Shown: positions 1 through 56,489 of the stretch, piece by piece | How positions within the stretch are numbered: the stretch's first letter is position 1 | Layout of the letters: each line of letters opens with the position of its first letter | Source: a bacterium | GTDB lineage: Bacteria; Armatimonadota; Zipacnadia; Zipacnadales; UBA11051 | NCBI GenBank assembly: GCA_021372615.1 | Contig: JAJFUB010000095.1 | Span: 1 to 56,489 of the forward strand | DNA: 56,489 bases | Direction of reading: 5' to 3' | The notes under the pieces: model-generated | Told to the model about the DNA's origin: nothing | Seen by the model: only the letters and a program-made list of their open reading frames with translations | Database searches by the model: none | Made by a program: the position numbers and the translations under genes

Positions 1-2
1 TG

Positions 3-183
3 CCTCACCCCCGACCCCTCTCCCTCGCCCGCCGTAGCCCGCAGGGCGAAGGCGGGCGAGGGAGGGGGGAGAAAGGCAGGAGATGCCACATCATGCGGCC
101 CTGAGGCCACCAAGTGGCAATCCAGGACTCCCCTCTCCGGAGCGCAGTCGTATCGCGCGAGGGAGAGGGGCCGGGGGTGAGGA
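3..183. repeat. Intergenic inverted repeat, palindromic GC-rich element
   Basis: The sequence at 3-28 (CCTCACCCCCGACCCCTCTC and following) reappears in inverted form at about 158-183 with roughly one mismatch. Inside lies a second hairpin pairing CCTCTCCCTCGCCCGCC with GGCGGGCGAGGGAGGGG at 16-67. It resembles the other non-coding palindromic elements of this window. I see no gene in 1-212. Confidence 0.6.
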
Positions 184-212
184 CGCCGTCGCCGTCCCCG
201 AATCCCGGCCGT

Positions 213-1187
213 CTACAGCTTCACGGCCTCGCCGGTCGCCATGGACTCGTTGGCCGCCAGGACGATGGCCAGTGACTTGGCAGCGTCCGGATAGCTGGAC
301 TTGAGCAGCGACTGGTCCTGTTTCTGGACGGCCTTGATGAAGGCGTCGTCAATGGCCTGGCCGTAGTCGTTGCCGGTCGGGTAGAAGTGCTCCTCGCGGC
401 TCCCGCGCCTGATCCGCAGCGAGGTGCGCTCGGTGTACTCGTAGACCGACTGCTTGGACCAGATGTCAATGCCGTTCTTGCCGAGGGCCAGGCAGCAGGC
501 CGAGAAGACCGTGCCGCACAGGCCGCTCTTGAACTGCAGGTTCACGGCGCTGGCGTCCTCGATGTTGTACTTGGGGACGTCCTTCATCAGGCCCTTGGAG
601 CACACGGCCTGGACGCTCTTCACCTCGCCGAACAGGTAGCGGACCATGTCGAAGTGGTGGATGGTCTGCTCGACGGCCTGGCCGCCGGACTGCTCCTTGC
701 GGCGCCACCAGGCCACGCCGGGCATGCCGCCCATCCAGTAGGCCTGGAAGACCGCCGGCGGGTTCTGCACGACCTCGTCCTTGAGGCGGGCAATGATGTC
801 CTGGTAGCGGTCCTGGAAGCCGGCGGAGGAGATGATGCCGGCCTTGGTGACGGCGCGGGAGACCTTGTTGGCCAGTTCCATCGAGAGGGCCACGGGCTTT
901 TCGACGAACAGGTGGAGGCCCTGCTTGGCGGCGATCAGTTCCTGCTCCTCGTGGGCGAAGGGCGGGAGGCCGACATAGACGGCGTCGAAGCAGGCCTGCT
1001 TGTACATCTGCTTGTAGTCGGTGAAGACCACTGCGTTGGCGGCGCCGAACTCCTGGGCCGTGGCCTGGGCGCGCTCCTCCTGCACGTCGCAGAAAGCCAC
1101 CATCTCGGCGTCCTTGATCTTGGCCAGATGCCCCATGTGGTAGCGGCTGATGCCGCCGCAACCGACGAAGCCGATACGCACTGCCAT
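213..1187 (-). CDS. Gfo/Idh/MocA family NAD(P)-dependent oxidoreductase
   Basis: This 324-residue cytoplasmic protein probably oxidises or reduces a sugar or cyclitol hydroxyl group with NAD(P). The N-terminal Rossmann motif GFVGCGGISRYHMGHL starts at residue 5, and the family motif EKPVAL follows near residue 94, contributing the conserved lysine. The C-terminal half is the usual alpha/beta substrate domain; GGQAVEQTIHHFDMVRYLFG carries the conserved histidines. The start at 1187 was chosen because AAAGGGAT lies just upstream and the Rossmann fold starts there; the open frame upstream has no family resemblance. It is transcribed on its own, downstream of the DUF1559 genes, and its substrate cannot be read from the sequence. 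The family is certain, the reaction is not. Confidence 0.93.
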   Translation of the reverse strand: MAVRIGFVGCGGISRYHMGHLAKIKDAEMVAFCDVQEERAQATAQEFGAANAVVFTDYKQMYKQACFDAVYVGLPPFAHEEQELIAAKQGLHLFVEKPVALSMELANKVSRAVTKAGIISSAGFQDRYQDIIARLKDEVVQNPPAVFQAYWMGGMPGVAWWRRKEQSGGQAVEQTIHHFDMVRYLFGEVKSVQAVCSKGLMKDVPKYNIEDASAVNLQFKSGLCGTVFSACCLALGKNGIDIWSKQSVYEYTERTSLRIRRGSREEHFYPTGNDYGQAIDDAFIKAVQKQDQSLLKSSYPDAAKSLAIVLAANESMATGEAVKL

Positions 1188-1314
1188 AGTCAGATCATCC
1201 CTTTCGTGCGGGCCCCGGCAGACAGCCCGCCTACGGTCGCTGTCGCATGCCTCCCCGCCGCCACAAACCGCGCTACGTTCCCTGCCGCGCCGCAGTTCTC
1301 CTACCTGGACCACG

Positions 1315-1346
1315 AAAAAGGCCTCCCCATGCACGGCGGGGAGGCC
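1315..1346 (-). terminator. Rho-independent terminator of the DUF1559 gene at 1367-2008
   Basis: GGCCTCCCC (1320-1328) pairs with GGGGAGGCC (1338-1346). On the minus strand the hairpin is followed by a run of five T. It lies 20 bases after the stop codon, and the same hairpin follows the three neighbouring paralogues. Confidence 0.85.
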
Positions 1347-1366
1347 TCGGTGGCACGTCCTTGCGG

Positions 1367-2008
1367 TCAGTCGGCCTGGATCGTGAACATCGAGGCAGAG
1401 GGTGCCTTGAGCCACTTGCAGTGGCCGTCCACGAAGGCGTAGTTGCGGCCGTCATTGTGGCGCGGACCGTTGCCCGTGCAGTAGTTGGCGTAGTCCTGGG
1501 CGGTCGAAGTGGCGCCGAGCCAGAACTCGAAGTTGCCGCCGCTGGAGCCTGACACCGTGTTCGTGTCCAGGAACAGGATCGTGTCCGCGGGGGACTCGAC
1601 CTGCCCCAGGCTGTACTTGCCGTTGGAGAGTGAGCAGAAGCTCTGGTCCGGCGCCCAGTAGCTGTTCATGGGGATGAGCGCGGCGGTGCCGGCCCATGGC
1701 ACCGCCCCGGAGCCACTGGGGCACACGAAGACCTGCGCGTTCTTGATGTACGGCAGGGCCAGGGCGCCGAAGCTGAACAGCCAGTTGGCATCACCTGGTA
1801 TCTCGTAGATGTACGTGCCGGGCAACCGCTCGTCGTAGTCCTGGGTGTACTGCAGCAGGGCCAGGCCGATCTGCTTGGTGTTGCTCAGACACGACGATTG
1901 CCGCGCCTTCTCGCGGGCCTTGGCGAAGACGGGGAACAGGATCGCCGCCAGGATGGCAATGATGGCGATCACGACTAACAACTCTATGAGCGTGAAACCG
2001 CGTCTCAT
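1367..2008 (-). CDS. DUF1559 pseudopilin (prepilin-like secreted protein), copy 1
   Basis: A 213-residue type II secretion/type IV pilin-like protein. The leader MRRG is followed by [18 protein letters not shown], a prepilin peptidase site after Gly4 and a hydrophobic helix. [13 protein letters not shown] follows, then a Cys-containing globular part, and the typical DUF1559 end with a His-rich [17 protein letters not shown] motif near residues 183-199. The start is supported by GGGAGGCCACC before the ATG. It has its own terminator, so it is probably monocistronic. DUF1559 proteins are abundant in Planctomycetota, Armatimonadota and Lentisphaerota and their function is not established; a pseudopilus or surface role is inferred. 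Confidence 0.92.
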
Positions 2009-2091
2009 GGTGGCCTCCCTTACACGGGTCTACCCCTCCCACGCTAGTATTCCGCCGAGGGACACAGTTCTCCTGCCGGGCGGCCGCAGCA

Positions 2092-2123
2092 AGAAAGGCC
2101 TCCCCGCGCCAGGCGGGGAGGCC
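2092..2123 (-). terminator. Rho-independent terminator of the DUF1559 gene at 2150-2764
   Basis: GGCCTCCCCGC (2097-2107) pairs with GCGGGGAGGCC (2113-2123), followed on the minus strand by TTTCTT. It is nearly identical to the hairpins after the other three tandem copies. Confidence 0.85.
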
Positions 2124-2149
2124 TCGAGTGCCGGCGGCAGCAGGGACGC

Positions 2150-2764
2150 CTAGTCTCCGGCGGCCAGGGTCCACATGCCCGGCAGGCTCTGCTTCAGCCA
2201 CTTGGAGTGCCCGTCGCAGAAGGCCATGTTTAAGCCGTCGTTGTGGCGCTTGGCGACGCGGCAGTCAGGCGGCGACGCCCACCACTGGGGGACGTCTGTC
2301 TTGGTCGAGTTGTAGAAGTCCGGGTTGGTGCACTCCAGGTTCATGATCGTGCCGGCCGGGTCCTCAATCGTGCCGAGGGCTGCGCCGCTGACCGAGTAGG
2401 GCAAAGTGTACGAACCCGCCAGCGGATTGGGCAGCCCTGGCGGGCGGTAGTAGGTGTAGGTCCAGCTGCCGCTGGAGCAGATGAACATCTGGTTGTTCTT
2501 GGCGTAGGGCATGACCACGTCCTGGCACCAGTACAGGTTGTTCGTGCCCCCGGCCGGCATGTAGTTGTACATCCACGGGAAGCGTTCGTCGTAGTCCTGC
2601 GCGTACTGCAGGATCGCCAATCCGATCTGCTTCTCATTGCTCAGGCACGAGGTCTGTCGGGCCTTCTCGCGGGCCTTGGCGAAGACCGGGAACAGGATCG
2701 CCGCCAGGATGGCGATGATGGCGATCACAACCAGCAGTTCGATCAGTGTGAAGCCGCGTCGCAT
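2150..2764 (-). CDS. DUF1559 pseudopilin, copy 2
   Basis: A 204-residue protein with prepilin leader MRRG and [18 protein letters not shown], then [19 protein letters not shown]. The C-terminal part holds the family motif [20 protein letters not shown]. The start at 2764 is preceded by GGAGGCCACC; an upstream in-frame start at 2821 would bury the leader peptide. The body is closely similar to copy 4 at 3839-4447 (shared [28 protein letters not shown] and [10 protein letters not shown]), so the two are recent duplicates. It is probably exported to the inner membrane and processed by a prepilin peptidase not encoded in this window. Confidence 0.92.
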
Positions 2765-2850
2765 GGTGGCCTCCGTTACATTGGTCATTTCCTCCCATCG
2801 TAGTATTTCGTCGCTAGCCACAATTCTCCTGCCGGGTGGGCCGCAACAGA

Positions 2851-2884
2851 AAAGAAAGCCTCCCCGCGCAAGGCGGGGAGGCCT
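2851..2884 (-). terminator. Rho-independent terminator of the DUF1559 gene at 2915-3553
   Basis: GCCTCCCCGC (2858-2867) pairs with GCGGGGAGGC (2873-2882), followed on the minus strand by TTTCTTTTCTG. It is the third copy of the same hairpin family. Confidence 0.83.
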
Positions 2885-2914
2885 GGGTACTTCCGGACGA
2901 CGCAGTTGCGCGCC

Positions 2915-3553
2915 CTAGTCGGCGGCGATCGTCCACATGTTGGGCATGCTCTTGCCGAGCCACTTGGTGTGGCCGTCGGCGAACAGCCAGTTGCTGCCGT
3001 TGTTGTGGCGCTTCTCAATGTTGCCGATACCGTTGGCAGCGTAGGCGTCCACTTCGGTCAGATAGGTGTTCAGCTCGATGTCGTTGGACTCGGCGATGAG
3101 AATGGTGTTGGAGGGATCCTGCAGCTCCCCGAGCGTGCAGGCGCCTCCGGAGCCGCGCATCGGGCCCGTGCCTCCGCCACCATTGCAGTTGGCCGAGTAG
3201 GAGTACAACAGCGGGTTGGGCTGGCCCGGCACACGGGCGGTTGGGTACGAGCCACTCGGGCTGTCGCTCGGGCACAGCAGAATCTGGTAGTTCTTGGTGT
3301 ACGGCTGGATCAGGTCATCCCACCACTGCAGGTTGGCCCCGGTGCTGCCATAGCTGAAGTTGGGGCAGAGCATCTCGTCATAGTCCTGGGCGTAGGACAG
3401 GATGCCCAGGCCAAGCTGCTTCATGTTCGCCAGACAGCTCGACTGCCGGGCCTTCTCACGGGCCTTGGCGAAGACGGGGAAGAGAATTGCCGCCAGAATC
3501 GCGATGATAGCGATCACAACCAGCAACTCGATAAGCGTGAAACCTTTCCTCAT
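2915..3553 (-). CDS. DUF1559 pseudopilin, copy 3
   Basis: A 212-residue prepilin-like protein, leader MRKG before [18 protein letters not shown], then [19 protein letters not shown]. The globular part diverges most from the other copies, with a Gly-rich stretch [15 protein letters not shown] around residues 123-137. It still ends with the family motif [30 protein letters not shown] precedes the start. Its upstream DNA (3554-3640) is a near copy of that of copy 4, although the coding bodies differ. Confidence 0.92.
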
Positions 3554-3640
3554 GATTACCTCCGTTGGAGTGGATGCCTACGTCCCCCCATGAAGCCCCT
3601 ACTATACCACATCCGGCCGCCATGAGTCTCCCCCTCCGCA
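3554..3640 (-). promoter_or_regulatory. Duplicated leader/promoter region of DUF1559 copy 3
   Basis: About 85 bases before this gene match those before copy 4 (4448-4540) with only a few differences, including the RBS, the phrase GGAGTGGATGCCTACGTCCC (plus-strand reading) and CCACATCCGGCCGCCATGAG. A possible -10 on the minus strand is TATAGT near 3601-3606, which reads TACAGT in the other copy. No convincing -35 is visible. The conservation is seen; promoter function is inferred. Confidence 0.45.
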
Positions 3641-3778
3641 GAGACTCCGCCGAGGGCTGCGACCTCTGGCCTCAGGCCCCCCTTCGTAGCCGCACAACCA
3701 GACGCGGGCCGGCGGCGTCAGAGGACGTCTAGGGTCTTGTGCTTGCGGTCCTGGTCTGAGCGGGATGAGCCGCAGGAG

Positions 3779-3812
3779 AAAAGAGGGCCTCCCCGCACGG
3801 TGCGGGGAGGCC
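3779..3812 (-). terminator. Rho-independent terminator of the DUF1559 gene at 3839-4447
   Basis: GGCCTCCCCGCAC (3786-3798) pairs with GTGCGGGGAGGCC (3800-3812), followed on the minus strand by CTCTTTTCTCC. It is the most perfect of the four hairpins. The stretch 3641-3778 shows no gene. Confidence 0.85.
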
Positions 3813-3838
3813 TCGAGTACCGGCGGCAGCAGGGACGC

Positions 3839-4447
3839 CTAGTCCCCGGCTGCCAGCGTCCACATGCCCGGCGAGCTCTGCTTCAGCCACTTGGCGTGCC
3901 CGTCGCAGAAGACCATGTTGAAGCCGTCGTTGTGGCGTTTGGCGACGCGGTTATCCCAGCCGCTGGCCTGCGGGATGTCGGTCTTGACGTAGCCCCAGAA
4001 GTCAGGGTTGGTGCATTCCAGGTTCATGATCGTGCCGCTGGGGTCCTGGACCGTGCCCAGCGCTGCAGCACTGACCGAATAGGGCAACGTATAGGAGCCC
4101 ACCAGCGGGTTGGGCAGCCCTGCCGGGCGCAACGTGCTGGTCGTCCAGTTGCCGCTGGCGCAGACGAACATCTGGTCGTTCTTGGCGTATGGCATGATAA
4201 CGTCTTGGCACCAGTACAGGTTGTTCGTGCCCACAGCCGGCATGTAGCTGAACATGTAAGGCAAGCGCTCGTCATAATCCTGTGCATACTGCAGGATGGC
4301 AAGTCCGATCTGCTTCTCATTGCTCAGGCACGAGGTCTGCCTGGCCTTCTCACGGGCCTTGGCGAAGACGGGGAAGAGAATTGCCGCCAGAATCGCGATA
4401 ATCGCGATCACGACTAGCAACTCAATAAGCGTGAAACCTCTCCTCAT
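3839..4447 (-). CDS. DUF1559 pseudopilin, copy 4
   Basis: A 202-residue prepilin-like protein: leader [22 protein letters not shown], then [21 protein letters not shown], ending with the motif [30 protein letters not shown] precedes the ATG. It is closely similar in coding sequence to copy 2 but shares its upstream region with copy 3, so the array has a mosaic history. It is the first of four genes in the same direction, each ending in its own hairpin. Confidence 0.92.
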
Positions 4448-4540
4448 GACTACCTCCGTTGGAGTGGATGCCTACGTCCCCCCCACAAAGCCCCTACTGT
4501 ACCACATCCGGCCGCCATGAGTCTCCCCCCTCGGTCGCGG
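4448..4540 (-). promoter_or_regulatory. Duplicated leader/promoter region of DUF1559 copy 4
   Basis: Near-identical to 3554-3640, extending through the RBS and about 70 bases upstream of it. The equivalent -10 candidate is weaker (TACAGT on the minus strand). The similarity is seen; transcription from here is inferred. Confidence 0.4.
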
Positions 4541-4580
4541 CAAAGTCATCCCCGCCTCAGGCGCAGCTCCGGGCACCCCC

Positions 4581-7500
4581 CTATAGCCTCACCTCCCCGA
4601 ACCCGGCCGGGACGTGGAAGCCTCCGCCTGTCGGGTTCCAGCACGTCGCCGTCTTCGCGTCGGCCTCCTCGCGGCCGAAGTTCATGCGCCAGAAGCCTTC
4701 GGCCTTGCCCCCCAGCGCCGCCAGCGGGATCGCGGCTTCCACCGTCCAGCCCTCCGCCGTCAGCCCCGTCTTGGCCTCCCAGGCGCAGTTCCAGCCGACC
4801 TGCTCGGAGGGCGCGCAGCGGGACTCCATGAGGGACCCCACGGCATTGACCCCGAAGTGGTAGTACGCCTCGCTCCCCGGCGGCTGCAGGAACAGCTCCA
4901 CGCAGTCGTCAGCCCACACGTCGCCATCATGCGCGCGCTGCTGCGCGGTGGGTTTCGGTTGGCCGCCGCAGGTCACGGCCACGAACAGCCGGGTGGCGTC
5001 ATGGCCCAGGAGCACGGTCGTCGGCCGGGCCGCGGGCTTGCCGTCGTCGGGCGCGCCGAAGCCCGTCAGCCGCGCGGCCCCGGCCCACTCCGCCTCACCG
5101 ATCTGACCATCCAGCTTCGGGGCCGCCAGCGTGGGGCACAGCGCCCCGCGCACGGTCGGCAGCTCCGCCGTCCCCTCCTGCACTCCGTCAGCGGTGGGCA
5201 CGCGGCAGGTCAGGCGCAGCTTCTCCCGCTTCTGCGCCAGCGCGTCCAGCTTCCCCGCCAGGGCAGCGGGCAGCGGCAGCTCCACCGCCGTTGGCACGCC
5301 GGCCTGCGCCTGGAACGCGATCGGCGCACAGAACACCTGCTCTCCGGCGACCGCGGCGGTGGCGTTCAGTTGCGCCCCGGCCGCCACCGGCAGCCACGAC
5401 CGGACCTGTAGCGGCAGCGTGCCGCGCACGGCGCTCACTGCCCCGCCGGCGGCCTCCACCTGCAGCGCCGGGTGCAGCCTGAGCGTCGCCCGGCGCGTGA
5501 GCGTCACCTCCTGCTTGCCGAAGCGGAAGCGCGCGGTCGCATACACATCCTCCCAGCCCCAGGCCGACTGTGCGGGCATGGGGGCGCTCAGGCCCACCAC
5601 GCGCGCCTCGCCGGCCTTCAGGCTCGTGGCTACCCCGGCCGGTGCGGCTCCCTCCAGCGCCACTCGCAGGCCGTCGAGCGACGCGCCGCCGGCCTTGACC
5701 GCGCAGCTCACCGTCGCCGGCGCACCCAGACCGGCATCCCCGAAGGGCGTGTCCCCGGTCGGGTGCACCGTCACGCCGGTCAGTGTCTGCGTCGCGCGGC
5801 CGAGCGACTCGGCGAAGTTCAGGACAGGCAGCAACAGGCAGCGGCGTTGGGGCGAGTCGGGCAGGCCCTCGGCGAGGGCGCGAAGCTTCTCATAGACCGG
5901 GCGCTGGGCGAGCGTGACGGCCAGCAAGTCCGGCTTCGCGGCCGGGGCCAGCCGGGCCTTGAGCGCATCGGCGGCCTGCCGGGGGGCGACGGTCATCTCC
6001 TGCGCCCGCGCCTTGCCGGCCTCGATCTTCGCCGAGGTGATCTCGACATCGTCCACTCGCGCCGTGCCCCAGTTGCGCTCGAAGAGGAACTGGAAGAAGC
6101 CGACGCTGTGGCCGGCGGGCAGCGTGAACTTGCCCTCGTAGGTCGCGACGCGGTCGCCGGTGGGCTGCAGGTCGCGGAAGTAGACGTACTCGTCGGTGGC
6201 CCAGTTGCCGTCCGGGCCCTTGACGCCGAAGCGCGGGGTCACGGCGCCGTTGCTGCCCTCGGGCCGTTGCCAGGAGTACTTGAAGCGCAGCGTGTACTCC
6301 TCGCCCGGGACGATGCCGACGCCCTGGTTCATGCCATGGTACGAGCCGTCGCCATGGCTGATGAACAGCGCGCTGCGCTTGCCCGAGATCGGGTGCTCCT
6401 CGTCCAGACGCCCCTCGGCGTCGCGCATGTTGCTCGGCGGCGCGGCCAGACCCCAGCCGTTCAGCCCGCCCTCGAAGCTGCCGTTGGCGACGACCGCACT
6501 GCCTGTCGTCTTCACCCAGGCCGCTTCGCGCGCCAGGCGGTCCAGCCAGAGTTGCGACTGATCCAGCCACAGCCGGGCGAGGGCCTCGCGCGTGCCGAGG
6601 GCGATGACCTCGGTGCGGTCGGGCGGCACCGGCACACCCGTCACTGCCAGTGTCTTGCCCTGCCGGGCGATCCGCGCCCCCCGGTCACTCACCAGCAGCC
6701 ACGCCGTCAGCCCGTCGAGGCGCCCGCCGGGCAGGGCCCCGGCGTCCACCGTCACACTCGCCGTCGCCGCCTCCTTCCCGGCGTTGCGCAGGGCCAGGAA
6801 CGTCACGTTCGCCAGCCCGCCTGCGCCCGGACCGTAGCGCTCGACGAGCACCTCCGGCCGGTCGGTCTGGGCCCGCGTGACCGGCTGCCAGCCGGCCTCG
6901 TCCAGCCACGCGATTAGCGGCTCGAACGACCGGTAGAGCGGCCGCGACGGCTCGTACTCGGCGGGGTCGTTGAAGCGCGCAGTGCCCGGGTGCACGGCAT
7001 AGAACAGGCAGCGGTGCATCCCGCGCTCCTTCTCCTCCCACGAGCGCTTCGGGTCCACGAACCCGTACTGCATCCAACTGATCGGCTTGTGGTAGCCGCA
7101 GAAGCGCAGGTAGCGGTAGTGGGCGTCATCGGAGATGCCGCAGGCGCTGGCCTCGCCCCCACCGATCATGTCCAGCAGTGGGATCCAGTACGTCATCTCC
7201 GGCGGGCCGGTGTTGCCGATCACGAGGCGTCCCTCGGCCCGCATCCTGTCGGCAATCTGCTGGCTGATCTCAAAGCAACTGAAGGCATGCAACTGCACGG
7301 GCGTCTTGGTCTTGTAGCTCGGCACGAGCGGCGTGTCGGCATACTGCCACTGCTCGCGACGGAAGTTCTCGTCAAAGAACCCCACATAGCCGCACACGCT
7401 GTCGAGATACACGCCGCCCAGGCTGCCGCCGGAGGCCTTCGTCCTGTCGTAGGCAGGCAGTATCTCTCCATCCCAGGTCACGGAGTTGCGGCTGGGCTTG

Positions 7501-8849
7501 GGCAGGTCCGGGTCGGGGTTCAGGCACAGGCAGGACAGGAAGTTGCCCGGCGACCAGGTCTGCGTGTAGTGGCTCCAGATCCACTGGCCGTTGCGGTCCT
7601 CGATGGCCGAGTTCACCTCCGCCTGCGCCACCTCGCGGCGCGGCAGGCCCCAGAACTTCTGCTCCGGCGGGGCTTGGAGCTTGTCGGTGATGAACTGCCG
7701 CATCTCCTCGGGCTTCATCATGTAGACATTGCGCCCGTAGCGGTCCTTGCCATCGGCCGGGGGCTTGTTGCCGAAGCCCTCGTAGATGCCCCAGCACTCG
7801 GTGTAGACGAAGGTCGCGATGCCATGGGCATCGTTGTAGCCGGCGTGGTCCAGGCCGTGCTCCTCAAAGCGGAAGCCCCAGTCCCACGGGCAGGCCATCA
7901 GGCTCGGGTTCAGGCCAATGAGCCAGATCCCGCCGGCCCCGGCGCGGCGCTGCTCGTACGCAGGGAAGAGCTGGTAGTACCGGGAGATGGCCGAGCGGAA
8001 GCCCCATGCCGGCTCATGGGCATAGACCAGCAGGCGGAGGGTCGTCCTGCAGGGCGACTTCCTGGCATCCGGCGACAGGCCGATGTCGAACTCGGCCTCC
8101 AGGGCCTGCCGGGCGGCGTCATAGGCGAGGCGGAAGACCTGCGGCTCGTGGACGGGAACGGCGAGGGACAGCCCCAAGGCGTCCCCCCCCTGGCCCCCCC
8201 CTGAAGGGGGGGGAACAGCTTGGGCCTGCCCCGCCCCTGAGGGGCGGGGAACAGCTTGGGCCTGGCCGGTCCCTGGAGCGGGGGGCGGTTGTGTTCCCCC
8301 TCCCTTCAGGGAGGGGGTAGGGGGTAGGCCGCCGTTCCTGGCGGACGGCGACCCCGTCACCGCACAGCACGGATACCGCGAGACGTTCCGCTGCCCGCCC
8401 CACGAGATCAGCTTGTCATAGTGCCTGTCGGCCTCGATGACACGCGGGGCGCCCATGTCATCCCACCAGCGCCAGCCCGTCGCCTGCAGCGGCAGCGCCA
8501 CGCGAACCACCAGCGCCCGGTCGCGCGGCGGATCGGCCACCACGGTGAGCGTCAGCTCCTGGGCGAGGCCCCGAGGCTTCCAGGCGCCGGTGAAGGCCAA
8601 CTCGGAGCCGCGTCCCTGGAAGGCCCCGGTGCTCCCGGTTACGGGCACCGGGACGAAGCTGTCGCCGGCGGCGAGGTCGCGCACCTGCAGCCACTGCGCG
8701 CTGCTGCCGAGGGACCGTCCCTGGGCCTGCCAGCTCAGTTGCTCGCCCTCCAGTTGCACGGACACCTGCGCGGTCACGGGTGCGAGCGTGAGCAGCAGCA
8801 GAACCGGCATACTCCACAGACGACCACTGCGGACCGACGCGGTAGGCAT
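4581..8849 (-). CDS. Large secreted glycoside-hydrolase-like protein with C-terminal CBM9-like domain
   Basis: A 1,422-residue exported protein. A signal peptide covers about residues 1-28 (SMPVLLLLTLAPVTAQ). Residues about 30-260 form a beta-rich N-terminal region broken by a low-complexity insert at about 167-222 (see 8184-8351). Residues about 270-700 look like a TIM-barrel glycosidase-type domain (GIWLIGLNPSLMACPWDWGF, TFVYTECWGIYEGFG, GGVYLDSVCGYVGFFDENF), but I cannot assign a GH family. Residues about 780-900 resemble a carbohydrate-binding beta-sandwich (NGSFEGGLNGWGLAAPPSN). The last 186 residues are a CBM9-like domain (APKLDGQIGEAEWAGAARLT, DDCVELFLQP, WTVEAAIPLAALGG). The start at 8849 is preceded by AAGGAG with good spacing. 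It is divergent from the GH5-like gene at 8993, so co-regulation on a shared polysaccharide is likely. Confidence 0.82.
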   Translation of the reverse strand: MPTASVRSGRLWSMPVLLLLTLAPVTAQVSVQLEGEQLSWQAQGRSLGSSAQWLQVRDLAAGDSFVPVPVTGSTGAFQGRGSELAFTGAWKPRGLAQELTLTVVADPPRDRALVVRVALPLQATGWRWWDDMGAPRVIEADRHYDKLISWGGQRNVSRYPCCAVTGSPSARNGGLPPTPSLKGGGTQPPPAPGTGQAQAVPRPSGAGQAQAVPPPSGGGQGGDALGLSLAVPVHEPQVFRLAYDAARQALEAEFDIGLSPDARKSPCRTTLRLLVYAHEPAWGFRSAISRYYQLFPAYEQRRAGAGGIWLIGLNPSLMACPWDWGFRFEEHGLDHAGYNDAHGIATFVYTECWGIYEGFGNKPPADGKDRYGRNVYMMKPEEMRQFITDKLQAPPEQKFWGLPRREVAQAEVNSAIEDRNGQWIWSHYTQTWSPGNFLSCLCLNPDPDLPKPSRNSVTWDGEILPAYDRTKASGGSLGGVYLDSVCGYVGFFDENFRREQWQYADTPLVPSYKTKTPVQLHAFSCFEISQQIADRMRAEGRLVIGNTGPPEMTYWIPLLDMIGGGEASACGISDDAHYRYLRFCGYHKPISWMQYGFVDPKRSWEEKERGMHRCLFYAVHPGTARFNDPAEYEPSRPLYRSFEPLIAWLDEAGWQPVTRAQTDRPEVLVERYGPGAGGLANVTFLALRNAGKEAATASVTVDAGALPGGRLDGLTAWLLVSDRGARIARQGKTLAVTGVPVPPDRTEVIALGTREALARLWLDQSQLWLDRLAREAAWVKTTGSAVVANGSFEGGLNGWGLAAPPSNMRDAEGRLDEEHPISGKRSALFISHGDGSYHGMNQGVGIVPGEEYTLRFKYSWQRPEGSNGAVTPRFGVKGPDGNWATDEYVYFRDLQPTGDRVATYEGKFTLPAGHSVGFFQFLFERNWGTARVDDVEITSAKIEAGKARAQEMTVAPRQAADALKARLAPAAKPDLLAVTLAQRPVYEKLRALAEGLPDSPQRRCLLLPVLNFAESLGRATQTLTGVTVHPTGDTPFGDAGLGAPATVSCAVKAGGASLDGLRVALEGAAPAGVATSLKAGEARVVGLSAPMPAQSAWGWEDVYATARFRFGKQEVTLTRRATLRLHPALQVEAAGGAVSAVRGTLPLQVRSWLPVAAGAQLNATAAVAGEQVFCAPIAFQAQAGVPTAVELPLPAALAGKLDALAQKREKLRLTCRVPTADGVQEGTAELPTVRGALCPTLAAPKLDGQIGEAEWAGAARLTGFGAPDDGKPAARPTTVLLGHDATRLFVAVTCGGQPKPTAQQRAHDGDVWADDCVELFLQPPGSEAYYHFGVNAVGSLMESRCAPSEQVGWNCAWEAKTGLTAEGWTVEAAIPLAALGGKAEGFWRMNFGREEADAKTATCWNPTGGGFHVPAGFGEVRL
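8184..8351. repeat. Palindromic low-complexity repeat inserted in frame in the CDS 4581-8849
   Basis: Three successive short palindromes (CCCCCCCTGAAGGGGGGG, CCCCGCCCCTGAGGGGCGGG, and CCCTCCCTTCAGGGAGGG with flanking G/C) are separated by two copies of AACAGCTTGGGCCTG. On the coding strand they give Pro/Gly-rich peptide such as PPTPSLKGGGTQ. The protein resumes on both sides, so the insertion keeps the frame. Confidence 0.75.
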
Positions 8850-8875
8850 GGCACTGACTCCTTGGGCGGTGGTGG

Positions 8876-8889
8876 GCACGAATTCGTGC
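8876..8889. promoter_or_regulatory. Perfect 14-bp palindrome between divergent glycosidase genes
   Basis: GCACGAATTCGTGC is a perfect palindrome in the 143-base divergent intergenic region, 27 bases upstream of the minus-strand start at 8849 and about 100 bases from the start at 8993. It has the form of an operator for a dimeric repressor of the LacI/GntR kind, but no regulator gene is near. Function is inferred. Confidence 0.4.
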
Positions 8890-8992
8890 TATCAGGGCCG
8901 GGTACCTGCGCCGCTGGGCCCTTGCCCTCTCGGAGGTACGCCCCACAACGTCAGCGAAGCACCACTCCATCCCTCTCGGTGCGGAGGCCTCC

Positions 8993-11962
8993 ATGAGATA
9001 CGCCGCCCTCGCCGCCCTGCTGTGCTGCTCCCTCGTCCACGCCCAGTTCGCTGCGGAGGTGAACCGCCTGGGCGGCCTGGACCGCCTCACGCTGAACGGG
9101 GCCCTCATCGGGCGCGACCTCCGCGTCGTTGTGGTCAAGCCCCAGTGGGCCGGGAGCCTGGGCCAGCAGGCGGAAGGGGGCGGTCTGACCGTCACCGAGA
9201 CCACCGAGGGCGCCGTGCGCGTCTTCCGGGGCGAGTTCGCCGCCGAGGGGAAGCCCATCGCCTTCGAGGAGCGCCTGCAGGTCAGCGACCGGGAGGTCGT
9301 CCTGCGCTGGAAGCTCACCCCCTCAGCCGACCTGGAGACCCAGTTGATCGTCGTCCGCGCCGACATCCCCACCGTCGGCAATGCCGGCCAGGGCTCCTTC
9401 CTCGTCAGTGACGGCGATATCGCCGAGGAGAAGCCCCTGCCCGCCGACCTGCCCAGCCCCTATCACCTCGGCGGCGCCTCCCGGATGGCCTGGTTCGCGT
9501 GGCGACTGCCCGGCGGTCTGGGCCTGCAGATGACGCCCGACGGCACCGGCATCACCGGGGTCAGCTTCCAGGACGACCGGCAGTTCAGGATGAACGCCTT
9601 CGAGGCCCAGTTCCCCGTCGCGGGCACGTTCGGCCTGAAGGCCAACCGGACATACGAGTTCGGGCTGACCCTGCGCCCGTTCGACCAGGCTGCCTATGAC
9701 GCCGAGCGGCAGAGGATCGTGGACCTGTCCAAGGCGCTGGAGGTGTCGCTCACGTCCGCCAAACCCCTGGCCCTGCGCGGCCTGAAGCTCAGCAGCCCCC
9801 GCGTCCCCGTCTACGGCAAGCTGGAGCTGGACCTGGACCTGGACGCCACCTACGACAACCCCTTCGACCCCGCCGACATTGACGTGATGGCGACCTTCAC
9901 CGGCCCCGGCGGAAGGACGGTATCCGTGCCCGGTTTCTTCTACCAGGGCTATGCCTGGCTGGGCCAGGAGCCCGGTCGTCGCTTGCGCACCGTGGGCCCG
10001 CCCGGCTGGAAGGTGCGCTTTGCGCCGCCGCAAGCCGGTCCGTGGACGGTGCAGGTGACGGCCCGCGACCGCAGCGGCCAGGTCACTGGCAAGCCCGCCC
10101 GCTTCACCGCCGTCGCCGCCGCCGATCCGGGCTTCATCCGTGTGGGAGGGGTCGCCGACCCCGACCGGTCGCGGTCGGTGACCGCTCCCACAAGTCCGCA
10201 CTATCTGCAGTTCGACAACGGCCAGCCCTACTTCGCGGTAGGCGAGAACATCTGCTGGGACAGCGGCGGCAACGTCAACCGCTATGCGCAGTGGTTCCAG
10301 TCGCTGGGGGCAGCCGGAGGCAACTACTGCCGCATCTGGCTGGTGCGCTGGAACATGGCCCTGGAGTGGACGCCCGGCAAGGGCAGCGGCACCTACTACG
10401 GTCTGGGCAAGTACGCGCTCGACAACGCCTACAAGCTCGATTGGGTCATGGAGCAGGCGCGGGCGCACGGCATCCGCTGCATGCTGTGCCTGGGCTACCA
10501 TGGCGAGTTGATGAACGTGAAGGCCTACTTCGGCGAGAACTGCTGGCACGAGAGCCCATACAGCCAGGCGAACGGCGGCCCCTGCGCCGAGCCTAAGGAC
10601 TTCTGGACCAACGAGCAGGCCCGCCGGGCCTATCAGCAGCGCCTGCGCTACACTGTGGCTCGCTACGGTTGGGATACGCACATCAAGTCCTGGGAGCTGT
10701 GGAACGAGGTGAACGCGCCGGTCCCGTGGGTCAAGGAGATGGCGGCGTACCTGCAGGCTCATGACCCGAACCGCCACCTGGTCACGACCACTTACGGCAA
10801 TGAGGAAGTCTGGAACCTGCCGGAGATGGACTACGCGCAGGACCATTCCTATGGCAGCGACGAGGGGCGCCCGCAGACCGCCGCCGCCATCGCCGACCTG
10901 TGCCTGCGGTACACGACCAAGTACCCCAAGCCCTTCATGGTCGGGGAGTTCGGCATTGACTGGAAGACGGGCGACAACACGCACGACCCCAAGGGCCTCG
11001 GCACCAGCCTGCACGACGGCCTCTGGGCCTCGGTGATGACCCGGTCCTGCGGCGCCGCCGCTGTCTGGTACTGGGACGGCTACGTCCACCCGCTCAACCA
11101 GTACCGCGAGTTCGCCGCCCTCCGCAAGTTCGTGGACACGGTGCCCTGGACGAAGCTGGCCCTGCAGCCTGCCACGTTCGAGCGGCCTGTGCTCCCGGTG
11201 CAGCCCGACGCGCCGTGGGGCGATCTTGTCGTCCAGGGCGCCGCCAGGTGGGCCCGCCAGCCCGAGGGCGACCAGACCGTCAACCCCGACGGCACGGTCA
11301 CCGGCTCGGACAAGTTCTCACATCTCGTCTTCTCGCCCTCGAAGCCTGACCTGAAGGCTCCCCTGCGGTTCCGCGTCACCTACCCGCAGGCCGGCAAGCT
11401 GGTCTTCCGCGTCGGCACGGTCAGCCAGGGGGCGGTACTCCATGTGCGCGTGGATGGGCAGGAGGTCTGGACGAAGGAGCTACTGGCCGGGGAGGGGCAG
11501 GGGGAGTGGAAGTCCACCAAATGGGTGGAGCAATACAAGATCTGGCAGAGCCTCTACGGCAAGGACTACGAAGTCCCCATCCCGGCCGGGCCCCATGTCA
11601 TCGAGATCGAGAACACCGGCAAGGACTGGGTGGAGGTCAGCCCGTACACCTTCACCGGCTGCCGCGATCCGCAGTATGCCCAGATGGACACCTACGGCCT
11701 GCGCACCGATGACTTGGCCCTCGTATGGCTGCACGACCGGGAGAGCAACTGGTACAGCGACAAGTACGGGCGCACACCCGGGGCCGTGCGGGGCCTGCAG
11801 GTGCCGCTGACCGGCCTGCGCGATGGGGCTTACCGGCTGGAGTGGTGGGACACCCGCCAGGGCACGGTGCTGCAGACCACCAGGGCCACATGCGCCGGGG
11901 GGAAGCTCCTGATCCAGGCGCCGGACTTCACCCGCGACATTGCGGTGAAGGTGATGCAGTAG
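8993..11962 (+). CDS. Secreted GH5-like glycoside hydrolase with DUF5060 domain
   Basis: A 989-residue exported enzyme, probably an endo- or exo-acting beta-glycanase. The signal peptide is RYAALAALLCCSLVHAQ. Residues about 270-370 match DUF5060, the beta-sandwich that precedes clan GH-A catalytic domains (YDNPFDPADIDVMATFTGP, VSVPGFFYQGYAW, AGPWTVQVTARDRSG). The catalytic barrel is about 400-720: SWELWNEVNAP gives the acid/base Glu572 and FMVGEFGIDW the nucleophile Glu652. Residues about 760-890 form a carbohydrate-binding-like beta domain. The last 90 are the tail domain often found after such barrels (YRLEWWDTRQGTVLQTT). GGAGG precedes the ATG. A palindromic insert adds about 16 residues at 383-399. 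It is divergent from the gene at 4581-8849. Confidence 0.88.
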   Translation: MRYAALAALLCCSLVHAQFAAEVNRLGGLDRLTLNGALIGRDLRVVVVKPQWAGSLGQQAEGGGLTVTETTEGAVRVFRGEFAAEGKPIAFEERLQVSDREVVLRWKLTPSADLETQLIVVRADIPTVGNAGQGSFLVSDGDIAEEKPLPADLPSPYHLGGASRMAWFAWRLPGGLGLQMTPDGTGITGVSFQDDRQFRMNAFEAQFPVAGTFGLKANRTYEFGLTLRPFDQAAYDAERQRIVDLSKALEVSLTSAKPLALRGLKLSSPRVPVYGKLELDLDLDATYDNPFDPADIDVMATFTGPGGRTVSVPGFFYQGYAWLGQEPGRRLRTVGPPGWKVRFAPPQAGPWTVQVTARDRSGQVTGKPARFTAVAAADPGFIRVGGVADPDRSRSVTAPTSPHYLQFDNGQPYFAVGENICWDSGGNVNRYAQWFQSLGAAGGNYCRIWLVRWNMALEWTPGKGSGTYYGLGKYALDNAYKLDWVMEQARAHGIRCMLCLGYHGELMNVKAYFGENCWHESPYSQANGGPCAEPKDFWTNEQARRAYQQRLRYTVARYGWDTHIKSWELWNEVNAPVPWVKEMAAYLQAHDPNRHLVTTTYGNEEVWNLPEMDYAQDHSYGSDEGRPQTAAAIADLCLRYTTKYPKPFMVGEFGIDWKTGDNTHDPKGLGTSLHDGLWASVMTRSCGAAAVWYWDGYVHPLNQYREFAALRKFVDTVPWTKLALQPATFERPVLPVQPDAPWGDLVVQGAARWARQPEGDQTVNPDGTVTGSDKFSHLVFSPSKPDLKAPLRFRVTYPQAGKLVFRVGTVSQGAVLHVRVDGQEVWTKELLAGEGQGEWKSTKWVEQYKIWQSLYGKDYEVPIPAGPHVIEIENTGKDWVEVSPYTFTGCRDPQYAQMDTYGLRTDDLALVWLHDRESNWYSDKYGRTPGAVRGLQVPLTGLRDGAYRLEWWDTRQGTVLQTTRATCAGGKLLIQAPDFTRDIAVKVMQ
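10140..10191. repeat. Palindromic element inserted in frame in the GH5-like gene
   Basis: The arm TGTGGGAGGGGTCGCCGACC pairs with GGTCGGTGACCGCTCCCACA at 18 of 20 positions around a 12-base loop. It encodes GGVADPDRSRSVTAPT-type sequence between GFIRV and SPHYLQF, where relatives of this family run on directly. This is seen in the sequence; its origin by insertion is inferred. Confidence 0.75.
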
Positions 11963-11990
11963 CGTGGAGGCAGCTCAGGCGCTGTAGTCC

Positions 11991-12689
11991 TCAGATCACC
12001 GGCGCGCCGAAATGGTGCTTGACCCACCGGGCGATGGCGGCATTGGTCTGCTGCGGGCACTCGAGGTTGACGAAGTGCCCCGCCCCCTGCAGGATCACCA
12101 CCTCGCTGGGCCCGCCCAGTTGGTCGAGGCGCAGTTGCTGGCGTAGCACCTCGGCCTCCCCGGCGCGGTAGTGCGTGCGGCCGCCGTAGATCCCCAGCAC
12201 AGGGCACTTGATGGCCGGCAGCCAGGGCACGGCGTTGAAGGCGCGGACGCTCGGCCAGATGACGTCATAGTTCGCCTGCGGCATCCGCGCGATGATCTCC
12301 TCGCGCCGGGCCTCGACCCACTGCCGCACCTCCGGGTACGCCCCCTCGACCCACATCTCGGGCAGATAGCGCGCGTTGAGCGCCAGGTCGGGGAAGGAGT
12401 CCACGAGCACGATCCCGCGCACCAGCGTCGGGGCCTCGTGGGCGATCTGCAGGGCGATCATGCCCCCCAGGGAGTGGCCCATCAGCACCCGGGCCTGCCC
12501 CTGCATGCCCTCCGCCACCCACCCGGCCAGCCCCGATAGCGACCGCCCGACCTCCCGCGCCACTCCGCCATGGTACGGCAGGTCCGGCACCCACAGCAGC
12601 CACCGGAGTGACTCAAGGTGGGGGACCTGCGGGTGCCAGAAGCGGCTGTCGCAGCCGAAGCCGTGGATGAGCGTGATTGAGGCAGGCAT
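11991..12689 (-). CDS. Alpha/beta-fold hydrolase
   Basis: A 232-residue cytoplasmic hydrolase. LIHGFGCDSRFW (residues 7-18) is the oxyanion-hole region. GHSLGG at about 71-76 holds the nucleophile Ser, and GAGHFVNLE near the C-terminus holds the catalytic His. The acid is probably in the LGIYGGRTHYRAGEAE region, although the usual Asp after the strand is not obvious. The length fits a minimal alpha/beta hydrolase with a helical cap (residues 100-160). It is convergent with the GH5-like gene (28 bases between stops) and the substrate is unknown. No strong RBS is visible before the ATG at 12689. Confidence 0.88.
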   Translation of the reverse strand: MPASITLIHGFGCDSRFWHPQVPHLESLRWLLWVPDLPYHGGVAREVGRSLSGLAGWVAEGMQGQARVLMGHSLGGMIALQIAHEAPTLVRGIVLVDSFPDLALNARYLPEMWVEGAYPEVRQWVEARREEIIARMPQANYDVIWPSVRAFNAVPWLPAIKCPVLGIYGGRTHYRAGEAEVLRQQLRLDQLGGPSEVVILQGAGHFVNLECPQQTNAAIARWVKHHFGAPVI

Positions 12690-12802
12690 GAGGGCAGATT
12701 CGCGTTGCGAGGTGCGAGCACCTGCGGTGGGCGGGGGCCGTCAGCGCCGGAGGCGCGGCCGACGACGGCGACCCGCTCGGAGGAGGCCGGGGGCGCCAAC
12801 CG

Positions 12803-12838
12803 GTCGTGGGGCCCCGCCCCTACGGGGCACCCCACGAC
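12803..12838. repeat. Intergenic hairpin
   Basis: GTCGTGGGG (12803-12811) pairs with CCCCACGAC (12830-12838), with further pairing of CCCC/GGGG inside. It lies in the 372-base gene-free stretch 12690-13061, which otherwise holds only GC-rich palindromic DNA. Confidence 0.6.
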
Positions 12839-12887
12839 TCCATCGAGGAGAGGAGGGGGGTACCGGGGTGACGGGGGCTTCCGCCCC

Positions 12888-12969
12888 CGCCTAGACTGAG
12901 CCGCGCCTCCGGCGCCAACGGCCCCCACCGGTTGCCGTTGAGGCCCGGAGGGCCGACTCAATCTAGGCG
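12888..12969. repeat. Long imperfect intergenic palindrome
   Basis: CGCCTAGACTGAG (12888-12900) pairs with the inverted end ACTCAATCTAGGCG (12956-12969). Inner segments CGCCTCCGG and CAACGG pair with counterparts in CCGTTGAGGCCCGGAGGG. It could fold into one long cruciform. No coding potential was seen in this region. Confidence 0.6.
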
Positions 12970-13061
12970 GGCGCGGCAGCGCCCGTCCGCCGGCTCCCTC
13001 ATTCCCCCTTCGAAGGGCGTCGGGAGGCTTCTGTGCATCGAGCCGTGGCACCCTCGGGGCG

Positions 13062-14105
13062 CTACGGTCGCGACGGCAGGCCGGTCAGGCTCGTGATCCA
13101 CACCCAGTTGCCGCGCTGCTTCTTGACTGGCTCGCCGCCGAGCAGCAGCAGGTCGCGGCCCTGCCGCACCGGCGCGGCGCAGGCCGTGGCGCGGGGCAGC
13201 CTGCCGACCGGGCTGTACGTGCGGGCCGCGGGGTCGTAGCGCAGGACCTCCGCCGTGAAGCCGAAGTCATCGCCCTGGCCGGCGCACTCCTCCTCGGTGG
13301 CGGTGAAGCCCCCGCACAGGAGCAGGCCGCCGCGGCCGTCGGCGACGGCGGTCCAGGCGCGGTTGGCGGCCGGGGCGTCCGGCAGTCGCTCCCAGTGGTC
13401 GCCGCGCGGCGAGTAGCAGTAGGCGTCGCTGAGGTTCCGCACGACCTTCCGGTCATCCAGACGACAGCCGCCGAAGACATAGAAACGCCCGCCGCAAGCC
13501 GCGGCGGCATGGATGACGCGCGCGGGGCCCGGCAGCGGCGCCAGCGTCCGCCAGCCGCTCTCCAGGTCCTGGAGGTCCAGGGCGAACAGTGTGGCCGTGG
13601 CCTGGTCGAGCTTGCCCGGGTCGGGGGTGCCGCCGACGACATACAGCGTGTGGCCGATCCGCCCGCCGGCGGCATAGACACGCGGCGCGGGCAGGCGCGG
13701 CAGGCTTTCGGCCGTCAGCCGCCCCCCGTGCCAGCGCAGGCGTGTGCAGCGGTCCGAGCCATGCTGCCCGTCCCCGCCGCCGATGAGGCACAGGGCCTGT
13801 CCCGTCCCGGTCCCGACCGCATCCCCGACGGGCTCGGGCAGCAGGCCCACGGCTTCCCAGCGGTCTGCCGCCACGTCATAGGCCGACACGTCGCACAGCC
13901 AGCGCTTCTGACCGCCCTGCCAGGTCGTACCCCCGGCGCACAGCACCCGGGTGCCGACGGAGGCGACGCAGTGCCCGCCGACCGGCGTCGGCAGGTCGGC
14001 GCCGTGGCGCCAGACCAGGTCACTCTCGGCGGCCCACACGGCGCCGACGGCCGCCACCGCCAGACAGGCAGTAGCCACGGTGCGGATAGTCATGTATGCT
14101 ATCAT
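13062..14105 (-). CDS. Secreted kelch-repeat beta-propeller protein
   Basis: A 347-residue exported protein. A signal peptide at about residues 6-25 (RTVATACLAVAAVGAVWAAE) is followed by about six kelch blades. These show the GG-Y-W pattern: CAGGTTWQGG, LIGGGDGQHG, YVVGGTPDPG, YVFGGCRLDD, LLCGGFTATE and LLLGGEPVKK. It resembles the propeller of N-acetylneuraminate epimerase (NanM) and other carbohydrate-linked kelch proteins, but catalytic assignment is not possible. The start could be 14105 or the ATG four codons later. It is divergent from the GT39 gene at 14276. Confidence 0.8.
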   Translation of the reverse strand: MIAYMTIRTVATACLAVAAVGAVWAAESDLVWRHGADLPTPVGGHCVASVGTRVLCAGGTTWQGGQKRWLCDVSAYDVAADRWEAVGLLPEPVGDAVGTGTGQALCLIGGGDGQHGSDRCTRLRWHGGRLTAESLPRLPAPRVYAAGGRIGHTLYVVGGTPDPGKLDQATATLFALDLQDLESGWRTLAPLPGPARVIHAAAACGGRFYVFGGCRLDDRKVVRNLSDAYCYSPRGDHWERLPDAPAANRAWTAVADGRGGLLLCGGFTATEEECAGQGDDFGFTAEVLRYDPAARTYSPVGRLPRATACAAPVRQGRDLLLLGGEPVKKQRGNWVWITSLTGLPSRP

Positions 14106-14275
14106 GCGGTGTCAGCGTCCCTTCGGGCCCGTCGTAGTCCCGGCGGCGCAGCCTTTCCCGCTGGCGGCTCGATGCACCTGCCGCCGAGCCGCTAGGTGCA
14201 CCCCGCAGCCACGCCGCAGGAACCCGACCCGCGCCGGGGCATGACCCGGCCGACATCGTCGCAGAGGTACAGTTC

Positions 14276-15997
14276 ATGTCGAAGCATCCGTTGCTGATTG
14301 CCGCGCTGCTGATCCTGGCGGCCTATCTCGCGCTGGCCGCCACTTCGACGGTCTGGGGCACCGATGAGCCGCGCTTCTCCGGGGCAGCCGTCAACATGGT
14401 GCGCAGCGGCAACTACCTGTACGCCACCTTCAACGGTGAAGTGCGCGCCTACAAGCCGATCATGATCTACTGGCTCATGTCGGTGCCGGTGCGCCTCTTC
14501 GGGCCGACCGCGTTCGCCTGCCGCTTCTGGTCGCCGGTAGGGGCGGCGTTGGCCTGCCTGCTGACTGGCCTGATCGGCCGACGGCTCTTTGACGAGCGCA
14601 CGGGCCTGATGGCCATGGTGTGCCTGGCGCTCTCGCCGCTGATGATCCAGTGCGGCGCCGCCGCGACAGTGGACGCCGTGCTGCTGGCGGTGATCGTCGG
14701 GGCCATGCTGACCTTCGTCGCAGCCCTGCAGCGCGGCCCCTCCGTGGGGCACTACGCCCTGCTGCTTGTCCTCACGGCGGCCGCCCTGCTGCTCAAAGGC
14801 CCGGCCGGGCTGCTGGTGCCGGTGTTCATCATCCCGCCGACCTGGTGGCTGCTGCGCAGGCAGACGCCGCTGCGCTTCTCGTACCTGGTCTGGGTCGAGG
14901 TCATGCTGCTGCTGGGCGTGGGAGTATTCCTGGTCTGGGCCCTGCCGGCCAACCGCGCGACGGCCGGGGTCGTCCTGCACCAGGGCATCAGCGAGCACGT
15001 CGTGGGCCGGGCGCTGCACCCGATGGAGGGCCACGGCACGTATTCCGTCACGATGCTACCCTACTATCTCCTGGCGGTTCTGGCCGCCTTCTTCCCCTGG
15101 ACGCTCTATCTGCCCGGCGCCATCTCGGCGACGCTGGGCCGGCGGCTCGGCTCGCCGCTGGTGCGCGCCCTGCTGATCGGCTGGACCATCCCCGTCCTCG
15201 GCCTGCTCACGGTCGTGGCCACGAAGCTGCCGCACTACGCGCTGCCGGTGTGGCCGGCCCTGGCGCTTGCCGTGGCGGCCATGTGCCAGGCCGCCAGCCG
15301 GGGTGAACTGGCCCCGCGCGACGAGGCCTGGCTGCGCCGGGGCGTGTGGTTCATGGCCCCGATTGGCGTGCTGCTGGCCGTGGGCCTGGCCGTATGGCCC
15401 TGGCTCATGCCGACCACCGCCATACGCCTGCCCGCGGCGCTGATTGCCGTGGTGTTCCTGGCGATGACGATCCTCGCGGTCCGCTACCACCGTCGCGGCA
15501 GCCACACCCGGGCCTTTGGGACGCTGGCGGTGGGCATGGCGCTGTTCTTCGCCCTCGCCACCGGCGTCATGGCGCCGGCGCTGGAGCAGTACAAGATCGG
15601 CCCGGCCTTCGGCCGGCTGCCGGCCATCCAGTCCCTCCCGCGCGACATCCCCATGGCCGCCTCGGGCTATCGCCGCTCCGAACTGGTCTTCAGCCTGGAT
15701 CGGGGGAACATCGAGATGCTGATGGGCGCCCCGGCGGTGGACGCCTGGGTGCAGCAGCCGCAGCCGGGCCTGCTGTTCATCAGCGACAGAGCCCTGCGCA
15801 AGCTGGAGGAGCGGCTCGGGCCGCAGGGGATGAAGGTAGTCGCGGCAGTCGAGGGACTGGACTTCGAGGAGGCCCGGTGGGTCAAGGTCCTGGCCGTGCA
15901 GCGCCCCGGCCATCCGCCCACCGCACCAGCATCGCCGGCAGCACCTACGTCGCCCCCGGCCCCGGCCGCACCCCCGGCCCCGCCCGGAGCGGGGTAG
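14276..15997 (+). CDS. GT39/ArnT-like integral membrane glycosyltransferase
   Basis: A 573-residue polytopic membrane protein that probably moves a sugar from a polyprenyl-phosphate donor to a lipid or protein on the outer face of the inner membrane. The N-terminal loop after the first helix has the family acidic motif and its context ([32 protein letters not shown]). About 11-12 hydrophobic helices follow up to residue 430. The soluble tail ends in a Pro/Ala-rich stretch of about 30 residues. GAGGTACAGTTC precedes the ATG. It is divergent from the kelch gene and 88 bases upstream of ppnP. Donor and acceptor are unknown. Confidence 0.88.
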
Positions 15998-16085
15998 ACG
16001 CAACCCGGCGTGCACTACCGACCGTCACACCGACGCCGCGTCGGAGCGCCCGGCGTCACCATACCCAGCCAGGAGGCTGAAGCCA

Positions 16086-16400
16086 ATGAGTCAGTTCGAG
16101 AACGTCACCGCCGTCCGCGAAGCCAACATCCACTTCGACGGGCAGGTGACCAGCCGCACGATCCTGTTCCCCGATGGCACGCGCAAGACGCTGGGCATCA
16201 TGCTGCCGGGCGACTACGAGTTCGGCACCGCCGCCGCCGAGACCATGGAGATTCTGGCCGGCGATCTGACCGTCAAGCTGCCGGGTAGCGACGCATGGGT
16301 CGCGTTCGCCGCGGGGCAGACCTTCGAGGTCCCCGCCAACTCGAAGTTCCAGTTGCGCGTGACGGCCGTCACCGACTATTGCTGCTCCTACGCGGAGTAG
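16086..16400 (+). CDS. ppnP: Pyrimidine/purine nucleoside phosphorylase PpnP (DUF1255)
   Basis: A 104-residue single-domain cupin matching PpnP/YaiE in length and sequence: [36 protein letters not shown], and [19 protein letters not shown] near the end. The family cleaves nucleosides with phosphate to give base and ribose-1-phosphate. AGGAGG precedes the ATG. It lies 88 bases after the GT39 gene and is followed by the palindromic element at 16410-16547. The family call is firm. Confidence 0.93.
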
Positions 16401-16409
16401 GGAGGCATC

Positions 16410-16547
16410 GGGGTCTGTAGGGCGGGGTACGCCCGACAGGGGTCTCGGGCGATGGGGCGGTACGCCCGACACTCTTGTCGGGCGACGGGGCGATACGCCC
16501 GACAGGAGTGTCGGGCGTACCAACGCCCCCCCCGCCCTACAGACCCC
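16410..16547. repeat. 138-bp inverted-repeat element with three internal hairpins
   Basis: GGGGTCTGTAGGGCGGGG (16410-16427) is perfectly inverted as CCCCGCCCTACAGACCCC (16530-16547). Inside are three related hairpins based on TACGCCCGACA and TCGGGCG. It sits between the convergent genes ppnP and the beta-helix gene and encodes nothing visible. It looks like a small non-autonomous element, or a tandem of REP-like units that could also stop transcription from both sides. Confidence 0.7.
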
Positions 16548-16555
16548 CCCCCGCC

Positions 16556-19420
16556 CTACCGTTCCGGCAGCTTGCCCCCGCAGTCGGTGAACACATTCCC
16601 CTCGCGCACTGTCGCCTCCCATAGCCCCGGCACGCTCTCGACCACCCCGACGGCGCAGCGGCTGATGACATTGCCCCGGACCAGGTTCGGCAGAGGCTTG
16701 CCGAGGCGGTCTGGCCCCAGCCACAACGCCGCGCAGCGCGGCTCGTCGAAGCCACTGATCTGGTTGTCGCGCAGCTCGTAGCGGCTCTGCACGCTCACCG
16801 CCTGCCGCACCCCGCTGACCTCGCCCCGGCTGATCTGGTTGCCCACGAAGCGGCTGGTCTCGCTGCCGCTGTTGTCGAGGATGACCGGGTTCAGGCACCC
16901 GGTGAGGGTGTTGTCATGGAGGCTCCAGTTGGCCGGGCCGGGTGGGCATATCTCGAAGCCGTCGCCCACCTTCATGTCGCGTGGTGCTTTGAGCTTGAAG
17001 CGCAACGTGGCCGGGTCGTAGCTGTCAATGACTGACGTGCCGGCCACCTTGCCGCTGTCCAGCCAGATGATCTGCCAGCCCTGGTACTGATGGGTGTAGC
17101 GCCACTCCAGCGGCAGCGACGCCTCCATGAAGGTCGTGCTGTCAATCACCTGTGTCACGGCGGAGGCGGCGCGTCCGGTCACGAGTCCCGTGCCGCAGTT
17201 GCGCACCAGGTTGCCGTGGACCGTCAGGTGCAGCGCCGGGTCGCGCAGCCGCAGGCCCGTGACCCGCGGGTCGCACTCGCCCCGGACGTAGATCTGGTTG
17301 TCGGCGATCGTCACCTCGGAGGCATCCACGCTGATCCCGGTGCGGTTGGCCGGCCTGTCCCCGGCATACGTCATGTCAATGATGTTGTTGCTGATGACGG
17401 CGCTACGCGAGGGATACGAGCCCCAGTCGAGGGGGGCATCCGGCTTGTACCATGGCAGCGACGGCCGCACGGTGGCGCTGGAGACGGTGATCGCGTTGCC
17501 GTTGTAGTTGATGAACAGGTTGTTCGAGATGACCACCTGCGAAGAGCCATGGTTGACCGCAATGCCGCCGCAGCGCCCGAGGCCCTCGAAAACGTTGTCG
17601 CAGACGAACGCCTGCCCGCAACCGAGTTCGTTGAGGTCCTCATAGCGGTGGCTCATGTCGCCGACGGTGATGGCGCCAGTGTTGCGGAAGTACGACCCGA
17701 CGACCCGCAGGAAGCGCGCCGGCATCTCGGCGGCATGCCACCCCGCCCCATCCACGCGGCAGTACAGGATGCTCGTGTTCTCCGCGCGGTCGTTGTTGTT
17801 GAAGGCGTTGGCCGCGCAGTCGGTGACGCTGCAGCGCAGGTACGTCAGCGACTTCTGGTACTGCGGCGGCTCGGTCTTGCCCGCCCGCGCCGGTCCCTGC
17901 GCATAGAACGCCTCGTTGGACATGCGCCGGGCGTGGACGTTCTCGATCAGCACCCGCTCCGTCCCCGACATCCCCACCGCGTTGCAGCCCTTGAGGCCGT
18001 TGGGCCAGTAGCCGTAGCCGCTGCAGGTCCGGAACGACAGCGGCGCCTCGGCCAGCCCCGTGTGGCCGACCATGGTGAAGTTGCGGATGGTCACTTCCGT
18101 CCCGCCCGACAGCGAGAAGCAGGAGCCGTCGCCGTCGCTGATGTCGAGCACGGTGGTGGTGGCGGTCGCCCCCTCCAGGACCAGACCCGCCGGCTTACTC
18201 ACCCGCAGGCCACCGGGAATGCGGTAGTGCCCGGCAGGGAAGAGCACGTTGCACTTGTTGCGGAGGGCCAGGTTGATGGCGCGTTGCAGGGCCTCGCGGT
18301 CAGTGTGCCGGACGACGGCGTCGGGGGCCGCGCGGTTGGCCGCTTCGCTGAGGGTCAGCACCTTGCCCTCGATCTTCTGGATGGTGGCGACCAGTTGGTC
18401 CCGGGCCGAGAACGTCACCATCTGCCCCGGCTTCCATTCCTGGCGCTTGAACCGCACCTCCACCCCGCCGCTCAGCGGCTGCCAGTCGTGGGTGACCGGC
18501 ACCTTCGCACCCGCCCAGGGCTGAGCGATGTCGCCCTTCCAGCGGAACGTGACCGGGTCAGCGCCGTCAATCTCCACGATGTACGCCAGCCAACTCCCGG
18601 CGCTGCCATCGTAGCCGCGCATTTCCAGGGAGTCGCCCAGCGCGCGGCTGGTGGAATAGGGCTCCCCTGGTCCGTACTGCCTCGGCCCCACGTAGCGGAT
18701 GTTGCACCTCGAGACCGTGACCTGCTGGCCGACCTGGAAGTCACCCACGTCGGCCACGGTGATCTGGTTCGAGCCGGCGGCGGTGGTGGCTGTCGTCTCG
18801 AACTCCGACCCCGAGGCGCCCACGTCGCGCACGTTCAGCCATCCGCCCGTCCCCGCTTGGGGCAGCGCCTCCCAGCGCACGTTGTCAATGGTGTAGATCA
18901 CGTCCTGCTTGGGTGACCCGAGGTACAGCGCGAGGTTGGCCACGCGGCGCAGGTCCCAGCCGAAGTCCTGCAGGCAGAGCGTGATCCCCTTGTTCCAGCC
19001 GGGCTTGAGCGTCCCCAGGGCGACCGTCACGGCATCCTTGCGGTCCAGGGCGCACAGCTGGGCGCCGAAGTACACGGCGTCGGGGGTCTCGAGGAACAGG
19101 TCCATGACCAGCAACTGCCGGGCCGACCAGTTCGGCTCCGTCTTCGGGTACAGCCACAGTGCCGGCCAACTGGGCTTCTCGGAGCCCTTCGCGACCACAC
19201 GCAGGGCCCACTGCCCGTCGGTGGCATGCTCCTGCACCCGCGTGCCGCTGATGTTGTCGCGGAGCACGAACGGGTTGTCCGCCTCCGTCTCGAAGGACGC
19301 CACCTTGCCGGTGGCCGGCGCGGGCGGCACGACGGCGTCCGTCTGCGCCAGGCAGGCCGCGAGTGGCGCCAGCAGCATCGCGACCATGCAGACGACGGAC
19401 TTGGCGGGGTGGCAGGTCAT
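16556..19420 (-). CDS. Secreted right-handed parallel beta-helix protein
   Basis: A 954-residue exported protein, probably a polysaccharide lyase or glycanase of the pectate-lyase fold, or a surface-binding protein. The signal peptide ends near SVVCMVAMLLAPLAACLAQ. Residues about 35-190 form a jelly-roll-like domain (FETEADNPFVLRDN). From about residue 380 the pectin-lyase fold begins with REALQRAINLALRNKCNVLFP and GHYRIPGGLRV. Repeating coils with NNLF, NNII, DNQI, GNLV and DNTL turns then run to the C-terminus. GAGGAG precedes the ATG. It is only 15 bases downstream of the GH123-like gene, so the two form an operon. The catalytic residues are not identifiable. Confidence 0.82.
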   Translation of the reverse strand: MTCHPAKSVVCMVAMLLAPLAACLAQTDAVVPPAPATGKVASFETEADNPFVLRDNISGTRVQEHATDGQWALRVVAKGSEKPSWPALWLYPKTEPNWSARQLLVMDLFLETPDAVYFGAQLCALDRKDAVTVALGTLKPGWNKGITLCLQDFGWDLRRVANLALYLGSPKQDVIYTIDNVRWEALPQAGTGGWLNVRDVGASGSEFETTATTAAGSNQITVADVGDFQVGQQVTVSRCNIRYVGPRQYGPGEPYSTSRALGDSLEMRGYDGSAGSWLAYIVEIDGADPVTFRWKGDIAQPWAGAKVPVTHDWQPLSGGVEVRFKRQEWKPGQMVTFSARDQLVATIQKIEGKVLTLSEAANRAAPDAVVRHTDREALQRAINLALRNKCNVLFPAGHYRIPGGLRVSKPAGLVLEGATATTTVLDISDGDGSCFSLSGGTEVTIRNFTMVGHTGLAEAPLSFRTCSGYGYWPNGLKGCNAVGMSGTERVLIENVHARRMSNEAFYAQGPARAGKTEPPQYQKSLTYLRCSVTDCAANAFNNNDRAENTSILYCRVDGAGWHAAEMPARFLRVVGSYFRNTGAITVGDMSHRYEDLNELGCGQAFVCDNVFEGLGRCGGIAVNHGSSQVVISNNLFINYNGNAITVSSATVRPSLPWYKPDAPLDWGSYPSRSAVISNNIIDMTYAGDRPANRTGISVDASEVTIADNQIYVRGECDPRVTGLRLRDPALHLTVHGNLVRNCGTGLVTGRAASAVTQVIDSTTFMEASLPLEWRYTHQYQGWQIIWLDSGKVAGTSVIDSYDPATLRFKLKAPRDMKVGDGFEICPPGPANWSLHDNTLTGCLNPVILDNSGSETSRFVGNQISRGEVSGVRQAVSVQSRYELRDNQISGFDEPRCAALWLGPDRLGKPLPNLVRGNVISRCAVGVVESVPGLWEATVREGNVFTDCGGKLPER

Positions 19421-19435
19421 GTCAACTCCTCGTAG

Positions 19436-22408
19436 CTAGCGCAGCTTCTCCAGCATCTCGCCGATCTCGATCCGCACCACATCCACACAGGCCCGGTCGC
19501 GCGGCTTGTCCCAGGCCATCTCGGGAGCCTTGTACTCCGAGATATTGGCCCCCCGAGCCGACAGCACCCGATCCGCAGCCCCGGCCAGTAGCTTCCGGGC
19601 CTGCGGCAGGAGCCTGTGCCGTGGCTGCGTGCGCTCCAGTTCGCCCACCCGGTCGCGCAGCAGGCACAGGTACTCGAAGTCGCCGACACTCTCCCGGATC
19701 GCCTCCATGTGCTTGCCCGCGGTGACGGAATCCGGGGCAATGAATAGCGGCGAGTAGGAGGTGTCCTTCTGCACGTAGTCGTTCCACGAGCTACCCCCGC
19801 CGTTGCCACCGAAGGCCCAGAAGAAGCTGCCCTCCGCGCCCATCGCGAAGGCGCTCCAGGCCTGCAGGCGGTAGTAGGCGAGCGGATCGAGGGGGCGGGT
19901 CGGCCCCCAGCATGAATACAGGCACAGACCCTTCCCCGCAGTTCGCTGTCGCCGGTAGACCTCCATCTGCGCGTCGTCCGACGCGGCCATCAGCGACGGG
20001 CGGTGCGGACACATGATGTCCACCGCCGCCAGCAACTCCGGCGTGCAGCGTTCCACGGGCCGCGTGCCGTCATCCCAGATGGACACGGCCGGCTCGGCTG
20101 CCTTGATGGCCTGCGACCAGGCGATGATCAGGCGGTCCTCCTCCACGCTCTGCGGCTCATCCAGCAGCAGCAGGAACAGGCGCTCCGGGCCGATCCCGAG
20201 CGTCTTCAGGTGCGCCACCCAGAAGTGGATCCAGGTCGCCACCTTCGTGGCAAACAGCGGGTCATCCGGCTTCGGCCCGGGGAGGCCGTCCACCCGACAG
20301 AAGACCTGGTAGCGGCGGGCCTGTGGCCAGTCGCGGACCCAGTTGTCCAGGTTGCGGGTGCTGGGCGGCTTGGCGAACCGCCCGGCGGCGTCGAACTCAC
20401 CCAGCGGGAGAGTGCCCGACGTCGCCCAGGGCGAGTCCACGAAGCGGCTCTGCAGGTGGGCGATGAAGGCCGCCCGGTTCTGGGGCGTCACGCCGAACAG
20501 GTTGCCGTCGGTGTAGTCCCAGCCGCCGACATGCAGCCTCGGCCGGGCGGGGAACTGCAGGTCGAACACCCGCACCGTCAGGGGCACGCGCAAGGGCCTG
20601 GCGGTCGCGCCCTCGATCCGCAGCGTCCCCCGGTGTATGCCCGGGGCCAGGCCACTGGCCGTGACCGAGAACCAGACCTGTCGGGTCATGCCCGCGGGCA
20701 GGGACACCTCGGTGCGGTCGTCGCGTGCCGTGAGTTCGGGCAGTGCCGCCGCCACCAGCACCCCCGCCGGCGTGTCCGTCCAGGCCACGTCATGCACGCG
20801 GATCCCGGTGGCCGCGAAGCCCGCCGGCAACCCCTCGAAGGCCAGCCTGGCGGCCATGGCCTGCGCGGTGCAGTTCGTGAGGTTCAGGGCACAGGCCCGG
20901 GTCTCGCCCTGCATGGCCGCGACGGCGAGTGCGGGAGGGGGTGGGGAGGAGGGCAGGTCCATGGGAGCCAGATAGTCCCACGGGTTAGCGCGCCAGGCTA
21001 CCAGCGGCGGCCGCCCCAGCACCGCGCGCGCCGCGCCCTGCAGCGCATAGATGCGCTCATGCACCCGGTCGAACGGCAGCACCCCGCGGAAGGTCTTCGG
21101 GTCCACCGCCGGCAGGTCCTGGATCGGCCCCTCGAGGGCCGCTGCCTCACGCAGGAGACGCTGACGTGCCGCCGCCGGAAGCTTCGCTCGCTCCAACGCG
21201 GCGCGGACCGTCTCCAGGTCCAGGCCCAGGCGGCGCTTGAGCGTGGCCATGAACGGATCGGCGTCGAAGTACTCGGGCGGGTAGTTGACCGCCCGGCCGG
21301 GCAGAGCCGCCTGCAGCCACGTCTCCTCGCCCCGATACACCTCGATCTCATCCACGAAGGTGCAGTTGCCTACCGGGGCGATCAGCAGTTTGACATACCG
21401 GCCGTGCGTGCGCAGGCTGTTGGTCTGGAAGCGCTGCACGGTGTACGTGCCATCGGGCGCCGGGGGTGTGCTGCTGAGCTTCAGCAGGTCGCCCAGCTCG
21501 TGATAGGCCCGTCCATCCGCGCTCACCAGGACCCGGATGGCCGAGGGCCACTTGACGCCCGCGATCCCCGCGGCGGAGTTGAACGACAGGCCCCGAATGG
21601 GGATGTCGGCGCCCAGGTCGAGGGTGATGACCAGGTCCTGCATCCGCACCCAGCCCACGGTGCTCTTCTGGGTCCAGAAGTACCCCACCGTGTACTGCCC
21701 GTCGGTGAGCTGCGTGGTGTCTCCGGGGTCGGTGCAGTAGGGATAGCCCGGCGTCGGCTGCAGTGTATAGCGCTTCCCGCGCGCCACGTTCTCAGTGGTG
21801 ACGCCGCCCGGCCGGGCCGCGCGCAGCGCCTGCGCTTCCTCCGGGGAGATGACCTGGACTTCGTCGAAGGCGACGCGGGCGGCTGGGGCGCTGCGGTCGG
21901 GGGAGTGCAGTCGCGTGAGGTCGCTCCACAGCTCCACCACCGCCGCCCCGCCCTCGCCCGTGGTGAACTCGGCGAAGTACGGCTGCCAGACCCCGGCGGG
22001 GCCCTCGCCGACCAGCCGGACCAGTTCAGCCCCCTCGGCCCCCGCCAGGCGCAGCCGCACCACCGGTCTGCTGTCTCCCTCGGCCTTCATGGCGCACGTC
22101 AGCACCAGCCGGGCGCGAGCGGGCAGGGAGATGGCCTGCGTGACCGGCTGCGTCGCCAGGCCCGCTGGCGCGACATGCTGCAAGGAGTCATTCCCGCTGT
22201 AGCCGTCGGCGTTGGTGCAGGCCCAGCGGCCGCCCGCCGGCACGACCCAGCCCTCCGGCAGCCGGCCATCGGCTGCCGACAGGCGTGTGAAGCCGCCGTT
22301 GTGCACCAGCGGCTCGGCGGCCCAGAGGACGCCCGACGACAGCGTCAGCAGGACTACGAGTCCCAGGAGCCTCGCCCTACCCGACCCCTCATGCTGCCGG
22401 CCAACCAT
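19436..22408 (-). CDS. Secreted GH123-like (DUF4091) protein with discoidin domain
   Basis: A 990-residue exported protein. The signal peptide is in [17 protein letters not shown]. Residues about 32-190 form a first beta-sandwich ([20 protein letters not shown]). Residues about 205-350 are an F5/8-type (CBM32-like) discoidin domain ([34 protein letters not shown]). Residues about 500-990 match the DUF4091/GH123-type hydrolase layout: a linker beta domain ([20 protein letters not shown]), then a barrel with [18 protein letters not shown] and [20 protein letters not shown]123 enzymes remove beta-N-acetylgalactosamine by a substrate-assisted route with an adjacent Asp-Glu pair; the DE in LLLDEPQ is the likely equivalent. 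It is the first gene of a two-gene operon with the beta-helix protein. Confidence 0.84.
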
Positions 22409-22687
22409 GGCGCGCCTCGCTTGCTGTGGGCTACGTACGGGGTCCAGCGGCCACCGGTCACGGAGATGCCTCTGCCTCCGGCCACAGAGCCCGCACCGCG
22501 CCCCCCACTTCCCCTTCCGGTTCGGCGTTCCTCCTCGCCTCCTCCTGGCAGGAGGCCCACGCCGCTGACGGAGGAGCCCACTGTGGCACGGACGGACGAA
22601 GGAAGAAAGGAGGAATGTGCGCCCGGCGTGCGAACTGACGGGCTTGGCCGTCTGAGGCCAGAACCGACCAAGAACGAAGGTGCAGCA

Positions 22688-23320
22688 ATGCGCAGCAGAG
22701 GTTTCACGCTCATCGAGCTATTGGTAGTCATCGCGATCATTGCCATACTGGCCGCGATCCTCTTCCCCGTGTTCGCCAAGGCCCGCGAGAAGGCGCGGCA
22801 AGCCAGTTGCCAGTCCAACGAGAAGCAGATCGCCCTGAGCATCCTGATGTACTGCCAGGACTTCGATGGCAGGTTCTCGTCGCAGTGGATCCACCCCGGC
22901 CCGTACTACTGCTGGCCGGACCTCCTGGTCCCGTACATGAAGAACAGCCAGGTGCTGCGGTGCCCGTCGAACCAGAACCTCAAGACGGGCGTGGGCATAC
23001 TGCAGACCAACTACGGCGTCAACGACCCGCACGTGACGGTGGATGGCGGCGGCTCCAACACCGAGTCGCTAGACCACTACGCCCGCCCCGCCGAGGTCAT
23101 CATGCTGGCCGACTCGGCGACGACCGGCACCCAGGTCTGCCCGAGCATCTACTGCCCGATCGAAGTACCCGGCCGCTTCAGCGGCACCTACTCGGTGGGG
23201 ATGATCCACAACGAGGGCACGAACTGCGGGTTCGTGGACGGCCACGTGAAGTGGCTCAAGACCCAGCAGATCAGGCAGACGCCCACCGCGACCAGCGACA
23301 TGTGGGGGCATTTCGGTTAG
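22688..23320 (+). CDS. DUF1559 pseudopilin, copy 5
   Basis: A 210-residue prepilin-like protein, leader MRSRG before [18 protein letters not shown], then [19 protein letters not shown]. It ends with [19 protein letters not shown], the DUF1559 C-terminal motif. GAAGGTG precedes the ATG at 22688; the frame is open far upstream only because it overlaps the opposite-strand GH123-like gene. Unlike the four-gene array, this copy is alone on the plus strand, lacks the conserved hairpin, and overlaps the convergent zinc-ribbon gene by 4 bases at the stop codons. The 279 bases upstream (22409-22687) show no gene. Confidence 0.92.
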
Positions 23321-24339
23321 GAGTGCCTCGGCGCCCCGCCGCCCGGACGCGGTCCCCTGGTCTGCGGCAGGTCGGCCCGGTCCCGCTCGGATCGCCTGTC
23401 GCGGTCAGCCTCTGTCACCTGCTCCAGGATCCACCAGGCGCAGGCCGCCACGCCCACCGCCAGGCTCACGCCCCGGATGATGGCGGGTCCCCATTGAGGC
23501 TGATCCCCTCTCGCGAGGCCCACCGCCGCGGTGAGCCACCCCAGCGCCACGATCCCCAGGGCCAGCAGGGCGGCGTTCCGGCTGGCGCGCTTCAGCAGGT
23601 CCAGCATGAGGCGCTTGGATGCCTCGCCCGTGGGACTCGTGGGCCGCGTCTGTCGCAGCCTCCGGATCGCCTTCCGCAGTTGGTCGGCCACCCACCAGAG
23701 GAAGGGGATGACACCTGCCGCCAGGCCCACACGCAGCACGGTCGCGAGCAGTCCGACGTGCAAGACCAGCGAAGCCGACGCCACCATGGAGAGCGCCAGC
23801 ATGACCAGTGCGGCCCTCCCGAGGGCCCGCCACAGCTCCGCTCCCCAGTGCTCCTCCCCCCGGAACACCCTGAACTCGCCGCGGCATGAGGGGCACATGT
23901 TCCAGGGCGTCCGGGGTGTCACCGACATCTTCGCCTGCCAGGGCGCCATCTGGTCGGTCTCAGCCGAGCCCAGGGCATCGGTCCAGTCTCCTGCGACCGT
24001 CATGAGCAGCCAGCGGGTCGGGATCCCTCGGGGTGGCGTGGGACAGAAGCCCTCGCCGAACGTGGCTACGACCATATCATCGGGGTAGGACTCGAGGCCT
24101 GCATCTACACTGGCGCCACACAGATCGCACATCCCCCCGGGTCCTCGGCGTAGGTAGCTTCCCCAGAGGGAGCCGAGCAGATGAGAGAGGGCAGAGGGCG
24201 GGGCGCTGGTCGCTCCTGGGCCGTGTCTGCCCCTTGGGGCGAGCAGACCGCCTCCGCACGACAGACACTGAGCGTCGTGGGCGAGCACCTCGGCGCCACA
24301 GAACGGGCAACGTCTGTTGCCGGTCAGTCCCCCTGACAT
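23317..24339 (-). CDS. Zinc-ribbon membrane protein of unknown function
   Basis: A 340-residue protein not recognised as a named family. Residues 11-29 are a double CxxC zinc ribbon ([20 protein letters not shown]). A second Cys pair follows near 71-74 (CDLCGA) and a third near 147-150 (CPSCRGE). The C-terminal half has about four hydrophobic helices ([74 protein letters not shown]), so it is probably an inner-membrane protein with a cytoplasmic metal-binding head. The start at 24339 has GGGAGGGAACC upstream. It is convergent with the DUF1559 gene, with a 4-base overlap of stops. Confidence 0.8.
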
Positions 24340-24449
24340 GGTTCCCTCCCGAAGTCCTTGCTGCACTTCCGGAGCAACCCTGTCTCTACCCTCGCCCCCG
24401 GGCAAACGGTGATCGCCGGCGTGGCCGGACGGAGACCGGCGCTGCTATC

Positions 24450-25547
24450 TCACTGCCGCGCCCGCCCCTCCGCGTCCGCCGCCTTCAGCGCCGCCACGAC
24501 ATCGGCCGGCGCGACGGGCCGCGGCTCGTTGTGCATGGTATCCCCCTCGGCGCACGCCGCCTCCGCGACCTTCAGCAGGTCCTCGTCAGGCGCGTCCGGC
24601 GGCAGGCCAATCTGCTCGAGCGTGAGGGGGAGGCCGATCTCCTCGCAGAAGTCGTAGACCTCGTCCACCATCTCCCGTGGCTGATCGGTCAGGAACAGCC
24701 CCGCTTGCGTGCCGATGGCCACCTTCTCCCCGTGCATGGCCCCGTGGGTGGCCGGCAGGACCGTGAGGCCGTTGTGGATGGCATGGGCGGCGGCCAGGCC
24801 GCCGCTCTCGAAGCCCAGCCCCGAGAGCAGCGTATTCGCCTCGACGATCCGCTCCACGGCCGGCGTGATTGCCCCACTCTCGGCGGCGCGCTTGGCCATG
24901 GCGCCGTACTCCAGCAGCGTCTCGTAGCACAGCCGCGCCAGCTCATACGCCGCGTATGAGCCCAGGTCGCCACTCATGTTGGCGGAGAAGGCCTGGCGGC
25001 AGGAGTAGGCCTCAAACCACGTGGCGAGCGCGTCGCCCATCCCTGAGACCAGGAAGCGTATCGGGGCCGTGGCGACGACCTGCGTATCCACCAGCACCAG
25101 GGCCGGGTTGGTCGGCAGGAACAGGTAACGCTGGAACTGGCCGTCGGGGGTGTAGACCACGCTGAGCGCGCTCGTCGGCGCATCGGTGGAAGCGGCGGTC
25201 GGCACCGACGCGGCGGGCACACCCGCCGCGAACCCCGCGGCCTTGGCGGTGTCGAGTGACTTGCCGCCGCCGATGCCGGCGATGCTGCTCGCGCCGAACT
25301 CGCGGGCGGCCTGCACCACGCGCTCGATCTCGTCATCACAGCATTCGCCGCCGAAGCGCTCGACGCGCAGCTCGACGTCCTGCTCAATGGCGGTGCGGAA
25401 GGCGGGGAGGACGTTGTCGCAGACGAAGGGGCTGCAGATGGCGAGGGCCTTCGGGCCGAACCGCTTCAGTTCCTGGCCCAGGCGCGCCATGGCGCCCACG
25501 CCCTGCACATAGCGTCCGGGGAATATGGTCGTGCGGAACACGGACAT
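24450..25547 (-). CDS. gldA: Glycerol dehydrogenase-like iron/zinc alcohol dehydrogenase
   Basis: A 365-residue cytoplasmic enzyme of the GldA family, which oxidises glycerol to dihydroxyacetone with NAD. TTIFPGRYVQGVGAM is the usual N-terminus. GIGGGKSLDTAKA near residue 95 is the NAD-binding GGGS-type motif. Metal ligands are the Asp of FLVSGMGDALATWFEA and the His of AAAHAIHNGLT and THGAMHGEKVAIG, matching the Asp-His-His set of the family. The start at 25547 follows the family; the RBS (AGGTG) is very close to it, so a start further upstream is possible. It heads the list of catabolic genes at 24.4-31.2 kb. The true substrate may be another polyol. Confidence 0.9.
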   Translation of the reverse strand: MSVFRTTIFPGRYVQGVGAMARLGQELKRFGPKALAICSPFVCDNVLPAFRTAIEQDVELRVERFGGECCDDEIERVVQAAREFGASSIAGIGGGKSLDTAKAAGFAAGVPAASVPTAASTDAPTSALSVVYTPDGQFQRYLFLPTNPALVLVDTQVVATAPIRFLVSGMGDALATWFEAYSCRQAFSANMSGDLGSYAAYELARLCYETLLEYGAMAKRAAESGAITPAVERIVEANTLLSGLGFESGGLAAAHAIHNGLTVLPATHGAMHGEKVAIGTQAGLFLTDQPREMVDEVYDFCEEIGLPLTLEQIGLPPDAPDEDLLKVAEAACAEGDTMHNEPRPVAPADVVAALKAADAEGRARQ

Positions 25548-25719
25548 CACCTGCCGATCGGGGTTCCACGGGCCAGACGGGGTGCGCGGCACCGCTGTCC
25601 TGGCAATTGCCTGGCCATAACGTATCATTCTGCGCAGCCGCTCCGGCCACCTGCTCGCACGTCCTCCGCCAGGCACGGCGGTAGCGGCTTCCCCTTCGGT
25701 CCGGGCTCTTCAGCTCCGC

Positions 25720-27858
25720 CTACAGCGCCTCGAAGAGCAGCAGTTCGGAGGTCAGCGCGCCGGGCAGGCGGATCGTCAGGCCCTGATTCATCAGCACCGC
25801 CCCCTCGATCTCGCAGGACTGGCCCGTGTTGTCGAAGGTGACCCGGTAGCGGCGTCCGACATCCAGGCCGCGTAGTCGCAGCAGGTACTCCGGCTCCGTC
25901 GGCGCCGACAGTTGGAACAGGCCGCAGAGACCGCGGGTCCGGTCCCGCGAGGCCAGTTCGAGCACGCCCCACCCCTGCGGGTCCGGGCCGGGCAGTTCCG
26001 GGGTGTGATGGTAAATGCGCCCGGTGTCCATGATCGGGCGGACGAAGTCCTTATATAGCTCGACCAGGTGCCGCAGACCCGCCAGCAGGTGCGGGTTCCA
26101 TTGCGCTTCCCGGGGCTTGGGGAAGCCGATGGTGGGGCGGACGAACAGCAGCAGACGCGACTGGAAGTCGAAGTCCGCCTTGGTGTACGCGCTCTGCCCG
26201 CCGATGAGCCGGTCCACGTACTCGGGCGGCAGTGCCATCGTCATCCCGTTGGTGATTGTGAAGGAGCGCGGGGCGATCTGCCAGTCCGTGACCCAGGTGT
26301 GGCTGAAGCGGCGCACCATGCCGATGTCCGTCCGCCCACCGCCGCCCGCGCAGTTCTCGAAGATGACGTTCGGGAAGCGCGCCCGCAGGCGGTCGTAGAT
26401 GCCGTAGAGCGCCTCGTAGTAGCGCCAGTAGCCGTTCTCGACATACCCGTCGCGCACGGTGCGCAGCCCCGGGCCCGGGTTCGTGTTGTAGTCCAGGCGG
26501 AAGAAGTCGAGTGCGTTGTCCTCGATCACCCGCGCGATCTGCGCCTCCATCCACTGCGCCGCCTCGGGGTTGGTCAGGTCAATCAGCCCGCCGATCCGCG
26601 ACTGCCCGTCATAGGCCACCGCGAACCACTCGGGGTGCTCCCGGGCGGTCTGGCTCTCCTCGCCGATGCGCTCGGCGTCCATCCACAGCCCCCACAGCAT
26701 CCCCTTGTTGTGGACGAGGTCGCGGAAGGGCTTCAGGCCCTCGGGGAAGCGGTCGCGGTTGACTTCCCAGTCGCCCACCGTGCTCCACCAGTTGGCGCCG
26801 GGCGGAGCGTACCAACTGGCGTCCACGAAGAACACTTCCGCACCGAAGTCGGCGGCAACCTCGATGGCGTGGATGACCTCGTCGTGCGTGATCTCGATCT
26901 CGGGGCCGATGCCCGACTCGACCCAGCCGCCGCGCCCGCGCGGCTGGGGCATGAAAACGCTCTGGCGCAGGTGGTCGTGCATGGCCTGGAGCGCGGCATC
27001 CAGATCGCCGAACACGGGGCCCATGTGGACCTCCGGGGTCTGGACTGTCTCGCCGGGGGCGATCACGCGCTGTGGCGCGGGGGCGTCGGGCCCGAGGCGG
27101 AAGGCCAGGCGCGCCGTCTGGTCCGTCGTGCCGGCGTCGGCGTCGAGGTCGAACTCGAAGCTGTAGCCGCCCGACCAGGCGAGCTGGGCGACGAAATGCT
27201 CGCCCGTGGCGTTGTTGCGCAGGACGAAGAAGGGGTGGCGATGGCGGTCGCGCCGGTAGCGGCCGTCCACGCGGTAGGCGGCCAGGGGCAGGTCATGCCA
27301 GCCGAAGTCACCCTCATTGCCCCAGTGGGTGTTGCCGAAGTAGCCCAGCGAGCACAGGGCCTGCCCGCTGTCCCCCAGGTGGGAGCGCCAGCGGCCGGTC
27401 TGCTGCAGGACGCCGCTCCACGAGGCCACCGCCGACAGCGCCGCCGGGGCCGCGCCGGTGTTGGTGATCTCCAGCCAGCGGGTGAAGATGGCGGTGCCGT
27501 CGAGCCGTGTATGGACCGCCACCGTGACGGGCCGGACGCCGTGCCGCAGCGTCACGACGGTGTGGCTGCCCGTGTCGTCACGGGTAGTCTCGACGCCGCC
27601 CCACTGCCAGTCGTGGGTCAGGGCCTGGCCATCCACCTCCAGCCAGAAGGCCTGCGGGGTCGGGTGGCCGGCGGGATTGACGCGGCCGTCGTAGTAGGGC
27701 ACATAGCCCGCGGCGTTCCAGCCTCGGCCCACGAAGCTGCCGCTCAGAAGCGACTCCTCATAGACATTCATGCCGCTGCGATAGCTGATGATAGGTTGGT
27801 CGCCCCCGCTCACCCACACGTCGGTCCAGTCTGCGTCCGCTCGCCCTTCGGTGGTCAT
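25720..27858 (-). CDS. GH36-type alpha-galactosidase
   Basis: A 712-residue clan GH-D enzyme that hydrolyses terminal alpha-galactosides (melibiose, raffinose, galactomannan side chains). It has an N-terminal beta-supersandwich (1-300), a catalytic barrel (about 305-620) and a C-terminal beta domain. EVFFVDASWYAP and GLWMDAERIGEESQ are typical barrel strands. FFRLDYNTNP gives the nucleophile Asp456, FENCAGGGGRTDIGMVRRFS the Gly-rich loop, and WVTDWQ the probable acid/base Asp525. The classical SDNTDA motif is altered around that residue, so specificity may differ. There is no signal peptide, so it is cytoplasmic. GGAGGAGCC precedes the start. It lies in the middle of the minus-strand catabolic cluster. 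Confidence 0.9.
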   Translation of the reverse strand: MTTEGRADADWTDVWVSGGDQPIISYRSGMNVYEESLLSGSFVGRGWNAAGYVPYYDGRVNPAGHPTPQAFWLEVDGQALTHDWQWGGVETTRDDTGSHTVVTLRHGVRPVTVAVHTRLDGTAIFTRWLEITNTGAAPAALSAVASWSGVLQQTGRWRSHLGDSGQALCSLGYFGNTHWGNEGDFGWHDLPLAAYRVDGRYRRDRHRHPFFVLRNNATGEHFVAQLAWSGGYSFEFDLDADAGTTDQTARLAFRLGPDAPAPQRVIAPGETVQTPEVHMGPVFGDLDAALQAMHDHLRQSVFMPQPRGRGGWVESGIGPEIEITHDEVIHAIEVAADFGAEVFFVDASWYAPPGANWWSTVGDWEVNRDRFPEGLKPFRDLVHNKGMLWGLWMDAERIGEESQTAREHPEWFAVAYDGQSRIGGLIDLTNPEAAQWMEAQIARVIEDNALDFFRLDYNTNPGPGLRTVRDGYVENGYWRYYEALYGIYDRLRARFPNVIFENCAGGGGRTDIGMVRRFSHTWVTDWQIAPRSFTITNGMTMALPPEYVDRLIGGQSAYTKADFDFQSRLLLFVRPTIGFPKPREAQWNPHLLAGLRHLVELYKDFVRPIMDTGRIYHHTPELPGPDPQGWGVLELASRDRTRGLCGLFQLSAPTEPEYLLRLRGLDVGRRYRVTFDNTGQSCEIEGAVLMNQGLTIRLPGALTSELLLFEAL

Positions 27859-27966
27859 CGGCTCCTCCTGGTGCCACTGCACTCTCGATTGGTCAGCACG
27901 TGACAGGACGGTGGCTTCTCCCCCCGCCCCCCACCGCACTCCCCAACTGGCGTCTGCATGTCGCTC

Positions 27967-28749
27967 TCATTCGCCTTCCGGACGGTGCACATGCCAGTTC
28001 AGCTCATTCAGCAGGCTCCGGGCTGAACTGACGAGTGGCTGCGGTCCCTGCACGGAGGTCTCCATCCCGAAGGTCAGCGCCGCGCCGAGAGACGGCGCCA
28101 CGTAGCGCTGCAAGCGGCCGTACCTGCCGCTGCACAGATGGACGAAAGGCACCTTGAGCTCCCGCCTGAGCAAGACTGTCGTCCGGAACGCCTCGATCAC
28201 TTCGTCATCGCTATCCGCGCGCACAACAATCTTGGGGATATCGGCGCCACGCGAGACGAAGTCGCTCAAGTGCTCGAGGACCTCCTCGCCGGTCAGGAAC
28301 TCGCTCGGGGCGTGCGAAGACATGAGCACCTCGGCCCCCTGCGCGTGCACGCGGTCGATCAGGCGTTGCTGCCTCTCGATCGCCTGCTTGTCGCGGGTGC
28401 GCTCACGGGGCGCGGGGTCGTACATGTCGCCCATGATGTCGCAGGCAGCAGCACCCGCCTCGACGGCCAGCAGCAGCAGCTCAGCACGCCCTTCGTCGTC
28501 CACCTTGTCGGCGGCGAGATTGCCCGAGCGGTAGCACAGCGGCATCATCGGCCGTCCCGAGCAGTGGAACACCCGCGAGAGTTCCTCAAGCGTGAGCCTG
28601 TCGCGCCCCCAGGCTGCCAGACTCACCGCGAACGCTTCAGCGCCGTCGTGTTCGCACTTCAGAATGCTGGCGATGGTCGCTTCCGGTGTAGCTCCCTCGA
28701 TGATGGCGGCGAGATAGGGCGACTGGAGCCTGAGGAACGATGGTCGCAT
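27967..28749 (-). CDS. Type I 3-dehydroquinate dehydratase-like enzyme
   Basis: A 260-residue (beta/alpha)8 protein related to AroD. The Schiff-base Lys is in DIPKIVVRADSDDEVIEAF, the general-base His in SSHAPSEFLTGEEV, and the phosphate/carboxylate-loop Arg region in SGRYGRLQRYVAPSLGAALT. The usual ExRxD substrate motif near the N-terminus reads GAEAFAVSL here, so a substrate-contact pair is missing. With neighbours that are sugar oxidoreductases and an alpha-galactosidase, a catabolic dehydratase on an oxidised sugar or cyclitol is more likely than shikimate synthesis. It is 24 bases upstream of no other gene but sits directly before the Gfo/Idh gene in the transcript order Gfo/Idh then this gene (gap 24). 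Confidence 0.8.
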   Translation of the reverse strand: MRPSFLRLQSPYLAAIIEGATPEATIASILKCEHDGAEAFAVSLAAWGRDRLTLEELSRVFHCSGRPMMPLCYRSGNLAADKVDDEGRAELLLLAVEAGAAACDIMGDMYDPAPRERTRDKQAIERQQRLIDRVHAQGAEVLMSSHAPSEFLTGEEVLEHLSDFVSRGADIPKIVVRADSDDEVIEAFRTTVLLRRELKVPFVHLCSGRYGRLQRYVAPSLGAALTFGMETSVQGPQPLVSSARSLLNELNWHVHRPEGE

Positions 28750-28773
28750 GGATCCACTCCCTGAGTGTTGAGG

Positions 28774-29841
28774 TCAGAAATCCCACTTGAACTCGGGATT
28801 CTGGCATTTGACCACCTGGATGATCCGGCTGACCTCCAGGGCGTCGGCGTTCGCGATCGGGAACGGAACGCCTTCGCGCAGCGTGCGGTAGAGATGCCGG
28901 GCAGTCTCGATCTCCACGTAGACCCACATGTTCGTGTCGGGCTCGACCGTCTGCGTCTCGTCGCGCCACGGCAGGTCCGTGTCGCTCCAGTGGCCGCCGT
29001 TCAGAGGCGGCGAGCCTGTGCTGGCGGTCGCCTCGCAGAACTCGAAGCCTGGGTCGAGGTAGCGCAGGCGGATGTGCTTCTCGTCGGCGCAGATGAGGCT
29101 CCCTCGGCTCCCGTACACGGTGCAAAGGGCTCCGGGCAAGGCCACGTTGTTGCTGATCTCCAGATCGACGACGATCCCGTTCTCGCCAGTCAGGACGACC
29201 TTCACGTGGGTCTCCGCATCGGCGATGGTGTTGACGCCCTTCAGGTTGCCCCAGATGTCCGTCACCGGGCCGCCGATGAACTGCATGGCATGGTCAATGA
29301 TGTGGGAGCCCCAGTTGTTCAGCTGGCCGCCACCGTACCGGAGGTAGGCCTGCCAGTCGGCCCGGCGAGAGAAGGCGTGGTGACGGCACAACTTGACCTG
29401 TATGATGTCGCCGAGGAGGCCGCTCCTGACGATCCCGAAGATCTGCTGCATGGCCGGCTCGAAGCGGTGATTGTGCAGGAAGAAGAGCTTCCCGGGGTAG
29501 TCCCGGTCGGCCTGGCGCAACTGCTCGACCTCGTCATGAGACATGGCGATGGGCTTTTCGAGCAACACGAACTTGCCGGCGGCAAGCGCCTGCAAGGCGT
29601 CAGCCACATGCGTCAGGGAACGCGTGGCGATGATCACCAACTCCACCTTGGGATCCGCCAACAGGTCCTCGGCATTGGTGTATCCGGCGCAACCGTAGTC
29701 CGCGACGAGTTTGTCTACCTTCGGCTGCTCGACATCGCAGCCCGCCACGACCTCGTACATGCCGGTCTGAGCGGCGAAGTGCGTCACGTGAACGGACCCG
29801 ATGCGCCCGAGCCCCCAGGCTCCCAGCCTAATCGCTGACAT
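28774..29841 (-). CDS. Gfo/Idh/MocA family oxidoreductase
   Basis: A 355-residue NAD(P)-dependent dehydrogenase. The Rossmann motif GAWGLGRIGSVHVTHF is at residues 7-22 and EKPIAMSHDEVEQL near 95-108 carries the conserved Lys. GGQLNNWGSHIIDHAMQF gives the catalytic-type His pair. It fits inositol, glucose or scyllo-inosose dehydrogenases in length. AGGAGACTTCGAC precedes the ATG at 29841; the open frame upstream lacks family sequence. It is separated from the following dehydroquinase-like gene by only 24 bases, so the two are probably co-transcribed. The gap 29842-30016 to the next upstream gene holds no gene. Confidence 0.92.
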   Translation of the reverse strand: MSAIRLGAWGLGRIGSVHVTHFAAQTGMYEVVAGCDVEQPKVDKLVADYGCAGYTNAEDLLADPKVELVIIATRSLTHVADALQALAAGKFVLLEKPIAMSHDEVEQLRQADRDYPGKLFFLHNHRFEPAMQQIFGIVRSGLLGDIIQVKLCRHHAFSRRADWQAYLRYGGGQLNNWGSHIIDHAMQFIGGPVTDIWGNLKGVNTIADAETHVKVVLTGENGIVVDLEISNNVALPGALCTVYGSRGSLICADEKHIRLRYLDPGFEFCEATASTGSPPLNGGHWSDTDLPWRDETQTVEPDTNMWVYVEIETARHLYRTLREGVPFPIANADALEVSRIIQVVKCQNPEFKWDF

Positions 29842-30016
29842 GTCGAAGTCTCCTGTGCTTGAAGAGCTTCCTGGCCGAGCACGTCGCCGCACTCCCACAC
29901 CGCGGCCACCGCCTGTGCTATGGTCGAGACGGCGATGGACGCCTGTGAAGCCCCAGGGCCTGCCCGTGTGGACGCCGGCTGAGACGTGTGGCGGGCGCTC
30001 CGATGGTGGCCTGGCT

Positions 30017-31234
30017 TCAGCCGAGATTGCTCCCGTGCTGCTTGAGCCGCGACTGAATCTCCGCAACATCAATGTCGCGGGGCGCTACGTCACGTTCCGC
30101 GGCCAGGGCAGCGGCCGTTCCCGCCGCCTCTCCGGTCAGCATACACGGACCAATCAGCCGCAACGTGTTGATCGCCTCGTGCGTGGCCGATATGCACCTG
30201 CCAGTGGCCAGGAGGCCGTCGATGCGTTGCGGGACCAGGCAGCGATACGGGAGGTCGTAGTCCAGCCCGCTCACATCGTAGAGCTTGTACCCGGTCATCT
30301 GTGCGCCACAGCGACCGATGGTGTCGCCGAACTTCCGGCTGCCCAGGATATCGCCCTCCGTGATCGTGTACTCGCCCTGGATCTTCCGACTCTCCCGCAC
30401 ACCGAGTTGGGGGCAGGTCAGCGCGATCCGCGCCCTCTCGTAGCCGGGCATGTGGGTCCGCAGGAAGACCAGCCCCCGCATGGCTCGCTTGCGGGCCTCG
30501 TTCTCGATGTGTGTCAGGTCACCGACGTTGACCGCCGAGAAGCCCGTGAACTTGGCCCCGCCATGTGCCGGGACCACTCCTCCCTGCTCCGCCAGCCTGG
30601 TCATGAGGCCCGCGTGGGCATCAGGCTCGTCCCTCCTGAACGCCTCAACTGTCTCTCGGTCAACGCCCTGGACCTCGCAGATGAGTGTGATGTCGTGGTT
30701 GTCCGTCGCCATCTCCACTCCGGCCGAGGCGCACACGTCGCCATCCGCGGTTGCATCAACCACGACCTTGGCGAGGATGGCCTCACGGCCCGACTTGCTC
30801 TCGACGATGAGGCCTCTGCACACGCCGTCAACGACAACAGCCGATGAGACCCACGAGTGGAGCAGGATGTCTGCTCCCGCCTCCTGCACCATCTCCACCG
30901 ACAGCCACTTCACGAATTCGGCGTCCGAGTTGCAGTCCCCGGACGAGTTCCTCTCGCTGGTGAGACCCCCCACCTCGTCGAGGCGAGCGATGAACGCCTC
31001 GGACAGGCCCCGGATTGTCTGTGACTTGCCGTTGCCCATGCCCAGGTACCATGTGACGTTCGACCCCGTGATCATGCCGCCAAGGTAGCCATACCGCTCA
31101 ACGAGCAGAGCGCTCGCGCCACTGCGGGCAGCGGCGATGGCGGCGTTGACACCTGACGGCCCTCCCCCGGCGACAACCACATCCACCTCCGCTCGGACGG
31201 GAATCGTTCTCGCCTGCTCTGTGAATGCTTCCAT
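30017..31234 (-). CDS. FAD-dependent oxidoreductase (FAD_oxidored family)
   Basis: A 405-residue flavoprotein. VDVVVAGGGPSGVNAAIAAA at about residues 14-33 is the dinucleotide-binding motif, followed by LLVERYGYLGGMITGSNVT, which is characteristic of the PF12831-type family. VVVDATADGDVCASAGVE is the second FAD contact and the C-terminus has GEAAGTAAALAAERDV. AAGGAGTGGTCCC precedes the ATG. It is the first gene of the minus-strand catabolic cluster and the last chromosomal gene before the integrated element. Relatives are common beside sugar catabolism genes in Planctomycetota-type genomes, but the substrate is not known. Confidence 0.9.
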   Translation of the reverse strand: MEAFTEQARTIPVRAEVDVVVAGGGPSGVNAAIAAARSGASALLVERYGYLGGMITGSNVTWYLGMGNGKSQTIRGLSEAFIARLDEVGGLTSERNSSGDCNSDAEFVKWLSVEMVQEAGADILLHSWVSSAVVVDGVCRGLIVESKSGREAILAKVVVDATADGDVCASAGVEMATDNHDITLICEVQGVDRETVEAFRRDEPDAHAGLMTRLAEQGGVVPAHGGAKFTGFSAVNVGDLTHIENEARKRAMRGLVFLRTHMPGYERARIALTCPQLGVRESRKIQGEYTITEGDILGSRKFGDTIGRCGAQMTGYKLYDVSGLDYDLPYRCLVPQRIDGLLATGRCISATHEAINTLRLIGPCMLTGEAAGTAAALAAERDVAPRDIDVAEIQSRLKQHGSNLG

Positions 31235-31615
31235 GGGACCACTCCTTCTCTTCACGGCCTCGGAACCGGGGATCCTGCAGTGGTGGGGCCTGTCCCTCTC
31301 GAGCACTCGTAGCGCCTGGGGCTGTTGGGTTCCCGGCCTTGGCAAGACGATGCTTGGTGCCTGCTCAAACGGCGCTACCCAGTCTGCTCCCCGGACCGCC
31401 TGGATGGTGCTTCCCGCTGTGAAGACATCGCCCCGTGTCTTCTTTGCTCTGGTCCCGCTTCCCTTCCGCGGCCGGCTTCCCTTGCGGGTGGAACTCCCGG
31501 CCCTGCGGTCCCGGCTGACCGTCCACCAGCGGCGATACCCAGGACTTGTTAGCACCTCTCCGGATGTCTGGTGGTGCTGGCTCCCCAACCTGGTCTGTAT
31601 CCTGGCACTTTGTGG
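31235..31615. other. Gene-free stretch before the left attachment repeat
   Basis: About 380 bases upstream of the FAD oxidoreductase. It should contain that gene's promoter, but I find no convincing -35/-10 pair. No gene, RNA or clear repeat was seen. Confidence 0.5.
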
Positions 31616-31689
31616 GAACCTGGCCGCCACAAACAAAAAGCCCTTCTGCTGGCTAGCAGAAGGGCCTGTGTGTAACGTATGGCGGGGCT
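31616..31689. repeat. Left attachment repeat (attL candidate)
   Basis: The last 49 bases (31641-31689) match 56122-56170 with 3 differences, ending in TGGCGGGGCT, the last ten bases of the tRNA-Asp gene read in reverse. The preceding 25 bases are weakly similar. In the plus-strand frame it encodes KKPFCWLAEGPVCNVWRG, nearly the C-terminus of the recombinase at the other end. Confidence 0.85.
31640..31665 (-). terminator. Orphan copy of the tRNA-Asp terminator in attL
   Basis: GCCCTTCTGCT (31640-31650) and AGCAGAAGGGC (31655-31665) form an 11-bp stem, followed on the minus strand by TTTTTGTTTG. It was presumably the chromosomal terminator of tRNA-Asp before integration. Confidence 0.75.
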
Positions 31690-31757
31690 TACGCGGCGAC
31701 TTTCTGAACTACTTCCGCAGCGAGGAATGCCGGGAGATGGGCGAGAGGGTCGCCTGA
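31690..31757 (+). other. Detached alternative C-terminal tail of the element integrase
   Basis: In frame with the recombinase-like reading of attL, 22 codons follow after WRG and end FRSEECREMGERVA and stop. There is no start codon of its own. When the element circularises by recombination within the repeats, the recombinase frame runs straight into this tail. The frame continuity is seen; use in the circular form is inferred. Confidence 0.7.
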
Positions 31758-31850
31758 ATGCCCGGCTGTCCACGTTGGCTCCCCGCCCTGCACAATATCG
31801 GCAACTGGCTCAGAAGCGAGGAGTGCCGGGAGATGGCGGACGCGGTCTAG
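31758..31850 (+). pseudogene. Second copy of the RSEECREM tail, probable remnant
   Basis: Directly after the preceding stop and in the same frame, ATG opens a 30-codon reading frame ending NWLRSEECREMADAV and stop. RSEECREM is shared with the preceding tail, so a tail fragment has been duplicated. I see no RBS; probably a remnant of an earlier recombinase end. Confidence 0.5.
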
Positions 31851-31938
31851 CAGTTTCCCGCGCGGAGTGGACGCTCTGCTCTCAGGCGGTACACAGAAGG
31901 GATGGCGAAGGCACTCATCGCGGCAGCATTGCCTCCGG

Positions 31939-34059
31939 TCATATCTGCTGCTTGCCGGGGTCTATGGCCGGCAGCGTGAGCGAGAAGGACATGTACTCCG
32001 TTTCCGGAGTCTCCTTCACTGACCACATCGCAGGGCTGAGCGGAAGTTCCCTGAAGTACTTCAGTGTCTCCTTCTGCACCAAGCTATGCTGCCAGTCGGT
32101 TGCGTCCAATGCCTCCGCACTGACGTAAGTCAGTTCGACGAGGGGGGGAGCGGTCCACTGCGGGTCCTCCGTGAGCAACCACACCAGATTGTGTAGCTCC
32201 ACATGATCCATCTCCTGCACCAGGGCATCCCTACCTCTGACGAGGCGCTCCCAGCAATGCAGTTTGTCTACCAGGCGCAAGAGAAAAGTCACCGGCGAGT
32301 CTGCAAATGAGAACCGCTTCGCGTTCTCACCCTCGAATAGAACGGGACACCCAGCCATGCTTTCGGCGGCCTTCGGGTAGTGTCTGAGCTCCAGGTTGTG
32401 CAGTGCGATAGCCTGGATCGCGTGTTTGAGCCAGCTGGGCGGGACAGGTTCGGCGAGCGCCGAAAGCCCAGATTTGGCCAAGCTAACCACGCAGATGATG
32501 GCTGAGACCATACCATGATCCAACAGGACTGCGACGCTCTTCGGTTCAGTCAGCCCACTCTCCGGAAGCAACTCTCTGAACACACTTGGCGTCATTGTCC
32601 ATTCGTCGAATGAAACGCCCTTGACGAGGTCATGGACCCTCTTGACCGTATCGGGTGAAGCGGCACTGCTGAGCAGACTCGCGAGCGTTTCCGTTAGGTG
32701 AGTGTGTACCTCGCCGCCAGACCCGTCCCCTCCGACTGTGGCTCCAAGTGCTGCGATGACTTGGCGCATGATCTCCTTGAAGGGCACCTGCTCAGAGCCA
32801 CCTACCACGCCTGTGTCCGTCAATCGCCGTACTTGCATGAACTGGGAGAACGGGTATCCAATGTCGTGGAAGACCGCCGCGAACCATGTTGCCAAGCACA
32901 GCTCTTCATATGACAGACCACTGGATGCACAAGCAGCATTGGCAACGGTCTGACGCGGCGTAGGACGCGGCAGCCCGCTGTCGATCAGGAACTGCAGAAA
33001 GAGGGCTACTGCCGCCATGTGGTAGGCATGATCGCGTCCGCGCTTCGTCGTCATGTGCAACACACTGTCGGCGAACGGAGTGAGCGTGTCGAGAGCAACG
33101 ACCGCTTTCTGAATCGAGCTATCGCATAGTTTCTCGGTCAGCCCCCTGAGAATGCCGCGCACGGCCTGGATCGGTTTGAGGTCATGATCGGCTAGATCGC
33201 GCAAGAATGGCCCGCTGGTTCCGTCATCCTCTACAGTGTGCGCGAAGGTACGGAACTCGTCCTTGTCTGGCCCGACCTTCGCCCTCTCCGCATGGGCGAG
33301 AAGGACCATGTTGTTCAGGCGGAGGGAACGGCTGCCCGCAGTGACCAGGCTCCGAACTCGCTCAGTTCTCTGCTTTCCTACCTTATCCAGGGTTACCTCG
33401 GCATTTGTGGCGACCCACTCTGCGAGGTCCGAGATCGTCTCGACGTGGTTGCCCCTGAGTCTCTTGCGGCATATGCCACACAATAGGTAGGGCGGAATGA
33501 GTGCCTTGTCCCCTCCTATGCGGGGAGGCGCACAGATGCACTCGGCGATGTCACACTCCCCCGGACCATCCACTGCCCGCAGTATGCTATGGGCAGTTGC
33601 GCGAACGAGGCGGAACCACACGTCCGGCAGAATGATCTTGTCCAGCCGAAGGCGAACGAGTGTCAGTATCCGCGTATCGTCATCGGCAGTCTGGTACCAA
33701 TCGAGGGAAGCGTCGTCGGGGAACAGCGTTGTCGGTACGACGCAGACGTTCAGAGCGTCGGGCATAGGTATGGCAGCAAGCGGGCTGTTAGGTGCCGTCA
33801 CAAGCTCCGAAAGCAGAAAGTCGTCGTATCTGCTTGGCGGTTCGCATTCTGGTTCCGGCCACCAGTCCCCCACCAGAATGCCCGATGGAGAACAGAAGAC
33901 CTGCTCGCGTGCAAAGACGCGATTGGCGATCAGCAGCCTGGCCAGTCCCTGCGTCGCGGCGGCGAGAGTCCAGGTCAGGCCGACCACCCCCTCATCGTCC
34001 ACAAACGGCGTAAGGACTACAGGCGCAAGGCCTACCCTCAGCGTACTGTGAGCGATCAT
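31939..34059 (-). CDS. HD-domain phosphohydrolase-like protein, partner of the HEXXH protein
   Basis: A 706-residue protein with no named family that I recognise. A metal-dependent HD phosphohydrolase core lies in the C-terminal half: His344 (KRGRDHAYHMAAV), His398-Asp399 (WFAAVFHDIGYPFSQF), His515 (VLLDHGMVSAII), His554 (AIALHNLE) and Asp598 (LLRLVDKLHCWERL), in the order of HD-type nucleases and nucleotide hydrolases. A Cys cluster (Cys169, 174, 176, 194, 197; ECICAPP and LCGICRKR) may bind zinc. The N-terminal 160 residues are unlike anything I know. The start at 34059 is used because ATGA overlaps the stop of the gene before it and GGAG lies upstream. It is the last gene of the minus-strand operon from 37.9 kb. 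Likely substrates are nucleotides or nucleic acids, by family only. Confidence 0.75.
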   Translation of the reverse strand: MIAHSTLRVGLAPVVLTPFVDDEGVVGLTWTLAAATQGLARLLIANRVFAREQVFCSPSGILVGDWWPEPECEPPSRYDDFLLSELVTAPNSPLAAIPMPDALNVCVVPTTLFPDDASLDWYQTADDDTRILTLVRLRLDKIILPDVWFRLVRATAHSILRAVDGPGECDIAECICAPPRIGGDKALIPPYLLCGICRKRLRGNHVETISDLAEWVATNAEVTLDKVGKQRTERVRSLVTAGSRSLRLNNMVLLAHAERAKVGPDKDEFRTFAHTVEDDGTSGPFLRDLADHDLKPIQAVRGILRGLTEKLCDSSIQKAVVALDTLTPFADSVLHMTTKRGRDHAYHMAAVALFLQFLIDSGLPRPTPRQTVANAACASSGLSYEELCLATWFAAVFHDIGYPFSQFMQVRRLTDTGVVGGSEQVPFKEIMRQVIAALGATVGGDGSGGEVHTHLTETLASLLSSAASPDTVKRVHDLVKGVSFDEWTMTPSVFRELLPESGLTEPKSVAVLLDHGMVSAIICVVSLAKSGLSALAEPVPPSWLKHAIQAIALHNLELRHYPKAAESMAGCPVLFEGENAKRFSFADSPVTFLLRLVDKLHCWERLVRGRDALVQEMDHVELHNLVWLLTEDPQWTAPPLVELTYVSAEALDATDWQHSLVQKETLKYFRELPLSPAMWSVKETPETEYMSFSLTLPAIDPGKQQI

Positions 34060-36971
34060 ACTATCTCCGACAGCGGGCAGCACTGCGTGGGTCTCGATAT
34101 GAAGCTCGGATAGGTACTATGCAGCTCCCACACATGGCACAGGGATAGAAGCAGCGCCACATCAATACGAGCGAGCGGATCGCTCAGCGCTGGTACTTGA
34201 CTTCCCTCCTTGGTGACGTGCTTGTGCAAGTCTAGGATTTGCCTGATCGGCTTCCGCAGGCGATCCATGACGATGCGGCCGTCCTTCAATGCTTCCTGCT
34301 GGTCACTGAATGCGGCTATGAAGGCGGCAGACGGGTCGCACTCGCACAATGACTGCAGGTGGTCGTCCGCGTTCAGGTCAATCAGTGACTGGAGATTCAG
34401 CCCTATGTTCCAGTACTCCACCAGAGCATACCGAAGGAAAGGAAGTACCAGATGCCTCAGCGTCTGATAGACAGCGGAATGGTAGTCCTCAAGGTGGCTC
34501 GCGAACTCGTCCAACCACGGTGCTGGAAAGCTGGAACTCTCGATGCCAAAGGGTGCACTGCCACGAGCATTCCCAAAGGCCCGCTGGATCGCCTTCTCAA
34601 CCAGGGAATGCTCATCGCTCTTGGACAGTAGTATCTCCTGCCAGCCCTTCTTCAGTGCTTCCTCCAACCACGGGTTGTCTGAATCGGTGAGGTCGGCGAT
34701 CAGGTAGATTGACGCAATACGCTGGATGGCATCAACTGGATGGACGGCCAAGTGTGGACTCGTCAGCCAGTTCTGCCACAGAGAGCGCACACAGAAGTCA
34801 GTCTGCCTATCGAACAGCTCGTACTCGACCCAATGAGCGAACGTCTCCTCCAGCGCCCGGACTATTGGCGCGTGGGCTGCACCGAACCCTCGCATCCACT
34901 TGTTAGGAGCACCGCGGCATACGTTCAGCAGTCTGTCTTCCCCCCCCGGCCTTGCGACGAGCAATTCCCAGATCAGGTGCCCAGCTTCATGGAAAATCCG
35001 CGGCAGCGTCACAGCGAGGTTCTGCGCGAAGACATCCGTGAAATGAACAATCCCGCCTGGGGATATGTAGACCCCCTGGAGTACTGTGAGGCACAGACAA
35101 CCGGTCCAACGACGTCCGGTGCGATCACGATCATCGGTCAGTGCCTTGATCTCGTCTTGGCGCACCGGTATTTGGCCGGCCCTGTGCCTGCCATACCATG
35201 AGGTCTCGGCGACGCTCCCTGGCGGTTCCGTTCCTGCCCGCGCGATGGCATAGTTCACAATGTAGCCGACTACCCACTCGACCGCCTTCGCCAAGGCTTG
35301 TAGACCGGCTCCCTCCGAGTGAAACGGCGAACCAGGCGGCGCAGCTTCGGCCCAGAGAGTCTGCTGTCTTTCATATATCGCGAGCGTGAGGAACTTCACC
35401 AACTGAAGTGCAGCCCAGGGCCTGTGAATCTCGTCGAGCTCATACTTCACATTGCTATCGAGATCGCACAATGCCGAGATGAGATCATCCGCGTCCGAGG
35501 CGATCTCCGGGTTCATCAGGAGTGCGCGTGCAGCTATCCGCAGATCATTCAGGGCTCCTGCAATGGCTGCCACAGGCACGGAATCGCTGTCTTGGCGAGT
35601 CTGGACATTATCAAAGGCTTTGTCCACCACACTCAGCACTTGCTCGGCGCAGAACGGTGCCAGGGGCAGGAGCCTGGTGCCGGTCCTGGTGTCCGCGGCT
35701 CCGAGAGTACGAAGAGGGATCGAAACCGTCGTTAGCCGGACCCCGGATTTCTGTCTCCATGCGAGCATACGTTGAATGAACTCGCGGCAGTGCTGGAAAC
35801 TGGAGAAGCAGAGAATACCGGTATGGACATCGAAGGGCCCGTAGGACAGTTGCACCAGAGGTGTGTGATCCGCAGTCGCACCGTTCGGGACCGCGCCATG
35901 ATCTGCTGTCGCGCCACGCATTTCCGCGAGAGCCTGCGATGATAGTATGGTACCGAGCGGAACACCGTCGTAACCAAGCTGGGGAGACGACCGCAGTACC
36001 CCTTCGATCAGCTCGGCAGCGCGCCGCTCATCTGGCCCTTGGACTCCGGCTCCTATCGTAACCATGAACGGCCTGGGTGCTGTACCCGAAACATTCAGGA
36101 CAGTCGGCCGGTCGGCGCGCCAGCACACAGTGGAGTTGGTCCGGGAAATCAGCGGCTGGCGCATGAGAAAGCTCTCATGGTCAGACACCGCTTGGTGTGA
36201 TAGCGGTGCTTCGGTCGTCGGCGCACACTGCTCGTCGGGCTCATTCTGCGACGGCTGTTCACCCGGAACCGCCTGATGATCTGGTCGCTTGTCCTTGTCC
36301 GAGGACGCGCCGTCATATGTGGCTAACCGGTAGAGCGCGTCATGGTATCTCCAGAGCCGATACCGCGAGAACGCGTCCAAATCCCCCGTGTTGACGGGGA
36401 CACCGTCTTTGTTGACTGCACCATGTGCTCGAGCAATGTGGCCGATCAGACGCTTGGGAACCGGCTGAGCAGCGATGACATTCACGCATTCGAGAGACGC
36501 CATTAGCTCGGTGTCGGAAAGAAACGCGATGATCTGGTTACTTCCCTGCGTTAGGGCGCATACCGGGCGGTCCCCCGACTGCGACTCGTCTACGACCCGA
36601 TGGACTGTCTCCATCGCAGCCTCTGCTGCGTATAGCCCGCCCAACGTAGCTACAAGGGGGTTGACTTTGATCGCACACATCACGAAATGCGACCACGATG
36701 CCATTCGCCGAAACTGGTCCTCTCCTGTCTCAGCGTCGCTCGCAAGGAACCAGCAGGGAAACCCGAGACGGTGCTGCGTAGTCTGAACATGGCGAGTATT
36801 GAGACGTGAGTGGGGGCGTCCTTGGGTGCACAGCCAGAAATACGCCTGATCCCAGCCGGTGAGGCACTCTGTCCGAAATGCTGTGTCGTCGTCGAGAGAG
36901 GTGTCGTCCAAGAGGGCGTCGGCCGCTTGGCCAACCAAGTCGATGAACAGGCTCTCTGCAGCCAGAATCAT
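34056..36971 (-). CDS. Large HEXXH zincin-like protein of unknown function
   Basis: A 971-residue cytoplasmic protein. Its clear motif is HEAGH at 661-665 within LPRIFHEAGHLIWELL, with a likely third zinc ligand Glu708 or Glu709 in ALEETFAHWVEYELF, as in gluzincin-type metallopeptidases. The N-terminal 450 residues are of unknown fold, with an acidic, disordered-looking spacer at about 220-265 (SSDKDKRPDHQAVPGEQPSQ). The C-terminal 250 are mainly helical. There is no signal peptide or membrane segment, so it acts inside the cell. Its stop overlaps the start of the HD-domain gene (ATGA), which implies coupled translation and a shared function, for example a protease that activates or senses for the HD effector. 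I know no described defence system with this pair; the role is inferred from the island context. Confidence 0.75.
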   Translation of the reverse strand: MILAAESLFIDLVGQAADALLDDTSLDDDTAFRTECLTGWDQAYFWLCTQGRPHSRLNTRHVQTTQHRLGFPCWFLASDAETGEDQFRRMASWSHFVMCAIKVNPLVATLGGLYAAEAAMETVHRVVDESQSGDRPVCALTQGSNQIIAFLSDTELMASLECVNVIAAQPVPKRLIGHIARAHGAVNKDGVPVNTGDLDAFSRYRLWRYHDALYRLATYDGASSDKDKRPDHQAVPGEQPSQNEPDEQCAPTTEAPLSHQAVSDHESFLMRQPLISRTNSTVCWRADRPTVLNVSGTAPRPFMVTIGAGVQGPDERRAAELIEGVLRSSPQLGYDGVPLGTILSSQALAEMRGATADHGAVPNGATADHTPLVQLSYGPFDVHTGILCFSSFQHCREFIQRMLAWRQKSGVRLTTVSIPLRTLGAADTRTGTRLLPLAPFCAEQVLSVVDKAFDNVQTRQDSDSVPVAAIAGALNDLRIAARALLMNPEIASDADDLISALCDLDSNVKYELDEIHRPWAALQLVKFLTLAIYERQQTLWAEAAPPGSPFHSEGAGLQALAKAVEWVVGYIVNYAIARAGTEPPGSVAETSWYGRHRAGQIPVRQDEIKALTDDRDRTGRRWTGCLCLTVLQGVYISPGGIVHFTDVFAQNLAVTLPRIFHEAGHLIWELLVARPGGEDRLLNVCRGAPNKWMRGFGAAHAPIVRALEETFAHWVEYELFDRQTDFCVRSLWQNWLTSPHLAVHPVDAIQRIASIYLIADLTDSDNPWLEEALKKGWQEILLSKSDEHSLVEKAIQRAFGNARGSAPFGIESSSFPAPWLDEFASHLEDYHSAVYQTLRHLVLPFLRYALVEYWNIGLNLQSLIDLNADDHLQSLCECDPSAAFIAAFSDQQEALKDGRIVMDRLRKPIRQILDLHKHVTKEGSQVPALSDPLARIDVALLLSLCHVWELHSTYPSFISRPTQCCPLSEIV

Positions 36972-37026
36972 GGTTGCCGCCTAATGAACCGCGCGGGGTG
37001 GAGTCATGGCCCCCCACAAGGGGTAA

Positions 37027-37055
37027 CACCCCGAATACTAATGCTGTTCGGGGTG
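37027..37055. promoter_or_regulatory. Perfect 9-bp hairpin between the 92-residue gene and the HEXXH gene
   Basis: CACCCCGAA (37027-37035) and TTCGGGGTG (37047-37055) frame an 11-base loop. It is located 56 bases upstream of the HEXXH start and just after the small gene. There is no T-run after it, so it could be an operator or an RNA processing/attenuation signal rather than a terminator. Confidence 0.4.
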
Positions 37056-37071
37056 CACAGCGGGGCACGGC

Positions 37072-37350
37072 CTACATGGGCGACAGGGGGCCTTCGTCTC
37101 TTGTCCGGCCCTCGAATGCTGCGCTCCGTTGAGCGGCGGGTTCAACAGTGGTGAATGCCACATAAGCGATGGCAGGCGGCAGGAACTCCTGGGGGGCGGC
37201 GTCCTTGATGTAGTCGATGGGTGTATTGCGAGTACTCGCCAAGACCGGAGAAGCCCCCTCGGAGAGATAGGAGAGGAAGCGCTTCTCTTCGCGGTTAGCC
37301 ACCAGTTCGCGCAGAGCTTGGTCTTGTCTGACCCGTCGTAGATGTGCCAT
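37072..37350 (-). CDS. Small protein of unknown function (92 residues)
   Basis: Not recognised. The N-terminal half is charged and helical (RRVRQDQALRELVANREEKR), then TPIDYIKDAAPQEFLPPAIAYVAF; there is no Cys cluster, signal peptide or membrane helix. GGAG lies nine bases before the ATG. It is between the HTH gene (173 bases upstream) and the HEXXH gene (100 bases downstream), all on the minus strand, and so is probably part of the same operon. It could be an inhibitor or accessory factor of the two large proteins. The coding call is moderately supported. Confidence 0.55.
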   Translation of the reverse strand: MAHLRRVRQDQALRELVANREEKRFLSYLSEGASPVLASTRNTPIDYIKDAAPQEFLPPAIAYVAFTTVEPAAQRSAAFEGRTRDEGPLSPM

Positions 37351-37523
37351 CGATCACAGTCTCCGTTCGCGTGAGCGACCTCATTGTGACGGTACGAAGC
37401 GACTGGGAAGCAGGCGCCTTTCGGCGGCGACTACCATCAGCGATGGAAGTTGGCCCGACGCCGGCAATGAGTGCGAAGGAGATGCGGTGTGTGCTGTGAT
37501 GAATGCTATGAGCAGGTCGGACA

Positions 37524-37871
37524 CTAGGCCTCGTCAAAGATCGGCATGGCCGCGATGGTTTCAGGGTCCAGTAGGTGTTCAGGCACTTCATAGTGATCGA
37601 TAACGTAGCGTATCTGATCGTTGACGTCGCCGGGCGCAGCAGCCAACATCTTGAGCCTCGCCCGCGTCTCACCCAGATGGTACAGTCTGCCACGACTGTC
37701 TCTCCGCACCGCCCGAAACAGCTTCGCGCGCTGGCGTTGCCGAACGGCGTCCACCTTCATTCCCATCAAGAGCACCAACTGCCCGAACCTGATAAGTGTA
37801 TCGTCAGGAGCGTCGAAGAGTTTATCCCGCAATGGCTGGTTGCTATCCCTACTCACACCCATCAGGCCCAT
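37524..37871 (-). CDS. Small HTH-like DNA-binding protein, probable operon regulator
   Basis: A 115-residue protein. Residues about 25-70 look like a winged or excisionase-type helix-turn-helix (TLIRFGQLVLLMGMKVDAVR, then AVRRDSRGRLYHLGETRARL), with the basic wing typical of MerR/Xis-like readers. The rest is acidic (VPEHLLDPETIAAMPIFDEA). The start could be 37871 or the ATG three codons later; the RBS is weak in both cases. It is the first gene after the promoter at 37917-37946, upstream of the 92-residue, HEXXH and HD genes, which suggests it controls that cassette. The DNA-binding call is from motif shape only. Confidence 0.6.
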   Translation of the reverse strand: MGLMGVSRDSNQPLRDKLFDAPDDTLIRFGQLVLLMGMKVDAVRQRQRAKLFRAVRRDSRGRLYHLGETRARLKMLAAAPGDVNDQIRYVIDHYEVPEHLLDPETIAAMPIFDEA

Positions 37872-37916
37872 CCGTTTCCAGGCGTTTTGGTACGCAAACG
37901 CACCTTATCGGATGTT

Positions 37917-37946
37917 AGTCTACATCAACCCATCTCTTCGTGTCAA
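37917..37946 (-). promoter_or_regulatory. Sigma-70 promoter of the HTH-HEXXH-HD operon
   Basis: On the minus strand TTGACA (37946-37941) and TAGACT (37922-37917) are separated by 18 bases. The predicted transcript starts about 35-40 bases before the HTH gene. The region 37872-38074 otherwise holds no gene. Confidence 0.65.
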
Positions 37947-38074
37947 TAGGGACATATATGACCAATGCGGTAGCCCGTATGAGACTGTCTCAGGGATTCC
38001 GCATCCGCTGCGAGAACACTCGATGGTGCGACCAGCGGCACCCTAGTGTGCCGTTCGGTTGGGACGGCGCCAGG

Positions 38075-40114
38075 TCACGCCTCCCCCGTCACGAGCACCT
38101 CTTCGCCCAGCATGTCCATGATCTTCACGGCTACCGTCGTCTTTCTCCCCTTCGACGCGGGCAGGCGGTACTCGCCCTCAACGAAGTCGGCCTTCTTCTC
38201 CGGCACATCTGAGAGAGCGATGTTGAAGACCTCGCCGTCATAGGCCGGGTCAATCATCACGCAGTCAACCATCTGCCGCCAGTCGTCAATGTGCGCCTGC
38301 ACGATCCCCGCCTGCTGCTGGAGCCGCTTGATGATCGTCGGCGAGCAGAAGTCCTTGATCGTGACGGCGATCTCCTCTCTCTCGCGCTTGATCGTCACGC
38401 GGGCCGTGGCCGGCTCGTGCTGCAGGAAGCCGCCGTAGCGGGCGTCGGTCCGCAGCTCGATGACCTCGATCCGGTTGGCCGCGTTCTTCCCCCGGCGCAG
38501 GCGGTTGTGGTCCTCCAGCCAGGCGTCGGTGGTTAGCTCTTTGCCCAGGCAGACCGCGACCGCGTTCTCCGTGGTCTTGCGCGCCTCCAACTCCTGCTTG
38601 ATCTCCTCCAGGTCAGTCAAGCAGAGAGGATGGTTGAACGGTATCACGCGCACGAGGTCCTGCCCCCGCGTTCCGTCGAAGAAGGTGTCGGTGCGGTTGC
38701 GCTGGACGCCGATGACCTGGCAAGCAAGCTCGACGGCCTCATTGTGCTGCACCTGCAGGTCGTAGTCATTCACGCGCCAGACGGTGAAGGAGAACTGCGC
38801 CGGTGGCGGTGCCGTGTCCGTGGCAGGGAGGCGAGGGTTGGCTATCTCCGCCTGCCATTCGGCGATCTGGGCCTCAATGATGCCTTGCAGGCGCTTGCTC
38901 GTAGTCTGGATCGCGCCCTTGTTGATGTCACAGGCGATCCAGCGCCGGCCAAGCCTCTGAGCGACGGCGGCGGCCGTGCCGGAACCGATGAAGCAGTCGA
39001 GAACGATGTCGCCGGGGGCCGTTACCCATTGAACGAGACGGTTCGAGATGGCTTCGCTCTTCTCGGTGGGGTAGTCGGTCTCGGTGCCGCGATACGGCAG
39101 GTCGAGCCAGACGTTGCTTATGAGCTTGTACGTTCGGGGCGGGACGTAGTACTGGACCACGTTCTCGGGGGACAACCTGACGAAGTCGAGGTCGTTGCCG
39201 TTGGCCAGTTCCCGGAGGTAGTAGTCGTCGAGCGAGATGCTCCCCTCAGAATGCGCCTGGAACTCCTCATAGTTGCCGATTGCCTTCTTGGCTCGCTTGT
39301 CGGACCAGCGCCACTGGCCGTCCGCTGGCTTCTGACCGAACAACTCACCTCGCATGGTAGGCCGGTCTGTGCCACGCCAGAAGGTATCCCACTTACCCGG
39401 CTCATGGTCCTTGGAGACGGATTGCAGTTTGCGGTACTTTGTGCCCGTGCCCTTCGAGTAGAGGAAGATCGTGTTGCTTCCAAGGGTCAGGTTGGACATC
39501 TCCTCGAACTGCGACTGAACGTTCTTGACGCCGGCCCGCACGATGATCTCCGCGCGGAAGTTGCTGGCCCCGAACACCTCCTCCAGGAGCATCCGAAGGA
39601 GGTGGCTTCTCTTGGCGTCGCAGTGAAGGGCGATGCTGCCGTCCTCCGTCAGCAGTTCCCCGAGGAGTGATAGGCGCTCGTACATGAACTGCAGGTAGTT
39701 GTCATTGCCCCAGATGTCGGTGTACTGGATCTGCTCGCCTATTGTGTAGTTCTCACCGTCCATCTTGGCAGCACCCTTTGGCCCACGCAGGCTCACCTTG
39801 CGGACGTAGTCTGCCCCCGAATCGAAGGGCGGATCAATGTAGATCAGATTGACCTTGCCGCGAAAGCCGTTGGCAAGCAAGTGGGCCAGCACTTCCTTGT
39901 TGTCACCGTGGAATAGTAGGCCTCCCTTCGGACAGCCTGCGGGCCACTGCTTCCACGGTTCGCCATCTTGCACCGCCGCGTCGCCGGCAGGATCGAAGGT
40001 CTCGATGTGCTGAGCCGGGTAGGCAGCCACGGCGCGAAGTGGTCGCTTGCCGACCCACGTCAGCATCGGTCGGCCCTTCGGCGCGGCGATGGTCAGTGTC
40101 TTGTTATCACTCAT
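38075..40114 (-). CDS. Type III-like DNA adenine methyltransferase (Mod)
   Basis: A 679-residue beta-class N6-adenine methyltransferase. Motif IV is DPPF at residues 94-97 (LIYIDPPFDSGADYVRKVSL) and motif I is FIGSGT at about 375-380 (LDCFIGSGTAAAVAQRLGRR), in the IV-before-I order of that class. The middle (about 120-340) is probably the target-recognition region. The C-terminal 270 residues form an extra domain. It should methylate adenines in a specific site and provide the specificity of the complex. Its start overlaps the stop of the Res gene (ATGA at 40111-40114), so the pair is translated in coupled fashion in the order Res then Mod, the reverse of the classical type III order. Confidence 0.9.
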   Translation of the reverse strand: MSDNKTLTIAAPKGRPMLTWVGKRPLRAVAAYPAQHIETFDPAGDAAVQDGEPWKQWPAGCPKGGLLFHGDNKEVLAHLLANGFRGKVNLIYIDPPFDSGADYVRKVSLRGPKGAAKMDGENYTIGEQIQYTDIWGNDNYLQFMYERLSLLGELLTEDGSIALHCDAKRSHLLRMLLEEVFGASNFRAEIIVRAGVKNVQSQFEEMSNLTLGSNTIFLYSKGTGTKYRKLQSVSKDHEPGKWDTFWRGTDRPTMRGELFGQKPADGQWRWSDKRAKKAIGNYEEFQAHSEGSISLDDYYLRELANGNDLDFVRLSPENVVQYYVPPRTYKLISNVWLDLPYRGTETDYPTEKSEAISNRLVQWVTAPGDIVLDCFIGSGTAAAVAQRLGRRWIACDINKGAIQTTSKRLQGIIEAQIAEWQAEIANPRLPATDTAPPPAQFSFTVWRVNDYDLQVQHNEAVELACQVIGVQRNRTDTFFDGTRGQDLVRVIPFNHPLCLTDLEEIKQELEARKTTENAVAVCLGKELTTDAWLEDHNRLRRGKNAANRIEVIELRTDARYGGFLQHEPATARVTIKREREEIAVTIKDFCSPTIIKRLQQQAGIVQAHIDDWRQMVDCVMIDPAYDGEVFNIALSDVPEKKADFVEGEYRLPASKGRKTTVAVKIMDMLGEEVLVTGEA

Positions 40115-42762
40115 GTGTCACTCCCCGTCGTCTCCTCGAAGCGTCGGCGGACCTTGCCGGTCTGGTTGTATGTGATTGCCTCGGTTGATGTGAAGATCAT
40201 CTCGTAGGCTATGCGGCCGGGGTTGGTCCCTTCCCATTCCCGCGCGGCCTCCGCCTTCACGCCCTTCTCGCCATCGACAGGATGCAGCCTCTCACGTTCC
40301 CGCTTGATCTCCACAATGACCGTCCTGCCATCCTTGCGCCGGATCACGAAGTCTGGCGTATAGCTGTGCGTGCGGCCGTCAAGCCCTTGGTACGTGATAT
40401 AGAAGTCGGTCTTGGCGGGGTCCGTCAGCGCCCCAGTGAAGTAGACGTCCTCGACCTCTTCGAGGCGCTGCCCCAGGTAGCTCAGCATCTGATCGAGGAA
40501 GCTCTCCTCCGGCTCGGAGTCGAAGAAGTAGGGCGTGTAGTGGAAAGCCAGTTCGCCGGCGCGATCTCGCAGGTCTTCGTACTTCACAAGCAGGTGCTGG
40601 CTGCTCAGAGGATAGGTGATTTCGGTGGTGTACTGCAGGGACCCGTCATCGCCGGTTTCCTGCTCAAAGGCCCTGGTGTCCAACCTGACCAAGGCCAACG
40701 CCTTCTCGACAGTCTCCTCCCGCACTTCGTAGGCTCGAGTCTGTGCCTCAAGCTGCCTCGCAAGGAAGCTGAGGTGGCTCGTAGGCAGGCCATCCTGGCC
40801 GGGATAGGCGGCGCGAAGCGCGTCATACAGCGGCCAGAGTTCCCGGCGATAGAGACCCGCCAGGTCGACGGCGCTGGCGTAGAGGCTTGTCACCTCCACC
40901 GGCGTCTCAATCCTCACGCTGTCTCCAACCTGTTGCATGACGTGATTGCGCGCGTGTTCGTCCAGCGTGAAGGCGGCCCGTTCCAGGCTTTGCTCGGTCA
41001 CGGTCGGTGGCGTGAAGCTGATGTGTGTGTCCGCCGCAAGCGGCTTCGGCACCACAGTTCGCACGATCTGGCGCACCCTCAGAGGCGCGATGCTGGTCTT
41101 GCGGACCACGAGCCTCGCGGTGCCGGTAGCCTGTTGAGAGCGGTTAAGCAGGTCGTTGAGCCGCTCGCCGTAGTTCTCCTGGAGTTGGCGGTCAAGGATG
41201 TCCACGTTGTCAGATGACAGGTAGACGCGGGCCTTGCGGGTGTTACCAGGCACCTGCCGCAGACAGCGAGTCGCTGCCTGCAGGACGAAGTTGGTGCTGG
41301 TTAGCCTGCGGGCCAGGGCGCAGGCGAAGAGGCTGGGGCAATCCCAGCCCTCTGTTCCGATATTGACCAGCAGCATCACGCGGTGCGGTGCGCCGGGGTC
41401 TCTGCTCAGTCGCTCGAATGCATCCTTCTCATCGGGAGTGGACTCGTTGGTCCTCTTCAGGCAGAGCGTCGTCGGTTGCCCGGCCTGCAGAAGGGCCGCG
41501 TCCACTGCCGGGCGCAGTTCCTCGATGTCGTCGGTCTGCGGGAAGTAGATCGCCAACCGTGCCGGCGCGCCGTTCGGCAGGCAGTGATCGCGATACTCAG
41601 TGAAGAAGTCGCGGATCACCTCGCCGATGAAGTCCTGCGTATGGGCGTTGTCAAAGTCATAGGAGAAGATGCTGTCGGACAGTTCCTTGAGGTAACCGTC
41701 GCGGATGCCCTGCGAGAGGCCATACCAAACAATGACATCCTTGAGCATCTGGCGCTGAAAATACGGCGTCCCGGTTGTGTTCACGGCGCAGATGAGGTTC
41801 GTGTTCGCGGCCAGGTAGTCAACGGTCTGGCGGACCCGCTTGAGGCCAGTTGCGAGGGGCTGCCCATAGGTGTGGTGTGCCTCGTCGCTGAAGATTGCCA
41901 GGTGGGGAAGCGAGGCGATCTTGCGCAGGCGGCGGTTGGCAACCTCGGCCTTGGCCGCTTCCTCCTGTTCGGGCGAGACGAGGCGGATGATCCCGAGATC
42001 GGCCTTGCGCACGGTCTCCTTCTGGATGCGTATCTTCTCCGTGTTGGTCACGACTATGTTGAGCGTCGAGCCTTCCTGGACCGGAATGTCGGGGTCCCCG
42101 TCCTGCGTGAACGTGAGCTTCACATTCGGGGAGAAACGCTGGTACAGGTAGCCGGGCAGGACGCAGTCGTAGGGGATGTCGGCCAGCGGCCGCAACGCCT
42201 CGATGATCGTCTTCCCCGGCGCGAACACGAGGGCGTTCTGCACGAAGTCTCCGTCCGGGTACTCCAGCGCCATGCCAAACTCGGTTGCGATGATGGCGCC
42301 GATCAGGATGGTCTTGCCGGCTCCCATCGCCAGCGCGAGGATGTAGCTGGGGTAGTCCAGGGCGAGGGTCTCGCGGAGGGCCTCAAGCCGGTACTTGCGG
42401 GCGAACTCGTCGTCGGTACTGATCTTCTCCCAGAGTCCGTCAAGCCCGCCGTGCCCGAGGGCATACTTGAGGAGATCAGGATGGTCGGCCCCGAGGGCCG
42501 CGAGCAGTTCAGCGGCGTCGGCGTACAGGTCAGAGTACAGCTTGACGGTGTGCGGGGTACCCTTGACCAGGCGCAGATACCAGTAGGTCTCCAGCGACTG
42601 CAGTTGCGGCTTGCGCAGGAAGCGTAGGCCCGCGCCCTCGTCCGTCCGCTGAAAGCCGAGGATGTCAGCTATGGCCGGATGCGCGTCGCAGGGGTAGCCC
42701 TGCTCGCGCCAGGCCGCAACCCGGTCGGCTAGTAGCTCGTACAGGTGCTTCAGGTCAGGCAT
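40111..42762 (-). CDS. Type III-like restriction subunit (Res), DEAH helicase with PD-(D/E)XK nuclease
   Basis: An 883-residue SF2 translocase/nuclease. Walker A AMGAGKT is at 145-151, DEAH at 293-296 (LAIFSDEAHHTYGQP), and motif VI-like QAATRCLRQVPG follows in the second RecA domain. Near the C-terminus PDF (Asp804) and EIK (Glu818, Lys820) form a PD-(D/E)XK nuclease site. The start at 42762 (MPDLKHLYELL) was chosen over the first in-frame ATG at 42828 because the family sequence begins there and AAGGA lies upstream. It should cut unmethylated foreign DNA in complex with the Mod protein. The divergent gene pair at 43134 shares its upstream region. Confidence 0.9.
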   Translation of the reverse strand: MPDLKHLYELLADRVAAWREQGYPCDAHPAIADILGFQRTDEGAGLRFLRKPQLQSLETYWYLRLVKGTPHTVKLYSDLYADAAELLAALGADHPDLLKYALGHGGLDGLWEKISTDDEFARKYRLEALRETLALDYPSYILALAMGAGKTILIGAIIATEFGMALEYPDGDFVQNALVFAPGKTIIEALRPLADIPYDCVLPGYLYQRFSPNVKLTFTQDGDPDIPVQEGSTLNIVVTNTEKIRIQKETVRKADLGIIRLVSPEQEEAAKAEVANRRLRKIASLPHLAIFSDEAHHTYGQPLATGLKRVRQTVDYLAANTNLICAVNTTGTPYFQRQMLKDVIVWYGLSQGIRDGYLKELSDSIFSYDFDNAHTQDFIGEVIRDFFTEYRDHCLPNGAPARLAIYFPQTDDIEELRPAVDAALLQAGQPTTLCLKRTNESTPDEKDAFERLSRDPGAPHRVMLLVNIGTEGWDCPSLFACALARRLTSTNFVLQAATRCLRQVPGNTRKARVYLSSDNVDILDRQLQENYGERLNDLLNRSQQATGTARLVVRKTSIAPLRVRQIVRTVVPKPLAADTHISFTPPTVTEQSLERAAFTLDEHARNHVMQQVGDSVRIETPVEVTSLYASAVDLAGLYRRELWPLYDALRAAYPGQDGLPTSHLSFLARQLEAQTRAYEVREETVEKALALVRLDTRAFEQETGDDGSLQYTTEITYPLSSQHLLVKYEDLRDRAGELAFHYTPYFFDSEPEESFLDQMLSYLGQRLEEVEDVYFTGALTDPAKTDFYITYQGLDGRTHSYTPDFVIRRKDGRTVIVEIKRERERLHPVDGEKGVKAEAAREWEGTNPGRIAYEMIFTSTEAITYNQTGKVRRRFEETTGSDT

Positions 42763-43133
42763 TGCGAAGTCGTGTCCTTGAGCTTCCCGGTCGCGTAGAC
42801 CCCCCCGCCCCACCAGTACCCGCTCCATTCGCCTCGTGCAGCGGCGTTCCCTCCCCTCGCCGCACAGGACTGCATTCCTTTGGGCGCAGGGCGCGCTGTG
42901 GTGCGCCCTGGCGTATCACAATGGGCGATGTATAGGGAAGCCCTACTGCGGCCTTCGTCGCGCCACGGGCGTCTGTAGCGCGTTCTGCTTGGCGGAACTC
43001 CGTGCTGGCCTCGTGCCCCAGACCGCCCATAGTGCGCTCCGTTGGTAGGTGTTCCCGGCCTCCGTGCCGAATAGTGCCTTCACGTGCGAGCGGGAGTGGA
43101 CGCGAAGATGCTTTCCTCCAAGGGGGGAATCGC
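42763..43133. other. Divergent intergenic region between Res and the unknown gene pair
   Basis: This 371-base stretch must contain promoters in both directions. A stem of GGGCGCGC and GTGCGCCC is present near 42886-42906, but I find no convincing paired -35/-10 boxes and no gene. Confidence 0.45.
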
Positions 43134-44357
43134 ATGGCACGGCATTTCTCACTCAAGTCGTTTCTCCGCATGGCTCCAAAGGACTTGCTGGAGCGTTACC
43201 TGCACGGCAAGAGCGTGGCCGGGGACTTGAAGCTGCGCGAACTGAAGCCGAAGGACTGGGATCAGGTCTACTCGGCCATCGTGAACGCCGGAGAGCGCAA
43301 GGGTCGCGCCATTGACCGGGACTTCCGAGAGATACATGCGCTTGCCGACGCGGGCGGCACCAAAGTCCTGATTGATGAGGCGAGAAACCGGCACCATTCC
43401 CTGGACATCTCCGGCGACATCGAGCGGCTGAGCGATCCGTTGAGAAGTGCATTCTGGGTCTTCCTCGAACACCCGCGAGTCTTCCGCGTCGCGAAGGACC
43501 TGTACCACGCCGAAGCTCTGCGCTGGAGACCGTGGAAGGACCCGATTGATGGTGTTCCTGCAGTTGACGATGGGACGAAGAAGACGCTGGCGGAGGCCAT
43601 ATCGGGCTACTACCGTCTCAAGGAGGGGCGTGGACAGGGCTGTCACGTTGAGCACTGGGAGCGCGGGGAGAAGCTATACTGGCTGGTCTATCTCGCGGAC
43701 TATGCCACAAGTGTGCCTGCCTTCGATGAGCAGCACACGTTCGTGACTGATACGCAGCGGCTGGCCTTCGAGTTGGCCTTTGTGTACGACAAACAGAGGC
43801 GAATGCTCGATGCGTGTGTGCCGGGGGACAAGAGGACTCTCTGGGAGTTGCAGCGCATCTTCAGCAAGATCGTGCTCGCGGTGGATATTGGCGACACGCC
43901 ATCTTCAGAGACGAACTACCAACTCGATCCGTTGCTCTCTCGTGAGTTCGTGTTCGGGATCAAGCCGGAGGACAAGGTACTCGGCGTGCAGGTTAGGACT
44001 CTCCGACTAGGCATCATCGGAGGGGGTAGCCGGAAGGTCACTCTTGATGCGGGCTCGCCCGGCGTGCCTCACGCCATCTATGACTTGCTCGACGAGCTAT
44101 TCCGTAAGGAATCGATCCCCAAGGCGCTGCTAGAGGTGGCCTCGGCGCAGATACGGATTTCCTTTGTTCCGCCCGCAGGAAGCAGGTCGCGAACACGGAC
44201 ATTCAGTATCTCTCGCCAGACGTTGGCCCTGAAGCATGACCCACTCGATGAGAAGATAAGAGAGCTTGTCACTAGGTGGGGTCTCGATGTCTCAGGACAG
44301 CCTAAGCCTGATTCTCCACAATCTGGACGCGGCAAGCAGCGGACGCTTTCTGTCTGA
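43134..44357 (+). CDS. Uncharacterised protein X of a two-gene module
   Basis: A 407-residue protein without a recognisable catalytic motif. The N-terminus (SLKSFLRMAPKDLLERYLHG, then DRDFREIHALADAGGTKVLI) is helical and looks like a conserved family that I have no function for. The middle has an aromatic-rich stretch (LRWRPWKDPIDG, WERGEKLYWLVYLADY) and the end is basic (GSRSRTRTFSISRQ). The start at 43134 follows AAGGGGGGAATCGC. Gene Y begins inside its last 71 bases, so the two are expressed together. The divergent Res gene and the island setting suggest a defence accessory role. This is inference; no enzyme activity can be claimed. Confidence 0.8.
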   Translation: MARHFSLKSFLRMAPKDLLERYLHGKSVAGDLKLRELKPKDWDQVYSAIVNAGERKGRAIDRDFREIHALADAGGTKVLIDEARNRHHSLDISGDIERLSDPLRSAFWVFLEHPRVFRVAKDLYHAEALRWRPWKDPIDGVPAVDDGTKKTLAEAISGYYRLKEGRGQGCHVEHWERGEKLYWLVYLADYATSVPAFDEQHTFVTDTQRLAFELAFVYDKQRRMLDACVPGDKRTLWELQRIFSKIVLAVDIGDTPSSETNYQLDPLLSREFVFGIKPEDKVLGVQVRTLRLGIIGGGSRKVTLDAGSPGVPHAIYDLLDELFRKESIPKALLEVASAQIRISFVPPAGSRSRTRTFSISRQTLALKHDPLDEKIRELVTRWGLDVSGQPKPDSPQSGRGKQRTLSV

Positions 44358-45300
44358 TGAAGTGGCGGCATGGCCGGAAGCCCACCTTGATTCCCTGACT
44401 CAAGCCGGGATTCTCGTGCCAGGGCCAATGGCTGAGTCTGTCACGTGCGATGGCTGCGAGAAGGGCTGTCAGGAAGATGTCGAAGTCGTGGATCGGGCGA
44501 ACGGCTCGCCGGAAGCCTACGTCGTCTGCCACGAGCGAGGATGGGGCAGAATCAGGGCTGATCTGCGCAGGCTTGCGACGTGGGTTGTCAGCGGCCAGGG
44601 GCTTGCTCGATGGCTTGCCAGTCAGATTGACGCATCGCCCGGTCTTGAGGAGTGCATAGCTGGTCGGCTATGGTGGTTGGGCCGGTTGTCTTCTTGCGAG
44701 AACCGCGAGGCGTTTCTCGCCGTCGGGTCAGCACGTTCGGATGCTCAGTCTCTCTTCCCCAGTTGCCTTCGCCTTCAGGAGGCCCAGGCTCCGCTCGTCT
44801 TCGTTCCCGCCATTGCACCAAGCCCCTTCCCGTTCGGAAGGCAACCGCGAGTCATCCTCCTGCTGGGCGCAGTGCGTTCCGGCGATGGGAGGTTCATCCT
44901 TGATGACCTGCAGCTCACGGTGAGCCGGGCCGGGGCAGACAAGCCCGACGCCATCCTTCTGATTGACGGCCCGGACGTGACCTTCTATGGACAGCCGGTG
45001 AAACTTGAACCACGCGACCGAGAGCTGCTTCGCGTCCTTGCCCTGAACGTCGGACAGTGGCTCTCCGATCCATACCTTCGCAAGAAGGCGTGGGCGGCAT
45101 ACCAATGCAAAGATGAAGGTGCCGTGAAAGGCTCCATCTATCGCGCTCGTAACGCGCTAGAGAGGGCCGCCGAGTCTGCCACCATCATGCTTCCCATGCC
45201 GGCAAGGGCACTGTTCCGCAATGAGCCTAGGGCTCTGGGCCGCCCGCGCAAGTACATGCTCGCCCTCGATGAGTCGCAGGTCAGAGCCTCCAAGCTGTAA
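44287..45300 (+). CDS. Uncharacterised protein Y with Cys4 cluster and winged-helix domain
   Basis: A 337-residue protein. Residues 54-81 hold Cys54, Cys57, Cys61 and Cys81 (TCDGCEKGCQEDVEVV, then VVCHERGWG), a probable zinc or other metal site. The central part (about 100-225) is a mixed domain. Residues about 230-300 resemble an OmpR-type winged helix (FYGQPVKLEPRDRELLRVLA, GSIYRARNALERA), so DNA binding is likely. ATG at 44287 has AGGTGGGG upstream; the frame starts earlier only with TTG. It overlaps gene X by 71 bases. It may be the sensor or regulator for X. The family looks familiar as unannotated bacterial proteins, but I can give no name. Confidence 0.8.
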   Translation: MSQDSLSLILHNLDAASSGRFLSDEVAAWPEAHLDSLTQAGILVPGPMAESVTCDGCEKGCQEDVEVVDRANGSPEAYVVCHERGWGRIRADLRRLATWVVSGQGLARWLASQIDASPGLEECIAGRLWWLGRLSSCENREAFLAVGSARSDAQSLFPSCLRLQEAQAPLVFVPAIAPSPFPFGRQPRVILLLGAVRSGDGRFILDDLQLTVSRAGADKPDAILLIDGPDVTFYGQPVKLEPRDRELLRVLALNVGQWLSDPYLRKKAWAAYQCKDEGAVKGSIYRARNALERAAESATIMLPMPARALFRNEPRALGRPRKYMLALDESQVRASKL

Positions 45301-45371
45301 CCATCCCCACTGCTCTCGCCTCAGCACCAAACCAGCACCAGAGCAAGACCGCTTCGCCACCGGCGCTTGGC

Positions 45372-45399
45372 TATAGTCGTGTGTACCGACGCACACACG
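45372..45399 (+). promoter_or_regulatory. Promoter -10 and operator-like inverted repeat before the MerR-like gene
   Basis: TATAGT at 45372-45377 is a -10 candidate with only a weak -35. Immediately after it CGTGTGT (45378-45384) and ACACACG (45393-45399) form a perfect 7-bp inverted repeat across the likely start of transcription. This placement fits repression by the small regulator just downstream. Confidence 0.4.
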
Positions 45400-45422
45400 C
45401 ATGTAGCTGCCGGAGGTCGTGC

Positions 45423-45611
45423 ATGGAAACGCAACTCAAGGCCATCGGTGAGGTATGCCGGCTCCTCGGCGTCTGCCGCTCGACACTCTGGGACTGGGAG
45501 CGCAGAGGCATCGTGACCCCCTACCGCGACTACCGGGGGCATCGCTTCTATGACGACCAGCAGATTGACGCCTTGCGCCAGCGTCTACAGCCTCAGCGGG
45601 CGGAGGCCTGA
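45423..45611 (+). CDS. MerR/excisionase-like HTH protein
   Basis: A 62-residue DNA-binding protein: IGEVCRLLGVCRSTLWDWER (residues 7-26) is the helix-turn-helix and YRGHRFYDDQQIDALRQRL the wing and following helix of the MerR/AlpA fold. The size fits an AlpA/Xis-type protein, which may turn on excision or repress the element's early operon. CCGGAGG precedes the ATG at 45423. The next gene starts 2 bases after its stop codon. The fold is well supported, its exact role is inferred. Confidence 0.82.
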   Translation: METQLKAIGEVCRLLGVCRSTLWDWERRGIVTPYRDYRGHRFYDDQQIDALRQRLQPQRAEA

Positions 45612-45613
45612 CC

Positions 45614-45838
45614 GTGGCTCAGGGCCTCTCCCCCGAGGTGGTGGCCGATACCCGGCGCTTCTGGCAGGAGCGCACGGGCGAGGCCGTCAGCGAGGAGGAC
45701 GCCCGCGAGATCATCCGCAACCTCGCCGGCTTCTTTGATCTGCTGCATGAGTGGGACCAGGCCGCTCAAGGCAAGCCGGAGCCGGGCGAGTTGGGCATGG
45801 AGCGTGGGGAGCACATAGCGAAGGACACGGTGGCATGA
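45614..45838 (+). CDS. Small conserved element protein, 74 residues
   Basis: It begins with GTG, preceded by GGAGG. The acidic, helical sequence has DTRRFWQERTGEAVSEEDAR and EIIRNLAGFFDLLHEWDQAA, a pattern that I know from short unannotated proteins beside recombinases and replication genes in mobile elements. It has no enzymatic motif. It is tightly packed between the MerR-like gene and the primase gene; its stop overlaps the primase start as ATGA. Its function is unknown, possibly an accessory to replication control. Confidence 0.7.
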   Translation: MAQGLSPEVVADTRRFWQERTGEAVSEEDAREIIRNLAGFFDLLHEWDQAAQGKPEPGELGMERGEHIAKDTVA

Positions 45839-48156
45839 CGATGGCGGTGACTGCGGTTGGCTCAACCGATGCTCTAGCCGTCCTCCTGACGAGCATCCCC
45901 GAGGCCCTCAAGCAACGCCGGGCGTGGGTATGTTGGCGGTACGAGACGCGCGGCGGCAAACAGACAAAGGTGCCCTACATCGCTCAACCGGGGCCGCTGC
46001 GCAAGGCCAGGTCGAACACCCCCGACACCTGGCGGCCCTTCACGGAGGCCGTCCGGCAGGCCCCCCGCTTCGACGGTATCGGCGTTATGCTCAGCGATGA
46101 CCTGGCAGGTGCCGACCTCGATAACTCACTCGACGACGGCGGCAAGCTGAAGCCCTGGGCAGAAGAGATCGTCCGCGAACTCGACAGCTACACCGAGACC
46201 TCGCCCTCCGGCAAGGGCGTCAAGGTCTTCTTCTTCGGCGAAGTTCCTCCGGGCGGGAACCGGAAGAAGCTACTCGACGGGGAGCTTGAGTCGTACTCAA
46301 GAGGGCGGTTCTTCACCGTCACAGGCAACCACTTCGCCGGCACACCTCCGACCGTCGAGGAACGGCAGGCCCAACTCGAAGCCTTGCACCGGCGTGTGTT
46401 CGGCAGCAAGAGCACGCGCCAGGCGGCCGCCCCGGCGTCTGGCATTGCCGACGTGTCTGACGAGGAACTGCTTGCCAAGGCAAGACAAGCCCGGAATGGC
46501 GATGAGTTCGCCCGCCTGTGGGACGGCGGCTATCCCGATGACGACAGTGCGGGCGATCTCGCCCTGTGCTGTCACTTGGCCTTCTGGACCGGCGGCGATC
46601 CCTTGCGCATTGACCGGCTCGTCCGGCAGTCGGGACGCATGAGGGACAAGTGGGAGCGAGAGGACTACCGCGAACGGACCATTGCGAAGGCCCGTGAGAG
46701 CACAACCCAGTTCTACACGCCACGCGGAGGCATTTCAGGCGGGAGCCAACAGGCCCGAACGTCAACGGGGAGCGAACGCGATCTCCTGCGGTTCCATGCG
46801 ACCGACGCGGGCAACGGTGAACTCTTCGCCTCCCTGTTCGGGGATCGTCTGCGCTTCGACTGGAAACGCGAACGCTGGCTCAAGTGGGGAACGCACCTGT
46901 GGGAGGACGCGGCGGGTGATGAGCTGATCCGTTTCGCCAAGGAAGCCGCCCGTGCCCGATACGAAGCAGCGTCGGCGGCTGATAGCGATGCTCAACGCAA
47001 GTGGGCCTTTGGCAGCGAGTCGAAGAGCCGGATCGAGGCGGCCCTGCACCTGGCGCGATCCGAGCCGCCCATTGCAGACGCCGGCGAGGCGTGGGATCGT
47101 CAGCCGATGCTCCTGGGCTGTCCGAACGGTGTGATCGAACTCGGCACCGGCGCGTTCCGCCGTGGGAGCCGTGAGGACTACCTGACGCAGAGCGTCTCCG
47201 TGCCCTACACCGGGGGAGCCGAGTGCCCACGGTGGCGGCAGTTCGTCCGTGAAGTCTTCGACGACGATGGGGACCTCGTTCGGTTCGTCTGGCGAGCGGT
47301 CGGCTACTCGCTCACCGGCAGCACCAAGGAGCAGTGCTTCTTCCTGCTGCACGGCAAGGGCGCGAATGGCAAGAGCGTCTTCCTGAGCATCTTGCGCTAT
47401 GTCCTCGGCGACTACGCCCACAACGCCAGCTTCCAGTTGTTCGACTACGCCTCCCGCAATGACCACACGCAGAGCCTCGCGCTTCTGGAACTCAGACGCT
47501 TCGTGACAGCCAGCGAAGCCGCCGAGAACGCCAGGCTGAACGAGGACCGCCTCAAGGCCCTGGCAGGCAGCGATCCAATCACTGCCCGCCTCATGCGGGA
47601 GAACGACCGCACCTTCGAGAACATGGCGAAGGTGTGGCTCGGCGTGAACCACAGGCCGAGGGTACTGGACGAGACCGACGGCTTCTGGCGCAAGGCCCGG
47701 CTGATCCCCTTCAACAGGCAGTTCCTCGGTGACGACGCAGACCGCAATCTCAGCGACAAGCTCAAGGCGGAGGCAGCCGGCATATTGCGATGGGCGGTGC
47801 AAGGCGCAACGGAATGGGCCAGAGAGGGCCTGACCCCGCCGGCGACGGTGCTGGCCGCGAGCACGGCCTGGCGCGAAGAGGCCGATCCTCTCGGCGAGTT
47901 CCTGGCCTCGTGCTGCGCAGTGGAGCCGACATGCCAGGCCAGCGCGGGCGATCTCTACCGCGAATACAGCGAGTGGTGCGACGAACTCAGGGCGAACGAA
48001 CGGGAGCGCCTCAGTAGTACGGCATTCGGCAGACGCATGGCCGACAGGTTCTCGAAGCAGCGCGTAACCAAAGCGGGCAGGAAGATGACGGTGTATTCCG
48101 GCGTGGGCCTACAAGCGCCGCCGCAGACGGACACAGTTGACACGGTTGGTGGGTGA
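45835..48156 (+). CDS. Bifunctional primase-polymerase/SF3 helicase (phage/plasmid type)
   Basis: A 773-residue replication protein. Residues 25-200 resemble the NrS-1-type primase-polymerase domain: RRAWVCWRYETRGGKQTKVP, DLAGADLDNSLDDGG with the catalytic Asp pair near 94-96, ETSPSGKGVKVFFFGE, and ESYSRGRFFTVTGNHF. The C-terminal part is a P4/D5-type superfamily 3 helicase: Walker A GKGANGKS at 507-514, then RRFVTASEAAENARLNEDRL and KVWLGVNHRPRV. Such proteins start autonomous replication of satellites and plasmids after excision. The start at 45835 overlaps the preceding stop (ATGA). The last residues run into an inverted repeat that may be part of the origin. Confidence 0.9.
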   Translation: MTMAVTAVGSTDALAVLLTSIPEALKQRRAWVCWRYETRGGKQTKVPYIAQPGPLRKARSNTPDTWRPFTEAVRQAPRFDGIGVMLSDDLAGADLDNSLDDGGKLKPWAEEIVRELDSYTETSPSGKGVKVFFFGEVPPGGNRKKLLDGELESYSRGRFFTVTGNHFAGTPPTVEERQAQLEALHRRVFGSKSTRQAAAPASGIADVSDEELLAKARQARNGDEFARLWDGGYPDDDSAGDLALCCHLAFWTGGDPLRIDRLVRQSGRMRDKWEREDYRERTIAKARESTTQFYTPRGGISGGSQQARTSTGSERDLLRFHATDAGNGELFASLFGDRLRFDWKRERWLKWGTHLWEDAAGDELIRFAKEAARARYEAASAADSDAQRKWAFGSESKSRIEAALHLARSEPPIADAGEAWDRQPMLLGCPNGVIELGTGAFRRGSREDYLTQSVSVPYTGGAECPRWRQFVREVFDDDGDLVRFVWRAVGYSLTGSTKEQCFFLLHGKGANGKSVFLSILRYVLGDYAHNASFQLFDYASRNDHTQSLALLELRRFVTASEAAENARLNEDRLKALAGSDPITARLMRENDRTFENMAKVWLGVNHRPRVLDETDGFWRKARLIPFNRQFLGDDADRNLSDKLKAEAAGILRWAVQGATEWAREGLTPPATVLAASTAWREEADPLGEFLASCCAVEPTCQASAGDLYREYSEWCDELRANERERLSSTAFGRRMADRFSKQRVTKAGRKMTVYSGVGLQAPPQTDTVDTVGG

Positions 48157-48233
48157 TTTCTGACATGAACCAGCCATCGCTGCTTACGTGGGGCCATGGC
48201 GAAAGACTATGCCCAACTATGTCAACTGTGTCC
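48129..48233. repeat. 14-bp perfect inverted repeat at the 3' end of the primase gene
   Basis: GGACACAGTTGACA (48129-48142) is perfectly inverted as TGTCAACTGTGTCC (48220-48233). The first arm lies in the last codons of the primase gene and the second 64 bases past its stop. Origins of P4-like replicons are often next to the primase gene, so this could be an initiator binding site; a terminator or attenuator is less likely because the loop is 77 bases. Confidence 0.5.
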
Positions 48234-48501
48234 AGTGTGAGGCATCGGGCGAGAACGAGCATGATTCACGAACGAGCGCAAGGTACTTCCTTCCCACGAT
48301 CCGCTATCCCCCTCACCTCCACCACGCCTCCTTGCTTCCTCCTTGGTATCGGCGCGCGCACACGCCCGCGCGCGAGGAGAGTCAAAGCAGTGCAACACTC
48401 TGGCTGCAGATTGGCCGCGACACGCATACGCGAGGCTGGTCTGCCGCCAGTCACTTCCCGAGCATGGCATTGCGCAAACGGCAACGACTGGAGAGAACGA
48501 C
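48234..48501. other. Gene-free stretch with an alternating GC palindrome
   Basis: Between the inverted repeat and the next gene there is no credible gene. It contains GCGCGCGCACACGCCCGCGC at 48352-48371, with CGCGCG arms, followed by GAGGAGAG. It may form a hairpin or left-handed DNA and could belong to a replication origin. Transcription signals were not identified. Confidence 0.4.
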
Positions 48502-49038
48502 ATGGCAACTGCCCGACATCTGCAGCCCCAACCCGTCGAGACGACCGATTGCCCTACGGCAAGCCAGGGCGAAGCCGAACTCGCAGCAGATACCGTCATG
48601 CCGAGCGGCAGACGGCTCTACACCGGGGCCTCGCGCCGGCTCAGCCTCGTGAGGCAGTATTGCCTCAGGTGTGCCGGCGGCACGAGCAAGCTGGTGGCCG
48701 AGTGTCCCGGCGAGTTCGCGCACGCCGGCTGGTGCCCGCTGTGGCCGTGGCGCTTCGGTGTCAGCCCGGCCACGGCAATCAGACATGGCAAGCTGCCGGA
48801 GCGAACTCCGTTCGGGAGTAGCCTGGCGAAAGCCATCCGCGAGCATTGCCTGCAGTGTTGCGCCGGTAGTGCCCAGGAAGTCAGGATGTGCCCATCAACC
48901 GACTGCAAACTGTGGGAGTGGCGCTTCGGGGTGCGCCCTGAGACCGCCCGGCGGCGAGGCAAGCCGGTCGCGCGAGTGACCAGCGAAGCGGGGCAAACGC
49001 AGAAAGGTAACACAACGCATGGGATGGGAAAGGCGTAA
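48502..49038 (+). CDS. Small protein with a duplicated Cys-rich CPLW-type motif
   Basis: A 178-residue protein. Two copies of one Cys motif are seen: YCLRCAGGTSKLVAECPGEF followed by WCPLWPWRFG, and HCLQCCAGSAQEVRMCPSTD followed by CKLWEWRFG. The pattern CxxC...C...CxLWxWRxG is widespread in small phage and prophage proteins and probably binds zinc. The N-terminal 50 residues are acidic and disordered. GGAGAGAACGAC precedes the ATG. It overlaps the next gene by 20 bases and so belongs to one transcription unit with it. DNA or RNA binding is a guess. Confidence 0.75.
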   Translation: MATARHLQPQPVETTDCPTASQGEAELAADTVMPSGRRLYTGASRRLSLVRQYCLRCAGGTSKLVAECPGEFAHAGWCPLWPWRFGVSPATAIRHGKLPERTPFGSSLAKAIREHCLQCCAGSAQEVRMCPSTDCKLWEWRFGVRPETARRRGKPVARVTSEAGQTQKGNTTHGMGKA

Positions 49039-49414
49039 GCGAGGCGGGCGCTACTACACCCGAAGCCGCAGGGCCAACGGCCGGGTCGTGCGCGAGTACA
49101 TTGGCGCCGGTGAGGTCGCGAAAGCAGCCGCGACACTGGACGCCGTAGATCGCCTGGAGCGTCTGCAGAAGGCAGAGGTACTTCGTCAGGACAGCCGGCG
49201 CCTCGATGGGGCAGAGCGGGCGGTTGACGCACTATGCGAAGTCGGCGAGCGGGCGGCGCGAGCGGCGCTGACGGCAGCCGGGTATCGCCAGCACAAACGC
49301 GGCGAGTGGCGGCGCACTCGCACCCGACGGGTCACGAACGAACCACCAAACGGAGAACAGGCCAATGCCTACGCCCAAGAAGGGAACCAAGGGAGCCGCA
49401 TCCTCGAAGACTGA
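49019..49414 (+). CDS. Conserved mobile-element protein, 131 residues
   Basis: The N-terminus GWERRKRGGRYYTRSRRANG then REYIGAG is a basic beta-hairpin-like segment that I have seen in many unannotated proteins of integrative elements. A helical, coiled-coil-like middle (ATLDAVDRLERLQKAEVLRQ) and a basic segment (GYRQHKRGEWRRTRTRR) follow. Nucleic-acid binding is likely from charge. It overlaps both neighbours (20 bases with the gene before, 50 with the one after). No enzymatic motif is visible. Confidence 0.75.
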   Translation: MGWERRKRGGRYYTRSRRANGRVVREYIGAGEVAKAAATLDAVDRLERLQKAEVLRQDSRRLDGAERAVDALCEVGERAARAALTAAGYRQHKRGEWRRTRTRRVTNEPPNGEQANAYAQEGNQGSRILED

Positions 49415-50000
49415 GAAGGAGTTCGCGGCGTTGGCGAAGCGGGCCGCGCAAGGTGACGAGTCAGCCATGCCCGCGATCCGGGAGGCCATGCGGGGTCTCT
49501 GGGACCAGGTGGGTGACGTTGCGAAGCAGACATTACGCACAGTATTGGAGAAATACTACGGTCAGGACTTGGTCTTCCGGGAGGGTGTTGAACGACGCCT
49601 CAAGTCCATGACCGCCGAACTCGCCGGTGCAGACCCCTCCCCGTTGGAACTCTTGCTGGCGGATCGCATTGCGGTGTGCTGGCTGCACATGCAGTACGCC
49701 GAGGCGATCTACGCGCAGAATCTGAAGGACCTGAACGTTCACTGGGCCGAGCACTATCAGCGCCGGATAGACCGGGCGCATCGTCGCTTCCTGTCGGCCA
49801 TCAAGACGCTCGCGACCGTGCGCAAGCTGGCTCTCCCGGTCCTGCAGGTCAACATCGGCGACAAGCAGGTGAACATCGCGGGCGCGAACACACCGCAGGC
49901 CAGCGGGACTGCTCCGCGAGTGGTCGGGGGCGAGGAGGCCGCAACCGAGGCGAAGGAGACAGCGCGAGAGGCGCAGAAGGGCCTCCCAGCAGGAGAGTGA
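49365..50000 (+). CDS. Conserved mobile-element protein, 211 residues
   Basis: Residues 17-60 are helical (FAALAKRAAQGDESAMPAIR). Residues 95-160 form a helical region containing LELLLADRIAVCWLHMQYAE and RIDRAHRRFLSAIKTLATVR. A short strand-rich segment, LPVLQVNIGDKQVNIAG, follows, and the tail is charged and disordered. The combination recurs in unannotated proteins beside serine recombinases in element modules of this kind. AGGCC/GGAG-type sequence precedes the ATG. It is the last gene before the resolvase. Function unknown. Confidence 0.75.
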   Translation: MPTPKKGTKGAASSKTEKEFAALAKRAAQGDESAMPAIREAMRGLWDQVGDVAKQTLRTVLEKYYGQDLVFREGVERRLKSMTAELAGADPSPLELLLADRIAVCWLHMQYAEAIYAQNLKDLNVHWAEHYQRRIDRAHRRFLSAIKTLATVRKLALPVLQVNIGDKQVNIAGANTPQASGTAPRVVGGEEAATEAKETAREAQKGLPAGE

Positions 50001-50033
50001 AGACCGAAACCAATACCAGGGTCAGCACTTCCG

Positions 50034-50062
50034 TTATACGATATTGGCCGTTTTCGTATAAT
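50034..50062 (+). promoter_or_regulatory. Resolvase promoter with overlapping inverted repeat
   Basis: TTATACGA (50034-50041) and TCGTATAA (50054-50061) are a perfect inverted repeat with a 12-base spacer. The right arm contains the -10 box TATAAT (50057-50062); the -35 is weak. Binding of a protein, possibly the recombinase itself, would block the promoter. It is also shaped like a recombinase crossover site. Seen: repeat and -10; inferred: use. Confidence 0.55.
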
Positions 50063-50105
50063 ATGCTATGCTCCTCCTTGTCAACGAGACCAGGAGGAAC
50101 CCGTA

Positions 50106-50852
50106 ATGGCCCGGCCGCGAGGAACCAAAGTGAGCAAGGAACAGCAGGCACGGCTTGCTACTGGAGCGGGCAAGCTCATCGGATACATCCGCGTGAGCAC
50201 GGCCCAGCAGGGCGCGAACGGGCACTCCCTCGACGGCCAGCGGACCCGCCTGCACGAGACCGCCGCCCGCGAGGGCTTCGACCTCACTGACGTAGTGGCC
50301 GAGGTGGAGAGCGGCGCGAAGGAGCGCAATGGTCTGGCCGGGGTGCAGGCCCGCGTCCTGGCCGGCGAGGCGCAGGGGATCATCTTCCCCAAGGTGGATC
50401 GCCTCGGGCGCAGTATGGTTCACCTGCTGAAGGTCGTGGACTGGGCCGTCAAGAACCGCATAGACCTGCTGAGTGCCGACGAGGGCTGGCAGGTTCGCGA
50501 CGGCAAGAAGATTGACAAGATGCTCCCCTTCCGCCTGGCGATGGCGGAAGTCGAGCTTGAGCGCATCCGCGAGCGGACCCGCGACGGCCTGAAGGCAGCG
50601 AAGCAGAAGGGCGTCCGCTTGGGGCGACCGGCCGAGAACGTGGGCGACTTGGCGAAGCGAGCGACGGAACTGCGGCGGCAGGGCAATACCTGGCAGGAGA
50701 TCGCCGACCTCTTCAACGCCGAGGGCCTGCGGACGGCGCGTGGGGCGGAGTTCAAGACCACGACCATTGCCCGGATGATTGAGCGCACGGACCCGACCGC
50801 GAACCCCGAAGGGGGCTACCGGGGAAACGCACTCGCCGCCGCCGCGATGTGA
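50106..50852 (+). CDS. Small serine recombinase (resolvase/invertase family)
   Basis: A 248-residue recombinase. LIGYIRVSTAQQ contains the catalytic Ser31, FPKVDRLGRSMVHLL the conserved DRLGR, and EVELERIRERTRDGLKAAKQ the long E-helix. The C-terminal 60 residues are a Hin/resolvase-type DNA-binding helix-turn-helix (RRQGNTWQEIADLFNAEG). AGGAGG precedes the ATG. It is a second recombinase besides the large one at 54718 and could resolve dimers, invert a segment, or control copy number of the excised circle. The inverted repeat at 50034-50061 is a possible target. Confidence 0.92.
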   Translation: MARPRGTKVSKEQQARLATGAGKLIGYIRVSTAQQGANGHSLDGQRTRLHETAAREGFDLTDVVAEVESGAKERNGLAGVQARVLAGEAQGIIFPKVDRLGRSMVHLLKVVDWAVKNRIDLLSADEGWQVRDGKKIDKMLPFRLAMAEVELERIRERTRDGLKAAKQKGVRLGRPAENVGDLAKRATELRRQGNTWQEIADLFNAEGLRTARGAEFKTTTIARMIERTDPTANPEGGYRGNALAAAAM

Positions 50853-50926
50853 AGCGGCGGCCGCATGGCGAGGCCAACTGACGGCGTCGAGCCGTGACAG
50901 TCAGACTGGGTAGGAGGGGAATGCCG

Positions 50927-53900
50927 ATGACCACTGTCTTCCTGTCCTATGCCCGCGGTGACGATGAGCCGTTCGCGCGGCGGCTGCATGACGACCTGGA
51001 GGCGGCCGGCCTCGATGTCTGGTTCGACCGCCTCGACATGCCCAGCCGTGCCCTCACGTTCCTGCAGGAGATCCGCGACGCGATCTCGGCGCGGGACCGA
51101 CTCGTGCTCGTGTTCGGTCCCAGCGCCCTGACCTCCGAATACGTAGAAGCCGAGTGGCGGTGGGCCTTCGACTTCGGCAAACCAGTCAACCCCGTCCTGC
51201 GCCTGAGCGACTATGCCGATCTCCCCGACGAGTTGAGGCTCATCGACGCCCCCGACTTCCGCGATGACGCCCACTACCAGGAGCGCCTGGAGACGCTCGT
51301 GCGCCAGCTCTCCGAGCCCGTGCCGCCGATGGGCAAGCTGGTCGGTGTGCCGTCGCTGCCGCAGCACCTGCTGAAGCGGCCGGACCGGCTGCGGGCGCTC
51401 AAGGACGCTGTGCTGGCCGATGTGCGCCGCACCGCCGTCGTCACCGGCGAGCCGGCGCGGGTCGGCGTGCATGGCATGGGCGGCATCGGCAAGTCGGTGC
51501 TGGCGACGATGCTGGCGCGCGATACCGAGGTGCGCTGGGCTTTCCCCGATGGCGTCATCTGGGTGCCTATCGGCCAGTCGCCCAACGTGGCGGAGTTGCA
51601 GCGGCTCATCGCCAAGGCTCTGGGCGATCCGGGCATCTTCGACAACGCGGGTGAGGGCAAGGCGAAGCTGCAGAAGCTGCTGGCGGACCGGGCGGTGCTG
51701 CTGCTGCTCGACGATGTGTGGGATGCCAACCACCTCGACTTCTTCGACTGTCTGGGGCCGCGCTGCCGCATGGTCATCACCAGCCGGGATGCGAGCATCA
51801 TCACGGCGATCGGCGGCACGGAGCACCAGGTGCAACTCCTGACGGAGGCCGAGGCGCGGGACCTGTTGGCCGAATGGGCCGGGCTCGACGTCGCCGCGCT
51901 GCCGGAGCAGGCCGTGGCGGTCATGGCGCATTGCGGGCAGCTGCCGCTGGCCCTGTCGCTGTGCGGGGCCATGGTACGCGACGGTGCGAGCTGGGACGAC
52001 CTGCTGGAGGCGCTGGCTGAGGCCGACCTGGAGTACCTGGATCATCCCCACGGCAGCATCCTGCGCAGCATCAAGCTGAGTGTGGACCGGCTGCCCGAGG
52101 ACGAGGCGGAGCGGTTCGCGGAGTTGCGGGTCTTCCCGCCGGATGAGACCGTGCCGGAGGCGGCGGTGCTGATGCTGTGGGCGCACACGGGCGGGCTGTC
52201 GCAGCGCCATGCGCGGAAGCTGCTGACGACGCTGGAGCAGCGTGCGCTGGTGCGGCTGGATGGCGTGGCGCCGAATCGACGCGTGTCGCTGCACGACCTG
52301 GTGTACGACTACATGGCACAGATGGTGGCGGACGAGGCGGCGCTGCATGGGGACCTAGTAGAGGCATACCGGGCGAAGTGTCCGGAGGGGTGGGCCTCGG
52401 GGCCGAATGACGGGTACTTCTTCGAGCACCTGCGGGAGCACCTGAAGGCGGCGGGGCGGGCGGAGGAGATTCTGGCGCTGTGCCTGGACCTGTGGTGGCT
52501 GGAGGCAAAGACCGAGGCGGGGCTGGTGTTCGACCTGCCGCGCGATTTGGAGGCAGGGCAGGCGGCGCTGTCGCTGGATGATCCGGTGTGCAAGAACCTG
52601 CGGCTGCTGGAGCAGGCCCTCCGCAACGACCTGCACTTCGTCGCCCGGCACCCGACGACGTTGTTCCAGTGCCTGTGGAACAGTGCTTGGTGGTATGACT
52701 GCCCGGACGCGGCGCACTATTGCGCCCCCCCGTCGGCGGCTGGAGTATCGCCGCCCCCCCCCTGGGAACGCTCCGAGCCGAAGCTATGCACGCTGCTTGA
52801 GCGCTGGCGGGAGGAGAAGGAGCAGTCGCAGCCTGGTCTTGCCTGGCTGCGGTCGTTGCGTCCTCCACCGCAGGCCATAGGGGGGCCGCAGATCGCTTGT
52901 CTTGGCGGCTCTCCGCGCGCAATGCTCTCCGTGGCCGTCTCTCCGCGTGGGATGATTGCCGCCAGCTCCAGGGATGGTATGGTATGGCTGTGGGATTCCT
53001 CGGTGTTTGCTCAAGTGGCCGTTCACCATGTCCACGACGCCGCCGTTACCAGCGTCACCTTCTCACCCGATGGCAGGCGGTTCGCAACCGGTTCTGAAGA
53101 CGATGCAGTGCGGGTGTGGGATGCGGACAGTGGCGCGGAACTACTATGCCTCACTGGTCACCAGGACTGGGTACAGAGCGTCACGTTCTCACAGGACGGA
53201 AACTGGCTCGCGTCCGGTTCTTCGGACGGGACAGTGCGAGTCTGGGACTCCCAGACCGGTGCCGAAGTGGCCTGCCTGCGCGGGCACAGGCCCTGGGTCA
53301 ATCATGTTGTCTTCTCGCCGGACGGGATGCAGGTCGCCTCCGGATCAGACGACGGCACTGTCCGTGTCTGGGAAGCGTGCACCGGGGCAGAGATCGCCTG
53401 TCTACAGGGCCACGAAGGCGTTGTGTTTGATGTGGCCTTCTCTGAGGACAGTAGCCTCCTTGCATCCGGCTCCACCAACGGCGTGCGGATCTGGGATACG
53501 CTCTCTCTGACGCAGGCCGCGTGCCTGGAGACACATGACCGGGTGAGTGGTCTTGCGTTCTCACCCGACGGCGCACGGCTCGCGGGTGGTTCTTATGATG
53601 GGACCCTGCATCTGTGGGACACAGCGACATGGACTGAGATTGCCCGTCTACGCGGCCACGAGGAGCCTGTCACAAGCGCGGTATTCCTCGACAGCCGTCG
53701 TCTGGTGTCTGCATCGTGGGATCAGACTGTTCGCGTTTGGGATGTAGACGCCGCAGTCGAGACAACTCGAACAACGACCTCGCCATACCTCAAGCACATC
53801 TGTTTCTCGCCAGACGGAACGCTGCTTCTCGGTGTTGGAGAAGACGGTGGAGCGTGCGTGCTCAACTGGCAGGACGGCCGGCCCGTCGCGTGCGTCAAGT

Positions 53901-54703
53901 GTCCTGAGGTTGTTACAAACGCCGCTTTCTCGCCCGACGGAGCTCGGTTCGGCCTCACATCGTGGGACCAGACACTTCGCGTCTGCAGCGTTCTGGCGCC
54001 GGAGGAGGCAGGACCGGTTCTCAGCGACGATGGCCCGCTCCGGAGCATAGCATTCTCACGGGATGGTCAGAGGTTAGCCACGGGAAGCGGGCGCGAACTG
54101 ACCCACGAGAACTGCACGGTGCGGATATGGGACGCCGTTGATCTTGAGCCGATCGCATCCAACGACGGACATACCGGTCCGGTGATTGCTGTGGCCTTCT
54201 CACCAGACGGTACTGGCCTTGCCTCCGGTTCATACGACCACACAGTGCGGTTGTGGGACGCCAGCAGCGGAGCGTGTGTCGCCTGCCTGCACGGGCACGA
54301 GCACTGGGTCCAGGCCGTTGCATTCTCGCCCGACGGCGCTCGTCTGGTGTCTGTCGCGCTCGACGGGACGACAAGAGTGTGGGACGCGGGCTCGTACCGC
54401 TGTGTGGAGGTTATCCGCGGGATGGGCGACGCCGCAGCTATCTCCGGCGGAGCCAGATGGTGGGCGCTGAGTGATGGGGTTGAGACGCTGGTACAATCGG
54501 GAGCGGGGCGACGGGTCATGGGTTGGTGGCCCAGGCCATTTGAGGAGATCGTGACACACCCCTCTGGTCGGATGTGGGCCGGCCGCCTCGGCAGCCAGTG
54601 CATCACCCTATTCGCCCTCGAAGGCAATCCTGACACAGCGACGCTGCAGGGAAGAGCCGACTCAACCGAAGTCCCGGCGCTGCCTTGGCGCACCGACACG
54701 TGA
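50927..54703 (+). CDS. TIR-NB-ARC-WD40 NLR-like STAND defence protein
   Basis: A 1,258-residue protein. Residues 1-130 are a TIR domain (TTVFLSYARGDDEPFARRLH; probable NADase Glu76 in SEYVEAEWRWAF). Residues about 150-420 are NB-ARC: P-loop GMGGIGKS at 183-190, Walker B LLLLDDVW at 258-265, RMVITSRD, and LPLALSLCG. A helical linker follows. From about residue 657 there are about 14 WD40-type blades (for example GHEHWVQAVAFSPDGARL), enough for two seven-bladed propellers. The layout is that of bacterial NLR-like immune proteins, in which a sensed ligand triggers oligomerisation and NAD depletion. The start at 50927 is nine bases after AGGAGG; 50921 is possible. The WD40 half is visibly less GC-rich than the first half. 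Two C tracts lie at the junction. Confidence 0.9.
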   Translation: MTTVFLSYARGDDEPFARRLHDDLEAAGLDVWFDRLDMPSRALTFLQEIRDAISARDRLVLVFGPSALTSEYVEAEWRWAFDFGKPVNPVLRLSDYADLPDELRLIDAPDFRDDAHYQERLETLVRQLSEPVPPMGKLVGVPSLPQHLLKRPDRLRALKDAVLADVRRTAVVTGEPARVGVHGMGGIGKSVLATMLARDTEVRWAFPDGVIWVPIGQSPNVAELQRLIAKALGDPGIFDNAGEGKAKLQKLLADRAVLLLLDDVWDANHLDFFDCLGPRCRMVITSRDASIITAIGGTEHQVQLLTEAEARDLLAEWAGLDVAALPEQAVAVMAHCGQLPLALSLCGAMVRDGASWDDLLEALAEADLEYLDHPHGSILRSIKLSVDRLPEDEAERFAELRVFPPDETVPEAAVLMLWAHTGGLSQRHARKLLTTLEQRALVRLDGVAPNRRVSLHDLVYDYMAQMVADEAALHGDLVEAYRAKCPEGWASGPNDGYFFEHLREHLKAAGRAEEILALCLDLWWLEAKTEAGLVFDLPRDLEAGQAALSLDDPVCKNLRLLEQALRNDLHFVARHPTTLFQCLWNSAWWYDCPDAAHYCAPPSAAGVSPPPPWERSEPKLCTLLERWREEKEQSQPGLAWLRSLRPPPQAIGGPQIACLGGSPRAMLSVAVSPRGMIAASSRDGMVWLWDSSVFAQVAVHHVHDAAVTSVTFSPDGRRFATGSEDDAVRVWDADSGAELLCLTGHQDWVQSVTFSQDGNWLASGSSDGTVRVWDSQTGAEVACLRGHRPWVNHVVFSPDGMQVASGSDDGTVRVWEACTGAEIACLQGHEGVVFDVAFSEDSSLLASGSTNGVRIWDTLSLTQAACLETHDRVSGLAFSPDGARLAGGSYDGTLHLWDTATWTEIARLRGHEEPVTSAVFLDSRRLVSASWDQTVRVWDVDAAVETTRTTTSPYLKHICFSPDGTLLLGVGEDGGACVLNWQDGRPVACVKCPEVVTNAAFSPDGARFGLTSWDQTLRVCSVLAPEEAGPVLSDDGPLRSIAFSRDGQRLATGSGRELTHENCTVRIWDAVDLEPIASNDGHTGPVIAVAFSPDGTGLASGSYDHTVRLWDASSGACVACLHGHEHWVQAVAFSPDGARLVSVALDGTTRVWDAGSYRCVEVIRGMGDAAAISGGARWWALSDGVETLVQSGAGRRVMGWWPRPFEEIVTHPSGRMWAGRLGSQCITLFALEGNPDTATLQGRADSTEVPALPWRTDT
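52725..52762. repeat. Poly-C tracts (C7 and C9) inside the TIR-NLR gene
   Basis: C7 at 52725-52731 and C9 at 52754-52762 lie in the coding sequence between the helical linker and the first WD40 blade, encoding Pro-rich peptide (CAPPSAAGVSPPPPWE). Slippage in either would put the WD40 sensor out of frame. The frame is open in this sequence. Confidence 0.8.
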
Positions 54704-54717
54704 TAGAGGACGGCACG

Positions 54718-56172
54718 ATGAGAACCGCTGTGCTGTACGCTAGGGTCTCCAGCAAGGAGCAAGCGGACGGAGGCTTCTCAATCCCGGCCCAGCTCAAGCT
54801 GCTGCAAGAGTACGCCCTGGACAAGGGCTTCCGCGTCGAGCGGGAGTTCGTGGATGTCGAGACCGCGAAGCAGGCTGGGCGAGCCGCTTTCGGGGAGATG
54901 GTCGCCTACCTGCAGCGCAACCGAGCCTGTCGCACCGTGCTAGTCGAGAAGACAGACCGCCTATATCGCAACCTCCGCGACTATGTGACTCTCGACGAAC
55001 TCGACCTGGAGATCCACTTCGTCAAGGAGAACTTCGTCCTATCCGATGAGTGCCGGTCCACGGAGAAGTTCATGCACGGGATCAAGGTGCTGATGGCCAA
55101 GAACTACGTGGACAACCTCTCTGAGGAAGCCAGCAAGGGTATGCGGGAGAAGGCCGAACAGGGCACGTGGCCGTCGGCGGCACCCATCGGCTACGTGAAT
55201 GTGCAGAATGGCGACAAACGCGAGATCGCGCCGGACCCGGACACAGCCCCCGTCGTCAGGAAGGTCTTCGAGTGGTACGCCGCCGGCGATTGCAGCTTCG
55301 CCGAGGTGGCGAGTCGTGCCGCGGCGGAGGGACTGACCACCCGGTTCGGCAAGCGTCCGGCCAAGGTCACGGTCGAGCGCATTCTGAAGAACCCCTTCTA
55401 CATCGGCACCTTCACCTGGGGCGGCCGCACCTACCAGGGCAACCATGAGCCCCTGATCGGCGTCGAGCTGTTCCAGCGCGCCCAGGAGGCCCTGCACAAG
55501 ATCAACCATCCCGTCGAGGAAGCCAAGCGCACGTTCGCTTACACGGGGCTCATCAGGTGCGCGCACTGCGGCTGCTCGATCACCGCGGAGATCCGCAAGG
55601 GGAAGTACGTCTACTATCACTGCACCGGCTCCAAGGGCGGGTGTGACAAGCCGGCCATCCGGGAGGAGCGCCTTCAGGAGCTGCTCGGGGACATCGTGAA
55701 GCGTGTTCAGATCAGCGGAGAGGACATCGAGTGGATCGTGTCGGCGCTGAAGGCCAGTCACCAGGACGAGACGGCCTACCACGAGGAGCAGGTGAGCAAG
55801 CTCCAGGCGGAAGTGAAACGGCTTCAGGACCGCTTGGACGCGGCCTACGAGGACAAGCTGGACGGAACCATTGGGGAAGACACCTGGCGCCGCAAGTCCA
55901 CCGAATGGCGCTCGCGGCAACTGGAGATGCAGGCGGCCATCGAGCGTCACCTGACGGCCAGTCAGGTCTACTACGAGGCCGGAATCAGGGTTCTGAAGCT
56001 GGCCCAGAATGCGTACACGCTGTGGCTGACCCAGCCCCAGACTGAGAAGAGGAAGCTGCTGAATCTGCTACAATCGAACTTGACCTTCGATGGCACGAAC
56101 CTAACGGCCACATACAGAAAACCCTTCTGCTGGTTAGCAGAAGGGCCTGTGCGTAGCGTATGGCGGGGCTGA
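54718..56172 (+). CDS. Large serine recombinase, integrase of the element
   Basis: A 484-residue integrase. TAVLYARVSSKEQ holds the catalytic Ser11, then VLVEKTDRLYRNLRDY. The recombinase domain covers about 160-260 (GYVNVQNGDKREIAPDPDTA, RILKNPFYIGTFTWGGRTY). A zinc ribbon has Cys281, Cys284, Cys302 and Cys309, and a coiled coil lies at about 345-400. The C-terminus, RKPFCWLAEGPVRSVWRG, is encoded by the right attachment repeat, and its TGA stop is inside the tRNA-Asp gene read in reverse. GAGGACGGCACG precedes the start; it is 14 bases after the TIR-NLR gene. It should integrate the element at tRNA-Asp and, with a directionality factor, excise it. After excision it would gain a 22-residue tail. 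Confidence 0.93.
   Translation: MRTAVLYARVSSKEQADGGFSIPAQLKLLQEYALDKGFRVEREFVDVETAKQAGRAAFGEMVAYLQRNRACRTVLVEKTDRLYRNLRDYVTLDELDLEIHFVKENFVLSDECRSTEKFMHGIKVLMAKNYVDNLSEEASKGMREKAEQGTWPSAAPIGYVNVQNGDKREIAPDPDTAPVVRKVFEWYAAGDCSFAEVASRAAAEGLTTRFGKRPAKVTVERILKNPFYIGTFTWGGRTYQGNHEPLIGVELFQRAQEALHKINHPVEEAKRTFAYTGLIRCAHCGCSITAEIRKGKYVYYHCTGSKGGCDKPAIREERLQELLGDIVKRVQISGEDIEWIVSALKASHQDETAYHEEQVSKLQAEVKRLQDRLDAAYEDKLDGTIGEDTWRRKSTEWRSRQLEMQAAIERHLTASQVYYEAGIRVLKLAQNAYTLWLTQPQTEKRKLLNLLQSNLTFDGTNLTATYRKPFCWLAEGPVRSVWRG
56097..56170. repeat. Right attachment repeat (attR candidate)
   Basis: It matches 31616-31689; the 49 bases 56122-56170 differ at three positions only. It contains the integrase C-terminus on the plus strand and the tRNA-Asp terminator and 3' end (TGGCGGGGCT) on the minus strand. 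Confidence 0.85.
56122..56145 (-). terminator. Rho-independent terminator of tRNA-Asp
   Basis: CCCTTCTGCT (56122-56131) and AGCAGAAGGG (56136-56145) form a 10-bp stem followed on the minus strand by TTTTCTG. It lies 16 bases after the tRNA 3' end and inside the integrase coding sequence on the other strand. Confidence 0.8.
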
Positions 56173-56238
56173 CGGGGCTCGAACCCGCGACTTCCACCTT
56201 GACAGGGTGGCACTCTAAACCGACTGAGCTACAGCCCC
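56161..56238 (-). tRNA. tRNA-Asp (GTC), integration site of the element
   Basis: Read on the minus strand: acceptor stem GGGGCTG/CAGCCCC, D-stem GCTC/GAGT, anticodon stem CCACC/GGTGG with loop CTGTCAA and anticodon GTC, T-arm GCGGGTTCGAGCCCCGT, discriminator G and encoded CCA. All parts are normal, so the gene is intact after integration. Its last ten bases lie in the right attachment repeat. Confidence 0.95.
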
Positions 56239-56306
56239 GCATCGGTTCGTCGTGACGAACCATCGGGAAAAAGACAATGCTCGCATCCTCGTCAGCGAGC
56301 CTCGAC

Positions 56307-56335
56307 ACTCTATCATATCCCCCCTGACGTGTCAA
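56307..56335 (-). promoter_or_regulatory. Sigma-70 promoter of tRNA-Asp
   Basis: On the minus strand TTGACA (56335-56330) and TAGAGT (56312-56307) are 17 bases apart, about 60-70 bases before the mature tRNA 5' end. The leader contains an 8-bp hairpin, GGTTCGTC/GACGAACC, at 56244-56261. Confidence 0.7.
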
Positions 56336-56386
56336 CCAGATTCCCCACCTGGCTCTTACCCACTTAGTCTTGCCGGAAAGAAAGGA

Positions 56387-56448
56387 ACCGAGGCTTGAGC
56401 GCGAATAGGAGATTGTCCAGATCACCCTATCTGCTCAGGAGCCTCGGT
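56387..56448. repeat. Inverted repeat directly before the last gene
   Basis: ACCGAGGCTTGAGC (56387-56400) is inverted as GCTCAGGAGCCTCGGT (56433-56448), with a two-base bulge. The second arm contains the RBS AGGAG of the following gene, so the structure could hide it. It might also be the terminal repeat of an insertion sequence whose body is outside the window. Confidence 0.45.
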
Positions 56449-56449
56449 C

Positions 56450-56489
56450 ATGAAGCTATTCGCCCACGACGAAGTGCAGGCCTTCGTAC
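56450..56489 (+). CDS. Start of an unknown gene, cut by the window edge
   Basis: ATG at 56450 follows AGGAGCCTCGGTC and opens a frame of 13 codons to the end of the window (KLFAHDEVQAFV). Too short to identify. It is divergent from tRNA-Asp and lies outside the integrative element. Confidence 0.45.
   Translation, partial: MKLFAHDEVQAFV

Follow-up and report, generated by a model that had tools for sequence, protein, structure and literature searches.

The two overlapping genes X and Y, found beside a type III restriction-modification (R-M) pair in a 56,489-nucleotide contig of an Armatimonadota bacterium (JAJFUB010000095.1; this whole stretch is called the window below), are best explained, with a probability of about two in three, as encoding a transcription regulator made of two proteins, which most probably activates the excision and replication genes of the element that carries them; we infer both the direction of the control and the role of X. 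The genes form a widespread, undescribed pair of phages and integrated elements: relatives occur in prophages, inoviruses and satellite-like elements, and among the papers listed by a literature search on phrog_37634 and on phage and prophage activators (PhoB-like, LexA/ImmA-linked and of the OmpR/PhoB winged-helix type) no description of the pair was found.

The gene pair and its genetic setting

X (positions 43134–44357, 407 aa) and Y (44287–45300, 337 aa) lie on the forward strand and share 71 bases (44287–44357), confirming the gene positions and the overlap given in a preliminary description of this DNA. A single-protein search detected X in 12 of the 291 genomes of the same phylum and a profile of 33 X sequences in 18 of them; one further X came from a Verrucomicrobiia MAG, and scans of IMG/VR gave 8 and 37 X loci in overlapping sets. 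The 50 X sequences compared formed 37 clusters at 90% identity, and the neighbourhood counts given here refer to cluster representatives rather than to all members and to genes found with phmmer seeds. Searches by tblastn with X and Y of the window produced no match in phages or in 72,556 plasmid records, and the same was true for X of L081 and L047 against phages and X of L079 against plasmids.

The sequences compared show X and Y to be linked. All intact relatives have Y behind X, and the two genes are adjacent in 36 of the 37 clusters; the exception, L069, has decayed remnants of both (9908–10965) in a large phage contig, and in G189 the contig end falls within Y. The genes overlap in 35 of the 36 clusters having both, by exactly 71 bases in eight, some start codons being chosen manually and several Y starts set by hand; with such counts the overlap is above chance. 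A single 744-aa ORF in G271 C281 (L115, 1662–3896) represents an X-Y fusion, matching the X profile with 84 bits and the N-terminal Y profile weakly with 13.5 bits. When the 291 genomes were searched with Y, its N-terminal part was matched only in those bearing X, and the remaining matches covered the winged helix alone. The distant X loci from the profile search each had, by eye, a Y-like gene next to X, with profile support for Y that was good in G266 and G189b, weak in G264, G251 and G243, and absent in G235 and G060.

In the window the pair sits between the type III R-M genes and the core of the element. Behind Y and on the same strand follow a small MerR/excisionase-like HTH protein (45423–45611; MerR_1, E 1.8e-11), a D5/NrS-1-like primase-helicase (45838–48156), a serine resolvase (50106–50852) and a large serine recombinase, the integrase (54685–56172). 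A large forward-strand protein between the resolvase and the recombinase (50894–54703), which by eye combines TIR-like, NB-ARC-like and WD40-repeat parts, is likely defence cargo. The divergent Res (40111–42828, reverse strand) is a ResIII helicase with a weak TnsA-like nuclease match near the C-terminus (residues 810–863, E 1.4e-4, below cut-off) and weak PADLOC type III matches only. The gap of 371 bases between X and Res, described previously, holds if Res starts at Met 42762 and shrinks to 305 bases if the first start codon, 42828, is used. Further upstream, a reverse-strand gene (34056–36971) encodes a 971-aa protein without a Pfam match, in which a zincin-like HEAGH motif was noted by eye.

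The same polarity was found in the related elements. A primase or DEAD helicase was detected in 21 of the 37 clusters, and in all 21 it lies downstream of X-Y and shares its strand. In viral contigs X-Y has a serine integrase or repressor on one side and the early genes on the other, and the loci of G256, G248, G257, G258, G226 and G227 have a primase and mostly a recombinase too, with another R-M system or none. In 15 of the 37 clusters X-Y comes directly after a repressor of the same orientation: LexA/S24 at a distance of 4–27 bp in eight and XRE with ImmA in seven. An XRE/ImmA pair is divergent from X-Y in G271, and no repressor was found in the element of the window with the seeds used. 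The contigs L052 and L079 are inovirus-like and have a Zot gene; in L079 a putative replication initiator ORF of its own (by eye) follows X-Y. The accessory genes around the pair vary: CRISPR Cse1 and Cas3 are divergent from X-Y in L109 (G251; 8114–12681), in the position that R-M occupies in other loci, type I R-M takes a divergent position in G264, and a SIR2-like protein lies behind Y in L049 (4969–6969) and was not seen in its close relatives L047 and L048, marking an accessory-gene slot.

Properties of the Y and X proteins

Comparison of the Y sequences showed one conserved N-terminal part joined to exchangeable C-terminal parts, predicted to be DNA readers. The first 200 residues formed one family with 48 of 48 Ys linked, while the C-terminal parts fell into 14 classes unlinked by BLAST; as Trans_reg_C recurs in several classes, there are fewer than 14 truly different readers. 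Y of the window (conserved part, residues 1–200) has a Trans_reg_C winged helix (PF00486) at residues 235–296 (44989–45174, forward strand; E 4e-6, above the curated cut-off), and its regulator matches in NCBIfam were all below cut-off and restricted to the winged-helix part. The N-terminal part contains a metal site of the type CxxCx3[CH]...C, formed by C54, C57, C61 and C81 (44446–44529, forward strand). The combination of a Cys4 cluster with a winged helix, recognised earlier from the sequence, was thus corroborated. Residues 3–218 also showed weak structural similarity to an ancillary nuclease of CRISPR systems (Z 5.2), which was set aside.

In the relatives, the metal ligands consist of a CxxC pair and a fourth ligand placed either three residues further or in a second knuckle. 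Three of the cysteines are left in Y of G256 and none in Y of G271, and the distant Ys of G251, G264 and G266 lost the Cys pair (by eye); because of these losses the metal is probably structural. The preliminary description had suggested that Y might be a metal-dependent sensor controlling X. The evidence supports its first half, in which Y is a regulator that binds DNA and has a metal site; sensing and control of X were not upheld, as the ligands are missing in the Ys of G271, G251, G264 and G266 and no site was found other than the one behind Y, which faces the early genes and is not in front of X.

X had no match in Pfam, NCBIfam or PADLOC, in line with the earlier statement that it lacks a recognisable domain, though it matched an unnamed phage family without described function, phrog_37634, over most of its length (E 2e-11; residues 5–359 of X on 4–376 of 416). 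Among 12 X proteins run against Pfam, one had a single weak CARD match. An AlphaFold2 model built with 33 sequences (pLDDT 87.1, pTM 0.79) predicted an N-terminal helical domain (residues 7–127), a TBP-like sheet (130–255) and a second alpha/beta domain (282–382). The best structural matches of the modelled sheet domain included CENP-N/Chl4, CENP-L/Iml3 and RnlA, the folds of which we take to be TBP-like, together with RdgC and other unrelated chains. The model aligned with CENP-N with Z 7.5, below 8, over 169 residues at an rmsd of 6.1, and CENP-N was also the best Foldseek match (E 0.049). This likeness is a lead from a predicted model which may reflect merely a common arrangement, and no relation is claimed. 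Foldseek against viral models gave nothing at E<=0.001 (best 4.3e-3), and PDB sequence searches with X gave no significant match. A nuclease or HEPN activity was considered for X and rejected in the absence of a conserved RxxxxH-type motif in the alignment (by eye). Upstream of X, the repeat and promoter scan found weak inverted repeats only and no promoter.

The predicted operator behind Y

Immediately behind Y of the window, four tandem 11-bp units, CAGCACCAAAC, CAGCACCAGAG, CAAGACCGCTT and CGCCACCGGCG (45322–45365, forward strand), form the predicted Y operator. Their four-unit score was reached by 0 of 3000 shuffles, and the pattern CAGCACCN4CAGCACCN4CAAGACC occurred once in the window with 0 expected. 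Six bases (CTTGGC) past the repeats lies TATAGT (45372–45377, forward strand), the predicted -10 of an early operon promoter, followed by an SD-like sequence, GGAGG (45412), and the ATG of the first gene (45423); the repeats and the hexamer thus precede the excisionase/primase operon. The -10 region shares GGCGYTTGGCTATNNT with G264, where it occupies the same place. A sigma-70-type promoter scan of the region found none, and a -35 was not recognised. An imperfect inverted repeat (45370–45407, p 0.22) overlaps the predicted -10.

The geometry of the predicted site followed the reader type of Y across the sequences compared. Class A, with an HTH reader, has a single 31-bp inverted repeat, TTGCAGTTGC-N11-GCAACTGCAA, in a single copy per locus in 17 of 17 loci (245,613 bases), always 0–14 nt behind Y; the search, allowing up to 4 mismatches in 20, found no paired motif in 436,136 bases of loci of other classes. 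The 200 nt behind Y are alignable in this class, and in L077 (3771–3980) and the other class-A loci this stretch also includes a third half-site, CTGCAACT, what looks like a terminator and, ahead of the next gene, a conserved hairpin. Since the class-A site precedes the apparent terminator, its promoter is not obvious, and the p values of the class-A inverted repeats partly reflect terminators. An explanation of the repeat as an RNA hairpin alone was rejected on account of the constant 21-bp spacing and of the tandem-repeat sites in other classes; Rfam, run on nine class-A loci, returned one tRNA and nothing else. Class B has GTG(R)AA palindromes in some members, an inverted repeat being found at p<=0.013 in only 3 of 8 representatives, and class C (L060, L065, G227) has two imperfect palindromes 20–21 bp apart (3 of 3 at p 0.007).

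Tandem 11-bp repeats were found behind the Trans_reg_C Ys of G000, G257, G256, L046 and G190 (5 of 5 at p<=0.04, with the signals of G257 and G256 marginal at 0.04–0.06) and also in L051 and G271, though the readers of these two have no Pfam DNA-binding match. Among periods from 8 to 16, period 11 had the lowest p in 7 of 7 regions; control windows gave 0 of 90 at p<=0.05 and, in a second set, 1 of 200 at p<=0.01. As the choice of period 11 followed the inspection of the first regions, only the later Trans_reg_C loci serve as tests: G251 (p=0.003) and G264 (p=0.007) at period 11 and G189b at period 10 (p=0.003). An 11-bp signal was also given by L070 of class A (p=0.007). Among the other loci added later, a clear 11-bp array was absent in G266 (reader without a Pfam match), G243 and G235, and doubtful in G060; behind the X-Y fusion the signal was not significant (p 0.49, or 0.16 with the stop codon included). 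The hexamer after the repeats, picked by eye, was TATNNT-like in G000, G256, G251 and G264, TAAACT in G257 and TACAAT in G190.

This arrangement resembles known OmpR/PhoB-type control. The repeats and -10 of the window are arranged similarly to those of the E. coli phoA promoter. The Pho box is described as two 11-bp direct repeats, each of 7 conserved and 4 further bp (PMC2648988), and Y of the window likewise has Trans_reg_C, with 11-bp direct repeats preceding the predicted -10. In contrast to OmpR/PhoB, Y is without a receiver domain (no Response_reg match), its N-terminal part, which has a metal site, forms a separate family, and Y would work together with X.

Proposed function and rival explanations

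The same sites would also suit Y as a repressor of the early operon with X as its inducer or anti-repressor: the repeats come with promoter overlap, and element-specific readers are typical of repressors. Against this, a separate repressor is already beside the pair in 15 of the 37 clusters, and a PhoB-like arrangement of repeats ahead of a promoter in which no -35 was recognised suits activation better, making repression an unlikely reading, if the likeliest of the rivals. Slightly less likely is a prophage defence or superinfection-exclusion pair, for which the site would be merely an autoregulatory or terminator feature. The model for it is lambda RexAB, cotranscribed with the repressor, and X-Y is indeed directly downstream of LexA or XRE-ImmA repressors in those 15 clusters and is often adjoined by defence genes (type I/III R-M, Cse1/Cas3 in G251, SIR2 in L049). 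Yet X and Y matched none of the PADLOC 2.0.0 families and none of the plasmid records, the pair stands ahead of replication genes on one strand wherever these were detected (21/21), the predicted operator is behind Y and not before X, and no effector or nuclease motif was seen in X. As regards a type II toxin-antitoxin pair, in which one partner is toxic and the other neutralises it, X showed no toxin motif. The complete two-gene defence system proposed earlier therefore comes second best, with polarity, coupling to phage repressors and the reader-matched site favouring regulation.

An origin-binding initiator pair, with the repeats behind Y acting as iterons, is a still more doubtful explanation. 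It draws on the tandem repeats matched to the reader beside the gene and on the primase-helicase downstream, and it has a counterpart in the Rep-ori modules of satellites such as SaPI and PLE, in which an element-specific DNA-binding part is likewise found beside matching repeats; in PLE such repeats are described as iterons (PMC7145576). X and Y, however, are without a helicase or primase domain, the layout is promoter-like with a -10-like hexamer immediately past the repeats, and an AT-rich unwinding stretch is absent, the 160 nt behind Y having 39% AT against 34% for the window. Moreover, the pair is also present in the inovirus contigs L052 and L079, the latter with the putative initiator mentioned above. 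That X-Y assists or controls the adjoining type III R-M system, as the divergent Res in the window could suggest, is highly improbable and was refuted by the occurrence of X-Y without R-M: R-M genes were detected near X-Y in only 7 of the 37 clusters, in differing types and both orientations, and Res/Mod-like genes were found only in the window. The co-occurrence analysis proposed in the preliminary description thus found X-Y to be independent of restriction genes; it is neither limited to Res-Mod nor a housekeeping regulator.

For the favoured reading, a two-protein regulator of the early genes, the closest working parallel is SetR-SetCD of the SXT/R391 ICEs, described as a CI-related, SOS-sensitive repressor over a two-gene activator of xis and int (PMC4344509). 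SetCD resembles the proposed X-Y in being a two-gene activator that forms a heteromeric DNA-binding complex. The two are unrelated, with no Pfam match to FlhC/FlhD among 12 X and 12 Y proteins, and X-Y differs in having a swappable DNA reader and a site behind its own gene. A repressor next to the pair, as for SetCD, was found in 15 of the 37 clusters and, with the seeds used, not in the element of the window. Y oligomers would bind the predicted site side by side, on 11-bp direct repeats in the case of a PhoB-type reader, and X would bind the conserved part of Y, or adjacent DNA, and be needed for Y action. In repressor-linked elements the repressor would hold X-Y down until damage or infection frees it. 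X-Y would then bring RNA polymerase to the early promoter (TATAGT at 45372), thereby switching on the excisionase-primase operon, and the R-M genes flanking X would be cargo of the element.

A more speculative extension, which we consider improbable at present and place between the defence and origin readings, is that mobile elements as unrelated as tailed phages, inoviruses and satellites have borrowed X-Y as one shared induction switch, with X as a TBP-fold clamp, perhaps a distant CENP-N/CENP-L-fold relative, assembling with Y on DNA, and with the Y tail and operator exchanged together to give each element a private channel. If the regulator reading is right, a large undescribed family would govern the timing with which many prophages and defence-carrying satellites leave dormancy. 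With a reader and its predicted site side by side in each element, the family would offer a natural set of matched reader-operator pairs, and X-Y would also be a sequence marker for elements with restriction or CRISPR cargo.

Follow-up and report, generated by a model that had tools for sequence, protein, structure and literature searches.

The window considered here (the whole 56,489-nucleotide stretch that was analysed) carries near its right end the plus-strand gene for a 484-residue integrase (54718-56172), which starts at an ATG at 54718 and ends in EGPVRSVWRG. Pfam identifies Resolvase (1.7e-22), Recombinase (1.5e-18) and Zn_ribbon_recom (1e-10) domains in that order, followed by a coiled-coil (long helices at 336-438 in the model of a relative, L190): the architecture of a large serine recombinase. 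The gene runs into a minus-strand tRNA-Asp (GTC) gene, called by ARAGORN at 56161-56238, which we take as the host target, and the integrase TGA (56170-56172) falls inside it. An earlier note, made from the sequence alone, had claimed that the chromosomal protein ends VWRG with a stop supplied by the tRNA gene, and this is indeed what the annotation gives.

The region where the integrase 3′ end enters tRNA-Asp (56097-56178, plus strand) is the putative attR (P.B′); it is a direct repeat of 31616-31697 on the same strand, an imperfect copy that we read as attL (B.P′), with 87% identity over 82 nt and no gaps. Just 3′ of the tRNA, and overlapping the integrase codons for PFCWLAEG, lies a terminator-like hairpin on the minus strand (56122-56145; RNA fold -32.4 kcal/mol), which is absent from the list produced by a simple terminator scan despite a z of -4.9. 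A matching minus-strand hairpin is found in the left repeat (31641-31664, z about -4.9). Because both repeats carry the same hairpin, the attL left half resembles the terminator used by tRNA-Asp before the island integrated, and the element would thus bring a replacement terminator within its own integrase gene.

The left repeat also holds what appears to be the missing end of the integrase. Residues 461-484 match it in the same frame (79% in a translated match), and that frame runs on through VWRG-LRGDFLNYFRSEECREMGERVA to a stop at 31755-31757: a tail of 22 added residues (31689-31757, plus strand, including the stop) that is the predicted C-terminus in the circle, from its frame and from homologous tails in relatives. 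A scripted join of the right-hand P with the left-hand P′ gives a continuous frame ending in KPFCWLAEGPVRSVWRGLRGDFLNYFRSEECREMGERVA and a stop, with a tRNA-like core, TGGCGGGGCT, at the junction, antisense to the tRNA 3′ end. Since the repeats align without gaps, every crossover inside them would yield the same predicted 506-residue integrase, so that both the read-through into 22 codons and the contrast of a 506-residue circular form with a 484-residue chromosomal one, as the earlier note had them, are borne out at the level of the letters. A crossover to the right of 31757, which would undo this reading, is incompatible with the anatomy of the site, because the similarity of the repeats stops at 31697 and the body of the tRNA gene must be host DNA.

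Shortly downstream, at 31773-31850 (plus strand), tail matches identify a second copy, RWLPALHNIGNWLRSEECREMADAV followed by a stop, of the type seen at tRNA-Asn sites; it is possibly a fossil. Such close pairs of tails also occur in three other contigs (G035:C55, 11409/11519; G008:C59, 1434/1523; G036:C446, about 1074/1186), in several cases with tails of different types, tRNA-Asp and tRNA-Asn, and the second tail of a pair may be the fossil of an earlier target specificity.

Between the att sites lies an inferred integrated element of about 24.5 kb (31689-56160), delimited by those sites and by the domains of its cargo. This comprises a primase-helicase of the D5/NrS-1 type, an N4/N6 methyltransferase next to a large ORF that reads as helicase-like, a protein with TIR-like, NB-ARC and WD40 parts, and a small serine recombinase ("helicase" and "TIR" being labels given from reading the sequence). 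The 1269-residue protein just upstream of the integrase (50894-54703), with its TIR-like start, NB-ARC domain and WD40 repeats, resembles a defence or signalling protein. The small serine recombinase (248 residues, 50106-50852) shares the island with the large one, a pairing that likewise occurs in the Dehalococcoides ssrA islands, where the small enzyme is DsiA. A search with the reconstructed attB returned no clean empty site, and the matches within the same family lay mainly over the tRNA part.

Going by its closest named relatives, the host genome falls among the Zipacnadia-type Armatimonadota. Three relatives with both element ends in one contig (G011, G031 and G036) carry homologous tails, ending in WRAVRDDFTDFFRSEECLELARAVA and a stop, in frame at their left ends: IWRARRDDFAEWLGSEECLELARRAV, VWRTISDDFADFLRSAECLDLAQGLP and VWRAVRDDFTDFFRSEECLELARAVA, respectively. 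These left ends make a fair test, because it was the repeat, and not the tail, that led to them, and they answer the objection that the tail might never be in frame with the integrase in relatives. Across codons 10-24 of the four positional copies, differences number 26, 24 and 52 at codon positions 1, 2 and 3; the excess at the third position (52 of 102) has a permutation p of 0.00085, and pN/pS is 0.49 in frame vs 1.3-1.4 in the shifted frames. A profile search gave 45 tail copies at ≥28 bits in 16 genomes, of which 42 were used for rates: pN/pS is 0.36 in the distal tail (codons 10-23), and where the tail overlaps the attachment half-site (its first eight codons) it is 0.71 both in frame and in one shifted frame, in a set that was found by protein profile and is hence biased towards conserved residues. 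Because of that bias the coding claim rests on the four positional copies, from which conservation of the tail as real, in-frame coding sequence is well supported. The idea that the SEECREM peptide is a fragment of a host gene was ruled out, since its copies follow a tRNA-like core and are joined to the C-termini of integrases.

One genome (G023) holds about 20 tail copies on five contigs (C977, C501, C1087, C252 and C874; L200-L207). They share a strand within each contig, several follow a GC-rich hairpin and a TGGCTCCCC core, and on most of the contigs integrase searches gave no match; the whole looks like an array of integrated cassettes.

Integrase and tail are also found joined. In three contigs (G018:C11, G013:C73 and G008:C59) an integrase C-terminus passes directly and in frame into the tail, with no tRNA between, and in a different integrase lineage (G023:C30) a 230-residue open frame with a recombinase zinc ribbon ends in FRERLCWLPLSYELRNWMSSEECREMAAAI and a stop, again with no tRNA. 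A Geobacter record has at 75153 an integrase C-terminus that continues into WLPLADEIRNFFSAPSIPRLKSLCDQIEGRNL and a stop; the functional right end at 109118 terminates in tRNA-Asn as WLPSADSNHGHGD, and a further tail lies at 29297; this is the layout that a tandem array predicts, with an old integrase end joined to a new tail. Being truncated, the fused copies document the junction and the frame rather than a working gene: among the Armatimonadota, where fused copies are truncated or decayed, we found no intact full-length integrase with the 22-residue tail.

Full-length long forms come from phage. Three IMG/VR contigs (L188, L190 and L195) encode 517-residue integrases and a fourth (L191) one that is a residue shorter; they are 84-99% identical to that of L190, share a conserved tail ending in LSQEFISSLKALDLAA, and finish in YKLKEALSQEFISSLKALDLAA or close variants. 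In L190 endolysin and tail genes come after the attachment site, which places attP inside the phage genome. The integrase of L189/L238 (83-85% identical) follows the phage forms up to the core and then continues into antisense tRNA-Asp (GGTDEARTRDLLRDRQAL). The long forms that the earlier note expected of circular relatives therefore exist, with attP internal to a phage; IMG/VR classes the contigs as linear, and their free state is read from gene order. These phage tails are only loosely like that of the window. An AlphaFold model of the L190 protein, made from a shallow alignment (overall pLDDT 68.5), places helices in the tail at 491-501 and 504-512 (about 74-81). Elsewhere in L190 (12181-16140) a reverse transcriptase lies beside a tail-fibre-like gene, suggesting that this phage carries a diversity-generating retroelement. 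Searches of plasmid and phage collections for circular relatives gave only distant matches (≤32% identity), and a contig considered as a possible circle (G008:C51) was rejected because its ends do not overlap.

Among the integrase relatives covered, the majority terminate at or within a tRNA gene (Asn, Gln, Asp, Glu, Pro or Met), from which their last residues are taken. Two Armatimonadota loci (L008, G008:C51 25737-27161; L101, G010:C1 2671-3459) continue instead into a stretch of about 120 residues that has a ParB-type HTH (PF17762, E about 9e-6). For tRNA-Gln and tRNA-Pro elements in three genomes, a search of the 100 kb upstream of the integrase gave no left end. Isolated integrase C-terminal fragments adjoin tRNA-Asp or tRNA-Asn in five further contigs (G018:C21, G026:C38, G021:C35, G010:C15 and G006:C260), apparently kept as the terminator of the tRNA.

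Taken together, these data make a state-dependent long and short integrase well supported from sequence. As the earlier note proposed, the form of the enzyme would be tied to the state of its DNA, and this link to location gains weight because the tail shows, in relatives, the pattern of conservation of real protein sequence. We consider it probable that attP lies within the coding sequence of this tRNA-targeting large serine integrase, that the circle makes a long form which integration cuts back to 484 residues, and that the tail shifts activity or stability. In the free circle the gene would be complete and would encode a long integrase with a conserved, helical C-terminal tail (22 residues here); integration at the tRNA-Asp 3′ end would part the tail codons from the gene, putting them at the opposite end of the island, and leave host tRNA sequence to close the gene. 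The steps thus far are read from the repeats, the frame, the conserved coding tail, the phage long forms with internal attP and the tRNA-ended integrated forms. It would follow by logic that an integrated element is restricted to the short form and a circle to the long one. The long form would then be the one produced while the element establishes itself (attP x attB), the short form, as the sole form available to an integrated element, would be present at excision, and the tail may alter activity or stability of the enzyme between the two states.

What the tail does can be read in several ways, and a degradation tag or a domain for the integration phase is at least as likely as a tail that sets direction. 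If it is a degradation tag, circle integrase would be short-lived and the integrated form stable, a control over the amount of enzyme and not over catalytic direction. The ends of the tails fit this: of the 37 with the usual stop position, the last residue is I, V, M or A in 30 and the one before it is Ala in 23, with C-termini such as AAI, LAI, AAV and AVA, and the phage tails end LDLAA or LDVA, near the tmRNA tag ANNNLALAA (that of the window's host, not of the phage hosts). There is also a precedent in mycobacteriophage BPs, where the long repressor is degraded via an ssrA-like tag and the integrase has a C-terminal proteolysis signal as well (PMC4557955). However, most of the tails end in AI or AV, not LAA, and the conservation of inner residues (DDF..F.RSEEC.EL), which a tag alone does not need, indicates that a tag is not the whole story; we regard it as a possible but doubtful account.

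Somewhat less probable still is the model of the earlier note, in which the tail could set direction without a separate factor: a domain for activity or direction, by which the long form would favour attP x attB and the short form would permit or favour attL x attR. By construction the long form would exist only before integration and the short form only after it, but other serine integrases use a separate directionality factor, and many relatives end in arbitrary tRNA-derived peptides, so that the short form has no defined end. In favour of the model, the Mx8 integrase with a swapped C-terminus is changed in specificity and not inactivated (PMC6070905).

We think it unlikely that only the half-site is selected, with an open frame beyond it that is incidental to an enzyme indifferent to its last residues. 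The first tail codons are constrained as DNA, integrated forms tolerate many different tRNA-derived ends, and Geobacter has the same half-site without the SEEC part, all in keeping with this; the third-position excess in codons 10-24, present in frame only, and the conserved stop position in most copies argue against it. A shade less credible is the far-reaching proposal that DNA state sets direction throughout a widespread clade, the tail locking integration and its loss freeing excision with less or no need of a separate directionality factor. Finally, it is improbable that the left repeat is a decayed remnant from the end of an older island, unpaired with this integrase, and that the present element never had the junction: the 13% difference between the repeats, a left half that reads like an integrase C-terminus, the tandem arrays (as in the Geobacter record) and the second tail at 31773 would suit this, but the repeat-plus-tail layout recurs at the left ends in G011, G031 and G036, and a hairpin such as the tRNA terminator should have is present in the left half.

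Returning to the attP-in-integrase model, its parts have known counterparts. Phage Mx8 encodes a tyrosine recombinase as its Int and integrates at a tRNA-Asp gene. Its attP lies within the gene for the integrase, which on integration acquires a different 3′ end and yields an enzyme of altered specificity that stays active (PMC6070905, reviewing Tojo 1996 and Magrini 1999). The window element would likewise swap its integrase C-terminus on integration, although its enzyme, by its domains, is a large serine recombinase and its stop comes from the tRNA. SSV-type archaeal integrase genes are split into two pieces on integration, in contrast to the exchange of a short tail alone in the window element. 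They share with it a gene that extends across attP (PMC4383910). In Dehalococcoides, the 3′ end of the serine recombinase DsiB overlaps the ssrA attachment site, and its authors suggested that it might be fully functional only on the circle or beside another island (PMC3146451). The window integrase has the same overlap of 3′ end and att site, at tRNA-Asp rather than ssrA; the DsiB authors identified no conserved circle-only tail and ran no test of coding selection. In mycobacteriophage BPs, integration at an attP inside the repressor gene was shown experimentally to remove a C-terminal degradation tag (PMC4557955); as proposed for the window element, an in-gene attP links protein form to integration by stripping a C-terminal extension, but in BPs from a repressor and not an integrase.

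With Mx8, the DsiB suggestion and BPs before it, the principle was already known. Islander, published in 2014, noted that tRNA genes were not known as targets of serine integrases (PMC4383910); it is at or within such genes that most of the relatives studied here end. In the open-access literature we found no paper describing a tRNA-targeting serine integrase with a circle-only tail. What is new is the setting of a serine integrase at tRNA-Asp/Asn, a circle-only tail that is conserved and bears a coding signature, and the pairing of phage forms with integrated ones.

For this clade annotation has a practical pitfall: an integrase called from an integrated island is truncated or finishes in residues derived from a tRNA, and the natural integration-phase enzyme would thus be readable only by adding the tail from the island's other end. 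What makes a serine integrase integrate or excise is a central question, and it matters for the use of these enzymes as genome-engineering tools; an enzyme that in nature has two forms, set by the state of its DNA, would be a direct test of how direction is chosen.
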